Below, piece after piece: positions 1-64,000 of a stretch of DNA of 64,000 nt. Origin of the DNA: Termitidicoccus mucosus (GTDB lineage: Bacteria; Verrucomicrobiota; Verrucomicrobiia; Opitutales; Opitutaceae); the NCBI RefSeq assembly GCF_038725785.1, contig NZ_CP109796.1, forward strand, positions 372,001 to 436,000, given 5' to 3'. Both the position numbers and the translations under genes were made by a program. Numbering within the stretch: position 1 is the stretch's first letter; each line of letters begins with the position of its first letter. The notes beneath the pieces are model-generated. The model was not told the DNA's origin and made no database searches. It saw only the letters and a program-made list of their open reading frames with translations.

Positions 1-2301
1 ACGGTTCACGCCGCACTCGACCGGAAGCTGTTTGGAAAGCATGTAGTTGTTGGGCCTGCCTTGCGCGATGCCGCCTCGCCATTCGGCGGGGCCGTCGAGT
101 TCGAAGTCGATCATGTCGAGTGCGGTCGGACAGCGACGGCCTTTTGCATCCACCACCTCGATCTCAACGAGAGCGAGATCATGACCATCGGCGAAGTAGG
201 ATTTTTTACCAAGATTGGCGAGACGCAGTGCGGCAGGTTCGCCGGCGGTCAGTTTTGTGGCTTCTGCGATTTTCTTGTCGCTGGCATCATAACCGACCGC
301 GCGAAGTTCACCGGAATGCCAAGTTACATTTTCGAAAGTGTAGAGGAACCGATTGCTTTGCGCTCCGCGTCCAAGCGATTTGCCGTTGAGGAAAAGCGCG
401 ACAGAGTCGGCGCTAGAAACGACATATACATTTTTAACGGTGCCGGGCGCGTAGTTCCAGTGACCGATGATATAGGTGCGTGGATTTTCCACGTCGACCC
501 AACCATCCCACATGACTTGGTGTGCGTAGAAACCGTCTTTCGTGATGCGCATCGGATCGACCACGCCGCTGCGGCGATAGTTTTCAGCGCCGCGTTGGTG
601 CGTATTGGAGTCGGCAAAAATGATTTTTGCGCCCCCACTGTTCACACGACGTCCAGTTCCGGGACGTTCATGCCAGTACTCATGCCAGCGGATAACATTC
701 TCGATGGCGAGGGAGTCTTGGTTGCGATTGTAAATGCCGGCATCTTTACCTCTATAAAGCGGACCTTCTCCATCCTTGTGATAAGGCGGCGAATAATCGT
801 CCCAATATTTGCGCAAACCCTCGTCCCGGGAGTATTCCATCATCCAGAGCGGGAAGCGCGCGCTTTTATTTATGTAGAGCATGTGCCCACCGTATTCCGC
901 CACCTTGCTGTTGAGCATGTCGCGGCTTCCGCTGGCGCGCCCGCCGTGCGGATCGTACTTGTCGCGCAGATCCTTCATTTCTTGCATGTGCTTTTCGTTC
1001 ACACCCGCGTTGCCGGACTCGTAGAAAAGGATGCTGGGGTTATTGCGATTGTAGATGATGGCGTCACGCATGAGTTCGACACGCTGGCCCCACCAGCGGC
1101 CGACCACATCCTTCTCCGCGTCCCCGGCTGGCATTGCATGGATAAGGCCGACGCGGTCGCAGGATTCGATGTCCTGTTTCCAGGGCGTGATGTGCATCCA
1201 GCGCATGATGTTGCCACCGCTTTCGACAGCTAGACTATTGCTATAGTCGCTCAGCCATACGGGTACGCTTCCGCCGACCGCAGGCCACTCGTTTGTAGAG
1301 CGCGGCGCGTAGCCGTGCATTTGTATCACGCGATCGTTCAGCTTTATCATGCCGTTGGTGAATTCCGTTTTGCGAAAACCGGTGCGTGTGGTCACGGAAT
1401 CGGCGGGTTTACCATCCGCGACGAGCGTCGTCCGCACGTCGTAAAGCGAGCCGTGCCCCCAGCTCCAGAAATCGATTTTGACGGCGCGCGCGCTGGCTCT
1501 GACGATGGTGGTTTCGCCGGGGGCGAGCGTGATGGATTTTTCGGCGACGGCTTTCACGCCAAGCGCGGAGATTTCCATCACATATGAAAACGTCCACGCC
1601 CTTCCGGTTTCGTTGCACACCTCGGATTCGGCGTGGATGGTGGCGGCACAGTTTTTTATATCAAAATCGGTTGCATAGACATAAACACCGGTCGTGCCAA
1701 GGTTCGAGTAAAGCGGAAGCGTTTGATATAATTTTCCTGTGATATGCAGACGCACGTTTTTCGTGATGCCGCCATAGTTCGCATTAAAATTGCGGTCGGC
1801 CCACTGGTAGCGACTGCCGGTCGCCTTCTCCTTATAGTTCCAGTCATTGTCGGTGCGCACGGCGATGACGTTTTCACCAACACTAAGAAACGGCGTAAGG
1901 TCGAATCCGAACGCCATGACACCATTTTCGCTGCGACCAACATGTTTTCCGTTTGCATAAACCTCGGCTGCCTGTCGCACCCCCTCGAACTCGATGAACA
2001 CCTTCGAGTCCTTGAGTTGTGCAGCAGTCAGCGCAAAGTGCTTCCGATACCATGCGACACCGGTTGTGTGATCCACGATAGCCTTGCTGAAGGCATCGTC
2101 CTCGTTCCACGCGCGCGGAAGCGTGACAAGTTTCCATGCGGAATCGTCAAACCACCTTTGCTCCGCGCCCACCGGATCGCCGACGTGAAGACGCCAGTCG
2201 AGATTAAGATTGTAGGCAGCACGATCAGCAAATACGGAAAGCGCGGTGGCGAGGCCGAAGAGGAGGGTGGCGAGGGTTTTGAGATGGGGAGAATTATACA
2301 T
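1..2301 (-). CDS. Glycoside hydrolase family 2 protein, secreted; C-terminus outside window
   Basis: Open from an ATG at 2301 to the left window edge, so 767 residues are visible and the 3' end is missing. Residues 1-25 are a signal peptide (LATLLFGLATALSVFA). A GH2 sugar-binding jelly roll follows (about 30-190, VAWYRKHF and VYANGKHVGRSENG), then an Ig-like sandwich and a TIM barrel. The likely nucleophile is Glu489 (MMEYSRDEG). The segment that normally carries the acid/base Glu (GNE) reads YESGNAGVNE, so residue 432 is Ala where Glu is expected; a neighbouring Glu may substitute, or the enzyme belongs to a subgroup with another acid. It is the last visible gene of a minus-strand operon with the TonB receptor, separated from its upstream neighbour by a hairpin repeat. 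Probable role: beta-galactosidase-like trimming of pectin side chains. The fold is well supported; the substrate is inferred. Confidence 0.88.
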   Translation of the reverse strand, partial: MYNSPHLKTLATLLFGLATALSVFADRAAYNLNLDWRLHVGDPVGAEQRWFDDSAWKLVTLPRAWNEDDAFSKAIVDHTTGVAWYRKHFALTAAQLKDSKVFIEFEGVRQAAEVYANGKHVGRSENGVMAFGFDLTPFLSVGENVIAVRTDNDWNYKEKATGSRYQWADRNFNANYGGITKNVRLHITGKLYQTLPLYSNLGTTGVYVYATDFDIKNCAATIHAESEVCNETGRAWTFSYVMEISALGVKAVAEKSITLAPGETTIVRASARAVKIDFWSWGHGSLYDVRTTLVADGKPADSVTTRTGFRKTEFTNGMIKLNDRVIQMHGYAPRSTNEWPAVGGSVPVWLSDYSNSLAVESGGNIMRWMHITPWKQDIESCDRVGLIHAMPAGDAEKDVVGRWWGQRVELMRDAIIYNRNNPSILFYESGNAGVNEKHMQEMKDLRDKYDPHGGRASGSRDMLNSKVAEYGGHMLYINKSARFPLWMMEYSRDEGLRKYWDDYSPPYHKDGEGPLYRGKDAGIYNRNQDSLAIENVIRWHEYWHERPGTGRRVNSGGAKIIFADSNTHQRGAENYRRSGVVDPMRITKDGFYAHQVMWDGWVDVENPRTYIIGHWNYAPGTVKNVYVVSSADSVALFLNGKSLGRGAQSNRFLYTFENVTWHSGELRAVGYDASDKKIAEATKLTAGEPAALRLANLGKKSYFADGHDLALVEIEVVDAKGRRCPTALDMIDFELDGPAEWRGGIAQGRPNNYMLSKQLPVECGVNR

Positions 2302-2320
2302 TTTTAGAAAGAAACAAGCA

Positions 2321-2378
2321 GGGCGTCGCTTGCGACGCCCCTACAATAAAGCAAGAGCGACACGGAGGGCGTCCCTCC
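2321..2378. repeat. REP-like double hairpin between operon genes
   Basis: Two hairpins fill the gap between the 132-residue gene and the GH2 gene. Hairpin one has arms GGGCGTCGC (2321-2329) and GCGACGCCC (2332-2340). Hairpin two has arms GGAGGG (2364-2369) and CCCTCC (2373-2378). Read on the minus strand the first begins GTAGGGGCG, like the hairpins at 10,256-10,280 and 43,352-43,376. No clean T-tract follows, so it looks like an interspersed palindromic repeat rather than an intrinsic terminator, though it may reduce readthrough or stabilise mRNA. Confidence 0.7.
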
Positions 2379-2379
2379 A

Positions 2380-2778
2380 TTATTTTGTCACGGGAATCGG
2401 GCCGATTTCGACATTGCCTTCACCGGTACGCGAGGCGCTGAACCAATACCAGTATTGCTTGCTAGCGTCGGGAACGGTGTCCACGTAGCTTTTGGCCTTG
2501 TTGGGATTCACCGCCTTGATTTTCACGCGGCCCTTGGTTTTTTCCTGACCGTTGCGACTCAGGTTGATCACGCGCCAGTCGCCTTTAGGGAGCGTCCAGG
2601 TGATTGTTACTTTGTCACCTTTTTGCACGGCCTTGACTTCCGCGCCCGCCACAGCTTGGACCGCGGAAGCCTTCGACTTTTTTGCATTTTCCGCCCCCTC
2701 GGGCGCGGCATGGGCGACGGCCGAAAAGGCAATCGCAAGAACCCCTGTCATTGTGAGGATATGTTTGATCATATTCAT
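2380..2778 (-). CDS. Small secreted fibronectin-III-like protein
   Basis: 132 residues. A signal peptide covers about 1-24 (LTMTGVLAIAFSAVAHA). An Ala/Lys-rich linker follows, then one compact beta domain (about 50-132) with the alternating pattern of an Ig/Fn3 fold (VTITWTLPKGDWRVINLSRNG, YWYWFSASRTG). No catalytic motif is visible. Its ATG overlaps the TGA of the upstream gene as ATGA (2775-2778), so the two are probably translationally coupled and act together. Likely a periplasmic or surface accessory protein. Exact function unknown. Confidence 0.75.
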   Translation of the reverse strand: MNMIKHILTMTGVLAIAFSAVAHAAPEGAENAKKSKASAVQAVAGAEVKAVQKGDKVTITWTLPKGDWRVINLSRNGQEKTKGRVKIKAVNPNKAKSYVDTVPDASKQYWYWFSASRTGEGNVEIGPIPVTK

Positions 2779-4550
2779 GGATTATTATTTTGTTGGCGGG
2801 AATTTAGCCCTGCGCACGGCTTTAAGGCTTCGGCGATGGTTTTGTTGAGTGGATACCGCTTTGCGGCTTCGCGCAAAAATGCACTGATGCCGGCATTGGC
2901 GACGGTTTCGCTTTTAAGGACAATTTCTGCGAGCACACTGCAAAGTTCCTCCGTGGTCAGTCCGCCGACGAGCGCGCCGCCCAGAGTGTCAATTAAACCG
3001 GAGGTTTCTGTCGCGTTGAGCTTGGCGCCGTCCGATTTGGCGGCAAGGATGTCCTTGAGCTGGAGCCGCGCACCGACGATGTATGCCTGTGCCGGAGGCA
3101 CAGGAAGTTCCAGCAGCGCTTTTGTTATCTTGCGGGCGCGGGACTCGGAACCGATTCGCAGTTCAACGGACGCAAGAGCAGCCAGCATGGCAGGCTCGCG
3201 CTCGCCCCGCCAGTATGCCGTGCGCAATTCGTCGAGTGCCTTGACGGCGTTGATTTGCGATATATATATTTCGCTCTTGATGCGCGCGACCTCCGACTGT
3301 GTTGCTTCGCGAAAGGTACACGCCGGCATTTCGGGAATTGCCCCCTTGATATCGGTACTTTTAAAGAAGGCGAAGGTGCGCGAATAGGTGGCCAGATCGT
3401 TTTCCATCCGGCTGATCTTGAAACCGAATACTTCCTCGAACATTTGCGCCGTCGGCTGCTCTCCGCGCTCGATCCGGTCAACAAACTGCATAAAACGCGC
3501 GGCATACTTTCCGTTGTCTCCGTAGAGGCCGAAATGAACAAATATAGCCGCAAGCCGGGCTTCCTCCAAACTGAACACATCGTCTTTTTTAAAAAGCTCC
3601 GCAAGGCCAGGCATGTTTTGCCTGCTGAGATTTTCCTTCACCATCGCGAACCGTATTTGCGTGTGGGAAACTTGCGTGGCTCCGAGCAGGCTGCTTATCC
3701 CGCGGGCGAACCAAGGGGGCGGTTTCCGCGGCAGTGATTTCAGCGCGTGGAGATTCAATGCGTAACTGAGTGTAGCGGCCAGTTGCTCCTCACTGGGGCG
3801 GACTGTGCTTGCACGCGGTTCCCCGGCGCGCACGAGCGCGGCCAGCGGTCCGCCATTTGCGGCTAAGTCAACAAATCCGTCCGGAAGCGGTCTGACTGCG
3901 TTCAGATCCGTATCGTCCCGGTTGCCCTTGATTGCATTTTGCGCCATTTCGGCAATCTCGTTTTCAGTCTCCTCTTGGGGTGTCATTTCGGGATTAATAT
4001 CCTCCACCTCTCCCAGACCATACTCCGCCGCGAAGGATTGGGAGGCGGAAGCCGCGTGGTCATAAAAATCATCGGGATTGCCTGAGGACGGGGCGGCTTC
4101 ATCCAGCACAATCGGATCACCCTCCCACGAATCGATTTTTCTCACGACCGGACGAAATGTCGATTGCTGCTGGTTGATATCAACCACTACATATACAGGC
4201 ATCTTGGGCAGCGCCTGGGTGAGCATCGGCCAGAGATAGGTCGCGGCAAACTGGCGCAACTGCAAATTTTCGACCAAGGATTTGGTCTGGCTGAAGTTGA
4301 GATTGGAAAGCATTTCGTAACCCGGCGCGACGATATTGCGCTTGCCTCGCATCAACACCAACACGGGCACTTTCACATAAAGCCACTGCTCCGGCGCCGG
4401 CAGGACGCGGTCCGCCTTCACGACATAAGGCTCCATTTCGACAACGGGGCCTGCGGCGTCCAGTTTATTTGCATTCTGCTTTGTCTGCCCGAACGCGCCG
4501 CTTGCAAGGAGCAATTGAAGATACAACAGACAAAGCAGTGTTTTTTTCAT
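2775..4550 (-). CDS. Large secreted protein, degenerate gluzincin (peptidase-MA/DUF1570)-like
   Basis: 591 residues from the ATG at 4550; a GTG two codons earlier is possible but less likely. A signal peptide (LLCLLYLQLLLASGAFG) is followed by VEMEPYVVKADRVLPAPEQWLYVKVP, a style of N-terminus I associate with large secreted Opitutaceae proteins encoded near TonB receptors. Around residue 280 the motif PPWFARGISSLL resembles the P-W-F-x-x-G-L segment of peptidase-MA/DUF1570 proteins. The preceding helix reads LSYALNLHALKSL with no HExxH, so it is probably not an active metalloprotease. The C-terminal third is helical, possibly TPR-like. It lies 13 nt after the autotransporter gene and overlaps the next gene by ATGA. 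A glycan-binding or receptor-partner role is an inference only; no SusD features were recognised. Confidence 0.7.
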   Translation of the reverse strand: MKKTLLCLLYLQLLLASGAFGQTKQNANKLDAAGPVVEMEPYVVKADRVLPAPEQWLYVKVPVLVLMRGKRNIVAPGYEMLSNLNFSQTKSLVENLQLRQFAATYLWPMLTQALPKMPVYVVVDINQQQSTFRPVVRKIDSWEGDPIVLDEAAPSSGNPDDFYDHAASASQSFAAEYGLGEVEDINPEMTPQEETENEIAEMAQNAIKGNRDDTDLNAVRPLPDGFVDLAANGGPLAALVRAGEPRASTVRPSEEQLAATLSYALNLHALKSLPRKPPPWFARGISSLLGATQVSHTQIRFAMVKENLSRQNMPGLAELFKKDDVFSLEEARLAAIFVHFGLYGDNGKYAARFMQFVDRIERGEQPTAQMFEEVFGFKISRMENDLATYSRTFAFFKSTDIKGAIPEMPACTFREATQSEVARIKSEIYISQINAVKALDELRTAYWRGEREPAMLAALASVELRIGSESRARKITKALLELPVPPAQAYIVGARLQLKDILAAKSDGAKLNATETSGLIDTLGGALVGGLTTEELCSVLAEIVLKSETVANAGISAFLREAAKRYPLNKTIAEALKPCAGLNSRQQNNNP

Positions 4551-4563
4551 TACCACACTTCGT

Positions 4564-7005
4564 TTAGAATGTATAATTCACACCAAAACGGAGGCCGCGG
4601 GATTCATCGACAACGCAATTATATTCCGATGTGTAGCGGGCCTCGGCGCGCCACTTGCTCGATATGCTATAATCGATGCCGGCGTCGAGGCGATAGCCGT
4701 TGGCGTTGGTGGCGGGAGCGGCGATGTCGATGCGTCCGCCGAAAAGATTGGCGCTGAGCGTGCGGATGTCGCTTTCGAATTCATGCAGCAATGCGAAATG
4801 GACAAACGGGCGGATGAAGCCATGTTTTGTCTTGAAACTGCGCGCCACGCGCAGGCCCAGTTTGCCCTGGAGCGAGGTTTCGTTTTGTTCGTAAACATAC
4901 AGACTGGCCTCGTTGGCGTTGCGCTCCGTGAACGCGTCAACTTTCCAATTCAACCATTGAACACCGGCCACAGGGGTGACTTCAAACCACGAAAACTTCT
5001 TTGTATAGGCGAGCGACGCCGCGGCGCCGATGCGGGTGCCGCTTGCATCCGCATCCGCCCATGAGGCAAGCTGGGTCAGCGCCACCGTGCGTTCGGAGTC
5101 ATAATCATCCGTGCCGTAAAAGCCGGTGAGATTAAACTGAAAATTGCCGGCGTTATAACGTGCCTTGATCCCGAATGTGTGACTGCTCACGTCGCAGTTG
5201 CCGCCCGCGGTATCGAGATCGAAATCGGATATTTCATAGGTGTAAAATCCGCCAGCCACGAAATTTTCCCCGAAAGCATAGTCGGCCCCCACAAGTGCGG
5301 CGATAGTGCCGTAGTCTGAATACGAGGCATCGTCATTCTTGTCGCGCGAGGCTTCCTGCCGATAGCCGTCAAGGAAGAGCTGCACGGAGCCTTTTTTGCG
5401 CGCGTAGGCGGCGTCCTGCCACATGCGGTCCTCAATGCTTTGCATCATTGCGTTGGCGCGAACCACGGATGCCGGGAACCAAGACTGATAAGTGCTGGGA
5501 CTGAGCTGATCGAGCAACTCGCGATAAAGAATCATGGAAGGCTGGCGGTTAAGCGCATCAAAAAGATTGTCGCGAACCGTGCCCGCGTTGACGATCTCAT
5601 CGACACGCCGGGCAACCGTGAGATATTTGCCGTCCAATCCCTCGGGGCTAGAAAAAGGCATTTGCGCAAAGGACACCTCAAGGGTGTTTGCATTCCATTG
5701 CCAAGAGGACACCAGCGACATGCTTGGCGGAAGCGCAATGTGACCCGGCTCAAAATCGCCCGAACGCGCGCCGTTGACCGTCATCAATGTGTATGTGCCC
5801 GGCAGGTAAGGGAAGGTCGATGCGCGACCGATTGTCAGATTGGGAATATTGGTTGCATCAACAGGCGAGATAATCAAATCACCGTTGATAACAAGTCGGT
5901 CATATTCGAGCGGCGTGACCAAATCGAAGCTCAAGTTTCCGTTCAGAGTGACGGTGCCGGTGATGGTCAGGGGTTTATCGGTGGCCGTGGCCCTCATGCC
6001 GGGATTAAGGTTCCCGCCCCTGCTTACGATCACATTGCCTTTTATATTTCCGCTGCCACCAAGCATTGCGTTTTCCTGCACATTGATGTTTCCGCTATGA
6101 AGACCGTCGACGATATATTGGGAATTGCCGCCCCTAGGCCGGAAAACCAACCCCTTGGTGCTCACCATGCCGTCCATGATGACTATGCCACCTCCCATAA
6201 TGTCAAATGTCCGTGCCGATACACCTTCGGAAAATAACAATCCCGACCATCTGACAATTTCGCCAGCGGCAATCCGGTCGTTTATGCGCACGTTAAAGGT
6301 GCCCAAATTGACGACAGTGCCCACCTCGGTGCTGAGCCCGCCAATCTGCAAAGTGCCTGCGGCGTGAGAGCCGCTGGTGGTGACAAAGGGAATCATCCCG
6401 GCATTGGCCAGATTCATCTCCGAATTCCCCTTCATCGTGATCACCGCCTGGCTCAGGCCGCTCTCCAACACGCGCATTGATGAATACGAATCGTCGAGCG
6501 TCAGGCGGGAGTAGGAGTTAAGCGTGACATTCATGGCAAGACGGACAGAACTGCCTCCGGTCGATTCCGGAGCGGTTATATCCAGTGAGGTGCCGAAGCT
6601 ATTGCCGATGAAGCCGTTGAATGTGAACCCCTTCCCCGTGGGATTAAGCTCCATCCAGCCATCCTCCGTGCCTTCGAGGTTGAGCGTGTAAAGACGCATC
6701 ATGCCTGTCTGGATGCTGTAAAGTTGCACGCGCTTGTCACCGGTGCCCGTGTTGACGAGGTTGATGGTCTTGTTCGAGATATCAGAAGAGCCAAGCAGGC
6801 GGACGGCGGCCGTGGGGCCGTCAGGAACGACGCCGGTGCTCCAATTCCCGGAATTGAACCAATCGGAATTCACGGCACCGGTCCAGTCCGTGAAATGGTC
6901 GGGCACCAGTGTCAGTTGCGCATTCAATGTTGCCGCAAGGCATGTGATGCCAGAGGCTAGGACAGTCGCCGCGCGCAGGAGGGAATGCTTTTTTGTGATT
7001 TTCAT
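4564..7005 (-). CDS. Autotransporter (type Va-like) outer membrane protein
   Basis: 813 residues with three parts. A signal peptide covers about 1-29 (VLASGITCLAATLNA). A beta-helix passenger covers about 30-500 and opens with the module signature DWTGAVNSDWFNSGNWSTG also seen in the two giant proteins of this locus. A C-terminal 12-strand autotransporter barrel covers about 535-813 and ends LRFGVNYTF with the terminal aromatic expected for Bam-dependent insertion. Alternating aromatic/polar strands are evident (FVAGGFYTYEISDFDL, RAEARYTSEYN). It sits between the TonB receptor ORF and the degenerate gluzincin gene in one minus-strand operon, which points to a surface role in holding or processing pectin. 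Ligand unknown. Confidence 0.85.
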   Translation of the reverse strand: MKITKKHSLLRAATVLASGITCLAATLNAQLTLVPDHFTDWTGAVNSDWFNSGNWSTGVVPDGPTAAVRLLGSSDISNKTINLVNTGTGDKRVQLYSIQTGMMRLYTLNLEGTEDGWMELNPTGKGFTFNGFIGNSFGTSLDITAPESTGGSSVRLAMNVTLNSYSRLTLDDSYSSMRVLESGLSQAVITMKGNSEMNLANAGMIPFVTTSGSHAAGTLQIGGLSTEVGTVVNLGTFNVRINDRIAAGEIVRWSGLLFSEGVSARTFDIMGGGIVIMDGMVSTKGLVFRPRGGNSQYIVDGLHSGNINVQENAMLGGSGNIKGNVIVSRGGNLNPGMRATATDKPLTITGTVTLNGNLSFDLVTPLEYDRLVINGDLIISPVDATNIPNLTIGRASTFPYLPGTYTLMTVNGARSGDFEPGHIALPPSMSLVSSWQWNANTLEVSFAQMPFSSPEGLDGKYLTVARRVDEIVNAGTVRDNLFDALNRQPSMILYRELLDQLSPSTYQSWFPASVVRANAMMQSIEDRMWQDAAYARKKGSVQLFLDGYRQEASRDKNDDASYSDYGTIAALVGADYAFGENFVAGGFYTYEISDFDLDTAGGNCDVSSHTFGIKARYNAGNFQFNLTGFYGTDDYDSERTVALTQLASWADADASGTRIGAAASLAYTKKFSWFEVTPVAGVQWLNWKVDAFTERNANEASLYVYEQNETSLQGKLGLRVARSFKTKHGFIRPFVHFALLHEFESDIRTLSANLFGGRIDIAAPATNANGYRLDAGIDYSISSKWRAEARYTSEYNCVVDESRGLRFGVNYTF

Positions 7006-7062
7006 TTTAAATTAAAATCCAATGGGTCGCATTTGTGATTATCGCCGGATGAACAGGCCTTT

Positions 7063-10000
7063 TTAGAAGTTGGCCTCCAGCCCGACATTCATAACCATGC
7101 CGGAGGTGAAATAGCCGCCCGTGCGGTCGAATATGCTGCGCTCGTCGCCGACTTCGGTCACATTCCGCCAGTCAAACATGGCTTTCCAGCGCGAATTTAT
7201 CTTGTAGGCGAGGCTCAGGTCGAAGCGCGTGTAAGCGGACTGATACTTGACCTCGACGTAGGTCAGATTGATATCGCGGGCAAACCGGTCAACCCAATAG
7301 GCGGCGATTTTGCCGCTGAACCGCTTCCCGTTATATCGGAGCTGGAGGGTGGCCGATTTTTTCTGAATCCCGGTCATGGGGATTTCCTCGCGCACCATAG
7401 GGCTGTTGATGTATTCATCCAGCATCGCCTGCGTCACATTTTTCTCCGGCCTGGGTATGGTATGGCGCATGTAGTGGGTTTTCGGGTCGGCATAGGAAAA
7501 CGAACCATAGACGCTGAAATTTTTCAGCCAGTCGGCAAGGAACCCGAGCCTTTGATTGTAAACAATCTCAAATCCCCGGTTCGTCCCCTCGCCGAGGTTC
7601 AGCGGGCTTTGCACAATCCAAGTGCCCTCCTCATACTCCGGATCGTATATATAGTTCACGCCGTCGGCAAGGGCCTCATCCCATGTAACATTGATGAACG
7701 AGGTTTCCGTCTGTATTATATCCTTGAATTGCTGATAGAAGAGGGAAAACGTGAGCGAGCCGTTTTTGCTGAAATAATACTCCACGGCGAAATCATACTT
7801 GGTCGCGTATTGAGGCTTCAGGTCGGGGTTGTTGCGCTCGATCCTGAGCTCGGATGAAATCCATCGCTCCTTGGGGATCACGTTGCCGAACTTGGGCCGC
7901 CCGATGCTTTCGGTGCGCGCGAGACGCACATTCATGTTTTTCAGGGGCTCCCACTTGAACTGGATGTTCGGGAAAACGTTGTCATACGTTTTTTCAAAGG
8001 TCTGCCATGAGTATAGAAGCAGGTTTTTCTGCTCGCGATTGATATTATAGTAGGGATTGGGGTCCAGCGTGCCGGGTATGTAGGGGGAGATGGTGTCATA
8101 CTTGCCGTTCTGCCCGAAGACCGCGTCATTGCTTCCCGGTTCCTCGTATATGGGGCCGGTGCCGATTGCCTGGGTGCGCTCGTAGCGCACGCCCGCGATC
8201 ATGGTGAGGTTGCGCAGCAACCGCGCCGTCAGCTGGGCGTAGCCCGCGGCCGTCTTTTCCGTGGCTGTCTTCTCGCCTTGCAACTGCTGGTAAAAGTGGC
8301 CCTTGACATCATCGGAATCGTCGTAGAACTCGCCCGGATGCGCGTTGAAATAGTCATAGACGTAGTAGGGATTCACCCAGTTCGGAATCGGCACGTCGAA
8401 GCCCCAGGAGTTCTGGAAGTAGGGATCGGCAAATTGATAGATGGCTGGCTCGGCGGCGGTGCCAAAATTCTTAAGCGTGCTGTTTCCGGTCAGTGACCGC
8501 CTGCGCCAATATTGATGCATTTCACGCGTCATCTCACCATAGCGCCCGCCAAACTTGAACTCGACCGGCACGCCGAGGACGACGGGGATGGTGACATCGA
8601 GATTCGCGCCCCTTTGCTCATCGGTGCCATAGCCAAATCGCTGCGACAATGTCAGGCTGTTGTAGTTTTCGAGGTTCAAATAGCTGCCCGTGTCGTCCGG
8701 GGCCATTATGCCCGTGCCCCCGTGGGTGGTCTGGACAATCTCCCCGGTGGCATTCCCGGCAATGTTGAGCGCGTTCAGGCCCACCCCGGACATACTATAC
8801 TCTATGCTGAAGTTTTTGCCGGGATCGGGGTCTGTCTCCGCCTTGCTGTAGTGGGCGCCCCAGTTGACTTTTATTTTCCCGAAGGTGTGCCTGGCCCCGG
8901 CATTAAAGGACACGGTGTTATTGTCCGCCGTGCTTATGCCGTAATTCATTCCAATCCTTGCGCCCTCCGGCGAGATCATGTTGTAAAGGTTTGCCTCGGC
9001 TGTCTGCTGGCCCGCGGTCACTTGCATTCTCCGGGTGTAGGCGCCCAGGCCTTTGACGTCGTTATAGGAAGAGTTTAGGAAGAAAACCGTGTTTTGCCAG
9101 GGTTGGTATTCCAAGTTGAGGGAAACCATCCGGGTTTGCTCACTTTTGCCGCTTTCAGTGTATCGCAGTTCGGTAACATAGCCGGGCGTGGTGGGCGTGA
9201 CCTTGTAGCCCGTTTTTTCGAGGTCAGCCAAATCGTAGGTGTATCTCGGTATTTCGTATCTGTTGTTGAAACGATAGTTGCGATTGAAGGCGGTGTTGAA
9301 GGAAAAGCCAAAACGCTGCCTCGTGCCAAAGGCCTCGCCCCATGAGAAGGTGAATCCGGGCCAGATTTTGTAATCGGGGGTGCGCCCGCCGCCGGGCGTC
9401 TTGTCGAAGTCGAGCTCGGCGGTGTTGAGGCTGAGGTTGGCGGCGAAACGCATGCGGCGGCCTTTCTGGCTGAGCGCGCTCTTCGTCTTGATGTTCACCG
9501 CGCCGCCCATGCTGCTTGCGGAGTCCTCCGCCGTCGGCGCGGTCTTCAACTCGATGCTTTCGATGTTTTGCAGCGATTGTGTGCTCAAATTGAATGCGCG
9601 GCTGGCGGTGCCGACGCCCGATTCGTCGCTGCTGATGGACATGGACGCGACCGCGTTGCCGTCGAGGGTGACGTTGGCAAACTCAGGGTCCATGCCACGA
9701 ATGCGCATCGAGCCGGCGTCCTCACCGTCGTAGTCGATGGTGATACCGGGCAGGTTTTTCATGAGTTCGCCCATGTTGCTGTCCACGATATTGCCGAAGG
9801 AGTCGGCGGCAAAAACCGCCTTCTGGCTGGCGGACATGCGCTGCTCCTGCGTGGCGAGCGCCGCGCCCTCGCGGTCGCCAGCCACCACGAACCTTTCGAG
9901 CTGGTAAACCTGCGTGGTGAGATTGAAATCGGCCGTCGCAGTCTGGCCGGCGACAACCGCCACGACTTGGCTGTTCCGGTCGAGATCGGTGTAACTGGCG

Positions 10001-13000
10001 GTGACACGCACTGTGCCGGCGGGCGCGTCAAAGAAGCGGTAATTGCCATCGCCATCAGTGAGCGTTTCGAGTCTGGTTCCCTCAATTGTGACGAGAGCGT
10101 TGGCGAGGTATTTTCCGGTGCCTTGGTTCATGACACGGCCCGAGATGGCTCCGGTGGCTGACTGCTGAGAAAAAACCAGGGGATTGAACGGCTGAAGGGC
10201 TGAAAGACAGAGCGCGAAGATGAGCATGGCGAGGGCGGAGCGCCGAGCTGCACGCGGCGGTTTTGGCAAAACCGCCCTACTCATCCGCCGCAGCAATACC
10301 AGCAGCGCCAGCGCGGGCAGATACCAGATGCCGGGCGCGCCGCCGCCACTGCCGCCACCGTTGCCCGAGGGCGTTGTCGGGCTGGCGCCAGTGACGGAGA
10401 GCAGCGCATCGCCGGTCTGGACGGCGCCCATGGGATTGCTGACAGTGACGTTGTAATTGGCCACGTCGGTGAGCTGAACCGAATCGATGACGAGCGCTGC
10501 AGTGGTTCCGCCAGTGATCAGCCTGCCGTCCCTATACCATTGATAGGCGGGCATCGGAGCGCCGATGGCGGCGACATTGAAGGTCGCGCTGGTGTTGACC
10601 GGAACGGACTGCGCCACCGGGGACACCAAGATGGAGGGGGCGGCTTGCAGAGCGCAGATCGTGTGGTTGCCGGTGTCGGGCACGTAAATGTCGCCCGTGG
10701 AATCGATGACAATGCCCGCCGGGGCATTCAGCGCGGTTCCGCCGCCGGGCATCGTGGTGACGGTGCCGTTGATGGTGTCGATTACCCGGATGGCATTGTT
10801 GCCGGTGTCCGCCACATAGATGGCGCCGGAGGCGGCATCCACGGCGAGCGCTTGCGGCATGTTGAAACGCGCGTCGGCATTGGCGCCGTTGTCCGTACCG
10901 GGCGCGTGAGCCAAGCCCGCGACGGTTTCAACGCCGCCTGTGGCGAGCGTGATGGAGCGAATGATGCTGTTGCCCGTGTCGGCGATGTAGAGGTGCGTGG
11001 CGTCCGCGTCGAGCGCGAGGCCCATCGGCATGTCGAAGGTCGCCGCGACGCCCGCGCCGTCGTCGGAGCCTGTCGCACCCGAGCCGGCAATGACGGTCAT
11101 GTCTCCGGTGGTTGTGTTTATCTTGCGGATGCTGTTGTTGCCGGTGTCGGCGACGTAGAGGTTACCGTCGGAATCAATCGCGAGCCCGTGCGGGGCATTG
11201 AGCGCGGGAGCGCCCGTGGTGGCGAGCGCGGTCACGGTCGCAGTGGCGATGTCGATCTTCTCGATGGTGTTTGCGCCGGTGTTGGCAACATAGAGCGTCG
11301 TCCCCGCCGCGTCCACGACGATGGAGGCGGGCGCGTTGAAGCCCGTGGCAAACGTGGAGACGGTGCCGTCGAGGGCGATTTTACGAATGGAGTTGTTGCC
11401 GGTGTCAGCGATGTAGAGGTTGCCGTCCTTGTCCGTGATTCCCGCGCCGGGCGAGGTGAAGCGCGCGTCGGCGCCCGGGCCGTCAACATTGCCTGGCGTA
11501 CCGCTTTCGCCCGCAAGGGAAACGACGGCGGAGGCCCCGCTTATGGCGAAGGAGACGGGCTTGTTGCCGACGCCGGTGACATTGATCGCTATAAGCGCGC
11601 CTTGCTGGACGCCGCTGTAGGCGGGCGTGCCGCTGATGACGCCGGTGACGGTGTCGATAAAAAGGCCCGGGGGCAGGCCGGTGGCGCCGTAGCTGGGAGT
11701 GTTGCCGACGGCGGTAGAATTGCCGCCGGGCACCATATTGGTGGCCTGAATCGTATAACTGAAGGGTTCGCCGACGGCGCCGGTGAGTTGCTCGGGGGCA
11801 TCAATGACAACGGGCGACGGCGGGTTGACGGCAAACGGCGCGACGAGAGTGACAGCACCAGCGGCATTAGCGTAAGTGACCAGCAATGTGCCGGTGCCAA
11901 TCATGTCGAACTGGGCATCGAGGATACCGGTAACGGTGTCCATTGAGAAACTGGTGTCGAAACCGGCGGGTGCGACACTGCCCGTATACGACAGCGGATC
12001 GTTTGTCGCGACAATCTGCCATTTGACCGGCTCGCCCTGAACAGCAACCCAAGGGCTACGATTCGACAACACTCGTATTTCGCTAAACCTCGGTGGGGGC
12101 AGTGACACGACCAGCTCCAGCGGCATCGTGCCGGTGCCGCCGATATTGGAAGCAGACAGGGTAACTGTGCCTGTGCCGACTGTCGTGGGTTTGCCCGAGA
12201 TGACGCCGGTCTTGGTGTTGATCGACAAACCATCGGGCAAATCCGTGGCGTCAAAGCCGGTCGGGTTGTGGTTCGCGGTGATGGTGTAAGCGCCGCTTTG
12301 TTCCACCACCATGACCACACGCGTGCCGCTGGTAATGAGAGGAGCCGGGGGCGGCGTGGCATATACAATCAAGGCCAGCGTGGCGGTGGTCGTGCCGGAG
12401 GAATTGCTGGCGGACAATGCAACCGGATATGTGTCTGCAACGGAAACTGAGCCGCTGATGATGCCGGTGGCAGGATTGAAGGACAGGCCGGCCGGCAAAC
12501 CATCGACGCTGAGAATGGTGGGGGTCGTAGGATCGATGGTGGCCGTGAGCGTGTAGGAGAATGGTTGCCCTGCCAGAGCGTCGGCAATGAGCGCGCTGGT
12601 AATGCGCGGACGTGCTATTGCGCCGCCAGTGATGGTAACCTGGATTTGACTGCCATTAACGATATCAAATGCAGCGGCAACAGCAGGATTTTCGGGATGC
12701 GACCATACGAGCGAGGGCGTGCCCGCGAAAGCGGCTTCCGAGCTGAAGATCGTGTAAACGCCATTCGTGACCGCACCGCCTTCCGCAACCACGGGGCTGA
12801 CCTTGAGCGTGCTGCCAAAAGTGACGGTGCCGCCTTTCACGCGCGGGCCGGACAACTCGCCCGCCTCATCGGTGTCCAGAAGCAATGTCGCTCCATCCGC
12901 ATAGGTGATGGCGGGAGTGATTTCCCCCGAACCGCCAAAACCCGCCGAGCCGGAGACGATGATCGGCTCGGTGCCGGTGTGCTTGCCGGTCATCCGCAAG

Positions 13001-16000
13001 CCGCCGGACTCAACAAAAGTGGTACCGGTGTAACTGAGGGAACCGGAAAGTGTGAGCAGCCCCGTGCCCTCCTTGATCAAGGTCGTTTTGCCCGCGCCAT
13101 TGACAAAGCCGTTTGTGCCAAGGATGGCGCCGGCGAAGGTCGTGCTGAGATTTTTGCGCCCGATCCTGTAGGTGATGAGGCGGTTGCTCTGCCCGCTGCC
13201 AAGCGCGGCCTGAGCGCTGGTGCCGGACAGCGCGCCGATGACCAAGGTGTTGCCGGCAGCAGCCACCTGCGGTTGAATCTCGACCTGGTCCTGGATGGCG
13301 AGGTGAACATCCGCCCAGCCGTTCCAGTTGAACATATTGGGGGCCGAGCCGACAGTCGGCCTCGCGCCGCCCGAACCGGTGAAAATCATATCGCCGCTGA
13401 AACCGCTGAAATCATTGACGAAATTCGAGCGAGCGCTGGCATTGGACAACCCGCGATACCTGAGTTCCAGCGTGCCGGAACCTTTTATCGCGCCCTTGAA
13501 ATCAAAGCGCCGGGGCAGGTTGAAGACGGCGTTGTTTCCGTCGGCGACGGTGAAGTCCGGGAAAATCTGCACCTGGCTGTCCGGATAGGTGAACGTCAGC
13601 GTGCCTCCGGCAAACACAACCGGGCCGATGGCCATCGTGTGCTGGCCCAGCGCCTGGTCGCTTTTGGGATAATCCAGCACAAGGTGTCCTTCCTCGATCG
13701 TGGTGGTGCCGTTCCATCCCTCGTTGAAACTCGAAAACCGCACGGTACCCTGGCCTTTCTTGAGCATCGTCGCCCCGCCCCAAAGCCCGAAGTGAGCGAC
13801 AGGCAGCATGTTCAGCGTGCCGGTGGATATGGCAAAGGTCACGGACTCAGGGTTGACGGTTTCCGGAAGCCCGATGGTGCCGGTGCCGCCGATGGCAAGC
13901 GTCTCATTGGCATCGTTGAAAAGGACTTTGGCACCGTCCTGATATGTGGCAGGCGCGCCCGCACGAAGCCAGTTTTGATCGGTCGTGTTCCACGTGCCGC
14001 TGACAGCGCCGGTCCACACCAGCATGTCCGCGGGGACAGGATCGACGGCGATGATCTCAAGCACAGCCTCGTCGGAACCGTAAACATTGGTCGCCGAAAT
14101 CAGCACGTCGCTGGCGCCTGCCGCAGCAGGAACGCCGGAAATAATCCCGGTCGCGGCGTCGCATGACAATCCGTCAGGCAGCGGGACCGCGCCATAGGAC
14201 ACCGGGCTGTTGTCCGACACGATTTGGTAGCTGAATGGCACGCCGACGGTGCCGGTCACGCGCAAGGAGCTGGTGATTACCGGCGAAAGGGTAGTGACCG
14301 TGATTTCCAGTGTCTTCGTGTCCGAGCCGACGGGATTCACGGCCGTCATGGTGACATTTGCCGTGCCGGCCGTGGTTGGCGTGCCGGAGAGCACATGCGT
14401 CGCATTGTTATAGGACAACCATGCGGGCAGGCCAGACGCGGTGATGCTCGTCGGCTCGCCGCTCGCGGTAATTGTATAGCTGAACAGCGCGCCATCCGCC
14501 GCCTGCGCCATGGTGGCGCTGGTGATGACCGGCAATTCATACGCGCTGATCGCAAGCGTCGCCGTGCCGGTGCCGGCGGCATTGCGAGCGCTCAGGACAA
14601 CAGCGGTCGTTCCGGAGCCCAGAATCGTGCCGCTGACAAGGCCGCTTGCGCTGTCTATCGAAAGGGCTGCCGGCAGCGGGGCTGCGCCGTATTCAAGAAT
14701 CGGCAAATCGCTTGCTCCGATTTGATAATTGAATGGCGCTCCGACGGTGCTGGTGATTGCCAGCGGACCGGAAATCGTAGGCACGTTGACAGGAGCCGGC
14801 GGCGGCTCGATGACAAGCGCAAGCGTCTCCGAATCGGTCCCGCCAAGATTACCGGCCGAAATTGTGATATTGCTTGTCCCTGTGGTGCCATATCCGAGCG
14901 TGCCGGAAATCACCCCGGACGACGTGTTGACACTTAGTCCGTCGGGAAGCGCCGTTGCATTGAAGCTTGTCGGGTTGTTGTCGGCCGTGATTGTGTAAGT
15001 AAACGTCGCGCCTTCCGTTCCTGAGGCCGTCAGCAGGCTGGTGATCACGGGCGCAGGGGGAAGCCCGGCGGTGATTGTCGCGGTGATGGCATCGGCGGTC
15101 TGGTTAAAAGCAGCCGACACCCCGGAACCCGAATACTCCAAAGTGATGGCCGGCGATCCTGTGATGCCGCCCGTCGCATGGAGGAGTGTATATACACCGG
15201 AGATGATACCGTCCCCATCTGCAACGACAGGCGTGACCTTGAGCGTGCTGCCTAGCGTGACGGGACCACCAACTTCAAGGCCGTGCAGGGTGCCGGAGAC
15301 AGACGCGTCAACAAGCAGCGTTGCATCGTCGGCATAGGTGACGCCGGCGCTGGTGATTGTGCCCGAGCCGCCCAACGCGGCTCCGCCTGCGACCGTTACT
15401 TGCGCCGTGTTGGCGAGCTGGCCGGTGACATGCAGGCCGCCCGCCGCCACCGTGGTGGTGCCCGTGTAGGTGTTGACACCAGTGAGCGTAAGCATACCAC
15501 TCCCGACTTTGGTGAGCGCGGCAAGCGGGCCAATGATTGTGCCGTGGAAAGTGGTGTCGAGGTTTCTGGCGCCGATGCTGAAAACGGTGTTGCCCGTGGC
15601 TCCCGCAACTTGAACCGATGAGATGCCGGCATTGTCAACGCTGCTGAGCGCGCCGATATCAAGGGTGCGGGTGGTGTTGGCGGTGGCATCCGAGATCAGT
15701 CCTGCTGTGTCCAGCACCATCGAGGTGTTGATCCAACTGGCACTGGCAAAACCAGTGTTGGCCCGGGCGGTGGCCGAACCGATAAGACGGAGTTCGCCGG
15801 AAAAGCCAGTAAAATTGCCTGAGTTGAAATCGGCCCGGGGTACCGTGTGTGTCACAAGGTTGAGCGTCAATGTGCCAGCCCCCAAGAACGTCGTCCTAGT
15901 TTGGAAAGTGCGAGTCATGTTCATGACCCCATGGGCTCCGTCAGGTATGGTGACGGGCTTGTCGATGCGGAGGACAGAAGTAGCGTTCAGGGAATTTGAG

Positions 16001-16503
16001 AACGCAACAGTGCCGCCGGACAACTGCATGGGCGTGTTGAAAACCCAACTGGAGGCACTGAGATTTCCGTTAATGGCAACAACGCCCCCCTCGACGGAGG
16101 CGGTGCCGGTGAAGGCCGGGATGCCCGTGATGCCGAGCGTGCCGCTGTTTTGTTTCAAGAGTGTCGTGGCCCCCGTGATCATGGGGCCAGCGGCAAAGGC
16201 AAGTTCGCCGGCTTTGTTCACAGTGATGCCGCCGGGTGAGACCGCGGAGGGAATGCTCACGGTGCCGGTGGTCGAGGTGTCGTCAAAAAGCACGGTGTCG
16301 CCATTGGCAAAAGCTGCCGCAGCACCGCCGGGAACGGTGACCCAGTTTTGCGTGGTGGTGTCCCAATTGGCATCCGTCACCCCCGTCCAGACAAGGGAAG
16401 ACTGGGCTTGCACACCGGCTGAAAACAACAGCGTCAGGACAGTTGCAGTGACAAGCGCATGCACCGCAGCGGCAACATTGGGGAATGAGAGGGGGTGGTT
16501 CAT
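7063..16503 (-). CDS. Giant fusion: modular surface protein plus TonB-dependent receptor
   Basis: 3,146 residues from the ATG at 16503, which begins a signal peptide (VTATVLTLLFSAGVQA); an earlier in-frame ATG at 16632 would put untypical sequence in front. Order: strand-repeat beta-helix (about 35-480), He_PIG Ig modules (480-815), second beta-helix (826-1295), more He_PIG modules (1300-1650), NHL repeats with YIADTGNNSIRKI cores (1655-1955), an Ig domain (1955-2038) and a Gly-rich hydrophobic Arg-ending tail (GGGSGGGAPGIWYLPALALL). Without any stop the frame passes a REP-like hairpin and a second signal-peptide-like stretch (SALAMLIFALCLSALQPF) into a complete TonB receptor (2074-3146): carboxypeptidase-regulatory domain (GAISGRVMNQG), plug (GELMKNLPGITIDYDGED) and barrel ending GLEANF. 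The receptor should import rhamnogalacturonan oligomers. A tail that resembles a protein end followed by a second signal sequence suggests two genes merged; an assembly error cannot be excluded. Confidence 0.85.
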   Translation of the reverse strand: MNHPLSFPNVAAAVHALVTATVLTLLFSAGVQAQSSLVWTGVTDANWDTTTQNWVTVPGGAAAAFANGDTVLFDDTSTTGTVSIPSAVSPGGITVNKAGELAFAAGPMITGATTLLKQNSGTLGITGIPAFTGTASVEGGVVAINGNLSASSWVFNTPMQLSGGTVAFSNSLNATSVLRIDKPVTIPDGAHGVMNMTRTFQTRTTFLGAGTLTLNLVTHTVPRADFNSGNFTGFSGELRLIGSATARANTGFASASWINTSMVLDTAGLISDATANTTRTLDIGALSSVDNAGISSVQVAGATGNTVFSIGARNLDTTFHGTIIGPLAALTKVGSGMLTLTGVNTYTGTTTVAAGGLHVTGQLANTAQVTVAGGAALGGSGTITSAGVTYADDATLLVDASVSGTLHGLEVGGPVTLGSTLKVTPVVADGDGIISGVYTLLHATGGITGSPAITLEYSGSGVSAAFNQTADAITATITAGLPPAPVITSLLTASGTEGATFTYTITADNNPTSFNATALPDGLSVNTSSGVISGTLGYGTTGTSNITISAGNLGGTDSETLALVIEPPPAPVNVPTISGPLAITSTVGAPFNYQIGASDLPILEYGAAPLPAALSIDSASGLVSGTILGSGTTAVVLSARNAAGTGTATLAISAYELPVITSATMAQAADGALFSYTITASGEPTSITASGLPAWLSYNNATHVLSGTPTTAGTANVTMTAVNPVGSDTKTLEITVTTLSPVITSSLRVTGTVGVPFSYQIVSDNSPVSYGAVPLPDGLSCDAATGIISGVPAAAGASDVLISATNVYGSDEAVLEIIAVDPVPADMLVWTGAVSGTWNTTDQNWLRAGAPATYQDGAKVLFNDANETLAIGGTGTIGLPETVNPESVTFAISTGTLNMLPVAHFGLWGGATMLKKGQGTVRFSSFNEGWNGTTTIEEGHLVLDYPKSDQALGQHTMAIGPVVFAGGTLTFTYPDSQVQIFPDFTVADGNNAVFNLPRRFDFKGAIKGSGTLELRYRGLSNASARSNFVNDFSGFSGDMIFTGSGGARPTVGSAPNMFNWNGWADVHLAIQDQVEIQPQVAAAGNTLVIGALSGTSAQAALGSGQSNRLITYRIGRKNLSTTFAGAILGTNGFVNGAGKTTLIKEGTGLLTLSGSLSYTGTTFVESGGLRMTGKHTGTEPIIVSGSAGFGGSGEITPAITYADGATLLLDTDEAGELSGPRVKGGTVTFGSTLKVSPVVAEGGAVTNGVYTIFSSEAAFAGTPSLVWSHPENPAVAAAFDIVNGSQIQVTITGGAIARPRITSALIADALAGQPFSYTLTATIDPTTPTILSVDGLPAGLSFNPATGIISGSVSVADTYPVALSASNSSGTTTATLALIVYATPPPAPLITSGTRVVMVVEQSGAYTITANHNPTGFDATDLPDGLSINTKTGVISGKPTTVGTGTVTLSASNIGGTGTMPLELVVSLPPPRFSEIRVLSNRSPWVAVQGEPVKWQIVATNDPLSYTGSVAPAGFDTSFSMDTVTGILDAQFDMIGTGTLLVTYANAAGAVTLVAPFAVNPPSPVVIDAPEQLTGAVGEPFSYTIQATNMVPGGNSTAVGNTPSYGATGLPPGLFIDTVTGVISGTPAYSGVQQGALIAINVTGVGNKPVSFAISGASAVVSLAGESGTPGNVDGPGADARFTSPGAGITDKDGNLYIADTGNNSIRKIALDGTVSTFATGFNAPASIVVDAAGTTLYVANTGANTIEKIDIATATVTALATTGAPALNAPHGLAIDSDGNLYVADTGNNSIRKINTTTGDMTVIAGSGATGSDDGAGVAATFDMPMGLALDADATHLYIADTGNSIIRSITLATGGVETVAGLAHAPGTDNGANADARFNMPQALAVDAASGAIYVADTGNNAIRVIDTINGTVTTMPGGGTALNAPAGIVIDSTGDIYVPDTGNHTICALQAAPSILVSPVAQSVPVNTSATFNVAAIGAPMPAYQWYRDGRLITGGTTAALVIDSVQLTDVANYNVTVSNPMGAVQTGDALLSVTGASPTTPSGNGGGSGGGAPGIWYLPALALLVLLRRMSRAVLPKPPRAARRSALAMLIFALCLSALQPFNPLVFSQQSATGAISGRVMNQGTGKYLANALVTIEGTRLETLTDGDGNYRFFDAPAGTVRVTASYTDLDRNSQVVAVVAGQTATADFNLTTQVYQLERFVVAGDREGAALATQEQRMSASQKAVFAADSFGNIVDSNMGELMKNLPGITIDYDGEDAGSMRIRGMDPEFANVTLDGNAVASMSISSDESGVGTASRAFNLSTQSLQNIESIELKTAPTAEDSASSMGGAVNIKTKSALSQKGRRMRFAANLSLNTAELDFDKTPGGGRTPDYKIWPGFTFSWGEAFGTRQRFGFSFNTAFNRNYRFNNRYEIPRYTYDLADLEKTGYKVTPTTPGYVTELRYTESGKSEQTRMVSLNLEYQPWQNTVFFLNSSYNDVKGLGAYTRRMQVTAGQQTAEANLYNMISPEGARIGMNYGISTADNNTVSFNAGARHTFGKIKVNWGAHYSKAETDPDPGKNFSIEYSMSGVGLNALNIAGNATGEIVQTTHGGTGIMAPDDTGSYLNLENYNSLTLSQRFGYGTDEQRGANLDVTIPVVLGVPVEFKFGGRYGEMTREMHQYWRRRSLTGNSTLKNFGTAAEPAIYQFADPYFQNSWGFDVPIPNWVNPYYVYDYFNAHPGEFYDDSDDVKGHFYQQLQGEKTATEKTAAGYAQLTARLLRNLTMIAGVRYERTQAIGTGPIYEEPGSNDAVFGQNGKYDTISPYIPGTLDPNPYYNINREQKNLLLYSWQTFEKTYDNVFPNIQFKWEPLKNMNVRLARTESIGRPKFGNVIPKERWISSELRIERNNPDLKPQYATKYDFAVEYYFSKNGSLTFSLFYQQFKDIIQTETSFINVTWDEALADGVNYIYDPEYEEGTWIVQSPLNLGEGTNRGFEIVYNQRLGFLADWLKNFSVYGSFSYADPKTHYMRHTIPRPEKNVTQAMLDEYINSPMVREEIPMTGIQKKSATLQLRYNGKRFSGKIAAYWVDRFARDINLTYVEVKYQSAYTRFDLSLAYKINSRWKAMFDWRNVTEVGDERSIFDRTGGYFTSGMVMNVGLEANF
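10231..10280. repeat. REP-like hairpin lying in-frame inside the fusion ORF
   Basis: A palindrome with arms GGCGGTTTT (10256-10264) and AAAACCGCC (10268-10276) around a GGC loop is bounded by GAGGGCGG on the left and CCGCCCTAC on the right. Read on the minus strand it begins GTAGGGCGG, like the intergenic hairpins at 2321 and 43352. Here it is translated as part of the bridge SRAVLPKPPRAARRSALA between the hydrophobic tail of the surface protein and the signal-like segment of the TonB receptor. Confidence 0.7.
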
Positions 16504-16620
16504 TGTTAAGGAAAATTTTTTGGAGTTTGAGAAACAATTATAGATATGCCACGCATGTGGCGAATAGGGATTCAGATTGATTGTCGGGGGTGGGATAAGA
16601 GCTTTGGGGTTTTCTGAAGA

Positions 16621-16687
16621 ATAACAAAACACCTATGACTTTCGCATCACCAAATCATGTGATTTTGGGGTCACCAATTCTGGTGAT
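16621..16687 (-). promoter_or_regulatory. Activator-type promoter of the TonB receptor operon
   Basis: Read on the minus strand: a second palindrome GTCACCA-ATTC-TGGTGAT (16670-16687), the main palindrome ATCACCA-AATC-ATGTGAT (16646-16663), exactly 19 nt, then a TGTTAT -10 box (16621-16626). The palindrome centre falls near -41, the class II activator position, and no separate -35 is visible. The two palindrome centres are 24 bp apart, about two helical turns. Transcription would start near 16614, leaving a leader of about 110 nt before the ATG at 16503. Confidence 0.8.
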
Positions 16688-16693
16688 ATGTCA

Positions 16694-18916
16694 TCAAATG
16701 TTCCTCATGCTCTCTCTTGTGCGCGCTGGATTGCCGCTTCCCGGCTTTTTCTGCAAAAAGTCACGCAGTTTGCAGAGTTCGATGCCGGCGAGAAGGACGA
16801 TGCCGATGCCGTGCGTGTCGTTCAGGTTCCAGAGGAGATCGCGTTTGTAATACTCCGACTGGAATGAAAACTCCGAACCGCGGCAGACGCCGTGGACGTT
16901 GCCGAGCTTATCGACCGAGATTTTGCAAATCGCCTCCCATGCCTTGTAGGCCGAGTGGATGTAGGGCGCCGGGTCACGATACCAGCCGTTTTGCACGCCG
17001 CGCGAGAAGCCGTAGGCGAACATTGCGGTGCACGAGGTCTCGGGATACGAATCGTGCTCGTTCACGACTTGGTGGAAGATGCCGTCGGCATCCTGCTGGA
17101 CGAGGATGCCGGCGCTGAACTCGCGGAAGAAATCGAGCAACTGCGGGCGCAGTTCGTGTTTTTCTGGGAGCACGGCGAGGAGTTCCGAGAGCGAGAAGAG
17201 CACCCAGCCGTTGCCGCGGCCCCAAGGAACACCGGTGGCCTTGTCGCGCATGAAGTCATAGACGTGTGACATGAGGCGCTGGTGCGGGATGTAGAGGCGC
17301 TTCTTGAAGCCGATAAACTGGCGCGCGGCATCGTCGATGTATTTCTGGTCATTCGTGAGTTGGTAATAACGCACGAGGAATGGCACGCTCATGTAGAGAT
17401 CGTCGGCCCACATGGTGCCCTCATGGAAGGAGTGCATGAGGTTTTTACGGAAGAACGTGCCATCGGGCAGGCGGATTTGTTTCGTGCTGATGTGGTCAGC
17501 GACGACGTCGGCGATGCGGCGCCAGCCGTCGAGATCGAAATATTTCACCGCCTCAAGCAACGCCGAGCCGGCCGAGCCGCAATCGTCGAGCGAATCGAGC
17601 GAGGTGAGCAGGTTGTGGACGTTGGTCGCCCCGCCGTATTGCTCGCGATCCCACATGGCGTAGTCGTAGGTGTCGCAACAGAACTGGAAATGGTTCGCGA
17701 CGTAACGGCGCGTCTCCTCGGAGTTGATGCGCGCGCCGGCGTGCAGGAGCCCGTAGAGCGTCACGCCGAGCGGATAGTTCCATTTGCCGTAAAGCGTGTT
17801 GTCATTGTAGGGACGCACCCATGTATCCGGTTCGTCAATACGCCAGTAAATCGACCCGCCCGAGGCGGATTTGTGGAGCTTGTTGAGGCTGGTGAGCGCG
17901 TCGAGGTCAAGCCTGTCCTCAGCAACGATGGGGCCAAGGTAAATCCACTTTGCGTCGCTGCCCGCCAAGTTGGCCGGATTGATGAGGGCGAGTTTTTCAG
18001 CGCCGTGCGAGAGCGTGAGTTCGAAGCCCCAGTCGCCCCCGCTGCATTCGGCACGGACGATGACATCGTGGATGCCGAAGGGGATGCTGATCCTGGCGTT
18101 GATGGGGCCGGCTTTCGCGGTGGCGTAAACGACTTCGCTGTTGATCGTGACGGAGAGTTTTGAGCGGGAGCGACCCTTGAGCGTATAGGCGGCCTTGCCG
18201 GGCATGAGGAATTGCGCACGCGTCCAGCCGATGGCGGCGGTGTTTTTGGTTTTTCCAAAGAGGCGTGCCATCTGCCCGGCGGCGCGCTGCCTGTAGTTCC
18301 ATGCGGTGGAGGGAAGCCAGCCGTCCGTCGGGACGTCCGCGTCCGGCGCACCGGGGATGACGGCGAGTTCGGTGTCGCGCGGCTCCGTGAAAAGCCAGCC
18401 TTCCTGCCCTTCGCGCGCGGGGCCAGGCATGAGGAAGTAGTAAGGATGCTTGCCGAGCCATGTGCCATAAACCGCGCCGAAGCCGCCGAGTGTCTTGCGC
18501 ATGCGGAGTACAAGGTGATTCCAGCCTGCCTTCAGCGGAATGTCGAGCGGGGTGCGTTTGTCGAAATAGCGTTCCTGAAAAATGTTCGAGCGAAAAAACT
18601 GCGCGCCGTTCAGGTAGATGATCGTGGGACTGTGGCAATCGATGTCGAATTTGATGGAGCCATCGGCATCGGCCCAAATTTTTGCCCACGCGTAAACATA
18701 CTGGCCGAGTTTTGCGCTTGGGAAATGCTTGTTGAAATCGGCCTCGTAGCGGTAGTCCTTGCCGCGCAGGATACCCGCACGATTGAAGGCGCGGTAGGTG
18801 CACGGATGCGCCGGATTTTGTCCTATGTAGCGGCGCGCGACCGTTTCGAGGGTTTTCTCGATGTTCATACCCTCGTGGGCGTACATGCTTTGGAAGTTTT
18901 CAAAATAGAATCCCAT
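16694..18916 (-). CDS. Cytoplasmic GH105 unsaturated rhamnogalacturonyl hydrolase with long N-terminal extension
   Basis: 740 residues, no signal peptide. The C-terminal half (about 345-740) is an (alpha/alpha)6 barrel of the GH105 YteR/YesR type: MWADDLYMSVPFL with its acidic pair, PWGRGNGWVLFSLSEL, and YPETSCTAMFAYGFSRG. The family hydrates the unsaturated uronic acid left by pectate or rhamnogalacturonan lyases and so releases rhamnose-containing products. The N-terminal 340 residues are beta-rich (FDIDCHSPTIIYLNGAQFF, WNHLVLRMRKTLGG), resembling the jelly rolls of rhamnosidases; the family is usually about 370 residues, so this is nearly double length. Start at 18916 chosen as the longest frame; internal ATGs at residues 11 and 17 are possible. 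Last gene of the symporter-rhaM operon, consistent with intracellular action on imported disaccharide. Confidence 0.87.
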   Translation of the reverse strand: MGFYFENFQSMYAHEGMNIEKTLETVARRYIGQNPAHPCTYRAFNRAGILRGKDYRYEADFNKHFPSAKLGQYVYAWAKIWADADGSIKFDIDCHSPTIIYLNGAQFFRSNIFQERYFDKRTPLDIPLKAGWNHLVLRMRKTLGGFGAVYGTWLGKHPYYFLMPGPAREGQEGWLFTEPRDTELAVIPGAPDADVPTDGWLPSTAWNYRQRAAGQMARLFGKTKNTAAIGWTRAQFLMPGKAAYTLKGRSRSKLSVTINSEVVYATAKAGPINARISIPFGIHDVIVRAECSGGDWGFELTLSHGAEKLALINPANLAGSDAKWIYLGPIVAEDRLDLDALTSLNKLHKSASGGSIYWRIDEPDTWVRPYNDNTLYGKWNYPLGVTLYGLLHAGARINSEETRRYVANHFQFCCDTYDYAMWDREQYGGATNVHNLLTSLDSLDDCGSAGSALLEAVKYFDLDGWRRIADVVADHISTKQIRLPDGTFFRKNLMHSFHEGTMWADDLYMSVPFLVRYYQLTNDQKYIDDAARQFIGFKKRLYIPHQRLMSHVYDFMRDKATGVPWGRGNGWVLFSLSELLAVLPEKHELRPQLLDFFREFSAGILVQQDADGIFHQVVNEHDSYPETSCTAMFAYGFSRGVQNGWYRDPAPYIHSAYKAWEAICKISVDKLGNVHGVCRGSEFSFQSEYYKRDLLWNLNDTHGIGIVLLAGIELCKLRDFLQKKPGSGNPARTRESMRNI

Positions 18917-18982
18917 AAAAAAAGTGTCTGAAAATTACCGACGTAAAAGGAGTAGAAGGAAGACCGTTCGGATTGACCGCTG

Positions 18983-19297
18983 TCATGCGAGATGGAAAAC
19001 CTCCTTCAGTCCGTGCGAGACGGGACTGCTGTTAGGGTTGCTGGGCATGATGTCGGCCATGAATTTCCACCAGCGCCGGCATGCGGCGGTTTGCGCGACT
19101 TGCGCCCAGCGTTCCTCGCTTTCGATTTCGACATAGCCGAAAAGCTGGCGTGTTTGCGGGTCGAGGAAGATCAAGTAGTTGCGGCTGCCGTGGCTTTTAA
19201 GCGCGGCAGCAAGGTCGGCGCAGATGGGACTGTGGCGGCATTGATACTCGTCTTCGCAGCCGGGGTTCACGCGCATGAGGAATGTCTTGCGGATCAT
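18983..19297 (-). CDS. rhaM: L-rhamnose mutarotase
   Basis: 104 residues, the usual length for this dimeric alpha/beta ferredoxin-like family, which interconverts the alpha and beta anomers of L-rhamnose in the cytoplasm. Family pattern visible: [18 protein letters not shown] with the catalytic His, [19 protein letters not shown], and C-terminal [19 protein letters not shown]. The ATG at 19297 aligns with family starts; an upstream in-frame extension overlapping the symporter gene is rejected. It lies 13 nt after the symporter gene and 66 nt before GH105. Its presence says rhamnose is the product released inside the cell; the isomerase, kinase and aldolase are not in this window. Confidence 0.9.
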
Positions 19298-19310
19298 AGG
19301 ATTTTGAGAT

Positions 19311-21395
19311 TTAGCCCGAGGCGAGTTTGAGCAGGGCCACGAAGAGCAGGATGATGGCGCCAGAGCTGGCGCAGCAGGCGATGAAGCCAACGGCATCCTG
19401 CCTGTCCCACTTGCCAAACTCCCACGAGGAATTCTTGCCGAGGAGCTTGGTGTGGTCGAAGCGGCGCGGGTTACGCCGCGTTTCCTCGATGGCTTGTGCC
19501 TCGAGTTCGGGCGTCGCGCCGACGGGTGTCTTCATCTTGCCGTAGAAAAAATCGACCTGCACGGGGTTGCGGTTGCGCGTGAAGAGGCTCACGATGACCA
19601 GCACGAGGAAGGGTAGCAGCGCATCCACGTAGTAGCGGAGGTTTTCACGGTTGCGCGCAGTCATCTTGATCGAGTCAACAATGCCGAGCTTTGTGACCAT
19701 GTAGTTTTCCATCTGGAAACGTCCGCCGCCCCGGAGTGGGCTGTCCGGGTCGTTCTTGTTCACGCGTGTGACGGATTCCCAATAAACCGGGGCAGGCTTG
19801 CCGTCGGGTTCGATGGAGGAAATGGCAAGCGACTGGCTGCCGGTCATCACGGGAATCCACGGCGCGATGACTGGGAACGCGACATTTAGGCCGATGGCGA
19901 GGATGAGCGAAGCCCAAGCGGCCCTCACGGTCACACGGCGCCAGAAAAACATCACCATGATGAGCACGCCGAAGGGCACGTTGACCGTGATGACCATTTG
20001 CACGATGGTCATCATGTTGGTCATGAAGGTCGCGGCAAAAAGGCCGATAAACAGCACGACGCATATTGTGCAGCGCGCGACAAGCACACCGGTCGCCTCG
20101 CTGGCGCCCGGATGGAAGATGCGGAAAATGTTTCGCGTGAACAGCGCAGCAATCGCCATCGCCTTGGCGGCGAGATTGGACATCACACCGGCAATCACGC
20201 CAGCGAGCATCAGGCCGATAAGCCCGGGAATTGATCCGAGAAGTTTTTCGGAAAGGGCGCCCCATACCATGTCGGACTCGGCGAGCGCGTTGGGGCCGGC
20301 AAAAAGCGCGATGGCGATGAGGCCGGCAAATGTCCATAGGATAATCATGAGGCGCTTGCCATAGAGGCCGAGCACGCCCATGCGCGCGGCGATTTCGTTT
20401 TTCGCCGAACCCATGATGTTCATGTTGGGACTAAGCGCGTTCATCTGGATGAGGCTCACGAGCGTGATCGCAAAAATGCTCCATCCGGTGAGCGAGCCGC
20501 CAAAGAGGTCGAACATGCCCTTTGGTATTTTTTGCGACAGTTGCCCCCAGCCACCAATCGCGTAAAGCCCCGTCGGGATGAGCAACACCGAGAACACGAT
20601 GATCAGCGTGCCCTGCAACGCCTCCGCGACCGCCGCCGCCGTCATGCCGCCGAGCACCATGTAAGCGCCGATGACCGCCATGAAGACAATGTAGAAAGCC
20701 CATTTATACAATGCCGGACGGAGCAGAGAAACGTTATTGTATAATTCGCCGCGCGCCTTCAGGTCGCGCAAATCCGCCAGCCGCTGCGCTTGCCCGGGCG
20801 TGAGCGGCGCGACCGCAGCGCTGCCGGTGGCAATGCCCGCATCCACCGCGAACGCAGCCTTCTGCTGCATTTCGAGCGCGCGCATCTCGCGAAACCCCTC
20901 GACTGCTCTACGCTCCTCCACCGTCCATGATGACTCGGGTTTGTTGACCAGCGACGCAGTGATCGTGTAAGCCGTGAAACTCCCGAATCCGATCAACAGC
21001 ACCGCCACGCAAATCTGGAACAGCGAATAAAACACACCCATGTTGCGACTATTGAAACGATCGACAAATAAATCGGCCATCGTGATAAGGCGCACACGGC
21101 GAAACCACACATTCATGAACCAGAAGTAAGGATTGATGAACACCGTCTGGAACGAATACCACGATTGCGGCGCGCCCTTGTCGTAAACGAAACTCGCGTT
21201 GGAAACCGCGCCCTGCGGCTCCGTGGCATTGCCGAAATTGAGGAACGCTTGGTAAAATTTGCCGAGCTTGCGGCCTGCGAGGAAATAGCTCTCCTCGCCC
21301 TTGGATGAGGTCGCCTTGGCGCGTCGACCAATGTAAATAATCACCGCGAAATAGGCGAGGACCACCAAGATGTCTATTAAACGGACGTCATGCAT
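19311..21395 (-). CDS. Sodium:solute symporter (SSS family)
   Basis: 694 residues with about 13 hydrophobic segments, starting with [24 protein letters not shown] and the hallmark SSS segment after it ([16 protein letters not shown]). Na+-driven uptake across the inner membrane is the family role. An unusual soluble insert of about 75 residues (around 150-225, rich in Glu, Arg and Ala, e.g. [20 protein letters not shown]) and a second loop near 510-560 make it longer than the typical 500-600. First gene of the unit with rhaM and GH105, directly behind the palindrome promoter. The cargo is therefore inferred to be unsaturated rhamnogalacturonan disaccharide or rhamnose; specificity cannot be read from the sequence. 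Confidence 0.87.
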
Positions 21396-21545
21396 ATAAT
21401 GAAAAAAAGCTCATATGATTTAGTGAAATTGGACACTGGGTTTCGCAGGTAACCAAAAACGGTTGCGCATATTGGGACGGGGCTTCATGAGGGTTGAACA
21501 AGGTTGCCGAGAATCATGGGTAAGGGGCGCGGTGTTTGTGAAATA

Positions 21546-21613
21546 ATAACAAAACACCTTCGGTATTCGCATCACCAAAACATGTGATTTTGGGGATCTC
21601 CAATTCTGGGGAG
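21546..21613 (-). promoter_or_regulatory. Activator-type promoter of the symporter-rhaM-GH105 operon
   Basis: Minus-strand reading: degenerate palindrome ATCTCCA-ATTC-TGGGGAG (21596-21613), main palindrome ATCACCA-AAAC-ATGTGAT (21571-21588), 19-nt spacer, TGTTAT -10 box (21546-21551). The spacing matches the other four units exactly. The block is close to a copy of the promoter at 16621-16687, including flanking bases, which suggests promoter duplication. The leader to the ATG at 21395 is about 145 nt. Confidence 0.78.
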
Positions 21614-21674
21614 AGAAGGCGAAGCGGAGATCTCCAAGTCGCAGGACACGACAAAATCGTGCATGGTTTGAATG

Positions 21675-24600
21675 TTATCGGAAAGTGGTGTGCGTTTTTG
21701 CGAGGCTAGCGCCTTGTCCGGCAACCCAGAGATCACTGCTCCGTCGCAAGCATCGCACAAAAACAATCAACGCAAGCGCGAGGAAATACCACAGGGCAGG
21801 CGCGCCTCCTCCACCACCGCCCCCAGCGGTGTTGTTGTTCGAAGGCGGCGTGGTCGTGCCGCTGCTTGTCGCGGTCACGGTGAGTGTGGCGGTGCTGCTT
21901 GTCACCGAGCCCATTTCATTTGAAACGACCACGGTGTAATTGCCCGCGTGCGCGGTTTGCGCGCTGGCAATCGTGTGGGTGTAGCCAGTCGCGCCCGCGA
22001 TGTTCGTGCCGCCGTGCCTCCATTGGTAGGCTGGATTCGGCGCGCCGATGGCGAGGACGCTGAAGCTGGCGGCGGCGCCGGCGGTCACGTTTTTGTTTTC
22101 CGGATGTTTCAGGATGCGCGGGCTGTCCAGAAGGATGCGGATGGTGTGATTGCCGGTGTCGGCGATGTAGATGTCGCCGGTCGTGCTGTCTATGGCGAGG
22201 CCGGCAGGTGCGTTGAGCCGGGCGATCGCACCGAGGCCGTCGGCTGTGCCGCTGGCCGCAATGAGGCCAGAGCGGGTGGTGACCTGATTCGTGAAGGTGT
22301 CGAGGTGGCGGATGGCGTGGTTGCCGGTATCGGCAACGTAGAGATTTCCCGCGGCATCGAGGGCGAGCCCCTTGGGATGATTGAAACGCGCGTCGAGGGC
22401 GTCGCCGTTTGCCGTGCCGCTCACGCCGGGTCGCCCGGCAATGGTAACGACGCTGCCGATGCTGCCGCTGGTGGTGAGATCGATTCGGCGGATGGCGTGA
22501 TTGCCGGTGTCGGCGACGTAGAGTTGTCCGTCGGGGCCGAGGGCGAGTGCGGTGGGGGTGTTGAATCCACCGGCGAGGGTTGTTGAGGTTGTTGCGCCTG
22601 CGGCGAACTTGACGACGATGTTGTCGGCGGTGGAAACGTAGAGATTGCCCGTGGTGTCGCGTGCGAGTCCGGCGGGGCGGTTGATGTCAGTCGCGAAGGT
22701 TGTGAGTTGCGCGGTGGCGAGGTCGAGCGAGCGAATGGCGTTGTTGTTTGTGTCGGCGATGAGGAGCGTCGAGCCGCCGCCAACGATAATTGCACCGGGC
22801 GAGGAGAGTGTGGCTCCGGTTGTAGCGAGCGTGGAAACGATGCCGGGTGGGTCGATGATGCGGAGTGCGTTGTTGCCCGTGTCGGCGATGTAGAGATTGC
22901 CGTTGGCGTGAGCGAGCAACGCGACGGGCGAATTGAATCGCGCGAGCATGGTCTGGCCATTTGTCGCACCGGAGCTTTTTGCGAATCCGGCGAGCGTGAC
23001 GAGCGCAGTGTGCGTATCGGTGTCGCTCGCAGGTGCGATGGTGAGCATGAGTGTGAAATCGGTGGAACCGGTCGCATTGGTCGCACGAAGTCTGACGGCG
23101 TAGGTGCCACTCGCGGTGGGTCTGCCGGAGATGACACCGGTCGTGGTGTTGAACAAGAGTCCGGGCGGCAGGCCGCTGATGGTGTAGGTAGCGGTGCCGT
23201 TTGCGAGTGTCGCGGCGTAAGTAAAATCCGCTCCGGCGCGCGCGGTGTCGTTCGCAGGGCTTGTGAAGACGGGTGCTGTCGCAGGCGGCGCGGTGACGAC
23301 GGTGAGCACGAGCGATTTGCCGGAAATGGTGACGTTGCCGCGCAATTCATTGCCGAGCAAGATCGGCGCAAAATCGGCGGAAGTAAGCGTGGTGGCGTTG
23401 ATTGTGCCGAGTATGTGTGTGGCACCGGCGGTCAGCGCGCCAGCATTGGTGAGGATGATTTGGCGCGCAGCCGAACCGGATTTCAAAAGCGTGCCGGTGA
23501 CGACGAGGCGGTCGCCGTGTGCCACGTCGAATTGCAGTGCGGCGGCGGAATTCCATGTGAGTTTGGCGAACTTCGCAAACGTGCCGGTAACGGCGAGCGT
23601 GCCTTCGTTGATGATGGCGGCTCCGGTGAACGTGTTTGTGCCGGTAAGCGTAAGCGTGCCCGCACCAGTTTTGGTGAAGCCGCCCGTGCCGGAAATCGCG
23701 CCGGTCAACGTAATGCCGGAGGTGGTTTCGATGACGATGTCGCCGGTGAGTACGATGGGGTGCGCGGTTGTCCACGCGGCTTTAGCGCCGAGCGTACCGC
23801 TGGCGAGCGTGATTCGGCTGGTGAGGGTGCTAGCACCGTTTTTCACGATGCCGCCGGAGCCGAGGTGGAGCGCGCCGCCGTCGATGGTGATTGCGGCCGT
23901 GCCAGACGTGACGGTGCTATCGTAGCCAAGCGTGATTTTTTCAAATGTCGCCGTGCCGCCGCTGATGATTGCGATGCCGGGTGTGTTGGCGTTCGAACCG
24001 TTGGCTTTTGAGAGGATGAGGCCATTGGTTGTCTCGGTTGAGACGAGCGAGCCGCCGATGACGCGGAGGCCGCTGGCACGTCCGGGGGAGGTTTGGTTGC
24101 CGACGGTGAATGTGCCAGTGACGAGCACGTTGCCGCCTTCGACGGACATCGCCGCGCTGGAATTGGCGGTGCCAATGCCGACTGTGACGGCATCGACCTC
24201 GCCGCCTCGCACGATGAAGCCGGTGGCGTAATCGATACCTCCGGCGCTGCGGCGGATGTTGATTTCGGTGGCGATAAATGTGCCCCCCGTGACGAGGACG
24301 TAACCGAGGTCGCTGGTGGAGGAGCGGAAGGTCGCCATACGCGCGCAGCCGGCCTCGATTATGAACGCGGAACTCGCGCCGCCGTCCACGCGGCTGGTGG
24401 TTTGGAGGAGACCGCCGTTGACGATGAGGCGCGCGGAGCTGGCGATGCTGAAGGCGCTGCTTCCGATGTTGAGCACGCCGCCTTCGCCGACAGCCAGGTC
24501 ACCAACGCTCACGATGACGCCGCCGGTGAGCGCGTTGGAGCCGGTGAGCGCGAGCATCGAGCCGCCGGTTTTGCTAAAACCCTGTGTGCCGGCGAGCGGA

Positions 24601-27600
24601 ACGGCGATGGTGGCCTGCACGTCGAGGGCGAGGGCGGAGACGTTGATTTCAGGCGTGGTGCCGCTCGCGACGACGAGACGGAGCGCAGGCGCAACTCCGG
24701 TTGCGGGCGGGGCGAGAAGCCAGCCGCACGAGTTTTCAGAGTCGGTGTCGCTGAAGATAATTTTCCCGACGGTGCCCGATGTGTCCACGATGACGGTGGT
24801 GTCTTCCGCGAGGTTGAGCGTGCTGAAGTCGGCGATTTTGCCGACGCCTTGGGCGCGCGTGCCTTCGAGCCAGTTGTCGGCGTCGCTCCAAAGTCCGCCT
24901 GGCGTCGTGTTGGCCCACACACCATCGCCAAAGCGCGAGCGCGTGATTGTTTCGCTGGTAATGGATGTGGTCGCGAGCGCGTTGCCAGCGATGTCGGTGA
25001 TGCCGGAGACCGCGTTGTTGATGTCGAGGCGGAGCGTGCCGTCGCCGTCGAGATTACCGACGGTGACGCTGAGGTAGGCGTTGTTGGTGAGCGCGGTGAC
25101 GGCGGTGATGGAGCCGGCCAGGCCGCCGGTGAGCACGGGCGTGAGCGAGGCGGTGGTTGCGCCCACGACGGGTTCGGAAAACTCGACTTGGAACGTGACC
25201 TTCGAGCCGGTGTCGGGTTCGGGGCGCGTGATTGCGTCAACGATAGGCGCGACCGTGTCCACCATGACGGCAAACGTGGGCGAGGCGAGGCTGTTGCCGG
25301 ACGCACCACGCCTGGCGACGGCGGTGAACGCATACTCACCGTCGGCGAGTCCCGACGCGTCCGCGCACGCGAGACTCCACGCGCCGCCAGCGTCGGCGAT
25401 GGTCGAGCCGATGACAATGCCGGCGAAATAAACGGTGACGGTATCGTCGGCGGGCGCGGTGCCGTGGAGTGTGACGTGTTTGTCGGATGTGATACCGTCG
25501 GTGGACGAGACGCCGGTGTCGTTTGCTATACCGGAAATAGTGGGCGTGGCGATGGCGGTGTTCACCGCGAATCCGGCGGAGGGCGCGACGGCAGCATTGC
25601 CGGCTTCGTCAACGGCGTTTGCGACAAACGTGTAGGCACCCGTGGCGGGCAGTTCGCATTCAAAAATCCACACGCCGTCAGCATCCGCCTGCACGGTGCC
25701 GAGGTCGCCGCAAGATGAGGCCGATATTGTGATAAGGCTGCGGGGTTGCGCCGTGCCGGTGAACGCACAGCCCGCGTCGGCGGCAGTGACGCTTTCGATG
25801 GTGGGCGCGGGCGGCGGTGTTGTCATGACGGTAACGGTGCAATGTTTCGATGACGCGCCGGTGTGCCCGTCGGGGCCAATGGCGGCGGCTGTGAAATACG
25901 ATTTGCCCTCAGACAGCGTTATTGAGGAGCCGTCGAATATCCAGTTGCCGGATATATCGGCGGTAGTTGTGCCGACGACGCCCGCACCTGCGAGGGTGAC
26001 ACAGACGGTCACATTTGGCTCGGCGGTGCCAACGAGGGTGATGTTGGGATTTGATGTTATAAAATCGGTCGCGGAAAATCCGGTGTCGGGCTGGATGGCG
26101 GTGATGACAGGCGCGGGCGGGCCGAGGAGTTCGTCGAGCGAGGTGACGATGTTCGGCGTGGGCGGCTGGCGCATGTCGTGGCCAATGTAGAAGCTCGGGC
26201 ATGGGGACTGCCTGTAGCCGACGTTTTGGTATGCGATGGCGACGCGATACTGGCGGTCGTGCATGAGCGTGGTAATGCGGTGCGCGGTCGGAATGGCCGT
26301 GGTATAGATGCGCAGGGCGCGACCGTCGGCCTCGGCCATTATCAGCTCCTCCCGCCAGTCGCCGAAGATGTCGGCGCAGAGCAGTGGTTTTTCATTGGCA
26401 GCAACCTCGGGGGAGGAAAACAGCGTGTCGAGTTTGTTGGTGTTCCAATTCCATTTAAAGATAATATTATTATTAACGGGCGAGCGAAGCAGGTCGCCGT
26501 CCCACCATGCGGCAAAGGTCATGGAGGTTTTCATCGGGACGAGTTCCTCGAATGTAATTGCCGAGCGGATGTTGCTGCGCGCGCCCCAGATTTCCCATCC
26601 GGGACTGCGCGGATCAATGTCAGCGGCCATGGCACCGTCGGTGTCGGTGGTGGCGGTGATGCTGAAGAGTGTTTCGCCCGTGCTCGTTTTGCGGAGCGTA
26701 TGGCCGATGTAGCCGTTTTTGCTGACTTCCTCGTGGCAGGCCCAGACGAGGATGTCGTCGCTGTCCGGGGACATTTTGGAGACAATCATTTTATCACCGT
26801 GGCGCAGGCCGGTCGAGTAGAGGCCGGTGCCGTCGTGGTCGATGGTGGCGGCGCCATAGACGATTTCGTCGCAGCCGTCGTCATCAACGTCGGCAAGGGC
26901 GAGTTGATGGTTGCCTTGGGAGCGGTAATCGATGTTGCCGGGCGTGCCGTCATCGCTGTCGAAATACCACCGTTCCGCAAGCTTGGCGGACTGGTTGCCG
27001 TTTCGGCGAAAATCCCACGCGGCGAGAGTGACACGGGTGTAAATGCCGCGGGCGAAAACGATGCTTGGGCGCTGGCCGTCGAGATAAGCGACACAGGCGC
27101 GCATGCCATCCATGCGTTTGCCGTAGCGGTCGCCCCAGATGGCGTTTTGCCGGTCGAGAGTCGGGCTGTGATCGTGGTTGTCGGGATCGCGCTCGGGCCT
27201 GAACGGAATGCTTTCGAGCGCGGCTCCGTCGATGCCGTTAAAAACCGTGAGGTATTCCGGGCCGGACAGGACGCGTCCAAAGATGATGTTGGTGTTGGGG
27301 ACGCTACTTTCGCGATAGTCGGCGTTTGGGTCACCGATGACGTTGCCTTGTCCGTCGATGGTGCCATCGGCGGTTTTCAGGACGACTTCCGCCTTCCCGC
27401 AACCGTCGAGATCGTAAACCAGAAAGGGGGTGTCCCGGACATTGATGCCCGCGTCGATCCGCCAAAGGCGCGTGGCGGACGGAGCCTCGGTGGTGGTGCC
27501 GGGAATGAGCTTGTAAGCATCAATATATACATTGCCGAAGTAAGAATTGGGTGCCGAATCCTCGCCGGGGATGGTCACCTTGGAGGGCGCCCATTTGAGG

Positions 27601-28175
27601 ATGACTTCGTATTGGCCGTCGCCGTCGAGGTCGCCGACCGAGCATGTGCCCCCGGCGGTGTCGCCGGTGAAGGCGGTGCTGCCACCGGTCGCGTCCGAGG
27701 AATAGGAATAAACGGTGCCGTCGGGCATGGTGATGTTCGCGGGCGGTGTGAGCGGGATGCGGATGAAATTGCCGACGGTTGCGCTGGCGGACAGGATGAC
27801 GGTGTCGCCGGAATCGTCGATTGACGGTTGCTCGACGCCGCCGAGAACGGGGCGGACGGTGTAAATGCTGGGCTGCGTGAAGTCTGCGGTGGTATCGATG
27901 AAATTCGTTCCACCGGAGAGCGGGGTGGAGTTCAGTTTGACTGACGGCGCGCCGCCGGTGGAGCGGTAGATATTGAAAGCGGTGCCAATCGGTTCGGTGC
28001 CGAGGAGCCGCCAGCTCGCGAACGCCTTGCCTGATTCCGTGCGCACGACGACAAGGCCGCGGTCGAGCTTTTCCATGAGCGAGGGGAGATTGGATGCGGC
28101 GCGGGCGGGTGTGACGGCAACGCATAGCGCGAGCAATACGAGCGCAACCAAACATGAAAGATGGCTTTTTCTCAT
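21675..28175 (-). CDS. PL11 rhamnogalacturonan lyase with giant modular C-terminal region
   Basis: 2,166 residues. Signal peptide 1-26 (LVALVLLALCVAVTPARA). The PL11 propeller lyase (about 28-680) shows SNLPSLMEKLDRGLV, GTAFNIYRS and calcium-type loops GDLDGDGQYEVILKW and DLDGCGKAEVVLK, as in YesW/YesX; it cleaves the rhamnose-galacturonate backbone by beta-elimination. Downstream: Ig-like modules (685-1085), a strand-repeat beta-helix (1090-1620) opening with LWSDADNWLEG, a He_PIG module (1635-1710), NHL repeats (1715-2010), an Ig domain (2020-2100) and a tail GGGGGGGAPALWYFLALAL with Arg-rich end. PL11 enzymes are usually about 600-750 residues, so two thirds is anchoring or binding apparatus. 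The tail matches that inside the TonB fusion. Monocistronic, divergent from the sensor kinase. Confidence 0.9.
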   Translation of the reverse strand: MRKSHLSCLVALVLLALCVAVTPARAASNLPSLMEKLDRGLVVVRTESGKAFASWRLLGTEPIGTAFNIYRSTGGAPSVKLNSTPLSGGTNFIDTTADFTQPSIYTVRPVLGGVEQPSIDDSGDTVILSASATVGNFIRIPLTPPANITMPDGTVYSYSSDATGGSTAFTGDTAGGTCSVGDLDGDGQYEVILKWAPSKVTIPGEDSAPNSYFGNVYIDAYKLIPGTTTEAPSATRLWRIDAGINVRDTPFLVYDLDGCGKAEVVLKTADGTIDGQGNVIGDPNADYRESSVPNTNIIFGRVLSGPEYLTVFNGIDGAALESIPFRPERDPDNHDHSPTLDRQNAIWGDRYGKRMDGMRACVAYLDGQRPSIVFARGIYTRVTLAAWDFRRNGNQSAKLAERWYFDSDDGTPGNIDYRSQGNHQLALADVDDDGCDEIVYGAATIDHDGTGLYSTGLRHGDKMIVSKMSPDSDDILVWACHEEVSKNGYIGHTLRKTSTGETLFSITATTDTDGAMAADIDPRSPGWEIWGARSNIRSAITFEELVPMKTSMTFAAWWDGDLLRSPVNNNIIFKWNWNTNKLDTLFSSPEVAANEKPLLCADIFGDWREELIMAEADGRALRIYTTAIPTAHRITTLMHDRQYRVAIAYQNVGYRQSPCPSFYIGHDMRQPPTPNIVTSLDELLGPPAPVITAIQPDTGFSATDFITSNPNITLVGTAEPNVTVCVTLAGAGVVGTTTADISGNWIFDGSSITLSEGKSYFTAAAIGPDGHTGASSKHCTVTVMTTPPPAPTIESVTAADAGCAFTGTAQPRSLITISASSCGDLGTVQADADGVWIFECELPATGAYTFVANAVDEAGNAAVAPSAGFAVNTAIATPTISGIANDTGVSSTDGITSDKHVTLHGTAPADDTVTVYFAGIVIGSTIADAGGAWSLACADASGLADGEYAFTAVARRGASGNSLASPTFAVMVDTVAPIVDAITRPEPDTGSKVTFQVEFSEPVVGATTASLTPVLTGGLAGSITAVTALTNNAYLSVTVGNLDGDGTLRLDINNAVSGITDIAGNALATTSITSETITRSRFGDGVWANTTPGGLWSDADNWLEGTRAQGVGKIADFSTLNLAEDTTVIVDTSGTVGKIIFSDTDSENSCGWLLAPPATGVAPALRLVVASGTTPEINVSALALDVQATIAVPLAGTQGFSKTGGSMLALTGSNALTGGVIVSVGDLAVGEGGVLNIGSSAFSIASSARLIVNGGLLQTTSRVDGGASSAFIIEAGCARMATFRSSTSDLGYVLVTGGTFIATEINIRRSAGGIDYATGFIVRGGEVDAVTVGIGTANSSAAMSVEGGNVLVTGTFTVGNQTSPGRASGLRVIGGSLVSTETTNGLILSKANGSNANTPGIAIISGGTATFEKITLGYDSTVTSGTAAITIDGGALHLGSGGIVKNGASTLTSRITLASGTLGAKAAWTTAHPIVLTGDIVIETTSGITLTGAISGTGGFTKTGAGTLTLTGTNTFTGAAIINEGTLAVTGTFAKFAKLTWNSAAALQFDVAHGDRLVVTGTLLKSGSAARQIILTNAGALTAGATHILGTINATTLTSADFAPILLGNELRGNVTISGKSLVLTVVTAPPATAPVFTSPANDTARAGADFTYAATLANGTATYTISGLPPGLLFNTTTGVISGRPTASGTYAVRLRATNATGSTDFTLMLTIAPASDTDTHTALVTLAGFAKSSGATNGQTMLARFNSPVALLAHANGNLYIADTGNNALRIIDPPGIVSTLATTGATLSSPGAIIVGGGSTLLIADTNNNAIRSLDLATAQLTTFATDINRPAGLARDTTGNLYVSTADNIVVKFAAGATTSTTLAGGFNTPTALALGPDGQLYVADTGNHAIRRIDLTTSGSIGSVVTIAGRPGVSGTANGDALDARFNHPKGLALDAAGNLYVADTGNHAIRHLDTFTNQVTTRSGLIAASGTADGLGAIARLNAPAGLAIDSTTGDIYIADTGNHTIRILLDSPRILKHPENKNVTAGAAASFSVLAIGAPNPAYQWRHGGTNIAGATGYTHTIASAQTAHAGNYTVVVSNEMGSVTSSTATLTVTATSSGTTTPPSNNNTAGGGGGGGAPALWYFLALALIVFVRCLRRSSDLWVAGQGASLAKTHTTFR

Positions 28176-28251
28176 ACCAAAAAGAGAGTGTTTTATGGGG
28201 GAAATTTTGAGGGTCTTGTGTGTTGCAGCACCCGGCGTGTGAATTCGAATG

Positions 28252-28294
28252 ATAACAAATGCAAAGGATGTTTTGCATCACCAAATCTGGTGAA
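28252..28294 (-). promoter_or_regulatory. Activator-type promoter of the PL11 lyase gene
   Basis: Minus-strand reading: palindrome TTCACCA-GATT-TGGTGAT (28277-28294; one arm base off the perfect form), 19-nt spacer, TGTTAT -10 box (28252-28257). The -10 is followed by CATT as in the GH2 promoter at 46591. The leader to the ATG at 28175 is about 70 nt. The site lies only 48 nt upstream of the divergent sensor kinase gene, so the same bound regulator could also affect its own system. Confidence 0.82.
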
Positions 28295-28341
28295 ATTTTC
28301 GCTGTTGCGATTCACGGTCACGACTCTGAGATAGTTCCCGT

Positions 28342-31300
28342 ATGCTTTCCCGCACTCCTCATATCCCGTTGCTGCCATTGGTCGCGCTGCTGTGTGTTTT
28401 TGCAATTTTTTCGTCCGATTTGAACGCAGCACACACGGACGCCAAGGGTTTTATATTCCGCGAATGGTTTGTTGAGGACGGTTTGCCGCACAATGTTGTC
28501 AGCAATCTCGTTCGCGATTCGCGCGGTTTTTTGTGGGTGGGCACTCTCGGCGGACTGGCGCGTTTCGACGGGCGCGAGTTCGTCAAACACGACATGCCCG
28601 ACGAGTTCATGGACGGCGGCTATAACATCCGCGGCCTCGCCATGGAGGATGAGCGCACACTTCTGATTATCACGGGTGGCAACAAACTCGTGCGACTGCG
28701 CGACGGCGTGTTCACGTTGCATCCGGCGAATGCGTTTCTGGACGGCTTGCGGTTGCGCGACCTCGCGGTGGGAACCGACGGTGCGGTGTGGATCGGCATC
28801 GGCACAACCACAACAGCGATTGTGCGTTGGGATGGCAAAGGGCTGAAAACTTTCGCGGCAGACGCAGGTATAACGTCACGCGGCGCACACTTCTGTTTCG
28901 TGCCCGACAAAACCGGACGCATGTGGATAAGTGGCGCAAATTTTTTCGGCTGGCATGACTCGTCCGGCCTCCACCGTTACGAGGGTGAAGCCGGACATGG
29001 AATCATTATCGCACCGACGCGGTCGGGTGGTTTGTGGGTCGCGGCGAACGAACACTTGGCGCGAATTGAAAACGGAATCTGGAGCGTCGTGATGTCCGGC
29101 GATGCATGGGATACCGCCGGCAACCTCGGCATCCGCGATGTTTTTGAAACGGTAGACGGTTCCGTGTGGATAACGACACGCCGCGACGCGGTATTTTGTT
29201 TGAGAAACGATGCACTCGAACGCGTTCCGCTGCGTTACGAACGCGTGCTGGCGATTATCGACGACATCGACGGCAACGTGTGGGCGGGTGTTTATGGGGG
29301 CGGTTTGGTGCGCGCCAAACCGAGAAATTACACGTTGCTCAACACCGAAAGCGGCTTACCGACGGAGATGAGTTACTCAGTCTGCGAAGATGAGCAAGGC
29401 GCACTTTGGTGCGCCAATCAAAACGGCGGCCTCGCGCGCATGAAGGACGGCAAAGTCAGCATCGCCACACTCCCGAACGGCCAAAGCATTTATATCAATA
29501 CCGTGTGCGCCGACCGGCAGGGGCGCGTGTGGGCGAGCACGACGGGCGGACTGCTGTGGACATCAACCAAAGGCCAGTCGCATGACGGCGTTCCCGGCAG
29601 TGCCTCGCGACGCTGGATTCTCAATCGTTACGAAGTGCCAATACGAAATGTGCAGACACTTTTCTGCGCGAGCAACGGCGACCTTTGGATAAGCTGGGAC
29701 TACACGCGACTCGGCTATATGCGCGATGGAAAATTGCATGAAATCAAAAGCGCCGACGGATTTCCCGGTATTCGCGTCGCCGGCATCGCCGAGCGCAAAG
29801 ACGGCGAAATCTGGGTCTGCCTTGAAGAAGGAGGCATCCTCCAACTCGAAAAAAACACGGGCAGGTTTGTCACAAAAACATATCCTGCCGGCGCCCCCTC
29901 TCTTCGCCTGCTCACGCTCTTTGTGGATAGCCGCGACAACATCTGGCTCGGAACCACGCACGGCCTGCTCCTCTGGCGTGGCGAACAATCGCGCTTTTTC
30001 ACGGCAGCTGACGGCTTGCCCGATGAGATCATCAACCAAATCCTCGAAGACGAACACGGACGCCTCTGGATAAGCAGCCGCGGCGGCATATTTTATGTAT
30101 CCATAAATCAACTACTCGCTACCGCAAACGCAACCACTAAGGGAAACCCATCGCAAAAAATCCCCGTCACCCTGCTTGGCCACGACGAAAATCTCGCCGG
30201 TACCTCCGGCATGTCGGGCGGCCAGCCCATGGCATGGCGCACGCGCGACAACCGCGTGTGGTTTGTCACCTACCGCGGAGTCATTGGTTTCGAAACACCG
30301 GGGCCGAGCGAAGCGCGCCAGCCGCCGCCCGTTTACATCGATAGAATCACGATGAACGGCAATGCGCCCCAACTTCCGCCGCCCAACGGTGGCGTGTTGC
30401 GCGTGCCACCCGGCACCGCGCCGATTGAACTGCGTTTTGCCGCGCTCAATTTTTCCACGCCCGAACGCACGTACGTTCGCCGCATGCTCGAAGGCTTCGA
30501 CATGGACTGGGTTGACGCCGGCAACGAAACCAGCGCCACCTATCCGCGACTCGCACCGGGCCGCTACGTGTTTCGCGTGCAAGCGGGCGACGCCGGCAGC
30601 GGCATCATGGCGCAATCGGAAGCCTCGCTCGTCATCATCGTCGCCGCCGCGTGGTGGCAGACCGCTTGGGCAAGCCTGCTGGCCGTGCTCGCCTTTGCTG
30701 CGATTGTCGCCTGGATAGCGCGCCTTGTTTCGAACCGCCTCCTCAAACAACGCCTGCGTCGCCTCGAACATGAACACGCCCTTGAGCGCGAACGCGCCCG
30801 CATTGCCCGCGACCTGCACGACGACCTCGGCAGCCACATCACGAAAATCGGTTTCGCCGCCGACCGCCTCCAGCGCAATCACCCCGAGCTTTCACACGAA
30901 GAATCGCTGGGACGCATCATCACTCACTCGCGTCAATTCTCGGAAGACCTGCACCGCATAATCTGGACTGTTAACCCGCAAAACGATTGCTGGCACCAGC
31001 TAGCCACCTACATTGCGCACTATGCACAACGCCACCTCGACGACACCGGAATCATCTGCACCGTGGAGGGCGTCGAATCGATTCCCGCGCTCCCGCTGAC
31101 GCCTGAAGTTCAACACCACCTGCTCGCGCTCACAAAAGAAACGCTCAACAACATGCTCAAGCATTCCAAAGCCGACCGCGTCACGATTCTCCTCTCAGCC
31201 ATCGAAGGACGTTTCCACATGAGCATCGCCGACAACGGACGAGGCTTCGACACCACCGTAAGGAACAACGACGGCAACGGCCTCGTCAACATGCGCGCAC

Positions 31301-31395
31301 GCATCGCAGAAATCGGCGGACAAATCGAAATCCGAAGCGCCCCTGGCAACGGCACGCAGGTCACCGTCAATGTGCCTTTCGAATGCAAGGCATAA
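28342..31395 (+). CDS. Two-component sensor histidine kinase with periplasmic propeller sensor
   Basis: 1,017 residues. Signal sequence at 1-30 (LPLVALLCVFAIFSSDLNA). The periplasmic part carries two seven-bladed Reg_prop propellers (about 35-660; blade signatures GLPHNVVSNLVRDSRGFLWVGT and EDEHGRLWISSRGGIF), then a Y_Y_Y domain (about 690-765). One transmembrane helix (about 772-797, WASLLAVLAFAAIVAWIARLV) leads to a NarX/LytS-class HisKA_3 domain with phospho-acceptor His826 in RDLHDDLGSH and a HATPase_c domain with ADNGRGFD and GNGLVNMRAR. The layout is that of sugar-sensing kinases of polysaccharide loci, but the regulator is a separate gene 29 nt downstream rather than fused as in Bacteroides hybrid systems. 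The ligand is presumably a rhamnogalacturonan oligomer. Confidence 0.92.
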   Translation: MLSRTPHIPLLPLVALLCVFAIFSSDLNAAHTDAKGFIFREWFVEDGLPHNVVSNLVRDSRGFLWVGTLGGLARFDGREFVKHDMPDEFMDGGYNIRGLAMEDERTLLIITGGNKLVRLRDGVFTLHPANAFLDGLRLRDLAVGTDGAVWIGIGTTTTAIVRWDGKGLKTFAADAGITSRGAHFCFVPDKTGRMWISGANFFGWHDSSGLHRYEGEAGHGIIIAPTRSGGLWVAANEHLARIENGIWSVVMSGDAWDTAGNLGIRDVFETVDGSVWITTRRDAVFCLRNDALERVPLRYERVLAIIDDIDGNVWAGVYGGGLVRAKPRNYTLLNTESGLPTEMSYSVCEDEQGALWCANQNGGLARMKDGKVSIATLPNGQSIYINTVCADRQGRVWASTTGGLLWTSTKGQSHDGVPGSASRRWILNRYEVPIRNVQTLFCASNGDLWISWDYTRLGYMRDGKLHEIKSADGFPGIRVAGIAERKDGEIWVCLEEGGILQLEKNTGRFVTKTYPAGAPSLRLLTLFVDSRDNIWLGTTHGLLLWRGEQSRFFTAADGLPDEIINQILEDEHGRLWISSRGGIFYVSINQLLATANATTKGNPSQKIPVTLLGHDENLAGTSGMSGGQPMAWRTRDNRVWFVTYRGVIGFETPGPSEARQPPPVYIDRITMNGNAPQLPPPNGGVLRVPPGTAPIELRFAALNFSTPERTYVRRMLEGFDMDWVDAGNETSATYPRLAPGRYVFRVQAGDAGSGIMAQSEASLVIIVAAAWWQTAWASLLAVLAFAAIVAWIARLVSNRLLKQRLRRLEHEHALERERARIARDLHDDLGSHITKIGFAADRLQRNHPELSHEESLGRIITHSRQFSEDLHRIIWTVNPQNDCWHQLATYIAHYAQRHLDDTGIICTVEGVESIPALPLTPEVQHHLLALTKETLNNMLKHSKADRVTILLSAIEGRFHMSIADNGRGFDTTVRNNDGNGLVNMRARIAEIGGQIEIRSAPGNGTQVTVNVPFECKA

Positions 31396-31424
31396 TCCTT
31401 AAATCTTAAGTATCCCTTCACCCC

Positions 31425-32063
31425 ATGCCTATCACCATCGCAATTGTTGAAGACGACGCCGATATCGCGGACGAAATCTCAAAACTCATCGCCGAGACAC
31501 TCGACTTCAAATTATCGTGTGTGTGCCGCAACGTGCGCAGCGCGCTGGAACGCATCCCCGCCGCCGCACCCGACGTCGTCATCATGGACATCAACCTCCC
31601 CGATGGCTCCGGCATTCAAGCCACCGCCCAACTCAAGCGCCTCATACCGCGCACAGAAGTGATGATATTCACTATCTACGAAAACACGGAGGACATCTAT
31701 CAAGCACTCGAAGCCGGTGCCAGCGGTTATCTCCTCAAGCGCTCAAGCTCCACCGTAATCGTCACCTCAATACGCAATCTGATGAAGGGAGAAGTGCCGA
31801 TGACCGCCGCCATCGCGCGAAAAGTGATTCAATCGTTCCAAAAAAAAGAGCAACCCGCTCAGGCAAACCCGGGCATGTCCAAACTGACGCCGCGCGAAAT
31901 GGACATCCTGCAACTGCTCGCGAAGGGCCATCCGACAAAAGAAATCGCTTCGCAACGCTTCATCAGCATCGACACGGTGAACACGCACTTGCGGAAAATC
32001 TACGAAAAACTTCACGTCCACTCCCGCGCCGAGGCGATACTGAAATTTTTAGACAAAAAATAA
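31425..32063 (+). CDS. NarL/FixJ-family response regulator
   Basis: 212 residues, standard length. The receiver domain (1-120) shows the acidic pocket VEDDAD, phospho-acceptor Asp55 (IMDINLPDGSG) and the conserved Lys in GYLLKRSS. The LuxR-type HTH (about 148-205) shows LTPREMDILQLLAKGHPTKE and VNTHLRKIYEKL. It forms an operon with the kinase (29-nt gap). NarL-type dimers bind inverted repeats and commonly activate from sites next to the -35 region, so it is the best candidate to bind the palindromes in front of the five enzyme and transport units; this link is inferred from proximity and spacing. Confidence 0.93.
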   Translation: MPITIAIVEDDADIADEISKLIAETLDFKLSCVCRNVRSALERIPAAAPDVVIMDINLPDGSGIQATAQLKRLIPRTEVMIFTIYENTEDIYQALEAGASGYLLKRSSSTVIVTSIRNLMKGEVPMTAAIARKVIQSFQKKEQPAQANPGMSKLTPREMDILQLLAKGHPTKEIASQRFISIDTVNTHLRKIYEKLHVHSRAEAILKFLDKK

Positions 32064-32130
32064 AACGATATGGAATGGAGGGATGAATCTGTCCCATCCG
32101 AGAATAACAAGAGACGCTTGCCATCTAAAC

Positions 32131-32152
32131 TGGACGACACAGAGGTTGTCCA
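32131..32152. promoter_or_regulatory. Second imperfect inverted repeat upstream of the GH2-DUF2264 operon
   Basis: Arms TGGACGAC and GTTGTCCA around a 6-nt centre lie just upstream of the main palindrome. The sequence differs from ATCACCA-N4-TGGTGAT, so it may be an additional regulator site or the response-regulator gene's transcript end. Only the symmetry is observed. Confidence 0.35.
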
Positions 32153-32166
32153 TCCAGCTTCTGAAA

Positions 32167-32209
32167 ACCACCATATCTGGTGATGGGAAATAGCCGGAGA
32201 TTCTGTTAT
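32167..32209 (+). promoter_or_regulatory. Activator-type promoter of the GH2-GH78-GH28-esterase-GH105-DUF2264 operon
   Basis: Palindrome ACCACCA-TATC-TGGTGAT (32167-32184), exactly 19 nt, then a TGTTAT -10 box (32204-32209). This is the only plus-strand copy and keeps the same orientation and spacing relative to its gene. Predicted start near 32216, leader about 45 nt to the ATG at 32262. Confidence 0.82.
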
Positions 32210-32261
32210 TCTTGGATAGCAGTCGGATGACTCCAATCCCTGCGGCGCAAAACCTCTCCCG

Positions 32262-35165
32262 ATGAAAACATCTCTGCCATTATCCCTCGCCTTTGTCATG
32301 ACCTTCGCCGCCACCTCAATGTGCGCACAAACATCCGCCCTCGCCTCCGACACTACCATCTCACTAAACGGCATATGGCAATTCGCCCTGGCGCCGACCG
32401 ACATGGATACGGCCGCCTTAGCCGATTTTTATCAGCCGGACTTTCACAGCCAAAATTTCAAACCCTCTCCCGTCCCCTCGAATTGGACTGTGCTCGGATA
32501 TGAAGAACCGGTCTATCGCGGCTTCAAGGACAACAAGGCAAGTGAAGGGTTTTACCTGCATGACTTTACTCCGCCAGAAAACTGGAAGAACAGGCGCGTG
32601 CTGCTGCATTTCGGCGGCGTCTGGTCCTCTGCTGAAGTCTGGCTCAATGGAACCCGCCTCGGCCGCCACGACAGCGGCTACACTAGTTTTGCCTTCGACA
32701 TCACCGACAAATTCAAGGCGGGTGAAACCAACCGTCTCGCCGTCCGTGTGCGCCAGGTGACGCGCGAATATAAGTTCGACGTTTACGACGACTGGACGCT
32801 CGGCGGCATTTACCGCGACGTCTCGCTCGAGGCGATGCCGCAAAAACGCTGGATCGACAGCGTGGTCACCCAAACCGTGTTCGACGATCTGTTTCGCGAC
32901 GCCGACCTGCGAGTGCGCGCGATGGTGGGCGACAGGCATAAGAACACACTGCCGGGCAACTATCCGAGTCCCGGTGAGCTTTACGATTTGCGCGTCACGC
33001 TTTCTACAAACGAAGGTATTGAGGTTGCGCGCCAACAGTTGACCGTCCCCGCGCATACGTCCACGGATCGCGAGCTGCGCCTGACCCTGCGCGTGCAATC
33101 CCCGCGCCACTGGAACGCCGAAACCCCTTATCTCTACAACTTGCGCGTCGATCTTTTGGAAAAGGGTGAGGTCGCGCACACACGCACCGAACGCGTCGGC
33201 TTCCGGCAGATTTCGACCGACGGCGGCGTTTTCCGAATCAACGGGCAGGCTGTGAAACTTCGCGGAGTGAACCGCCACGACGAGCATCCCGATGTCGGCC
33301 GCGCGACGACGCGCGAGCACTGGCTGCAGGACATCACGCTCATGAAGGCGGCAAACATAAACTTCGTCCGCCTCGCGCACTACACGCCCGCGCGGGGCTT
33401 CATCGAGTTGTGCGACGAATTGGGAATGTATGTCGGAAACGAGGTCTCGATCGGTGGCGCCGGCGACCTCATGTATGATCCGTCGTTTTCCGCCGCCGCG
33501 CTGCAACGCTCGCACGAAACCGTCGTTCGCGACATCAACAGCCCGTCGATCGTTTACTGGTCAATCGGCAACGAGGACCCGCTAACCTCAATCCACATGG
33601 CTTCGGTGAAACTCGTCAAAGCGCTTGATCCCACGCGCCCCATCCTGCTGCCATGGCGCTGGGAGGAATGGCTTCCGCCGGAAATCGACATGCTCGCTCC
33701 GCACTACTGGCACCCGCGGGAATACGACCGTCTCGCCGGCCGCTCCAACCGCCCGATCATCACCACGGAATACACGCATGCCTACGGCACCGACGGCTTC
33801 GGCGGCCTCGAGGCGCGCTGGAGGGAATTGACAAAACACCCCTCCGGCGCAGGCGGCGCGATCTGGCTCTGGGCCGATCAGGGAATTAAAACCCCGGTGC
33901 AAAAACCCAAGGCAAAATCCGACGACCGCAGCGGCGGCGACGAATACCTGCGCATCGACTCCGCCGGCTGGGACGGCATCGTTGACGCCTACCGCAATCC
34001 GACGCGCGATTACTTGGAAACCAAGGCCGTTTACGCACAGGTTTATCCTGCGACGGACAAAATCACTTTCACGCCCGGCGACGCCTCCGCGCGTATTCCC
34101 ATTCAAAACGATTTCGATTTCACCGACCTCGACGCGGTTAAAATCGCGTGGTCGATCCACGAGGATGAAAACGAACTCGCTTCTGGCTCCGGATCGATCA
34201 GTGGCCAGCCGCACTCGGTGTCCGCGTTCAAACTGCCCTTGGAAAAGCTGAAAACAATTCGTGCCGGAAAAACCTATTACGCATGGTTCATTTTCACCGA
34301 CGCCGCCGGTGCTGAAATCACGCGCAAGGCCGTCGAGCTCGTCCCCCTCGCGAAATCCTCGCCGCGTATTTCCACGCCGTTGAAACTGACCGTGTCGCAA
34401 GGCGAAAACGTTGCCGTCACCGTCGGCGGAGCGCGCTACGTTTTCGACCCGAAAACCGGGCACCTCGTTTCCGCCGCGCTGCGCGACAAAACACTCATCA
34501 CCGATTTGAGCCCGGTTATCTGGCGAAAACTCGACGACAGCGAAGTCAGCGTTGTCGGACGCCGCGCCGCTCGCGAGGCGAGCGACCTCAACCGTTACAC
34601 GCCCTCTGCGACGACATGGAACGTCACCGAGGAAAACGGACGCGTTGCGATTCACGCAACGGTGGATTACGCCATCGACGAGAAAAACCGTTTCACCACG
34701 ACCTACCGTTATGAAATCGGAACCGACGGCAGTCTCGATGCCCGGTACGAAATCCTGCCCGAAGTCACGGTGCCCTGCGTTCCCATTGTCGGCATGACCG
34801 TGCAATCTGCTCCGGAATTCAGCGCCATCCGCTGGCTGGGCCTCGGCCCCGGCAATGCGTATCCCAACAAACGCTCTGCGCCGATCCTCGGTGTGTGGGC
34901 CGGCGCGGCGGGAAGTGCGGACATCGCCGGCACAAAAGCTATGCGCTGGCTCGAACGAACCGGCGCTGGGGGCGGCTTCCGTATTTTGAATGTTGGATAC
35001 TTCGAACATGACGCCTCCGCGCCGGACACGCTGCGCATTTTGTCCGGCGTGCTCGGCCGCCCCGAGAAAGGCCGCAAGCCGGACGACTCCGTCCCACAAC
35101 TGGCAACCGGCTCCGGCGAGCCGTTCGTCGGCTTCCTGAAAATCGAACTCAAAGAAAACGAATAA
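32262..35165 (+). CDS. Secreted GH2 beta-galactosidase-type enzyme
   Basis: 967 residues. Signal peptide about 1-23 (LPLSLAFVMTFAATSMCAQ). GH2 order: jelly roll (about 35-210, RVLLHFGGVWSSAEVWLNG), Ig sandwich (about 215-325), TIM barrel (about 330-620) with VNRHDEHPDVGR, acid/base Glu438 in YWSIGNED and nucleophile Glu503 in ITTEYTHAYG, then domains 4 and 5 of the LacZ type (about 625-967). Both catalytic acids are present. First gene of a six-gene plus-strand operon, 11 nt before GH78. Probably removes galactose from RG-I side chains in the periplasm. The leader and signal peptide are strikingly similar to those of the esterase gene at 38463. Confidence 0.92.
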   Translation: MKTSLPLSLAFVMTFAATSMCAQTSALASDTTISLNGIWQFALAPTDMDTAALADFYQPDFHSQNFKPSPVPSNWTVLGYEEPVYRGFKDNKASEGFYLHDFTPPENWKNRRVLLHFGGVWSSAEVWLNGTRLGRHDSGYTSFAFDITDKFKAGETNRLAVRVRQVTREYKFDVYDDWTLGGIYRDVSLEAMPQKRWIDSVVTQTVFDDLFRDADLRVRAMVGDRHKNTLPGNYPSPGELYDLRVTLSTNEGIEVARQQLTVPAHTSTDRELRLTLRVQSPRHWNAETPYLYNLRVDLLEKGEVAHTRTERVGFRQISTDGGVFRINGQAVKLRGVNRHDEHPDVGRATTREHWLQDITLMKAANINFVRLAHYTPARGFIELCDELGMYVGNEVSIGGAGDLMYDPSFSAAALQRSHETVVRDINSPSIVYWSIGNEDPLTSIHMASVKLVKALDPTRPILLPWRWEEWLPPEIDMLAPHYWHPREYDRLAGRSNRPIITTEYTHAYGTDGFGGLEARWRELTKHPSGAGGAIWLWADQGIKTPVQKPKAKSDDRSGGDEYLRIDSAGWDGIVDAYRNPTRDYLETKAVYAQVYPATDKITFTPGDASARIPIQNDFDFTDLDAVKIAWSIHEDENELASGSGSISGQPHSVSAFKLPLEKLKTIRAGKTYYAWFIFTDAAGAEITRKAVELVPLAKSSPRISTPLKLTVSQGENVAVTVGGARYVFDPKTGHLVSAALRDKTLITDLSPVIWRKLDDSEVSVVGRRAAREASDLNRYTPSATTWNVTEENGRVAIHATVDYAIDEKNRFTTTYRYEIGTDGSLDARYEILPEVTVPCVPIVGMTVQSAPEFSAIRWLGLGPGNAYPNKRSAPILGVWAGAAGSADIAGTKAMRWLERTGAGGGFRILNVGYFEHDASAPDTLRILSGVLGRPEKGRKPDDSVPQLATGSGEPFVGFLKIELKENE

Positions 35166-35176
35166 TTCACATACAC

Positions 35177-37036
35177 ATGACAGCCCGCACCGCCCTCCTC
35201 ATCGCTTTTGCGTTCGCATCACTCCAAACATCGGCCGTCAGCGCTGACGCGCCCTCGCTTTCATCGCCGACGGCGACTGGCTCGCAGGTAAGGCCGTTCC
35301 GGCAGGCGGCGCTTGACGTCCTGCAAATCACGCCGGTCACGCCCGCGCGCGTTGAACAGCGCAACGGCGTTGTCTTTGCCGATTTCGACAAGGCGGCGTT
35401 TGCGAACCTGCAAATCGAGTTCGCCGTCGCGCCGCCCGACGGCGAGTTCACCGTGCGCCTCGGCGAAAAGCTCGGCGACAATGGCGCGATTGATCGCAAG
35501 CCGCCCGGCAGCGTGAATTATCGCGAGGCCACGCTGCGCACGCGGCCGGACACGCGATCCTACACAGTCGCGGTTCCGCAAAAGCCATTTCACCTCCGCG
35601 AGAACCCCGTCAAATTACCCGAATCGTTCGGCTACATCACGCCGTTCCGGTATGTGGAGATCTCGGGTGACTCGTCCGCCCTCGCGCCCGGAAAAATCAC
35701 ATTGAGGCAGGACTTCGTCCACATGCCCTTTGACGACAACGCCTCCGCGTTTGAATCTCCCGACGAGGTGCTCAATGCCGTTTGGGATTTGTGCAAATAC
35801 ACGATGAAGGCCACCACCGCCTTCGGCCTGTATATTGACGGCGAGCGCGAGCGCATCCCCTACGAGGGCGACGCGTATATAAACATGCTCTCGCACTACG
35901 CGTGCGACCTCGACCCGCGCGCCACCCGCGCGACCGTCGAGCACCTGCTCGAGCATCCAACCTGGCCGACTGAGTGGAGCCTCCAAATGCCCATGATCGC
36001 CTATGCCGATTACGAGGCGACGGGCGACCCGGTGCTCGCCGTGACACATTTCGACGCGCTCTTGAAAAAAACACTCATGGACAAAACGCGCGCGGACGGA
36101 TTGTTGCGCGCGACTGCCATCGTTGACTGGCCGCCGGGCGAGCGCGACGGTTTTAACAGCGTGGACGCCGAGGGCGTCAAGGTGGACAAAAAAATAACCT
36201 CTGTCGCCAATGCCTTTTATTATGAGTCCCTGCGCTCCATGGAACGTCTCGCGCGGGCCACCGGACGTGAAGGCGAAGCCAAACAGCTGGGCGCGCGTGC
36301 TGATCAAGTGCGGCGCGTTTTCAACGACCTGTTTTTTGACAAGAAGCGTGGCGTTTACATCGACAGTCAGGGCTCTGCGCACGCCTCGTTGCACGCGAAT
36401 ATGTTTCCCCTCGCTCTTGGCCTGGTGCCCGAGGAGCGGCTCGCCTCCGTCGTCAGTTTTGTAAAATCGCGCGGCATGGCGTGCAGCGTCTATGGTTCAC
36501 AATACTTGCTTGAGGCGCTTTATAAAAACAACGAAGCCGACGCCGGCCTTGCACTCATGACGGCCAAGACAAAACGCAGTTGGTGGCACATGATCAAGCT
36601 CGGCTCGACCATGACGCTCGAGGCGTGGGACGTTGAATTTAAGAAGAACCTGACCTGGAATCACGCATGGGGTGGGGCGCCGGCCAACATCATCACACGT
36701 TACGTTCTTGGTGTGCGTCCGCTTCAGCCCGGCGGCGCGCGACTCCTCATCGCCCCGCAACCGGCCTCGCTCCAATGGATGCGCGGCAAAGTCCCCACGC
36801 CACAAGGCCCCGCAGAAGTGTCGTGGAAAACCGACGGCAACCGCGCGACCCTGATCGTCACGGTGCCGCAAGGCGTGACTGCACGCGTGGAGCTGCCCGC
36901 ACCGGCGGACAGCGTTGCCGTGATTCAACTCAACGGCGCGCCATTCACCGCGAAGGTTGAGAACAAAAAACCGGTGGCCGAGCACATCGCCGCCGGCCGC
37001 CACGAATTCAGTATCACGCTTGCTGCTACAAAATAA
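35177..37036 (+). CDS. GH78-type alpha-L-rhamnosidase, secreted
   Basis: 619 residues. Signal peptide 1-23 (LLIAFAFASLQTSAVSA). A beta-sandwich region (about 35-180) precedes an (alpha/alpha)6 barrel (about 185-530) and a C-terminal beta domain (about 535-619). The acid motif of GH78 appears as YIDGERERIPYEGDAYINM, and the distal catalytic Glu as STMTLEAWD, followed by WNHAWGGAPANII typical of the family. It is shorter than many GH78 proteins (often 900 or more) because the large N-terminal modules are missing. Cleaves terminal alpha-L-rhamnose by inversion, supplying rhamnose to the system. Second gene of the operon. Confidence 0.9.
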   Translation: MTARTALLIAFAFASLQTSAVSADAPSLSSPTATGSQVRPFRQAALDVLQITPVTPARVEQRNGVVFADFDKAAFANLQIEFAVAPPDGEFTVRLGEKLGDNGAIDRKPPGSVNYREATLRTRPDTRSYTVAVPQKPFHLRENPVKLPESFGYITPFRYVEISGDSSALAPGKITLRQDFVHMPFDDNASAFESPDEVLNAVWDLCKYTMKATTAFGLYIDGERERIPYEGDAYINMLSHYACDLDPRATRATVEHLLEHPTWPTEWSLQMPMIAYADYEATGDPVLAVTHFDALLKKTLMDKTRADGLLRATAIVDWPPGERDGFNSVDAEGVKVDKKITSVANAFYYESLRSMERLARATGREGEAKQLGARADQVRRVFNDLFFDKKRGVYIDSQGSAHASLHANMFPLALGLVPEERLASVVSFVKSRGMACSVYGSQYLLEALYKNNEADAGLALMTAKTKRSWWHMIKLGSTMTLEAWDVEFKKNLTWNHAWGGAPANIITRYVLGVRPLQPGGARLLIAPQPASLQWMRGKVPTPQGPAEVSWKTDGNRATLIVTVPQGVTARVELPAPADSVAVIQLNGAPFTAKVENKKPVAEHIAAGRHEFSITLAATK

Positions 37037-37067
37037 ACAGACCGCCACACAAAGAAACCGAACAACG

Positions 37068-38423
37068 ATGAAAATCATGTCCCCCTTTAAGGCGGTGAAA
37101 AAAATCCCAATCATCCCCGCACTCGCACTCGCGCTCGTCGCGCTTACCCTGCCGTGCTTCGCGAAACCAATCGATCTTCCCATCACGGAAACCGGCGCAA
37201 TCGGCGACGGGAAAACACTAAACACCAAGGCGATCCAGGCTGCGATCGACAAGCTTGCAGCTTGCGGCGGGGGCACCATCATCGTGCCGAAGGGCGAGTT
37301 CATAACCGGCGCGATTTTCCTGAAATCCAAGGTGAACCTGAAGCTGGAGGAAGGCGCCGTGTTGAAAGGCTCCACGAACATCGCCGACTACCCAACAATG
37401 CCGACACGGATGGAAGGCTGGTTCCTTGACTGGATTCCCGCCTTGGTGAATGCGGACGGCTGTGACGGGCTTCAGATCACCGGTCCGGGCACGATCGACG
37501 GGAATGGCCAAACGTTTTACGTCAAATTCTGGAGCACGTTGAAGGCCGACAAATCAACCAAGAACCTCGATGTCAAGCGACCGCGCCTGACCTTTATTCG
37601 CGACTCCAAAAACGTGCATATCAGCGGTGTGAAATTCAAGGACTCTGGCTTCTGGACGCTCCACCTCTACCGCTGCACCGACGTCCTGATCGAAAACAGC
37701 AGCTTCGTGGCCCCCTACCGCAAGGAAACCATAAACGGAAAGCGCATCCAGCAAAGCGCGAGCACGGACGGCACCAACCTCGACAGTTGCCAGCGCGTGA
37801 TAATCCGCGGCTGTTATTATTCGGTGAAGGACGACTGCATCGCGATGAAAGGCTCGAACGGGCCGCTCGCGCACTTGGACAAGGATAGCCCGCCGGTTGA
37901 GAACATCCGCATCAGCGATTGTGAATTCGCGGCCGGGCATGGAGTCATCACCTGCGGCAGCGATGCCACGGTCGTGCGCGACGTGATCTTGGAAAACTGC
38001 CGCGTTACCGGCAAAATCCCGCTGCTCCGCATGAAACTGCGCCCCGACACGCAGCAACTCTATGAGGACATCCACGTTCGCAACGTCACCCTTGCGGCTG
38101 AGTCGGGCAGTTTTCGCGGGGAAATTTTCGACATCAGACCCTGGCGCCAATACCTCAAGTTGAAGGAAGGCGAGCCGCCCCTGACATCCATGGTCAGAAA
38201 CGTATCCCTCACCAACGTGACCGGTTATACCAAGTCCTTCGGCGCGATCACCGCTGACGCGAGTTCGCAGATCAGCGACATCCATGTCGAAAACGTGGAC
38301 GTGCGGCTCGAGAACGAGAATCTCAAAGTCAACAACGTGACCAATCTCACGATGAAAAACGTGGCCGTGAATGGCAAACCCTACGCCGCGCCCGCCCCCA
38401 ATCAAAAATCCACCTCAAAGTAG
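37068..38423 (+). CDS. GH28 polygalacturonase / rhamnogalacturonan hydrolase family, secreted
   Basis: 451 residues from the ATG at 37068, which begins a basic plus hydrophobic signal peptide (IIPALALALVALTLPCFA); an upstream in-frame ATG inside the GH78 gene is rejected. A right-handed beta-helix with all GH28 marks: GAIGDGKTLNTKAIQAAID at the start, Asp255-Asp256 in SVKDDCIAMKGS, His291 in AAGHGVITCGS, and RMKL in place of the usual R-I-K. The family hydrolyses alpha-1,4 galacturonide or rhamnogalacturonan linkages with inversion. Position 32 nt after GH78 and 39 nt before the esterase supports a shared transcript. Confidence 0.92.
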   Translation: MKIMSPFKAVKKIPIIPALALALVALTLPCFAKPIDLPITETGAIGDGKTLNTKAIQAAIDKLAACGGGTIIVPKGEFITGAIFLKSKVNLKLEEGAVLKGSTNIADYPTMPTRMEGWFLDWIPALVNADGCDGLQITGPGTIDGNGQTFYVKFWSTLKADKSTKNLDVKRPRLTFIRDSKNVHISGVKFKDSGFWTLHLYRCTDVLIENSSFVAPYRKETINGKRIQQSASTDGTNLDSCQRVIIRGCYYSVKDDCIAMKGSNGPLAHLDKDSPPVENIRISDCEFAAGHGVITCGSDATVVRDVILENCRVTGKIPLLRMKLRPDTQQLYEDIHVRNVTLAAESGSFRGEIFDIRPWRQYLKLKEGEPPLTSMVRNVSLTNVTGYTKSFGAITADASSQISDIHVENVDVRLENENLKVNNVTNLTMKNVAVNGKPYAAPAPNQKSTSK

Positions 38424-38462
38424 CCTTAAATCCTGCGGCGCAAAAACCCTCCCAGCCACCCG

Positions 38463-39416
38463 ATGAAAACACCTCTGCACTTATCTCTCGCCCTTGCCAT
38501 GACCTTCGGCGCCGTCGCAATGCGTGCGCAATCAGACAAACCCAAACCGCCACCGAATCAGCCTGCAACATTTGCCAAAGTCTCCTACGGCGAACATGAG
38601 CGCCAGGTGCTGGATTTCTGGAAAGCACCGTCCGACAAACCCACACCCGTGCTCATCTACATTCACGGCGGCGGTTGGGTTCGTGGCGACAAAAAGGCAG
38701 TGCCTTATGTCCAAAAATATCTCGATGCAGGCATCTCTGTCGTCTCGATCAACTATCGCTTTTCCTGGCAGGCGCAGCTCGCCGGCGTAAAACCGCCCGT
38801 CGAGTGGCCGCTCCGCGATGCCGCTCGCGCCGTGCAATTCGTGCGCTCAAAAGCCGTCGAATGGAACATCGACAAACAACGCATCGCCGCATCCGGTAAA
38901 TCCGCCGGTGCGTGCTCAAGCCTTTGGCTTGCGTTTCACGACGACATGGCCGCTCCCAAAAGCACCGACCCCGTCGCCCGCGAATCCACATGCCTGACGT
39001 GCGCCGCAGTGAACATTGCCCAAACAACACTCGACCCACAGCAAATGAAAGAGTGGACGCCTAACAGCCGCTACGGCGGCCACGCCTTCGGCTTCATGGA
39101 TCCGAATGATCTCAAAACGCGAGACACGCGTTTCACCGAGTTTCTCGAGCACCGCGCCGAAATTCTCCCGTGGATAAAAGAATATTCGCCCTACGAATAC
39201 GCCAGCGCCGGCGATCCGCCAGTCTATCTTTATTATGACAACGCCCCCGCGCTCGGCAAAAGCCCACGCGACCCCACGCACACCGCTAACTTCGGCGTAA
39301 AACTTCAGGAAAAGCTCAACACCCTCGGAGTTTCGTGCGAACTCGTCTATCCCGGCGCGGCCAACATCAAACATGCAACGATTGAGGATTACCTCATCGA
39401 TACGCTGAAACGATAA
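38463..39416 (+). CDS. Secreted alpha/beta-hydrolase esterase
   Basis: 317 residues. Signal peptide about 1-21 (LSLALAMTFGAVAMRAQ). Alpha/beta-hydrolase of the carboxylesterase/BD-FAE type: oxyanion-hole HGGGW starting at His68, nucleophile Ser147 in ASGKSAGAC (GxSxG), and a C-terminal His304 (NIKHATIED). Such enzymes remove acetyl, methyl or feruloyl groups from plant polysaccharides. In a pectin operon, an RG-I acetylesterase-type role is most likely, though the ester removed cannot be read from sequence. The 5' leader and signal peptide closely resemble those of the GH2 gene at 32262, suggesting a copied secretion cassette. Confidence 0.88.
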   Translation: MKTPLHLSLALAMTFGAVAMRAQSDKPKPPPNQPATFAKVSYGEHERQVLDFWKAPSDKPTPVLIYIHGGGWVRGDKKAVPYVQKYLDAGISVVSINYRFSWQAQLAGVKPPVEWPLRDAARAVQFVRSKAVEWNIDKQRIAASGKSAGACSSLWLAFHDDMAAPKSTDPVARESTCLTCAAVNIAQTTLDPQQMKEWTPNSRYGGHAFGFMDPNDLKTRDTRFTEFLEHRAEILPWIKEYSPYEYASAGDPPVYLYYDNAPALGKSPRDPTHTANFGVKLQEKLNTLGVSCELVYPGAANIKHATIEDYLIDTLKR

Positions 39417-39424
39417 AACTCACC

Positions 39425-40561
39425 ATGGAAAAAACGCCCTCATTTATCGCCCTCATTCTCGCATCCGCATCTTGCTGCATCGGAGCTTCCGCTGCATCGA
39501 CACAAAAATCCATGCAACCCGAAATCGTCGTAGCGATGGGAAAGGCCGCCGATTGGCAACTCGCCGCCGAAATCAAACCCAAGCAATCCCCAACCGACTG
39601 GATAAACGGCGCATTCTATACCGGACTCATGGCGACAGCCGAGACATCGCCAAGCCCGCGCTTCCGCGAAGCCCTGATTAAAATCGGCGAAACAAACCAA
39701 TGGAAAATCGGCCGCCGCACCTATCACGCCGACGATCACTGCGTCGCCCAAGCCTATCTCGAACTTTATCTGAGCGACAAAAACCCAAAGCAGCACGCAG
39801 ACTGGATTAAAACCACGCGCGAACGTTTCGATTATATTCTAAAGAACCCCAAAACTGCCGACACACTTGCCTTCGATAAAAAACGCCGGGGCAATGGTGA
39901 TCGTTGGTCTTGGTGCGATTCGCTCTTTATGGCGCCGCCCGCATGGATTCGTCTTTGGAAAGCGACCGGCGACCAACGCTACCTCGATTTTATGCTCTCC
40001 GAGTGGCAGGCCACGTCGGATTTTCTCTACGACAAAGACGATCATCTTTTCTTTCGCGATAGCACGTTTTTCCCACCGCGACTCGAATCGAACGGCAAAA
40101 AGATTTTCTGGTCACGCGGCAATGGCTGGGTGCTCGCCGGTCTCGCCCGCGTGATGCAGTATTTGCCAAAGGACCATCCGGCCCGCCCACGTTTCGAAAA
40201 ACAATTCCGCGAGATGTCCGCCAAAATCATCACCTGCCAGCAACCGGACGGCTTTTGGCGCGCGAGTCTGCTCGATCCGGAAAAATATCCGAACAAGGAA
40301 AGCAGCGGCACTGGTTTCTTCGTTTACGGCCTCGCCTGGGGCATCAACAACGGCTTGCTGGATGCCGCGACCTATAAACCTGCTGTATTAAAAGGTTGGG
40401 CTGCGCTTATGTCGTGCCAGCAAGCGGACGGCAAAATCACCGGTGTGCAACAAGTCGGCTCCAGCCCGACCGCACACGCCGACAACAACAGCGAACCCTA
40501 CGGCGTAGGTGCGTTTCTGCTCGCTGGCTCTGAAGTATATAAACTTGTCGGGAACAAATAA
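39425..40561 (+). CDS. Secreted GH105 unsaturated rhamnogalacturonyl hydrolase
   Basis: 378 residues, the usual length of the family. Signal peptide about 1-24 (LILASASCCIGASAAS). The (alpha/alpha)6 barrel shows the conserved YHADDHCVAQAYLELY, WCDSLFMAPPAWIRL with the catalytic Asp, WSRGNGWVLAGLARVMQYLP and SSGTGFFVYGLAWGIN. The family acts on the unsaturated galacturonic acid produced by PL11-type lyases. This copy is exported while the second GH105 (16694-18916) lacks a signal peptide, so the locus can hydrate lyase products on both sides of the inner membrane. Gap of 8 nt to the esterase and 17 nt to the DUF2264 gene. Confidence 0.92.
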   Translation: MEKTPSFIALILASASCCIGASAASTQKSMQPEIVVAMGKAADWQLAAEIKPKQSPTDWINGAFYTGLMATAETSPSPRFREALIKIGETNQWKIGRRTYHADDHCVAQAYLELYLSDKNPKQHADWIKTTRERFDYILKNPKTADTLAFDKKRRGNGDRWSWCDSLFMAPPAWIRLWKATGDQRYLDFMLSEWQATSDFLYDKDDHLFFRDSTFFPPRLESNGKKIFWSRGNGWVLAGLARVMQYLPKDHPARPRFEKQFREMSAKIITCQQPDGFWRASLLDPEKYPNKESSGTGFFVYGLAWGINNGLLDAATYKPAVLKGWAALMSCQQADGKITGVQQVGSSPTAHADNNSEPYGVGAFLLAGSEVYKLVGNK

Positions 40562-40578
40562 CCGCAACCCACCTTATT

Positions 40579-41910
40579 ATGAATCAACGTCGCAATTTTA
40601 TCAAAACACTCGCACTCGCAGGCGGCACTCTCGGCCTGACAAAAGCCACGGGCTTGCGCGCGCAAGCTACTGCGCAAAACACCACAGCTGCCACATCTGA
40701 CATCGCTCCGTATTGGGCATGGGATAAGGCAGATGTCGCCGCGATTCGTCCCTACTGGTGCGATGTTGCGAGTCGTCTTGCGACGCCGGTGCTCGAAGCG
40801 CTTTCGAAGCGACAACTTAAAGCAACCATGCCCGTCGAGCCTGCAGGCACCAAGCAAAGGGACGTGACCTATCTTGAAGCGCTCGGACGCGTGCTCGCCG
40901 GCATCGCGCCCTGGTTGGAGTTGCCCGCCGATGATACGCCGGAAGGTCGCCAACGCGCCCGCCTTGCCGTGCTTGCCCGCGAAGCGATTGACGCGGGCAC
41001 CGACTCGAAATCGCCCGATTTCATGAACTTTTGCGAAAAGAAAGTGCGCCAGCCTCAAGTCGATTGTGCGTTTCTCGCGCAAGCGATGTTGCGCACGCCA
41101 CGCGAACTCTGGGAAAAACTCGACGCGCGTGTGAAAACAAACGTGATTGCCGGAATGAAGGCAACCCGCGTGGTGGGGGCCAGCACTCGCAATAACTGGT
41201 GCCTGTTTGCAGCGATGATAGAAGTGTTTCTGGCCCGAGCCGGTGAAAAGCACGATGGCGCTCGCGTGACCAGTGCCCTGAAATTGATGCGCGAATGGTA
41301 TGCGGGCGACGGTTGGTATGGCGACGGCGCGTCGTTTCATATGGATTATTATAATTCATTCGTCATTCAGCCAATGCTTGTCGAAATCCTCGACATCGTC
41401 GGCGACGAAACACCCGAATGGAAAGAGCTGCGCGACCACGCCAAAACCCGCCTTACACGTTACGCAGAAACGCAGGAGCGCTTCGTCGCACCGGACGGCT
41501 CGTTTCCGCCGGTGGGACGTTCGCTCGTTTATCGCGGCGGTGCATTCCAAGGACTCGCGTTCGCAGCCTTGCGCAAACAACTGCCGAAAAAAGTCACGCC
41601 CGCCCAAGCCCGCACCGCGCTCACATCTGTGATTCGTCGCACAATGGAAGCTCCCGGTACATTTGATAAAAACGGCTGGCTGCAAATTGGTCTCGGCGGC
41701 CATCAGCCTGCGCTTGGTGAAAATTATATTTCCACCGGAAGCCTCTACATGGCCAGCCTGCCGCTGCTTCCGCTCGGCCTGCCACCCATCGACCGCTTCT
41801 GGACAGATGCGCATGTGGCAAGCACGTGGGAAAAAGCATGGAGTGGCGTGGACATGCCCGAAGACCACGCCATCCGCGGAGACGCCGGCGACCGCTGGCA
41901 GGCGAAGTAA
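40579..41910 (+). CDS. DUF2264 family protein with twin-arginine signal
   Basis: 443 residues. The N-terminus NQRRNFIKTLALAGGTLGL matches a Tat signal (RRxF-K plus a hydrophobic stretch), implying export in folded form. The mature part is an all-helical, (alpha/alpha)-barrel-like DUF2264 protein: YLEALGRVLAGIAPWLELP, NNWCLFAAMIEVFLARAG, GWYGDGASFHMDYYNSFVIQPML and a C-terminal NYISTGSLYMASLPLLPLGL. Members are widespread in pectin loci and are suspected glycoside hydrolases; I cannot assign a reaction from sequence. Acidic residues in GDGASFHMDYYN are candidate catalytic residues. Last gene of the six-gene operon. Confidence 0.85.
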   Translation: MNQRRNFIKTLALAGGTLGLTKATGLRAQATAQNTTAATSDIAPYWAWDKADVAAIRPYWCDVASRLATPVLEALSKRQLKATMPVEPAGTKQRDVTYLEALGRVLAGIAPWLELPADDTPEGRQRARLAVLAREAIDAGTDSKSPDFMNFCEKKVRQPQVDCAFLAQAMLRTPRELWEKLDARVKTNVIAGMKATRVVGASTRNNWCLFAAMIEVFLARAGEKHDGARVTSALKLMREWYAGDGWYGDGASFHMDYYNSFVIQPMLVEILDIVGDETPEWKELRDHAKTRLTRYAETQERFVAPDGSFPPVGRSLVYRGGAFQGLAFAALRKQLPKKVTPAQARTALTSVIRRTMEAPGTFDKNGWLQIGLGGHQPALGENYISTGSLYMASLPLLPLGLPPIDRFWTDAHVASTWEKAWSGVDMPEDHAIRGDAGDRWQAK

Positions 41911-41943
41911 TCCGTGATATTTTAGAGATAGCACGTTTACCTG

Positions 41944-42618
41944 TCATGGGAGATTCTTAACAAACCCTATTATATGGATTCCCATGTAATGCAGAAAGTC
42001 GTCGAGGCTGTTACTCGGTATGAACAGTTGGTCGCCGATTTTGTGGTGCATAGCATATGCACTCAATCTGATTAATTTCCCGGCATCAGGCACTATCCCA
42101 GCCGAATGAACTATACAATTTCGAGTCTCAATAATTGATGTAATTTTAGCTAAAACTTCGTCATAATTTAAAGCGGATTCAAAAGATAGCTCTTTGTGAA
42201 GTTTTCGTATCTGCTTAATGGTTTTATTTCCGAGCTTAATCGGTGATGTAGATATGCGTTTATAGGTGACTTGCACCAACTCTAAACTATTATCTGAAAT
42301 TCCGTAAATTTCAGAAATGCTATTAAAAAAAACTTCGAACGCGGTGCAAAGCTGTATCGTCGCCTGGCGCAAACAAAGTTGGCTATATTCACCGCTATCA
42401 AAAGATTTACGCAGCTCGCCAATAGTGCGAATCGTTGTAACGGGTTCGGGATAGTTATCCGATATTGCTAATTGCGATTCATCACCCAAAGACGAAATGT
42501 CTAGGTGTTCTATCAGTCGCGATCCAGCGTAATGAGTGGCGATATCAAGAACAAAAGTTTTATACGCAGTAAATGCTGCTACCACCTTTGGATTTTTGTG
42601 AGTTACTTCCCAGTTCAT
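41944..42618 (-). CDS. HEPN-superfamily protein, orphan, AT-rich
   Basis: 224 residues from the ATG at 42618, chosen because AGGAG lies 5 nt upstream; an ATG five codons earlier has no such site. All-helical, no signal peptide. Residues around 185-195 read SIIETRNCIVHSAG, matching the R-x4-H motif of HEPN domains, which in active members is an RNase centre. A second helical block (LRQATIQLCTAFEVFFNSISEIYG) fits the same fold, as in RiboL-PSP-HEPN or MAE_28990-type proteins. Codon and base use is visibly more AT-rich than the flanking pectin genes, a sign of recent transfer. No antitoxin-like partner is adjacent; the neighbours are unrelated glycan genes. Defence, toxin or stress role possible, unproven. 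Confidence 0.6.
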   Translation of the reverse strand: MNWEVTHKNPKVVAAFTAYKTFVLDIATHYAGSRLIEHLDISSLGDESQLAISDNYPEPVTTIRTIGELRKSFDSGEYSQLCLRQATIQLCTAFEVFFNSISEIYGISDNSLELVQVTYKRISTSPIKLGNKTIKQIRKLHKELSFESALNYDEVLAKITSIIETRNCIVHSAGIVPDAGKLIRLSAYAMHHKIGDQLFIPSNSLDDFLHYMGIHIIGFVKNLP

Positions 42619-42654
42619 AAAAGCTCCTGTCAAACGTATTGAAACGTCCAGAAG

Positions 42655-43320
42655 TTATTCGTCTTTCATGTTATCCAGCGCTTTGTCCCAATATTTGATC
42701 TCAGTGAACTTGGCGGTAAAACCGTCACCTCGCGAACCATGTGAGGCAAACCCGACTTTGGGCGGCTGCGTCAGCGCGAGGTGGAAACTGCGTATCTGCT
42801 GCCACGTCACATTGTCGGGCGAATAGAGAAATGTGATTTCGTTCCCTTTCTTCACCATCGCCATGTAAGCGTGCCCTCCCGCGCTCATCGAATTGCAGTC
42901 ATCGGAATGTGTGCGGGTCACGACAGAAACAATTGTCGGGATTTTTTCGACCGAGTTTTCGTAGCAGAATTTCGCCCAGAGATTTTCGTCCTGATAAATG
43001 ACAAGCGCGCAAACGTCGTAGATGCTTTTCAAATCGCCCGTGAGCTTTGCGCGCAGCGTGAAATCACCCCTGGGCGTAAACACGACCATCGGCGCATCCT
43101 GCACGCGGTAGATGCCGTTGGGATTGTTGAAGAGATTCGTTTTTCCCTTAGCGGAGATTTGTATCAATTCGTCGGTGACGGTGAGCGCCACGGGTTTGTT
43201 CAACACCTCCATCACGTAGGGAATCGCCTTGGTTTTCAAGGGGGCGGCATTTGCGGTCGCAAACAACAACGCGAACGCGATGGATGAACCGAAAAGTAAT
43301 TTTGCAATGGGAGTTTTCAT
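42655..43320 (-). CDS. Secreted DUF1349-like laminin/concanavalin-fold protein
   Basis: 221 residues from the ATG at 43320 that starts the signal peptide (LLFGSSIAFALLFATANA); an upstream in-frame ATG in the repeat region is rejected. The mature part resembles DUF1349/YetA-like jelly rolls: GDFTLRAKLTGDLKSIYDVCALVIYQDENLWAKFCYEN, then VVTRTHSDDCNS and VTWQQIRSFHL. This is the family that takes an exposed Trp/Lys-Phe face and usually binds carbohydrate. Encoded after the GH2 gene at 43386-46403 with a GTAG hairpin between. Likely a carbohydrate-binding or minor enzymatic accessory. Confidence 0.75.
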   Translation of the reverse strand: MKTPIAKLLFGSSIAFALLFATANAAPLKTKAIPYVMEVLNKPVALTVTDELIQISAKGKTNLFNNPNGIYRVQDAPMVVFTPRGDFTLRAKLTGDLKSIYDVCALVIYQDENLWAKFCYENSVEKIPTIVSVVTRTHSDDCNSMSAGGHAYMAMVKKGNEITFLYSPDNVTWQQIRSFHLALTQPPKVGFASHGSRGDGFTAKFTEIKYWDKALDNMKDE

Positions 43321-43351
43321 GATCGTGGTGTGTAGACAGGTTATGATTCTC

Positions 43352-43376
43352 GTAGCGCAGACTGCCAAGTCTGCCG
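43352..43376. repeat. GTAG-type REP hairpin
   Basis: Begins GTAGC and forms a hairpin with arms GCAGACT (43357-43363) and AGTCTGC (43368-43374) around GCCA. Located between the stop of the GH2 gene and the start of the DUF1349-like gene. Same architecture (GTAG plus a perfect hairpin) as the elements at 2321 and 10231, with different stem sequence, so the class is defined by form rather than exact bases. Confidence 0.6.
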
Positions 43377-43385
43377 ATCGTATTT

Positions 43386-46300
43386 TTAGCGCACCGGCAC
43401 CACTTCAAACGCTCCGGAGAACTTCTTTGTCTTTTCCAAATCGAGATACCATTCGGGGCGTTCGGGCGGGAAGAGTTTTGTCCACCCGCCGCTCTGATGC
43501 GTGAGCACGCGCAACGTGTAGCCGCCGTTCGCGTCGCCGCCGAGACGGGCGGCTTGTGCGCCGCGAACATGCAGGCTCGCTCCGTCGGCGGTGGTCACGC
43601 GTATCCAATCTGGATTCCATTTGTTGCCTCGTGCGAGCGCGTCGGCCGTCGCGTAGCTCCACCAGCCGAAGCGTGTGGCGGCGGTTTTTCCGGCAATCGA
43701 ATTGAGCGGGCCGTAGCCGAGCCACGTGAGGCGGTTGAGGTTTTTTCCGAGTGAAAACTCGACACCCGCCTCGGGAATGAAAAGCGCGTCGAGCTTGGGT
43801 TCAATTTCGAGCGCGATGCGGAGGACGCCGGTGTTTGTGACGGTGTAGTTGTAGGTTGCACGGGCGATGTTGCGGTCGTCAGCGCGGTATTCGACTGTGG
43901 CGGTGATGCGCACGGCGCCGGCGTTTGCACTCTCGGCGATGTTCCAGGAGACGAGCCTGGGCGCGATGTTTTGCATAAACGTGTCCCAGTCGTATTGGCG
44001 TTCGCGTTTGTCGAGCGGGTTGCGTTCCCCGTAATCCACGGGACGCCAGACTAGGAGCGTCGCGCCGTCGGTTACACGTTTGCCCGCGATACTGATGGCG
44101 GAGATTTCGCCGGTCGCCGTGTTGAATTCGTAACACGCTTCGCCTGCGACGACGGAAACAGCGGAGGCGCGTTTTTCGATTTTGGGCGCGGCGGGGTTTG
44201 CGACGGCGGGCGCGGCGGGTTGCGGGGTGGATTCGTAACCGATGCGAACGCTCTTGCGCGTCATCTCGCTGCCGTCGGCACGGAGCACGGCGATGTCGGC
44301 GTAATATACATGTTGCGCGAAGTCGGTGATTTTTGCGGCGGGGATTTCGAGTTGCGCGGTGACGTGAGGCGGCGCGGCAAGCGTGGCGGTGCCGTTCTCG
44401 ATTGGCTCGGCGTCGCGGTGGAGCGTCCATGCAAACGTCACGGTGTTGAGGTCGAGGAAATCGTGATCGTTGCGAATGGGAATGCGGAGGACGGGTTGGT
44501 TTGCGTTGAACGCGATGCGTTCGGCGAGAAACCGCACGGGGGCGTAAACGGCTTTCGTTTCCCAGTAGTCGCGTTGCGGCGTGCGGTCGGCGTTGACGAT
44601 GCCATCGGCGCCGTCGTTTCCGTGCGCGTCGATGATTGCGGCTCCGTTCTCGATGATATTTTCCGCAACGAGTTCCGCGCCGTAGGGAGTGTAGTGTTTT
44701 TTGTCGCGCATGGGGTGCAGGATTTGGCGGCCGTTGACGGGGCGGCGAAGGCCTTGGTCGGCCCATATCCAGATACAGCCGCCGGCGCCGGTGGGATGCG
44801 CGGTAAGCGTGTCGAAGCGTTGCTCCAGTTCGCCAAAGTCGAACTCGCCGGGGCCGAGTGCGTGCGAGTATTCGGTCGTGATGATGGGGCGGCGCGAGTC
44901 GGCGGCGAGGCGGTCGTAATCGGCGGCGCTCCAATAGTGCGGTGCGAGGATGTCGATTTCGGGCGGCAGGTGCGTGTCGGCGCGGAATGGCTTGAGCACG
45001 GGACGTGTGGGATCGAGCCCTTTGAGCATGCGCAGTCCGGCAAGGTGGATGGAGGTAATCGCGCCTTCGTTTCCAAAATTCCAAACGATGATCGAAGGGC
45101 GGTTGCGGTCGCGCATGACGGTTTCGTGGAGGCGCAGATACACGCCTTCGGCGAGAATGGGGTTGTTCAAATCGCTGCCGCCATAGCCGAGCGGAATTTC
45201 ACTGAGAACATACATGCCCATTTCGTCGCAGAGGCGAATGAAGCCCTCGGCGGGCGGATAGTGCGAGCAGCGGACGGTGTTTATGTTCGCGGCTTTCATG
45301 AGCTCCAGATCCTGACGCCAGTGCTCGGCGCGCGTGGCGCGACCGACGTCGGGGTGCTCGTCGTGGCGATTGACGCCGCGCAGTTTCACGGGCCGGCCGT
45401 TGACGCGGAGGACGCCACCGGTGGTCGAAACGTCACGGATGCCGATGCGGTCGCTCCAGGTGTGGACGTGTTTGTCGTGATAATACAAATCGACGCGCAG
45501 ATCGTAGAGATTGGGCGTCTCGGCGGTCCACGCGGCGGGTGAATCGACGCGGAGTGTGATCGGCACATCGCGGCCGTTGTGTCCGCTCGTGATGGTGGCG
45601 GCGGTGTAGGTGTGCGTGGCGATGGTTTTGCCGTCGCGAGTGAGCGTGGCCCTGAGTTCGAACGGAGGCGATGGAGCGAAGATGTATGCTTTTTCGTTGC
45701 GGGAAATCATCGCGCGCACCTCGACGGTGGCGTTGCGATACTCGTAGTCGAACGCTGTGCGCACGCCGACGCTTTCGATGAACAGTTCGCGCGGCGTGTC
45801 CTCGATCCAGACGCTGCGGTAAATGCCGGGCAGCGACCAGTCGTCGTTGGTGTCGAAGCGGTGCGACTGCACGCGCTGGCGCACGCGCACGGCGAGCTGG
45901 TTCTTTTTTCCCGGTTTTATGTTTTTCGAAATATCAAATGCGAACGACGTGAACCCGCTGTCGTGGCGTCCGATATTTTTCCCATTGAGCCAGACTTCCG
46001 CGGAAACCCACACACCGTCAAAATGGAGCAGCACGCGCCGGTCTTTGAGCGTTTCCGGAGCGTCGAAGCTGTGCAGATAAAAACCATCGGCCTCGCTGGG
46101 ACGGCGATAGCGTGGTTCGTCGAAGCGGTCGTCAGTCGTCCAATTTGACGGAACGGCGATGGGAGCAAACGCCGACGAGTCGAATGACGCCTCGTAAAAC
46201 TTGCCAAACTTCGCATCGGCGGCTTCCGCGTTTGACGCGAGAGCAAACCGCCACTGTCCGTCGAGTGACAAACGCCGGCTATCCAGAGACTGAGCCGCAA

Positions 46301-46403
46301 TGGCAGCTGTCGCAATTCCGATGCTTGACGCTGCTGTAAGGGCAAATAAGGGAAGACTCAATTTGGTGCGCAAACTGGGTAGCAGGGACGGTATCGTATT
46401 CAT
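43386..46403 (-). CDS. Secreted GH2 beta-galactosidase-type enzyme (second complete copy)
   Basis: 1,005 residues. Signal peptide within 1-38 (LFALTAASSIGIATAAIAAQ). LacZ-like five-domain order: jelly roll with RRVLLHFDGVWVSAEVWLNGKNIGRHDSGF, Ig sandwich, TIM barrel with VNRHDEHPDVGR, acid/base Glu446 in VWNFGNEG and nucleophile Glu511 in ITTEYSHALG, then C-terminal domains to GAFEVVPVR. It resembles the GH2 protein of unit D throughout, so they are likely paralogues. First gene of a two-gene minus-strand unit under its own palindrome promoter. Probable exo-acting galactosidase on pectin side chains; exact linkage unknown. Confidence 0.92.
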   Translation of the reverse strand: MNTIPSLLPSLRTKLSLPLFALTAASSIGIATAAIAAQSLDSRRLSLDGQWRFALASNAEAADAKFGKFYEASFDSSAFAPIAVPSNWTTDDRFDEPRYRRPSEADGFYLHSFDAPETLKDRRVLLHFDGVWVSAEVWLNGKNIGRHDSGFTSFAFDISKNIKPGKKNQLAVRVRQRVQSHRFDTNDDWSLPGIYRSVWIEDTPRELFIESVGVRTAFDYEYRNATVEVRAMISRNEKAYIFAPSPPFELRATLTRDGKTIATHTYTAATITSGHNGRDVPITLRVDSPAAWTAETPNLYDLRVDLYYHDKHVHTWSDRIGIRDVSTTGGVLRVNGRPVKLRGVNRHDEHPDVGRATRAEHWRQDLELMKAANINTVRCSHYPPAEGFIRLCDEMGMYVLSEIPLGYGGSDLNNPILAEGVYLRLHETVMRDRNRPSIIVWNFGNEGAITSIHLAGLRMLKGLDPTRPVLKPFRADTHLPPEIDILAPHYWSAADYDRLAADSRRPIITTEYSHALGPGEFDFGELEQRFDTLTAHPTGAGGCIWIWADQGLRRPVNGRQILHPMRDKKHYTPYGAELVAENIIENGAAIIDAHGNDGADGIVNADRTPQRDYWETKAVYAPVRFLAERIAFNANQPVLRIPIRNDHDFLDLNTVTFAWTLHRDAEPIENGTATLAAPPHVTAQLEIPAAKITDFAQHVYYADIAVLRADGSEMTRKSVRIGYESTPQPAAPAVANPAAPKIEKRASAVSVVAGEACYEFNTATGEISAISIAGKRVTDGATLLVWRPVDYGERNPLDKRERQYDWDTFMQNIAPRLVSWNIAESANAGAVRITATVEYRADDRNIARATYNYTVTNTGVLRIALEIEPKLDALFIPEAGVEFSLGKNLNRLTWLGYGPLNSIAGKTAATRFGWWSYATADALARGNKWNPDWIRVTTADGASLHVRGAQAARLGGDANGGYTLRVLTHQSGGWTKLFPPERPEWYLDLEKTKKFSGAFEVVPVR

Positions 46404-46590
46404 AAGATTTCTAGATTTGTCTCAAAATTTTTAAACTGAACAGTGAATTAGTGGAGGCACTCTTCATGGTGGTGGTATTTACAACTAAAGATAACTTTGA
46501 AAACAAAATGCACACTGACAAATCCGCCAATTTTCGCGAAAACAGGTATGATTGATTTGGCAATTTGCCCCAATTATTTGGTTACAAATG

Positions 46591-46633
46591 ATAACAGACA
46601 TTCATCATGCGCGGTATCACCAAATCTGGTGAT
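46591..46633 (-). promoter_or_regulatory. Activator-type promoter of the second GH2 unit
   Basis: Contains the one perfect copy of the palindrome, ATCACCA-AATC-TGGTGAT (46616-46633). Minus-strand reading: palindrome, 19-nt spacer, TGTTAT -10 box (46591-46596) followed by CATT. The leader to the ATG at 46403 is long, about 180 nt, and AT-rich. It anchors the motif because both arms are fully symmetric. Confidence 0.83.
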
Positions 46634-46639
46634 TTTTAA

Positions 46640-47353
46640 GAAGGCAAAAATGTCAGGCTTTTAAACAAAAACGACAAATCAAAAGCATACATGCTTTCGT
46701 TTTTAAAATATGAGCGATATGAATCTCTTATGCACTAACCAGAACTTGTGATTCATTTGCTAGGGTAATTTTGATAGCATGAACGGCGTGAAATACGTCG
46801 ATACCTCGAACCATAAACTGATTTCCAATACTCAGACGAAAATTGTGAAAGTGAAAAGTATCTTTGCTATTTTTGTTGGCAGCTCAATATAAATTTAATC
46901 ACGTGTTTTCACAATAATGAACGAGCGCAACAGGCAGCCCGTGAATAGCGCGACGTCGATTACGTGATTGCTCCGCTTGGGCAAGAGCTGCGCAGCCAAG
47001 CTTACGCTTGCTGTAGTTGCTGCACAAACATTTTGCCGTCGCTTGTCCACTACCATAGCCAATTTGAAAAGCTTAAAACAGCATTTTCCTGTTTTCCCGC
47101 TTTTCTCCAATCCCGCGCGTGGGTTATGCGCTAAGTTGCCCAAAAACATGTTTTTGGCTTCACTTTTCAACGCGCATATGTTCTTATCTGCATTTTCTAA
47201 ACCATTAACAATCAATTAAGTACCGATTATTCGTCAACTTAGCTATTTGTCAGGAAGCGGTTCAAGCTCCTCGGTTCGCGCCATCCACTCAGCAAGGAAT
47301 TGCATCGCCGCTTCAGTATGGCAGCAAATCCGTAAGTCCAATTCGTTTCGACC
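46640..47353. other. AT-rich intergenic stretch without a recognisable gene
   Basis: About 700 bases between the GH2 promoter and the broken methyltransferase. The first 250 bases are AT-rich with scattered stops. Open frames of 80-106 codons exist on both strands (46895-47215 minus, 46968-47219 plus), but neither has a recognisable domain or ribosome site. Around 46976-47012 there are inverted segments (GCTTGG with CCAAGC, GCAAG with CTTGC). This is the seam between the pectin locus and the downstream element and may hold decayed mobile DNA. Confidence 0.4.
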
Positions 47354-47957
47354 ATGGACGCTGACTACTGGAATGAACGCTACGCCGCCGCCGGGCATTT
47401 CTACGGCACGGAGCCCAACGGTTTTCTCGCCGCAATGGCGTCGCTAATTCCAGACGGTCCGGTACTCTGCTTGGCCGAGGGCAAGGGACGTAACGCTGTC
47501 CATCTCGCCACGCTCGGGCATCGTGTGACCGCGGTGGATCAATCCTCCGTCGATCTGGACAAGGCACAACGGCTCGCCGCAACGCGCGGTGTGACGCTGG
47601 AAATCGTCGTCGCCGATCTCGCCACCTATCCGATCTCCCCGGGCAGATGGGCCGGCATTATCTCGGTCTTTGCCCACCTGCCATCGGCCGTTGCGCCGTA
47701 ACCTCCACGCTGCAGTCGTGCATGGGCTGAAGCCGGGCGGCATTTTCATTCTGGAAGCCTACACGCCCGCCCAGTTGGCCTTCAATACCGGTGGGCCGAA
47801 GGACCTCGTGCTGCTTATGCAGCTTGACGATCTCCACACTGAGCTCGCTGGTCTGAACCTTCTCGTCGCTCGGGAGATCGAACGCGACGTGGTGGAAGGC
47901 TCCGGCCACCGCGGCCGGGCCGTGGTTCAGGTCGTGGGACGCAAACCCCAAAAGTAG
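47354..47957 (+). pseudogene. Class I SAM-dependent methyltransferase, broken by a single-base frameshift
   Basis: The first frame (47354-47701) encodes MDADYWNERYAAAGHFYG, the SAM-binding motif VLCLAEGKGRNAVHLA and the acidic loop VTAVDQSS, then stops after FAHLPSAVAP. The remaining family sequence (RRNLHAAVVHGLKPGGIFILEAYTPAQLA to VVGRKPQK) continues at once in the +1 frame to 47957. Deleting one T at 47691/47692 restores a continuous protein of about 200 residues of the TehB/tellurite-resistance-like methyltransferase type. Either a true pseudogene or a sequencing error; both halves are otherwise intact, which points to a recent event. Confidence 0.8.
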
Positions 47958-48312
47958 CCACTATCTTGCAGGGGCTTGCCGCCAAATCAGTCCATGTGGT
48001 CTACGTATAGGTTGGGAGGACTGTTCCGTTCTCTCTCGACGACCCCGCTTGACGACTTTGCTAGGCTGGTGTTCTGGTATGCACACAACCATTCATAACA
48101 GCCTGCAATTTTGCCATGTGCGCGTCCGATATCGTCTCACGCATGTGTTAAACGGCTCGCACTGGAGCAAGGGCGTCTATTCACCCCCTCAAAATTTTTC
48201 GCCATCGCACACCGCAGTTGCTAGCGCCCGGCGTTTTTATTCAACCGCCCAAGAAGGGGGCGCTGCGAAAAATACTACCAATGATTCCTTTGCTCGCGTG
48301 TTTCCCCGTGTT
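47958..48312. other. Intergenic region upstream of the zinc-binding protein gene
   Basis: 355 bases. An open frame runs from 48049 into the downstream gene, but its composition before the signal peptide is untypical and it is not counted as coding. No clear Zur-type palindrome, RNA gene or terminator was found. Confidence 0.4.
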
Positions 48313-49293
48313 ATGAAACGTGTCCACAATCTGTTATTTCTGCTGTTCTTGTCGTGCTTTGTCGCCGCTGAATCGGCGACGCAGGATACAAACTCCACAC
48401 TGCATGTAGTGGCTCTAAGCACGGTGCTGACCGAGGTGGCTCGTGAGGTCGGCGGGGATCGGGTTCAAGTCATCGGACTCGTCCAGCCAGGCGTTGATCC
48501 GCACGGATTCGATCCGTCCGCGGCGGATGTGCGCAAGCTTGAGGAGGCGGACATTGCGTTCGCATCGGGCCTCAATCTCGAAAGCTATCTTGACCGGGTC
48601 GCAATCGCCACCGCCGGGAAAACGAACATTGTCAGGATTGGTGAGGCGCTGCCGTTTATCCGCATGTCTGCCGATGATGATGCCACCCCCAATGCCATGC
48701 ATGGTCATCATCATGGCGGCCATGCGAATGGGAAAGGCGAACGGGAACCGGATCCGCATTGGTGGCACAGCATCGATAACATGATACACGCCACCGGTCT
48801 GGTGCGCGCCGAATACACGCGACAGCGGCCGGCGTGGGGCGAGGATTTCTCGCGCAACGCCAAGCTGTATCAGCAGCGGCTGACTGCGCTTAAGGAATGG
48901 GGGGCCAGCCAGATGTCCACGTTGCCAGCGTCGTCTCGGCATTTTGTGTCCTCACACGATGCTTTTGGTTATCTCGCCCACGATTATGGTCTTGCCGTGC
49001 ATTCTATCAGCGGCCTCTCCACCGAAAGCGAACCGGATGCCAGACGCATGACGGAACTCGTCAACTTGATCCGGCGCGAACACATCCGCGCCATTTTCGC
49101 GGAAGAGAGCGCCAATTCCCGTCTCCTCCAAAATCTTGCGCGTGAAACGGGAGTGCGTATCGGCGGTGCCCTCTATGCGGACGGCCTCGGACCTGCCGAC
49201 AGCGATGCCGCGACCTACGGCGCGATGTATCGCCACAATGTCCGCACGATCGTAGAATCCCTGCGTTCTCCGTCCGACGACACATCGAAATAA
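48313..49293 (+). CDS. Zinc/manganese ABC transporter substrate-binding protein (ZnuA/TroA family), orphan
   Basis: 326 residues from the ATG at 48313 that begins a signal peptide (LLFLLFLSCFVAAESA). Cluster A-1 (TroA/ZnuA) metal-binding protein: VVALSTVLTEVAREVGG, the first ligand in LVQPGVDPHGFDPS, a His-rich loop HGHHHGGH around residue 135, DPHWWHS, SHDAFGYLAHDYGL, and a C-terminal FAEESANSRLLQNLARETG with YADGLG. Delivers Zn2+ or Mn2+ to an inner-membrane ABC permease. No permease or ATPase gene is adjacent, so it works with a distant transporter or is a leftover. Confidence 0.87.
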   Translation: MKRVHNLLFLLFLSCFVAAESATQDTNSTLHVVALSTVLTEVAREVGGDRVQVIGLVQPGVDPHGFDPSAADVRKLEEADIAFASGLNLESYLDRVAIATAGKTNIVRIGEALPFIRMSADDDATPNAMHGHHHGGHANGKGEREPDPHWWHSIDNMIHATGLVRAEYTRQRPAWGEDFSRNAKLYQQRLTALKEWGASQMSTLPASSRHFVSSHDAFGYLAHDYGLAVHSISGLSTESEPDARRMTELVNLIRREHIRAIFAEESANSRLLQNLARETGVRIGGALYADGLGPADSDAATYGAMYRHNVRTIVESLRSPSDDTSK

Positions 49294-49670
49294 AAACGCG
49301 ATATGCGTCAGTCTTCGGATGCGACCGGTTTTTCTGCTCCGCCAAGAGCGTTGTGCAGCGGAAGACTCATGAGCCGACAGTGACGATATCGGCGACGAGA
49401 TGCGCCGCGAATGCGCGAGCCTCCCGGCAATGGTCTTATTATGATGAAAAGGCGAAAAGCGCGCATCGCAAGCGGACATCACGGAGGCGCTCCACTTGGT
49501 TGCGGCTTTGCCTATCGTAACTGACGATGAAGCCGCCCAGCGGGCGGCCAATGACACGGACGCACTGGCCTCGCGAAAGCCGCCAAGGCGGCCGGCGTTG
49601 CTATTTTCTCATGATTCGCGGGGCTTCCAACGCAGCTCGAAATGTTTGGCTTCAACTCGGAAAAGGCAAC
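49294..49670. other. Non-coding or decayed region between ZnuA-like and AAA+ genes
   Basis: 377 bases with no intact gene. Short plus-strand pieces in different frames look protein-like (SQADITEALHLVAALPIVTDDEAAQ, then LAKAAKAAGVAIFS before a stop near 49615), weakly reminiscent of the helical tail of carboxymuconolactone-decarboxylase/AhpD-like proteins. If real, this is a frameshifted remnant; the assignment is weak. No terminator hairpin with a T-tract was seen. Confidence 0.25.
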
Positions 49671-50576
49671 TCAGGACGGGATTAGGCATAATCGACGCCC
49701 TTGCTGATTCACTGAGATTTTTCCACTTCCAATCCCATAAGAAAATAGCGCCTCGGCCACCGCGTCCTGCAGGTTGCGCTCAATCGTCTGCCGCAGGGGG
49801 CGCGCGCCTAGGTGGGGATGAAATCCCTCGCGCATCAGAAATTCCAACGCCTCCCGGGAGACCTCCAGGTCGAATCCGACGGACCGCAGGCGGTTGACTT
49901 CGGCCGCGAGGTGCAATGCGGCGATTTCCCGCTGCACGTCGGGCGTCAATCGTCCGAAAACGAACTTGTCCGGAATCCGGGCAAGGATTTCGGGACGCAG
50001 GGATTCGGCCACGCGCCGCAGCACGGCCTGTTCAATGCTGGTGAGGCTCGATCGGACCATGCGCATCGCTTCCGCCGCGCCGAGATTCGAGGTGAAGGCG
50101 ATGTAGTCATTGCGGAACGAAACCACTTGTCCGGTGGCCAGCGTGAGGTGCCCGGGTTCCAGCATCTGAATGAACAGATCGAAAACCTTGGGGTGGGCCT
50201 TTTCCAACTCGTCGAAGAGCCAGATGCGGCGCTCTGCTCCGTGCGCCGCCCGGCCAATCGCGCCGCCTTCCGAGCCATCGGCTCCCAGCAGGCGTTCGAT
50301 CGCATCCGGGCGCTGATACTCGGAAAGGTCGAACCTCCGCACCGAATTCTCTCCGAAGAGATAGTGGCCCACCAGTAAAACCGACTCCGTTTTACCGGTC
50401 CCCGTCGGGCCAACGGCGAGAAAAATACCCCGCGGCCGATCTGTCCGCGTCAGGCCAAGTTCGCCACGAACGAACACCGCAGCCAATCTCGGCAACACGT
50501 GATCCTGTCCACGCAAATGCGCGCGGAGATGCCCCTCAATTCCTTGGAGCCGGAGGAGCTGTTCACGATTTGCCAT
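49671..50576 (-). CDS. Clp/ClpB D2-type AAA+ ATPase, stand-alone
   Basis: 301 residues. A single AAA+ module of the Clp D2 class: Walker A GPTGTGKTES (Lys62), Walker B IWLFDELEKAHP (Asp122-Glu123), sensor 1 around Asn165 in FTSNLGAAEA, and a ClpB D2-small domain with HPHLGARPLRQTIERNLQDAVAEAL. It lacks the N domain, D1 and coiled-coil middle domain of ClpB (about 860 residues), so it is not a general disaggregase. It overlaps the upstream regulator gene by 14 nt and is divergent from the VirB cluster, suggesting a dedicated assembly, unfolding or substrate-handling ATPase for the secretion system. No VirB11 was found in the window; AAA+ is a different family and should not be taken as its equivalent without test. 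Confidence 0.85.
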   Translation of the reverse strand: MANREQLLRLQGIEGHLRAHLRGQDHVLPRLAAVFVRGELGLTRTDRPRGIFLAVGPTGTGKTESVLLVGHYLFGENSVRRFDLSEYQRPDAIERLLGADGSEGGAIGRAAHGAERRIWLFDELEKAHPKVFDLFIQMLEPGHLTLATGQVVSFRNDYIAFTSNLGAAEAMRMVRSSLTSIEQAVLRRVAESLRPEILARIPDKFVFGRLTPDVQREIAALHLAAEVNRLRSVGFDLEVSREALEFLMREGFHPHLGARPLRQTIERNLQDAVAEALFSYGIGSGKISVNQQGRRLCLIPS

Positions 50577-51033
50577 GCCGTTTCGGTTTGACCGCCGACT
50601 TGGTGCGTGGGCGCCGCGGAAAATCCCTCAAAAATTTCTTTACCGCTGGAGCCCACGACGCCGGTTTGGGTGCGGCACGCAGAATCGCGCGGACGACGTA
50701 GGCGCGATTGGCAATGATGTTTTTGTCCGCAAGGTCCGTGATCACCCGATCGAGCTTCTCGATCAAACGGGGAGGCAGATCCACTGTGGGAATGTCTGCG
50801 ATATTGTCGGTTTCGCGCGGACCGGTCTTGGCCGCATAGTCGCGATGGAGCAAGACGGCGGCCGCGAACATCTCGGTTTCGGAGGTGAGCTCAATCAAGG
50901 CCCGAATGACCGTGCCACGACGGACGGACGCACCCAGGCGTCGCAACCCGAGCGTCTGGGCGTTCAGCGCTTCCACGTCGGAAGGGTAGAACGAGAAGCT
51001 GACTTTGACCGGGATCGAGGTGTCGGAACTCAT
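50563..51033 (-). CDS. Putative ribbon-helix-helix-like regulator of the transfer cluster
   Basis: 156 residues from the ATG at 51033; the longer frame from 51069 begins inside the operator repeat. No signal or membrane segment. Two short segments look like RHH or related small DNA-binding units: VKVSFSFYPSDVEALNAQTLGLRRLG with ASVRRGTVIRALIELT, and VDLPPRLIEKLDRVITDLADKNIIANRAYVVRAILRAA. The C-terminus is strongly basic (RRPRTKSAVKPKRHGKS). Its promoter contains tandem inverted copies of ACCCATAAA, the kind of array RHH proteins bind, so autoregulation and repression of the divergent virB genes is likely. It overlaps the AAA+ gene. Confidence 0.6.
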   Translation of the reverse strand: MSSDTSIPVKVSFSFYPSDVEALNAQTLGLRRLGASVRRGTVIRALIELTSETEMFAAAVLLHRDYAAKTGPRETDNIADIPTVDLPPRLIEKLDRVITDLADKNIIANRAYVVRAILRAAPKPASWAPAVKKFLRDFPRRPRTKSAVKPKRHGKS

Positions 51034-51037
51034 ATTT

Positions 51038-51098
51038 AACCCATAAACCCATAAAATAAGCGTTGACAAGCGGCAATTTTATTATGGGTTTATGGGTT
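51038..51098. promoter_or_regulatory. Divergent operator: two inverted pairs of ACCCATAAA repeats
   Basis: Left arm 51038-51058 holds two tandem copies of ACCCATAAA; right arm 51080-51098 holds two tandem copies of the reverse complement (TTATGGGT). The arms flank a 21-nt centre containing TTGACA (51063-51068), a possible -35 box for the rightward transcript. The whole gap between the divergent regulator (51033) and VirB2 (51100) starts is occupied, so a protein bound here would control both directions. Confidence 0.7.
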
Positions 51099-51099
51099 A

Positions 51100-51399
51100 A
51101 TGATACTGTTTCCCTCATCTTCTGCCACGGTCTCGGCGCTTGTGCTTCCTTCGCCGCTTTTCGTGCAGATCCAGCAGCTCAAAGACGGCTTCGGCTTGGC
51201 CCTCGCCGTTCTCTTCATGTTCGGTTTTTTCTGGGGAGTGATTAAAATCTGGTCGGGGGCCAACGCCATCAGCAAAGGCGATCCCGACGGCAAGGCCGGC
51301 ATCGTGGCCGGCATCATCATCGCGGCGGCAGCCACGATCATGGCCGCTCTGTTCAGCATCTTCGGTCTCCAGGATGCCGTGATTACCCCTCGTTTCTGA
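51100..51399 (+). CDS. virB2: VirB2/TrbC-like pilin subunit
   Basis: 99 residues, the size of the family. Two hydrophobic helices (about 30-52, GLALAVLFMFGFFWGVIKIW, and 66-88, IVAGIIIAAAATIMAALFSIF) flank a short polar loop (SGANAISKGDPDGKAG), the standard VirB2/TrbC hairpin. It forms the conjugative pilus or T4SS inner channel. The ATG at 51100 directly abuts the operator with no leader or ribosome site, so translation may begin at an in-frame GTG near codon 15 or 22. First gene of the cluster, 2 nt before virB3. Confidence 0.78.
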   Translation: MILFPSSSATVSALVLPSPLFVQIQQLKDGFGLALAVLFMFGFFWGVIKIWSGANAISKGDPDGKAGIVAGIIIAAAATIMAALFSIFGLQDAVITPRF

Positions 51400-51401
51400 C
51401 C

Positions 51402-51725
51402 ATGGCCGATCTGCGCTACACCGAGACAAATGCAGCCGATGACTCGGCTGGACGCGTCTTTGGACTGGATGGCAACCTGTATCTGCCGGTCCTGCTCGTC
51501 GTGCTTGGCGCCCTGGCGTTGTTCGCGATTTTCACCTTGGTGCTCAAGATCGGGTTTATCCTGGCCGGCTTCATCGTCGCCGTGCCGTTGGTCGGTGTCC
51601 TGGGCTGGATCCTGTTGCTGAAACAAGGCAAGCCGGCCGGCTATGATCGAGACCTGCTGGAGCAGCTTTTGAGCGGCGGTAATTTCACGCGGATTGCTGG
51701 CGAACAGCGGAGGGTAGTGGAATGA
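51402..51725 (+). CDS. virB3: VirB3/TrbD-like T4SS membrane protein
   Basis: 107 residues, with a hydrophilic N-terminus (YTETNAADDSAGR), then two close transmembrane helices (about 28-48 LPVLLVVLGALALFAIFTLVL and 50-72 GFILAGFIVAVPLVGVLGWILLL) and a charged tail. Size, topology and place between VirB2 and VirB4 fit VirB3/TrbD, which links pilin export to VirB4. The sequence match is weak, as usual in this family. Stops in ATGA with the virB4 start. Confidence 0.65.
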   Translation: MADLRYTETNAADDSAGRVFGLDGNLYLPVLLVVLGALALFAIFTLVLKIGFILAGFIVAVPLVGVLGWILLLKQGKPAGYDRDLLEQLLSGGNFTRIAGEQRRVVE

Positions 51726-54358
51726 AGCCACATGACAAAGCCCCCAACGGAGTCTTCTGTGATGGACTGATTCTTTATGGGTTTCCCGAGCGTGGCGCGA
51801 TTGCCTCGAAGGGTTTTTGGATCGAACCGCCCGACCAAAGAGGAGCCAGCGTGGCCCGCCTCAATGCCTTTCAGGATCAGGTGCGTGCCGTTCTGGCGTT
51901 GGCCACACCCGGTCGCCGCCTGCAACTGCAATGGTCCTGTGACGCCGACTACCGGTCCGAACTGCTGGCCTATCACGATGCCACCCAGAAGGTGCCCCAT
52001 CCCGGTGTCCGCCGGGTGCGCAATGAACGTTTTATCCGCTATTGGGAGCGCATGCAGGCCCGGACGTTGCGACGGGAACGCCTCGCACTTTTTCTTTCCG
52101 TCGAGATTTCGCGGTATGCCGGCAACGTGCAAACCCCCGGCGGACTTCGGGCGCATTATGCCGCCGTGATCGGTGAATTACAGGCGCAGTTCGAGGATTT
52201 TGCCCACACCCTGCGCACCCTCTTTCAGGGTGAAACTCCGGTGACGGCAATGGGAGACGAGGAACACTGCCGCTACCTGCGTGACTTTCTCAATCCTTCC
52301 GCAACTGAACACAACGAACTTCCCATCCACTTCGATTCCGGGCTCTCGATCCAGGAACAATGCTGGTTCAGCGAAGGTGTCGGCCAGCCCGAAGGCGGCT
52401 TCGTCCTCGACGGTCAGTATCATGCCATCCTCACCCTCGACCGCTGGCCCCAGCGGACGCGGCCGGGTATCATTACTCATCTGACCGGTCTGCCGTTCCT
52501 CGATTATCGTATCACAGTCAATATTACTCCAGAGATCGCGCGCGGAGAAATCCGACGGGAGGAAAAGGCCATCGAACGGCTGGCTGGCGAGTACGCCGAC
52601 CAAAAACGGCACTCGCTCGCCGTGGCGCTGCGTAAGAAGGAGCGGAAAGTCGAGAACCTCGCCAGCGGTTTCGTCCGCCCATTCGAGGTGGGTTATATCA
52701 TCCGACTGTGGGCTCCGACCCGCGAGGCTCTGCGCGAGAAGATCACGGCTATGCAGGCGGCTATTCATGCGATGGATGGCGCGCAGTATTTCGAGTGCGC
52801 CATTCCGACGACGGCCAAGAAGCTCTTTTTCGCCTCCTGGCCGGGCTGGACTCATTCCTCCTATCGCCATCGCAACCACTACGCCGAGGACAACTACCTC
52901 GCCGACTTGCTGCCCTTTTCCGCCACTTTTACCGGCGCGCTCGCCATCGCAGAGGCGATTTACGACGGCAGCCATCAAAACCTCGTGGGCCTCGCCACTG
53001 CGGTGGGCGGTTCGCCGCAACATGCCGTGCTTCTCGGCATGACCGGCGCCGGCAAGTCGGCGGTCATGCACGACCTGCTCATGCAGACGGCAGCATTGTT
53101 TGCCTACACGGTTATCATCGAGGAAGGGCTTTCCTATCGTCCCTTCACCGAAACGCTCGGGGAAACCCCGATCATCGTCCATCCCGACGCTGCATTGACG
53201 ATCAACTACCTCGACACGCAGGGACTTCCCTTGACGCAGCTTCACCTCGCGAGCGCCGTGGCCCTGCTGTCACGGATGATCGGAGTTCCGGGAAGCGATG
53301 AGCGTCTCGCCTTGCGATCAGCCCAGCTCACCCAATACCTGCACCAGCTCTACCGCGATGCCTTCACCGAATGGGCGCGACGCCATCCGGAGCGGGCGAT
53401 GGAGGCCAGCCGGCTGGCCTGCGCGGCGCATCGCTGGCGTCTGCGCCTGCCCGCCGGCACGACTCCGCTGGATGCGTTTGTCGAACTGCGGGATCGACGG
53501 GCCGCCGGTGATGAGGAGGCGCAGCAATTCGTCGCCGACTTGAGCGAGGCGGACCTCACGCAGTTTGCCCAAGATCCGACGACGGAACGGCTGGTCGGGC
53601 AGACCGCCTGCGCGCTTTTCGCACCGGAGGATCATCCCACCCACGGTGCTCTGGTGGATTTGCTCGCCTTTGCGCGTTTCCCTGAGCACCCCAAGGAGGA
53701 AATCGACCGGCTGGCAACATTGCTTCGCGCCTGGAGCGCCGATGGCGCCTACGGCCAGCTCTTCGATGGCGTGACGAATGTTTCCTTGCGCCGCCCGGTC
53801 GCGCATTTCGAGCTTGGCTACGTGCCCGAGCAGGCCGTGGAACTCAAGGCCGCCACGGGACTCCTCATTTCCGGTTTTGCACGGCAACACATCCTGGCGC
53901 TGCCGCGTGTCCAAAGGAAACGGATCATCTTCGAGGAAGTGGCCCGTTTTCTCGACGTTCCAGGCGGAGAAACGATCGTCGCGGAAAGTTACGCCCAGCT
54001 CCGCAAGTTCAATTGTTGGGCCGTGAGCATCGTGCAGCAATACGCGCGCTTCAAAACCTCGCGCATACGACCGGCGGTGATCGGCAACGCCAAGCAATTT
54101 TTTCTCATGCGCCAATCCGACCGGGGGGACCTGTCGGACCTGGCCGCAGATCTCGCGCTGCCGGAAAGCGCCATCGACGTCATCCAACATTACCCGCTGC
54201 CCGAGCAGCTTCCCGCCGCGCAGCGCCATTCCGCGTTGTGCTATTTCGCCCCCACCTCGCAGCCGCCGCAATGCGGCACGCTGCGCCACATTGAACCTCC
54301 CGCCCAAAACACGGAGCCCGCCCATGCCATCACCTCGACTGCTGCTCTCGTTGCTTAG
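51722..54358 (+). CDS. virB4: VirB4/TrbE-family T4SS ATPase
   Basis: 878 residues, normal length. An N-terminal CagE/TrbE-like region (about 1-400) precedes a RecA-like ATPase with Walker A GMTGAGKSAVMHDL (Lys445), a Walker B-like strand in RKRIIFEEVARFLD, and motor motifs such as VQQYARFKTSRIRPAVIGN. VirB4 powers pilin extraction and substrate transfer at the base of the T4SS. It overlaps virB3 by ATGA and the following lipoprotein gene by 35 nt. This gene is the best anchor for calling the region a T4SS. Confidence 0.9.
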   Translation: MKPHDKAPNGVFCDGLILYGFPERGAIASKGFWIEPPDQRGASVARLNAFQDQVRAVLALATPGRRLQLQWSCDADYRSELLAYHDATQKVPHPGVRRVRNERFIRYWERMQARTLRRERLALFLSVEISRYAGNVQTPGGLRAHYAAVIGELQAQFEDFAHTLRTLFQGETPVTAMGDEEHCRYLRDFLNPSATEHNELPIHFDSGLSIQEQCWFSEGVGQPEGGFVLDGQYHAILTLDRWPQRTRPGIITHLTGLPFLDYRITVNITPEIARGEIRREEKAIERLAGEYADQKRHSLAVALRKKERKVENLASGFVRPFEVGYIIRLWAPTREALREKITAMQAAIHAMDGAQYFECAIPTTAKKLFFASWPGWTHSSYRHRNHYAEDNYLADLLPFSATFTGALAIAEAIYDGSHQNLVGLATAVGGSPQHAVLLGMTGAGKSAVMHDLLMQTAALFAYTVIIEEGLSYRPFTETLGETPIIVHPDAALTINYLDTQGLPLTQLHLASAVALLSRMIGVPGSDERLALRSAQLTQYLHQLYRDAFTEWARRHPERAMEASRLACAAHRWRLRLPAGTTPLDAFVELRDRRAAGDEEAQQFVADLSEADLTQFAQDPTTERLVGQTACALFAPEDHPTHGALVDLLAFARFPEHPKEEIDRLATLLRAWSADGAYGQLFDGVTNVSLRRPVAHFELGYVPEQAVELKAATGLLISGFARQHILALPRVQRKRIIFEEVARFLDVPGGETIVAESYAQLRKFNCWAVSIVQQYARFKTSRIRPAVIGNAKQFFLMRQSDRGDLSDLAADLALPESAIDVIQHYPLPEQLPAAQRHSALCYFAPTSQPPQCGTLRHIEPPAQNTEPAHAITSTAALVA

Positions 54359-54587
54359 TGTAATCCTCCTTCTCGTCGGGTGCGCTTCCGCGCCGAAGCC
54401 CTCTGCCCCCGAGAGCCCGACAGCGCAAGCCGCCAAGGCTCGTTACTGGGCGATCCAGGCCGCGCAGAAGCCCGCTCCGGTTTCTTCGGAATTCGAACTT
54501 CTGCCCATCGTCCGTCCCGAGCGAACCGTGGACGGCGTTATCGTCAACCCCTCCACGGACTATCTCCCCATTCGTCGCATCCCATGA
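54324..54587 (+). CDS. Small T4SS-associated lipoprotein
   Basis: 87 residues from the ATG at 54324 (an earlier ATG at 54291 lies inside virB4 and lacks a signal). Lipoprotein signal SLLSVILLLVGCASA with lipobox LVGC. The mature part is short with a Pro-rich segment and VSSEFELLPIVRPERTVDGVI near the end. Comparable small lipoproteins (TrbK/VirB7 types) stabilise the VirB9-VirB10 outer ring; its place between VirB4 and VirB5 fits that. Overlaps trbJ by ATGA. Confidence 0.7.
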   Translation: MPSPRLLLSLLSVILLLVGCASAPKPSAPESPTAQAAKARYWAIQAAQKPAPVSSEFELLPIVRPERTVDGVIVNPSTDYLPIRRIP

Positions 54588-55402
54588 CTCCATATCGATT
54601 TTTAATCCTCCTTTTTATCGGCGCGCCAGCGGCGTTTGCCCAATGGATCGTCAATGATCCGATCAATACCGTCATCAACACGGCGATTCAATCGGCCCAG
54701 GCCGCCAATCATGTCGAAACGCTCCGGCAGTGGGCGAGCCAGTTGGAAAAACTCAATCGGCAAATCCGCCAGTTGGAAGATCAACTCGCCGAGCAGCGGC
54801 GGATTCGCGAAGTGCTGGGCGATCCCACGCTGGCTGGTTCGCAAATGGTCATGGACAAACTCGCTCCCGAAGAACTCGCCCGCACCTATGGCGAGACGTT
54901 GCGAGCCGTCCGCCGCCTGGCGGATGCGACCGCCTCTTTGCGTCGCACCGCCGAGGGCATTTACGGTGAACTCGACGATCTCACGACGCTGAATCAGCGT
55001 TTCACGCGCCAGACGGAGACCTACCGGCGCTACGCGGCCGTCGATCAGCAGGCGGAGAACCTGAGCCGGGTGCACGACGAAACAGAATCGCGCCGTCTCG
55101 CCCTGCAAGCCGATCTGGCGCAGTCGCTGACCGCCCTGCAACAGGCTCCGACCCAAGCGGAGGTTGACAAGCTGAACGTCAAGGTTGCCGCGCTCAACGG
55201 TCAACTCGCCGTGATCGCCGCGCGGCGTCGGGACGAGAGCGAGAAACTACAGGCCCAACAGATCGAGAACGAAAATCAGGCCGCCAAAGAGCGACAGGAT
55301 ATGATCGAGAAGCAAATCGCGGAGGAGCGGCAGACGCTCAGCGCGGTGAATGCGTGGCAGCGCTCCGTGCGCCTCACGCCGGACGGCTATACGCGCCCAT
55401 GA
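54584..55402 (+). CDS. trbJ: VirB5/TrbJ-like conjugal transfer protein
   Basis: 272 residues from the ATG at 54584 in an ATGA overlap. Signal peptide 1-19 (FLILLFIGAPAAFAQW). Then IVNDPINTVINTAIQSAQAANHVETLRQWASQLEKLNRQIRQLEDQ, the helical P-type TrbJ/VirB5 start, and long coiled-coil-prone helices to the end (VDKLNVKVAALNGQLAVIAARR, AAKERQDMIEKQIAEERQ). VirB5-type proteins sit at the pilus tip or base and help cell contact. Confidence 0.82.
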   Translation: MTPYRFLILLFIGAPAAFAQWIVNDPINTVINTAIQSAQAANHVETLRQWASQLEKLNRQIRQLEDQLAEQRRIREVLGDPTLAGSQMVMDKLAPEELARTYGETLRAVRRLADATASLRRTAEGIYGELDDLTTLNQRFTRQTETYRRYAAVDQQAENLSRVHDETESRRLALQADLAQSLTALQQAPTQAEVDKLNVKVAALNGQLAVIAARRRDESEKLQAQQIENENQAAKERQDMIEKQIAEERQTLSAVNAWQRSVRLTPDGYTRP

Positions 55403-55656
55403 AAAGAATGTTCTTCGGTCTCCTCTTCCTTGCGGCTGGCCTCAGCCTTTGTGGCTACCTCGTGCACCGGTACTACCAGCGCGCACGCACGACTGTCCCG
55501 GTTGCAGACAGCGGCGGATATCGCCCAATGAACGAGTGGCAGAAAAGCATCTCGCTCGATACGCGCACCGATTACACGCGCCAAGAGGTTGAACAAGCCA
55601 TGGAGAAGCTCCGGCAGGAAGAACGGCGCCAAAAGCCGGAGGAGGGTCGCAACTGA
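55399..55656 (+). CDS. Small single-pass membrane protein of the T4SS cluster
   Basis: 85 residues in an ATGA overlap with trbJ. One N-terminal transmembrane or signal segment (FFGLLFLAAGLSLCGYLVH), then a charged helical tail (RQEVEQAMEKLRQEERRQKPEEGRN). No family recognised. The next gene starts in its stop (TGATG), so the three are coupled. Possibly an entry-exclusion or assembly factor; unproven. Confidence 0.65.
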   Translation: MKRMFFGLLFLAAGLSLCGYLVHRYYQRARTTVPVADSGGYRPMNEWQKSISLDTRTDYTRQEVEQAMEKLRQEERRQKPEEGRN

Positions 55657-56690
55657 TGGAGCACTTTGTTCCAGGCGTGCGCGGCGCCATTCTTGGTCTC
55701 ACCGACACCTTGCGGTTCGTGGTGTTCTTCGTCGCGGTCATCGGTCTCGTGATACAGGTGCACCGGGCGCGAGCCGACATGGAAAGTCTGGTGCGTCCAC
55801 TGGTGCGGGCCGTGCTCGTGGTTGGCATCATCGCGACCCTGCCGCACTGGTTCGGGTTCACGGAACGCATTTTTCTGAATCTTGCGGATGTGGTGAACGA
55901 ACGCTACACCGAGCATCCCATGCAGACGGCCACGCTGCTGCGGGACAGCGTGGCGGAAAATCCCGATGAGTTCAGCCTGCGCCGCATCGGTGAATCACTC
56001 TACCGCGCGAGCCTCTGGGCCGCTGCCAAGCTCATCGTGCTGATCGCGAGTCTTCTGCAACTGCCTTTTCTTCTGCTGCAGTACCTGCTCAAACTCCTGT
56101 GCTATTTGTTCCTGCCGATCGCGCTCGGGCTCATGCTGGTGCCCTCGCTCACGTCGCTCGCGGTTCGATATGTGCAGCAGACCATCGCCGTGCTGGCATG
56201 GCCGGTGGGTTTCGCAGTCACCGAACTGGTCGCCTACCATCTGCTCACGGCTTATCAGCAAAATCTGGCAGCCGCTTACGGCATCGGTCCGGGAGAAATT
56301 CATGCGGCATCGTTTGCCAGTTTTCTGGGCGCGCTGCTCGCCGCCTTGTGGCTGATTCTCGGTACGCTCGGGACACCTTTTCTGATGCAAGCATTGATCT
56401 GTTCGGGCTCGCCGCTTTCTACGGGCGGAACTTCCAGTCTCCAGCAGCTCTATGCCATCCAGCAAATCGCGTGGATGATCAAATCGGTGAAGACTGGCGG
56501 CGCTGCGCTGCCTGCGATCGTTGCCAAAGCCGGCTCCGATTCCGGACCAAGAGGCGGCCCGACGATGCCGCCGCCTCCGCCACCCGCGCCGGTAACTCCC
56601 CCACCGCCGCCAGCGAACTCCACAGGTGATGCTCGCGCCCATGCCGTCTTGGTCGCGGCCCAACTGCCCGCCCCTCACACCACGATCTGA
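55656..56690 (+). CDS. trbL: VirB6/TrbL-like polytopic membrane protein
   Basis: 344 residues. Six or so hydrophobic helices, including FVVFFVAVIGLVIQVHRA, LIVLIASLLQLPFLLLQYLLKLLCYLFLPIALGLML and FASFLGALLAALWLILGTLGTPFLMQALI, with a central LAVRYVQQTIAVLAWPVGF segment typical of VirB6/TrbL. A Pro-rich cytoplasmic or periplasmic tail follows (MPPPPPPAPVTPPPPPA). VirB6 forms part of the inner-membrane channel. Start at 55656 overlaps the preceding stop. Confidence 0.8.
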   Translation: MEHFVPGVRGAILGLTDTLRFVVFFVAVIGLVIQVHRARADMESLVRPLVRAVLVVGIIATLPHWFGFTERIFLNLADVVNERYTEHPMQTATLLRDSVAENPDEFSLRRIGESLYRASLWAAAKLIVLIASLLQLPFLLLQYLLKLLCYLFLPIALGLMLVPSLTSLAVRYVQQTIAVLAWPVGFAVTELVAYHLLTAYQQNLAAAYGIGPGEIHAASFASFLGALLAALWLILGTLGTPFLMQALICSGSPLSTGGTSSLQQLYAIQQIAWMIKSVKTGGAALPAIVAKAGSDSGPRGGPTMPPPPPPAPVTPPPPPANSTGDARAHAVLVAAQLPAPHTTI

Positions 56691-56695
56691 CGCAT

Positions 56696-57355
56696 ATGAG
56701 CATAACCCTTCGTGAAACCTCGACCCCTCCCGGAAGACTCAACCCCAAAAAGGCAGTCCCCCGGGCTTGGCATCCGCTGGATATGTTCGTCAATCCCGCG
56801 ATGGCCGCGCGGCTCTGGTTCTTGGTTGCGGCAGCCGCAGTGGTGTTGAGCATCGTGCAACCGTATCTGCTCGTGCGGGCCTACCGCACCCGGGAACGTG
56901 TCGTCGTGCTCGATGGCAGCGGCACGTTCCATATCAGCCCGTTGCTGGCATTCGAGGAATCGGCCAAGCTGCATGAGCAGCACGCGCTGCTAGCTTGCCT
57001 CGCCTTGCTGCAACGCAACCCCGCTGGATTTGATCAACCGGAATTGCTCGAAAAACTCTTCCTGCCGGAGGCCTTGCAACAGGCACAAAGCGACTGGACC
57101 AGGAGCGCGGAGGAGTTTTCCCGCAAAAAACTGCACCAAAAGGTAGAGGTCCTGAAACTCACCGTGCTGGAAACACGCGAGCAGGTCGTGCTCGTCCAGG
57201 CGGAAGGGCAACTGCTCCGCACCGGCAGCGTCGGACAACAGATTTTCACCGAAGCGCCTGCCTTCACTGCGCGATTCACTTTCGCGCGCAACCCCAACCT
57301 TGCGGCCAATGGCCGCTTCCCTCTCGCCGTATGGTATTACGAGCTTTCCTCCTGA
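56696..57355 (+). CDS. virB8: VirB8/TrbF-like inner-membrane protein
   Basis: 219 residues. A short cytoplasmic N-terminus, one transmembrane helix (about 39-60, LWFLVAAAAVVLSIVQPYLLV), then a periplasmic alpha/beta domain with the NTF2-like pattern (FEESAKLHEQHALLACLALLQRNP, KLHQKVEVLKLTVLETREQVVLVQAEGQLLRTG). This topology and its place before VirB9 and VirB10 fit the assembly scaffold VirB8. Five nt after trbL; its end overlaps virB9 by 25 nt. Confidence 0.75.
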   Translation: MSITLRETSTPPGRLNPKKAVPRAWHPLDMFVNPAMAARLWFLVAAAAVVLSIVQPYLLVRAYRTRERVVVLDGSGTFHISPLLAFEESAKLHEQHALLACLALLQRNPAGFDQPELLEKLFLPEALQQAQSDWTRSAEEFSRKKLHQKVEVLKLTVLETREQVVLVQAEGQLLRTGSVGQQIFTEAPAFTARFTFARNPNLAANGRFPLAVWYYELSS

Positions 57356-58149
57356 CGTTTTTCTCCGGGATGCTGGCGTCCGGCATCGCGGCTGGACCGG
57401 TCAAACGGTATCCGCTCGACGACCGGAGCGTATATGCCGTTCGGGTTGGCACTGAAGTGCCCACGACTGTGATTTTCCCCGGTCCGGTCACGGCACTCGA
57501 CGGTGCTGGCGTGTCGCAACGGGCGGAAGATGCACCGCCTATTCTTATTTCGCACCAACCGGGAACACGCTTCTTCTCCGTGCGGGCGTTGCAGGCGGAC
57601 GCCGTTGGCGCGGCCAACGTCATCTTCCGGGACCGCGTTTTTGCTTTCTCGTTTACCACTGAAGCGGAGCCAGACCGCACCGTCACGTTTTACGAGCATC
57701 CGGCGAAAACCGAGCGCCGGGATGCCGCGCGCCCCATGCCGCACCAATTGTTCGCTCTGATCGATCAGGCGAAAGAGTTCGCCGCTCTCTCCGAACAATA
57801 TCCGGCTCTGGTGCAACGGATCGAGCGCACGACTCCAGAAACGACAACACTGGCGGGCGACATTACGACAATCATCGAAGAAGTATTTCGGTTCGACGAC
57901 GAGGACGCGTTGATATTGCGCGTCCGGTTCGAAAATCGTGGAAAACATGCGTTCCGCTACGCTCCCGCACAACTCGAGGTGCGGATTGGCCAAGCCTGCT
58001 ATCCCGTGGCGCTGACCGATGCCCGCGGAGAAGTACCCGCCGAACATGCCGAAATCGTGATGATTGCCATCGTCGGCAACCCCGATGGGTCGCGGGGAGA
58101 TATCTCCATAAAAAACACTTTCTCGGTCGTCGTGTCGCCCTTGCCATGA
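57331..58149 (+). CDS. virB9: VirB9/TrbG-like outer-ring protein
   Basis: 272 residues. Signal peptide 1-21 (AFLLTFFSGMLASGIAAG). Mature part beta-rich with VYAVRVGTEVPTTVIFPGPVTALDG at the N-terminus, which is the conserved start of VirB9/TrbG/TraK-type domains, and a C-terminal immunoglobulin-like region (LEVRIGQACYPVALTDARG). Forms the outer-membrane core ring with VirB10 and a lipoprotein. Overlaps both neighbours. Confidence 0.72.
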   Translation: MVLRAFLLTFFSGMLASGIAAGPVKRYPLDDRSVYAVRVGTEVPTTVIFPGPVTALDGAGVSQRAEDAPPILISHQPGTRFFSVRALQADAVGAANVIFRDRVFAFSFTTEAEPDRTVTFYEHPAKTERRDAARPMPHQLFALIDQAKEFAALSEQYPALVQRIERTTPETTTLAGDITTIIEEVFRFDDEDALILRVRFENRGKHAFRYAPAQLEVRIGQACYPVALTDARGEVPAEHAEIVMIAIVGNPDGSRGDISIKNTFSVVVSPLP

Positions 58150-59123
58150 AACTCGACAGCCAATTCTTCAGCAGTCCAACCGGACAACTCGTCGCCGTCG
58201 GGGTACTGGCCGCGATCACCATGGGAATCGTCGCTTGGCAGCGTGCCCATCGCGGCGCGTCCATGTCTCCGGCAAAGGCAGTCGCCCCTGCCTCATTACC
58301 CAAGGTGTTTGAACGGGGCGGTGCCCGCTTCGAGCCGCCGTCTCCACCTCCGTCAATCCCGGCGACGTCAACAACACCTCCCGCTGTTCCCTCAATACCG
58401 CCTGCATTGCCACTTTCACTTACCGCACGTTCGACGGAGTCGGAAGAAGCGTCGATCAGGGGCGCGCCTTTCGGTCGCTTGATTCCGTGCGAAACGGTGG
58501 TCACGCTGGAATCGAATCGCTTGGAGACGCCGGTCATCGGTCTGGTTACCGAGGATGTCTGGCACAATGGTTATCTCATCATCCCAGCCGGAGCCGAGGT
58601 GCATGGGCGTGCTTCGCTCGACCGCGCCCGCGAGCGGTTGGCCGTTCAGGGCCGCTGGATGATTGTCTGGCGCTCACCGGGTCGCGAGAACGGACGCGAA
58701 CTTCGCGTCGATGGCATCGCGCTCGATCGTGAAATCGCGGCGGACGGTCAGTGGGGATCGCACGATGGCTCCGCCGGATTGCGGGGCGAAATCCTGCGCA
58801 CTGACGACTGGCGGGAAATCAAACTTTTCGCGGCGACCTTTCTCTCCGTTGCCACTTCAGCACTTCAGGACACGCGCAGTACGGCGGGCCTGCTCGGCGA
58901 AACCGCAGTGCCGACGGCGACCGCCCGCAATGCCACCCTCGCGGGCACGAGCGCGATTCTCCGCGAATACGCGCAGCAGCTTCGCGATGCCGTGGCCCAC
59001 GATGGTTTCTATGTCCGGGTCCCGGCAGGGAAACCGTTTTATCTCTATGTCACCCAAACCCTCGACGCGTTCGACCGCCCGGCGACCGCGCCTGCAACCG
59101 GCTCCATGCCATCACAACCATGA
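58146..59123 (+). CDS. virB10: VirB10/TrbI-like channel protein
   Basis: 325 residues. One transmembrane helix at about 14-34 (LVAVGVLAAITMGIVAW), a Pro-rich spacer (about 60-90, PPSPPPSIPATSTTPP) and a C-terminal beta-barrel domain with IPCETVVTLESNRLETPVIGLVTEDVWHNGYLIIPAGAEVHGRASLDRARERL, the TrbI/VirB10 core. An amphipathic antenna helix region is visible (FLSVATSALQDTRS to AQQLRDAVAHDG). Spans both membranes. ATGA overlap with virB9. Confidence 0.85.
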   Translation: MKLDSQFFSSPTGQLVAVGVLAAITMGIVAWQRAHRGASMSPAKAVAPASLPKVFERGGARFEPPSPPPSIPATSTTPPAVPSIPPALPLSLTARSTESEEASIRGAPFGRLIPCETVVTLESNRLETPVIGLVTEDVWHNGYLIIPAGAEVHGRASLDRARERLAVQGRWMIVWRSPGRENGRELRVDGIALDREIAADGQWGSHDGSAGLRGEILRTDDWREIKLFAATFLSVATSALQDTRSTAGLLGETAVPTATARNATLAGTSAILREYAQQLRDAVAHDGFYVRVPAGKPFYLYVTQTLDAFDRPATAPATGSMPSQP

Positions 59124-59866
59124 GAATTTTCGTTGCCTTGTCTGTTCTGGCACTGGCGGGATGCCAAACCAAGCCTGCGGAGAACCCGCCTGCTCCCTTG
59201 CCGCTGGCCGATCCTGCGCCTGTCTCCGACGCGCGTATTCCAGCCACGATCAGCCACTATACGCTCGGCGCCTACGTCGATCCGGAAAACGATCTGATCC
59301 GTCACGAGGCTCATAAAATTCAACGCGTCGAAAACGCCGCACGATGGAATCTTCGCCCGGCACCGCAATCATCTCCGCTGGTTCCACTCTCTGAAAAAAA
59401 CGGGGCACAGTCGGCTACATCCGCCACGGTGGTTACGGAAGCCCATTTCAAGGAGCCGGTGATTTTGGCTCAGGATGTAGAACCGCCGCCCGCTTTGGAA
59501 TCGGATGCACCGTCCTCGGCACCCGGTAATCCGGTTGTCGAACTCGAACCCGCAATTATGCCGAATGCAGATGGCGTGATCGATCTCGTGGCGGTCGCTC
59601 TTGCGTCCGATGAGGAGATTAATCCATTCGCGGTGCGTAGCGTCGCTACGGATGCGTTGCGGGAGATCACACTTCATATTGACGGAATCGTGAGCGGAGC
59701 CACCCCGTGTGTGCTCGTCAACGGACGCACGGTGGTGCCAGGCGAATCGATTGAAGGACTCACGCTTATCCGGATCGAACCGGATTCAACCCTGTTCCGT
59801 TACGAGGCGCACCGCATCCGCATTCCCGTAACCGGAAAGTCCACGCGAATCCGCCTTGCCCTCTGA
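59120..59866 (+). CDS. Lipoprotein with PilP/GspC-like HR domain
   Basis: 248 residues. Lipobox signal VALSVLALAGCQ. The middle contains YTLGAYVDPENDLIRHEAHKIQRVE, similar to pieces in VirB10-type lipoprotein partners. The C-terminal domain (about 185-245) reads REITLHIDGIVSGATPCVLVNGRTVVPGESIEGLTLIRIEPDSTLFRYEAHRI, matching the homology region of GspC/PilP, which in T2SS and type IV pili binds the secretin. It overlaps virB10 by ATGA and lies 1 nt before gspF, so it bridges the T4SS and T2SS/T4P halves of the cluster. Confidence 0.7.
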   Translation: MRIFVALSVLALAGCQTKPAENPPAPLPLADPAPVSDARIPATISHYTLGAYVDPENDLIRHEAHKIQRVENAARWNLRPAPQSSPLVPLSEKNGAQSATSATVVTEAHFKEPVILAQDVEPPPALESDAPSSAPGNPVVELEPAIMPNADGVIDLVAVALASDEEINPFAVRSVATDALREITLHIDGIVSGATPCVLVNGRTVVPGESIEGLTLIRIEPDSTLFRYEAHRIRIPVTGKSTRIRLAL

Positions 59867-59867
59867 C

Positions 59868-61070
59868 ATGCCTACCTACGCCGCCATTTTTATCGATTCG
59901 CAGGGATGCCGCCGTTCCGAGCATTTCGAAGCACGGGATCGACATCAGCTCAAGGACGCCTTACGAGCGAAATCACTTTGGCTGGTTTCCGCGCGGGAGA
60001 TGAAGGCCAGTCGAAAACTCACGCGACTGACGATCCCCGTGCGTGACTTCGTGCCGCTGCTGCATCAGCTCGAATTGCAGTTGCGGGCCGGTGTTACCGC
60101 CGATCTCGCCCTTGCCCAATTGGCTGGAGATGCTCCTCCGGGAGCGATTCGCACCGTATTGAGCCACCTCTGTCGGGAGGTATCTCAAGGTCAGCCGATC
60201 CACCAGGCTTGTCGGGCTTTTCCGAGGTTGTTTCCGTCGCACTTGCGGGCGGTCATCGCGGCGGGCGAGGTTTCCGCGCAACTGCCAGAATCTTTGCGCG
60301 CGCTCGCCGCGCATCTGACCAGCATTGACAGCCTCCGTCGTACCGCGCGGCGCGCACTCATCTATCCCGCGATTGTTCTGACCGCGACGGCGGGGCTTGT
60401 CATCTTCCTCTTGGGCAGCGTGGTGCCTCGGTTCGCGGAAATCTTCACGTCACTCCATCTGACGCTTCCTCTGATCACCATTATGCTCATCCGCACCAGT
60501 GAGCTGATGCACGTGCACACGCTGGCCTTGCTGACAATCGCCATTGCATTGGGCTTTGCGTTTGTGGTGGCGGCGCACTCTCCTGCGCTGCGCCGGCGAC
60601 GGGATGCGTTGTTGTTAAAAATCCCCTTATGGGGCGATGTCATTCGTCATCTGGCGACAGCACGGTTTGCCGCGCATGGCCGACTGCTGCATGAAGCAGG
60701 CGTCCCGCTTCTGGATGCCCTCACTTCTGGCGCGGAGCTGACCGGTCACGCCGTGCTCGCAAGCCAACTGCTGGCGGCACGCGACGCCGTCGCGGCGGGA
60801 CGGCCTCTCTATGCCGCCTTGCCCAAGGGGCATGCGTTCCCGCCTTTCATGATCCCGGCGCTGAAAGCCGGAGAAACCACCGGCCAACTTGGGGCGGCGC
60901 TTCGGCACATCGAAGATTACGCGAGCACCCGCGCGCGTGAACGGCTGACGACCGCACTCGCGCTGCTCGAACCGGTTGTGATGGCCCTGTTGGCGGCAGT
61001 GGTCGGCGCCATCGCTTTATCGTTCTTCCTGCCCCTCGTTTCGCTCCTCGGGAGTGTCAACCCCCATTGA
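59868..61070 (+). CDS. gspF: GspF/PilC-family inner-membrane platform protein
   Basis: 400 residues from the ATG at 59868; an ATG four codons earlier overlaps the lipoprotein gene. Two T2SSF domains: first with FVPLLHQLELQLRAGVTADLAL and FPSHLRAVIAAGEVSAQLPESLRALAAHL; second with RFAAHGRLLHEAGVPLLDALTSGAEL and FMIPALKAGETTGQLGAALRHIEDY; three transmembrane helices around 168-190, 215-245 and 365-395. It is the pilus/pseudopilus platform protein of type II secretion and type IV pili. No PilB/GspE ATPase is visible in this window. Confidence 0.9.
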   Translation: MPTYAAIFIDSQGCRRSEHFEARDRHQLKDALRAKSLWLVSAREMKASRKLTRLTIPVRDFVPLLHQLELQLRAGVTADLALAQLAGDAPPGAIRTVLSHLCREVSQGQPIHQACRAFPRLFPSHLRAVIAAGEVSAQLPESLRALAAHLTSIDSLRRTARRALIYPAIVLTATAGLVIFLLGSVVPRFAEIFTSLHLTLPLITIMLIRTSELMHVHTLALLTIAIALGFAFVVAAHSPALRRRRDALLLKIPLWGDVIRHLATARFAAHGRLLHEAGVPLLDALTSGAELTGHAVLASQLLAARDAVAAGRPLYAALPKGHAFPPFMIPALKAGETTGQLGAALRHIEDYASTRARERLTTALALLEPVVMALLAAVVGAIALSFFLPLVSLLGSVNPH

Positions 61071-61073
61071 CCG

Positions 61074-62009
61074 ATGACGTGTAATTCCCATCTGCATCGG
61101 TGTGCCTGTTTGGCGAAGCGCGGTTTTTCGCTCCTCGAAATCGTGCTCGTCCTGTTTGTGATCGGCGTGCTGGCATCCGTGTTGCTGCCTTCGACCCGGG
61201 ACATGGTGGAACGCAGCCAGCGGGAGGCAGAGGCGCGTTCCTTGGCGGAACTGGCCGCCACGATTACGCAGTCCTTCGATGCGACCGATCTGTCTCTGCT
61301 GAACATCGCCGCCCTTCCAGGCACAATCGGAGAGAGCGACACCGCCACGGCCTTTTCCAGCTCAACCACGGCTCCCTATACCACGACGGCTTCGAACTCG
61401 TGGTTCGCCAAGGCAGGCCGGTTGCGCGGACTTGTTCCGGTAATCGGCGCCGCTCCGACTCCCTCCGTCCAGCCCGAACTGGCCCGCCTTGCCTTTAATC
61501 GAAACGGGAATCCGCGTCTGCTCTTCGCCGGGCCGGATGAACCGGATCGCCAGCGCTTCCTGCTCCTGAGTCTAGCCGGGCGGAGCGAACAACTGGCGTT
61601 GCCGGCCTATGAAGCTGGCGGCGCTTGGTTCGATGCCATTTGGAACCATGACTGGGAAAATCGCTCCGCCGGTCTTCCCGGTTATTGGACCAGCCGACTC
61701 ACGGGTGCTCAGGTCTCGGCCTGGATTCAAGGCAGCGGCGGTTTGACCCAAGTCAGCAAACTCTGTGTTCGCCGGATTGTTCTGCCCAAGTTCCGGCTGA
61801 CGGTGAACAACAACCATCCGACCGAACAGGTGTTTGTGTCCTTCAATAATACGCCCGCTGCCTTTACGGCGGCGGCCAACAGCGGGGCGAGCGTCACGCC
61901 GGAAATCCTCGGTGGCCGGCTCGTCATTATCCATCGCGGCTCCGCCTGGCCCGGCGTTGAGGCGCTGCGCTTCCATCTTCGCGAAAACGCCACTGTAACC
62001 GTCCAATAG
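61074..62009 (+). CDS. Prepilin-type pseudopilin
   Basis: 311 residues. The N-terminus carries a basic leader, the prepilin peptidase site KRG-FSLLEIVLVLFVIG and the hydrophobic helix of class III signals. The rest is longer than a typical major pseudopilin (about 150), with a globular region rich in Ser/Thr and Gly (AATSS and SSTTAPYTTTAS), like minor pseudopilins or pilus tip proteins. Follows gspF by 3 nt. Confidence 0.85.
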   Translation: MTCNSHLHRCACLAKRGFSLLEIVLVLFVIGVLASVLLPSTRDMVERSQREAEARSLAELAATITQSFDATDLSLLNIAALPGTIGESDTATAFSSSTTAPYTTTASNSWFAKAGRLRGLVPVIGAAPTPSVQPELARLAFNRNGNPRLLFAGPDEPDRQRFLLLSLAGRSEQLALPAYEAGGAWFDAIWNHDWENRSAGLPGYWTSRLTGAQVSAWIQGSGGLTQVSKLCVRRIVLPKFRLTVNNNHPTEQVFVSFNNTPAAFTAAANSGASVTPEILGGRLVIIHRGSAWPGVEALRFHLRENATVTVQ

Positions 62010-62010
62010 T

Positions 62011-63768
62011 ATGCATTCCTTCTTTTCCCTGCGGCGTATGGCCGCGCTTATTCTCAGTTTGATGGGGTTTGCTGCCCATGTTTGTGCCGACGAAATCGTT
62101 TCATTTCTCGAATCGCGAAACGGCCAACTGAATATCGGAACCTACCAATACTGGTTCAACGTCAGCAGCCCACAAATCCTTCGCTTCCGGCTCGAAGCCC
62201 TCAGCGGCACGTCGAATATCACCATTTCTCGCCGTCGCCCTGATACCGGAGTGGATGAACTGATCTTCTTCGCCCGATATGGCGGCTCCTACGGATCGCT
62301 TGGAGACAAAGGCTATCGTGAATTTAATCTCCAGGCTGGCGACCACACGATCCGCCTCAACAGCTCAATTACGAGCGGCTGGATAAGGATGACGGAAATC
62401 ACCCTCGAAAATCCCCCTCCAGCCAACCAAGCCCCGAGCATCGAATGGCAGGAAGCTCCAAGTTCTGCCACGGTGGGGCAAACTTATCGCATTTCTGCAC
62501 GCGCGCACGATCCGGATGGCAACTTGACGCAAGTCAACGTGTGGAAAAATGGACAGCCTTTCGCTTTTTCCGGGGGAGGCAATGGCGCGGACGGCGATTC
62601 CGGTAATTTCACTTCCGACGGGACTCCAGGCACAGTGACATTTACCGCCCAGGCTGTGGATAGCGCCGGGCTCTCCTCTGCGGTCATTTCCCACACCATC
62701 ACCATTGATACGCCACCGAATGCCGCCCCGACGATCGTCTGGGGCGCTGTGCCTGCGGTGGTAGATAGCGGTCAGCGCTATACCATCAGCGCACGCGCGA
62801 CCGACCCGGATGGCAATTTGCGTACGATCCACATCTGGAAGGACGGCGGTGCCTTTGCCTCAACTGAAGGTGGAAACGGCTCCACGAGTGAAGCGAGTAA
62901 TCAGAGTGCTGATACCGGACCACGCACCGTGACCTATACCGCCTGCGCAACGGATGCGTCCGGCGCGACCTCCCCGACCCTTACTCACACCGTTACAGTC
63001 GAAGCTCCCGTTCTGGTTCAGTTCTCGCTCGTCACCTCCGCGGGCAGTGGCGGCACCGTTTCGCCTGGCGGTCTTTTTATGGAAGGGAGCTCCGTATTGG
63101 TCACGGCCACTCCGGATGCCCTGCATGATTTCGTCGGATGGAGTGGCGATGCGTCCGGAACGAATAATCCCATCTCGATTCTGATGAATCGCAACCGCGC
63201 CGTGCATGCGCTGTTTGCACTCAAGTCCTATTCTTTGGTGACCAGTGCCATTGGGAGCGGAATCGTTACCATGGGCGGCACTTATCCCCACGGTTCCATC
63301 GTCACGATTTCGGCCACCCCTGCGCCCAATGCGCGATTCGCCGGCTGGGCGGGCGATGCCACCGGGATGGTCCCGACCGTGGTCATTGTGATGGATGCCC
63401 CCAAGTTGGTTCAGGCTGTGTTTGCGGGCAAACAGGCGCAGGCCATTTCATTTCCCGCCTTGGCCGACGTCAGCGTCGGCGCGGCTGCGCTTAGCCTAAA
63501 CGCCGTCGCCTCTTCCGGTCTGCCCGTGTATTATGGGGTGAGCGGACCGGCCATGATTATGGGCAACCAACTCCAAGTCATCGCTCCGGGCATTGTTTCA
63601 GTCGAAGCGAGGCAGGATGGAAACGATTTTTACCTCCCGGCCCTGCCCGTGGTGCGGACGTTCAATGTTGTCGCGCCTGCGGTCCTCAAATACCGCGCGC
63701 CGAATCGCACGCTGCTGCAAAGCGAAACCAACCGTGGATTGGTGCCCTTCGTCATCGAGCAACCCTAA
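62011..63768 (+). CDS. Secreted multi-Ig protein with InlB-like repeats, possible adhesin
   Basis: 585 residues. Signal peptide about 1-27 (LILSLMGFAAHVCADE). A jelly-roll-like N domain (about 30-130), two tandem Ig-like domains each opening with a PSIEW or PTIVW core and carrying DPDGNLTQVNVWKNG or DPDGNLRTIHIWKDG, then two InlB-like beta-grasp repeats (VTSAGSGGTVSPGG; GSGIVTMGGTYPHGSIVTISATP, with FVGWSGDA and FAGWAGDA), and a final domain ending in VIEQP. No membrane anchor. Position between the pseudopilin and secretin suggests a pilus tip adhesin or a secreted substrate of the machine. Confidence 0.72.
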   Translation: MHSFFSLRRMAALILSLMGFAAHVCADEIVSFLESRNGQLNIGTYQYWFNVSSPQILRFRLEALSGTSNITISRRRPDTGVDELIFFARYGGSYGSLGDKGYREFNLQAGDHTIRLNSSITSGWIRMTEITLENPPPANQAPSIEWQEAPSSATVGQTYRISARAHDPDGNLTQVNVWKNGQPFAFSGGGNGADGDSGNFTSDGTPGTVTFTAQAVDSAGLSSAVISHTITIDTPPNAAPTIVWGAVPAVVDSGQRYTISARATDPDGNLRTIHIWKDGGAFASTEGGNGSTSEASNQSADTGPRTVTYTACATDASGATSPTLTHTVTVEAPVLVQFSLVTSAGSGGTVSPGGLFMEGSSVLVTATPDALHDFVGWSGDASGTNNPISILMNRNRAVHALFALKSYSLVTSAIGSGIVTMGGTYPHGSIVTISATPAPNARFAGWAGDATGMVPTVVIVMDAPKLVQAVFAGKQAQAISFPALADVSVGAAALSLNAVASSGLPVYYGVSGPAMIMGNQLQVIAPGIVSVEARQDGNDFYLPALPVVRTFNVVAPAVLKYRAPNRTLLQSETNRGLVPFVIEQP

Positions 63769-63780
63769 ACCGTATTTATA

Positions 63781-64000
63781 ATGAAAATACTCCTTTGCAT
63801 CCTCTTTGTCGTGCCCGTGAGCGCCGCCATGCTTGATCAACCGGTCGAACGCTTGCGTTTCGAGTCCGCTGCTTTGCCTGATGCCTTGCGTTCTCTCGGC
63901 CGCGCCACGCACACGACGATTCTTGTCGATTCCGACATTATCGGAAAAGTCACTGTGGAGGTTGGCGGAGGCACCCTGCGCGATGCCTTGGCTGCCCTGA
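63781..64000 (+). CDS. Secretin N-terminal region (STN/GspD/PilQ type), cut by window edge
   Basis: 73 codons visible, stop outside the window. A signal peptide (KILLCILFVVPVSAAM) precedes an STN/secretin short N-terminal domain: ERLRFESAALPDALRSLGRATHTTILVDSDIIGKVTVEVGGGTLRDALAAL, the same pattern as in GspD, PilQ and TonB-system receptors. Given the upstream PilP/GspC lipoprotein, GspF and pseudopilin, an outer membrane secretin is the likely full product; an FecR/TonB-type STN protein remains possible until more is seen. Confidence 0.7.
   Translation, partial: MKILLCILFVVPVSAAMLDQPVERLRFESAALPDALRSLGRATHTTILVDSDIIGKVTVEVGGGTLRDALAAL

Follow-up and report, generated by a model that had tools for sequence, protein, structure and literature searches.

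The window is a 64,000-nucleotide stretch of the Termitidicoccus mucosus genome. We observed a single open reading frame on its minus strand at 7063-16503. This frame begins with an ATG at 16503, ends with a stop at 7063-7065, and encodes 3,146 amino acids with zero internal stops; an in-frame GTG at 16632 is an alternative upstream start that would yield 3,189 amino acids. Frame reading, Pfam and NCBIfam resolved the frame into a surface protein, a tail, an internal signal and a TonB-dependent receptor (TBDR), all read on the minus strand. The surface half starts with an N-terminal signal peptide (16405-16503), in which a Gln follows the likely cut site as placed by eye on the translation. 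The remainder of the surface half (10435-16404) contains PATR strand repeats, He_PIG domains, NHL repeats and one Ig domain according to Pfam. No binding or enzyme domain was recognised in this half. A sequence-only reading of this DNA had described one unbroken frame running from a surface protein with strand-repeat, NHL and Ig modules into a TonB receptor, and our analysis confirmed both the frame (3,146 codons) and the modules.

Between the two halves lies GGGSGGGAPGIWYLPALALLVLLRR; a basic linker comes next, and then another hydrophobic stretch, which ends in VFS before Gln-Gln. The Gly-rich, hydrophobic, Arg-ending tail that had been noticed inside the frame was located at 10285-10359 (minus strand). 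Sequence reading and tail-model scoring identified it as GlyGly-CTERM-like, with GGGSGGGAPG, a hydrophobic helix, Arg-Arg and a putative rhombosortase site. This tail is not at the extreme C-terminus: 1,073 residues come after its last Arg (residue 2,073 of 3,146). The basic linker MSRAVLPKPPRAARR (10240-10284, minus strand) is a predicted cytoplasmic loop with 7 basic and 0 acidic residues, the tail RR counted. Palindrome and folding analysis placed an inverted repeat at 10256-10276, which is read in frame and would form an RNA hairpin. The second signal-like stretch, also noted earlier, lies at ~10168-10239 (minus strand) and reads as a putative internal signal peptide cut before Gln-Gln.

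The receptor half (7066-10167, minus strand) was matched by CarboxypepD_reg (9916-10146), Plug (PF07715; 9502-9834) and barrel (PF00593; 7162-8694) domains. It also matched TIGR01782 above the cut-off (320.5 bits, cut-off 310) over positions 1-868 of the 868-position model, in agreement with the earlier description of a complete TonB receptor. On the question of a 22-strand barrel, the AlphaFold2 model of the receptor was strand-rich but of low confidence (mean pLDDT 55). In the PDB, sequence matches to the receptor at 1e-10 covered only the plug region of the colicin I receptor. Neither Pfam nor NCBIfam assigned a protease family to any part of the fused chain.

The fusion is flanked downstream by a gene for an 813-amino-acid autotransporter-barrel protein (4564-7005, minus strand). 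By reading only, similar-looking frames come after several other receptors of the window clade. On the other side, Pfam identified a GH88-family hydrolase adjoining the fusion (16694-18916), a Sodium:solute symporter (19311-21395) and a rhamnogalacturonan lyase of the family 11 type (21675-28175), all on the minus strand, and a sensor kinase with a Reg_prop/Y_Y_Y sensor part (28342-31395, plus strand). The lyase too is a surface protein, and its modules are NHL, PATR, He_PIG and Ig. It bears the same tail as the fusion, but in a terminal position, 21 codons from the stop.

With this sister tail of the lyase as the query, a permissive tail census (E up to 10) of the 7.9-Mb genome gave 54 matches. 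Follow-on analysis covered 53 of them; the remaining match, on C2, was read separately and has a stop directly behind the tail. A stop was found 0-27 codons behind the tail in 45/53 matches. These data show that the tail signal exceeds chance. Of the remaining eight matches, four continue into a receptor without a change of frame. One (L033, C1:1589001) has a frame that runs over a receptor out of frame, and one (L036, C1:111161) continues into a second tail-bearing surface protein. The last two were rejected as untrue tails, C1:1135531 being near a frame start and C1:2724877 in a short frame; C1:4838509, in a 70-amino-acid frame, may be a third untrue tail. A receptor lay within 150 nt of the tail in five matches, in frame in 4/5 and with a frame-shifting 65-nt deletion in the fifth (L033). 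Receptors behind tails were sought with 11 query receptors in 1,500-2,500 nt, and other receptor types could escape this search.

The window tail scored below the cut-off of the GlyGly_CTERM model (13.2 bits, cut-off 15.5). We scored nine of the twelve other internal tails, leaving out L059, L138 and L147. The tails of L039, L107 and L072 passed the GlyGly_CTERM cut-off, the L032 tail passed a MYXO-CTERM cut-off instead (21.3 vs 15.85), and the L031 tail had no family match at all. The tails score close to the GlyGly-CTERM and MYXO-CTERM cut-offs.

Two rhombosortases scored above the curated cut-off in the genome of the window, as did two each in G084, G085, G086 and G087, four other genomes with fusions. 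None scored above the cut-off in 14 control genomes or in G222, which carries one fusion in an assembly that is 68% complete. Both rhombosortases of the window's genome contain GLSG and a later LAH, and we take GLSG and the later His to be the catalytic residues, as in the rhomboid family. One of the two (L073, C1:3590500-3597500) adjoins a frame of 712 residues whose Gly-rich tail is unusual, and the two are perhaps a dedicated pair. A GspD-like secretin was matched over its full length, below the curated cut-off (302 vs 351 bits). GlyGly-CTERM was noted in Opitutus terrae by Haft and colleagues (PMC3237569), and rhombosortase cleaves GlyGly-CTERM proteins, which are then modified and displayed at the surface (PMC6219818). 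In Vibrio, VesB requires the type II system after the rhombosortase cut.

We performed four receptor-sequence searches, blind to fusion, across 252 Opitutaceae genomes, with at most 3 candidates scored per genome. At this depth, the window receptor gave 5/8 matches fused, with frames of 2,823-3,423 amino acids. The L039, L032 and L072 receptors gave 2/5, 2/14 and 3/5 fused matches, respectively. Pooled, 12/32 matches were fused in frame, 4 of the 12 being the queries themselves. Of the other 20, L033 follows a tail in a different frame, 13 show no tail within 1,500 nt of upstream DNA, and 6 have an upstream sequence too short to tell. The upstream-tail pattern detects the tail in 13/13 fused frames. 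Receptors directly behind a tail were in frame in 12/13 cases (8/9 minus queries), with L033 as the exception. The unfused receptor L034, from the same genome as the window, lies outside the window-receptor count. Homologues always encoded as two genes would have refuted the earlier reading; this homologue search found fused ones.

A further fusion, L106, came from a junction-profile search (at most 24 candidates scored per genome), giving at least 13 fusions of surface protein, tail, signal and receptor in six genomes of two Opitutaceae genera. Four are in the genome of the window (the window, L031, L032 and L039) and one is in G222 (L061, whose surface half is cut by a contig end). Two each are in G084 (L107 and L108), G085 (L060 and L072), G086 (L138 and L147) and G087 (L059 and L106). 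Among these genomes, G085 belongs to Ereboglobus sp. PH5-10, and two others, G087 and G222, are metagenome bins of Opitutaceae. A junction search over 387 genomes of the phylum (1e-6, at most 16 candidates scored per genome) returned matches in at least 11 genomes, all Opitutaceae, with none outside this family among the matches listed.

On a tree of 25 receptors, with L148 left out and L033 scored as unfused, the fused label requires at least 5 changes, one of them being L033. The fused state has therefore been gained or lost several times. The L039 and L107 receptors belong to a clade clearly different from the others. Fused receptors within a clade are ~50-68% identical, across two genera.

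We then compared the junctions. The order of tail helix, basic loop and second hydrophobic segment was observed in 12/12 measured junctions, whose loops contain 2-13 basic and 0-4 acidic residues; L147, the thirteenth junction, was read by eye. Two hydrophobic segments separate the halves in 13/13 fusions. At its end, the second segment resembles the signals found in unfused relatives, and by eye Ser or Ala comes before Gln there in 13/13, as expected of a signal-peptidase site. Gln after the likely signal-peptidase cut was also seen in several unfused relatives of the 13 fused receptors, a Q-rule-like pattern. The Q-rule is described as Bacteroidetes-specific in PMC5837995, a text in which the word Verrucomicrobia was not found.

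From these sequences, we suggest with reasonable confidence that the fusion is a bacterial polyprotein in which a surface protein and the TBDR behind it are split by membrane proteases of the cell. We favour this reading because a single frame spans both halves, two hydrophobic segments and a basic loop lie between them, the arrangement is found at 13 loci, and four of these lack a standard receptor start. Gut-type Opitutaceae repeatedly carry both proteins in one uninterrupted gene, with two apparent cutting signals in between, and the single chain is probably processed to an anchored surface protein plus a separate receptor. The first signal would route the surface half through Sec. The GlyGly-CTERM helix would then act as a stop-transfer segment of the inner membrane and keep its Arg cluster on the inner side, and the second hydrophobic stretch, serving as an internal signal peptide, would re-initiate export. 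Signal peptidase I would cut before Gln, releasing the receptor to the BAM machinery, and rhombosortase would cut at the tail, sending the surface half to the cell surface. There it would probably be lipid-linked, as is thought for VesB of Vibrio cholerae. The benefit would be that a surface glycan-handling protein is made in the same amount as its importer. We infer these steps from established topology rules and from the Vibrio work (PMC6219818, PMC11389362, PMC13393428). Points that count against this reading are the below-cut-off scores of the window tail and of the GspD-like secretin, the mixed scores of the other internal tails, the fusion in G222 without a rhombosortase above the cut-off, the broken link in L033, the surface-surface fusions and the possible receptor starts at the junctions.

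The strongest competitor is internal initiation, which we consider unlikely, although it deserves serious weight. Here, ribosomes would restart near the tail and produce two proteins, with the long chain little made or chewed back. The receptor signal looks complete alone, and a possible ATG, GTG or TTG start is present in 9/13 junctions. These include the window junction, where ATG and TTG codons are reachable and the ATG at 10282-10284 would yield a good-looking signal peptide. L072 has GGAGGTG 8 nt ahead of a GTG. That a stop just behind the tail is the rule elsewhere (45/53) also fits separate products. However, no in-frame ATG, GTG or TTG lies between the tail helix and the second segment in 4/13 junctions (L031, L061, L106 and L039). 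Each of these four has an in-frame CTG, a rare start codon, in or just behind the tail helix. The leaders of the junction candidates are not AT-rich (mean AT content 0.33, n=25, vs 0.55, n=16, for ordinary starts), which is weak evidence because the coding sequence is GC-rich anyway. The frame is moreover kept across linkers of several lengths, with the one exception of L033. We also considered the absence of a Shine-Dalgarno sequence as an argument against internal starts and dropped it, since ordinary starts in these genomes lack one as well (4 nt or more in only 1/18).

A second alternative is that the fusions are neutral or decaying: extensions behind the tail would do no harm, stops would be lost for that reason, and fused frames would be transient. 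The longer linkers (the window, L032, L059 and L147) contain palindromes that fold into strong hairpins. These look like intergenic repeats read through in frame, which suggests that the junctions derive from former intergenic spacers. Neither the window's palindrome nor that of L059 turned up again in exact form in the other loci compared. In L059 (8000-8200), a palindromic element of ~150 bp lies inside the junction, in frame and stop-free.

L033 (C1:1583000-1599000 of the window's genome) is a case in which the link was lost. It is 92-94% identical in DNA to L061 (G222) along both halves, and it lacks 65 nt that hold the second signal. This deletion also shifts the frame: the surface frame continues for 209 codons out of frame, and the receptor frame is open but without a signal. 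Outside the junction, both halves have stayed open. In L050, by comparison, an ordinary pair was observed, with a tail, a stop, and a receptor with its own ATG 48 nt on.

Surface proteins can also be joined to each other. L036 (C1:98200-118000 of the window's genome), L110 and L111 each encode two exported surface proteins in one frame (4,041, 1,737 and 3,961 amino acids, respectively), in which an internal tail precedes another signal-like stretch. Because such surface-surface fusions exist, some fusions may reflect mere tolerance of a missing stop. As a general account, neutral fusion nevertheless appears improbable to us: fusions are kept within clades at ~50-68% receptor identity across two genera, receptor frames are open throughout, and dN/dS between L033 and L061 is 0.23 for the receptor (0.46 for the surface half).

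Several other arrangements were observed. The L036 linker reads like a dispersed repeat. Two similar loci of the window's genome, L035 and L037, have receptor-like sequence scattered over several frames. The ends of G084 C1 (L117, first 16 kb; L108, last 30 kb) seem to repeat one locus, one copy with frame differences, and they are probably an untrimmed, error-bearing overlap.

Slightly less probable still is an uncleaved giant receptor, in which the surface half would remain on the TBDR N-terminus. The missing stop and the dN/dS values below 1 in both halves agree with such a chain, but the two hydrophobic segments (13/13) and the basic loop (12 measured junctions) would hold the receptor N-terminus in the inner membrane, and the second segment ends like a signal of unfused relatives. 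The sequence-only reading had left open a receptor permanently bearing 2,000 residues or a self-cleaving pair. The first becomes less likely with two hydrophobic segments separating the halves in every fusion. The second is unsupported, as the chain has no protease-family match and the genome encodes two rhombosortases. Both are less likely than a polyprotein cut by membrane proteases. Assembly or sequencing error can be practically dismissed: a missing stop or an indel can join neighbours, but the 13 cases come from six assemblies, including one isolate and two metagenome bins, and this recurrence at other loci and in other genomes contradicts the frameshift that had been considered.

We also assessed what the polyprotein pairs might handle. 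The window-clade surface halves carry PATR, He_PIG, NHL and Ig modules, the L039 fusion has a pectate-lyase domain in its surface half, and the L032 fusion has LamG-type domains in four stretches. Judged from the domains in L039 and L032 and from the window's neighbours, each fused pair resembles a glycan handler with the matching importer, made from one cistron, by analogy with SusD/SusC. At the window locus, rhamnogalacturonan would be the substrate, given the family-11 lyase, GH88 hydrolase, symporter and sensor kinase nearby. The glycan-handling role of the window's own surface half is a guess drawn from the neighbour genes, since its domains include no recognised binding or enzyme domain. 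A broader proposal is that this is a general strategy, evolved several times, in which a glycan handler and an importer are made as a polyprotein with a tail and an internal signal back to back, cut by two membrane proteases and supplied 1:1. We regard the chances for and against this proposal as evenly balanced.

If the polyprotein reading is true, rhombosortase tails would also occur away from the C-terminus, bacteria would be able to fix the ratio of glycan handler to importer at the level of translation, and some very long frames of this type would conceal two proteins. The junction would also be a clear system for testing how a single substrate is shared by Sec, signal peptidase and rhombosortase. 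The two cutting systems and the two kinds of protein are themselves already known. In the literature searched, mainly titles and abstracts and with most subscription papers outside it, we found no description of a C-terminal sorting tail as an internal junction or of a TonB receptor as the downstream part of a polyprotein.

The fusion resembles the GlyGly-CTERM/rhombosortase system (TIGR03501/TIGR03902) in its Gly-rich motif, hydrophobic helix and basic end, and in a genome with many tails and two rhombosortases. It differs in that the signal known from PMC3237569, PMC6219818, PMC11389362 and PMC13393428 is terminal, whereas here it is internal with a second exported protein behind it. With TIGR01782-type TonB-dependent receptors, the receptor half shares CarboxypepD_reg, Plug, barrel and a full-length match, but here it lies in frame behind a 2,000-residue surface protein. 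The fbcH product of Bradyrhizobium, a cytochrome b/c1 precursor, is reportedly divided at an internal signal sequence by signal peptidase. It is likewise a bacterial precursor with an internal signal, but one of inner-membrane respiratory proteins, and its junction has no sorting tail. In the SusC/SusD polysaccharide loci of Bacteroidetes, a surface glycan handler and a TBDR are encoded near genes for lyases, hydrolases and a sensor kinase; each of the two has its own gene, and SusD is a lipoprotein. The Pfam scan of nine window proteins returned no SusD family. The two systems would have in common a glycan handler paired with a TBDR, encoded by separate genes in Bacteroidetes and in one frame here.
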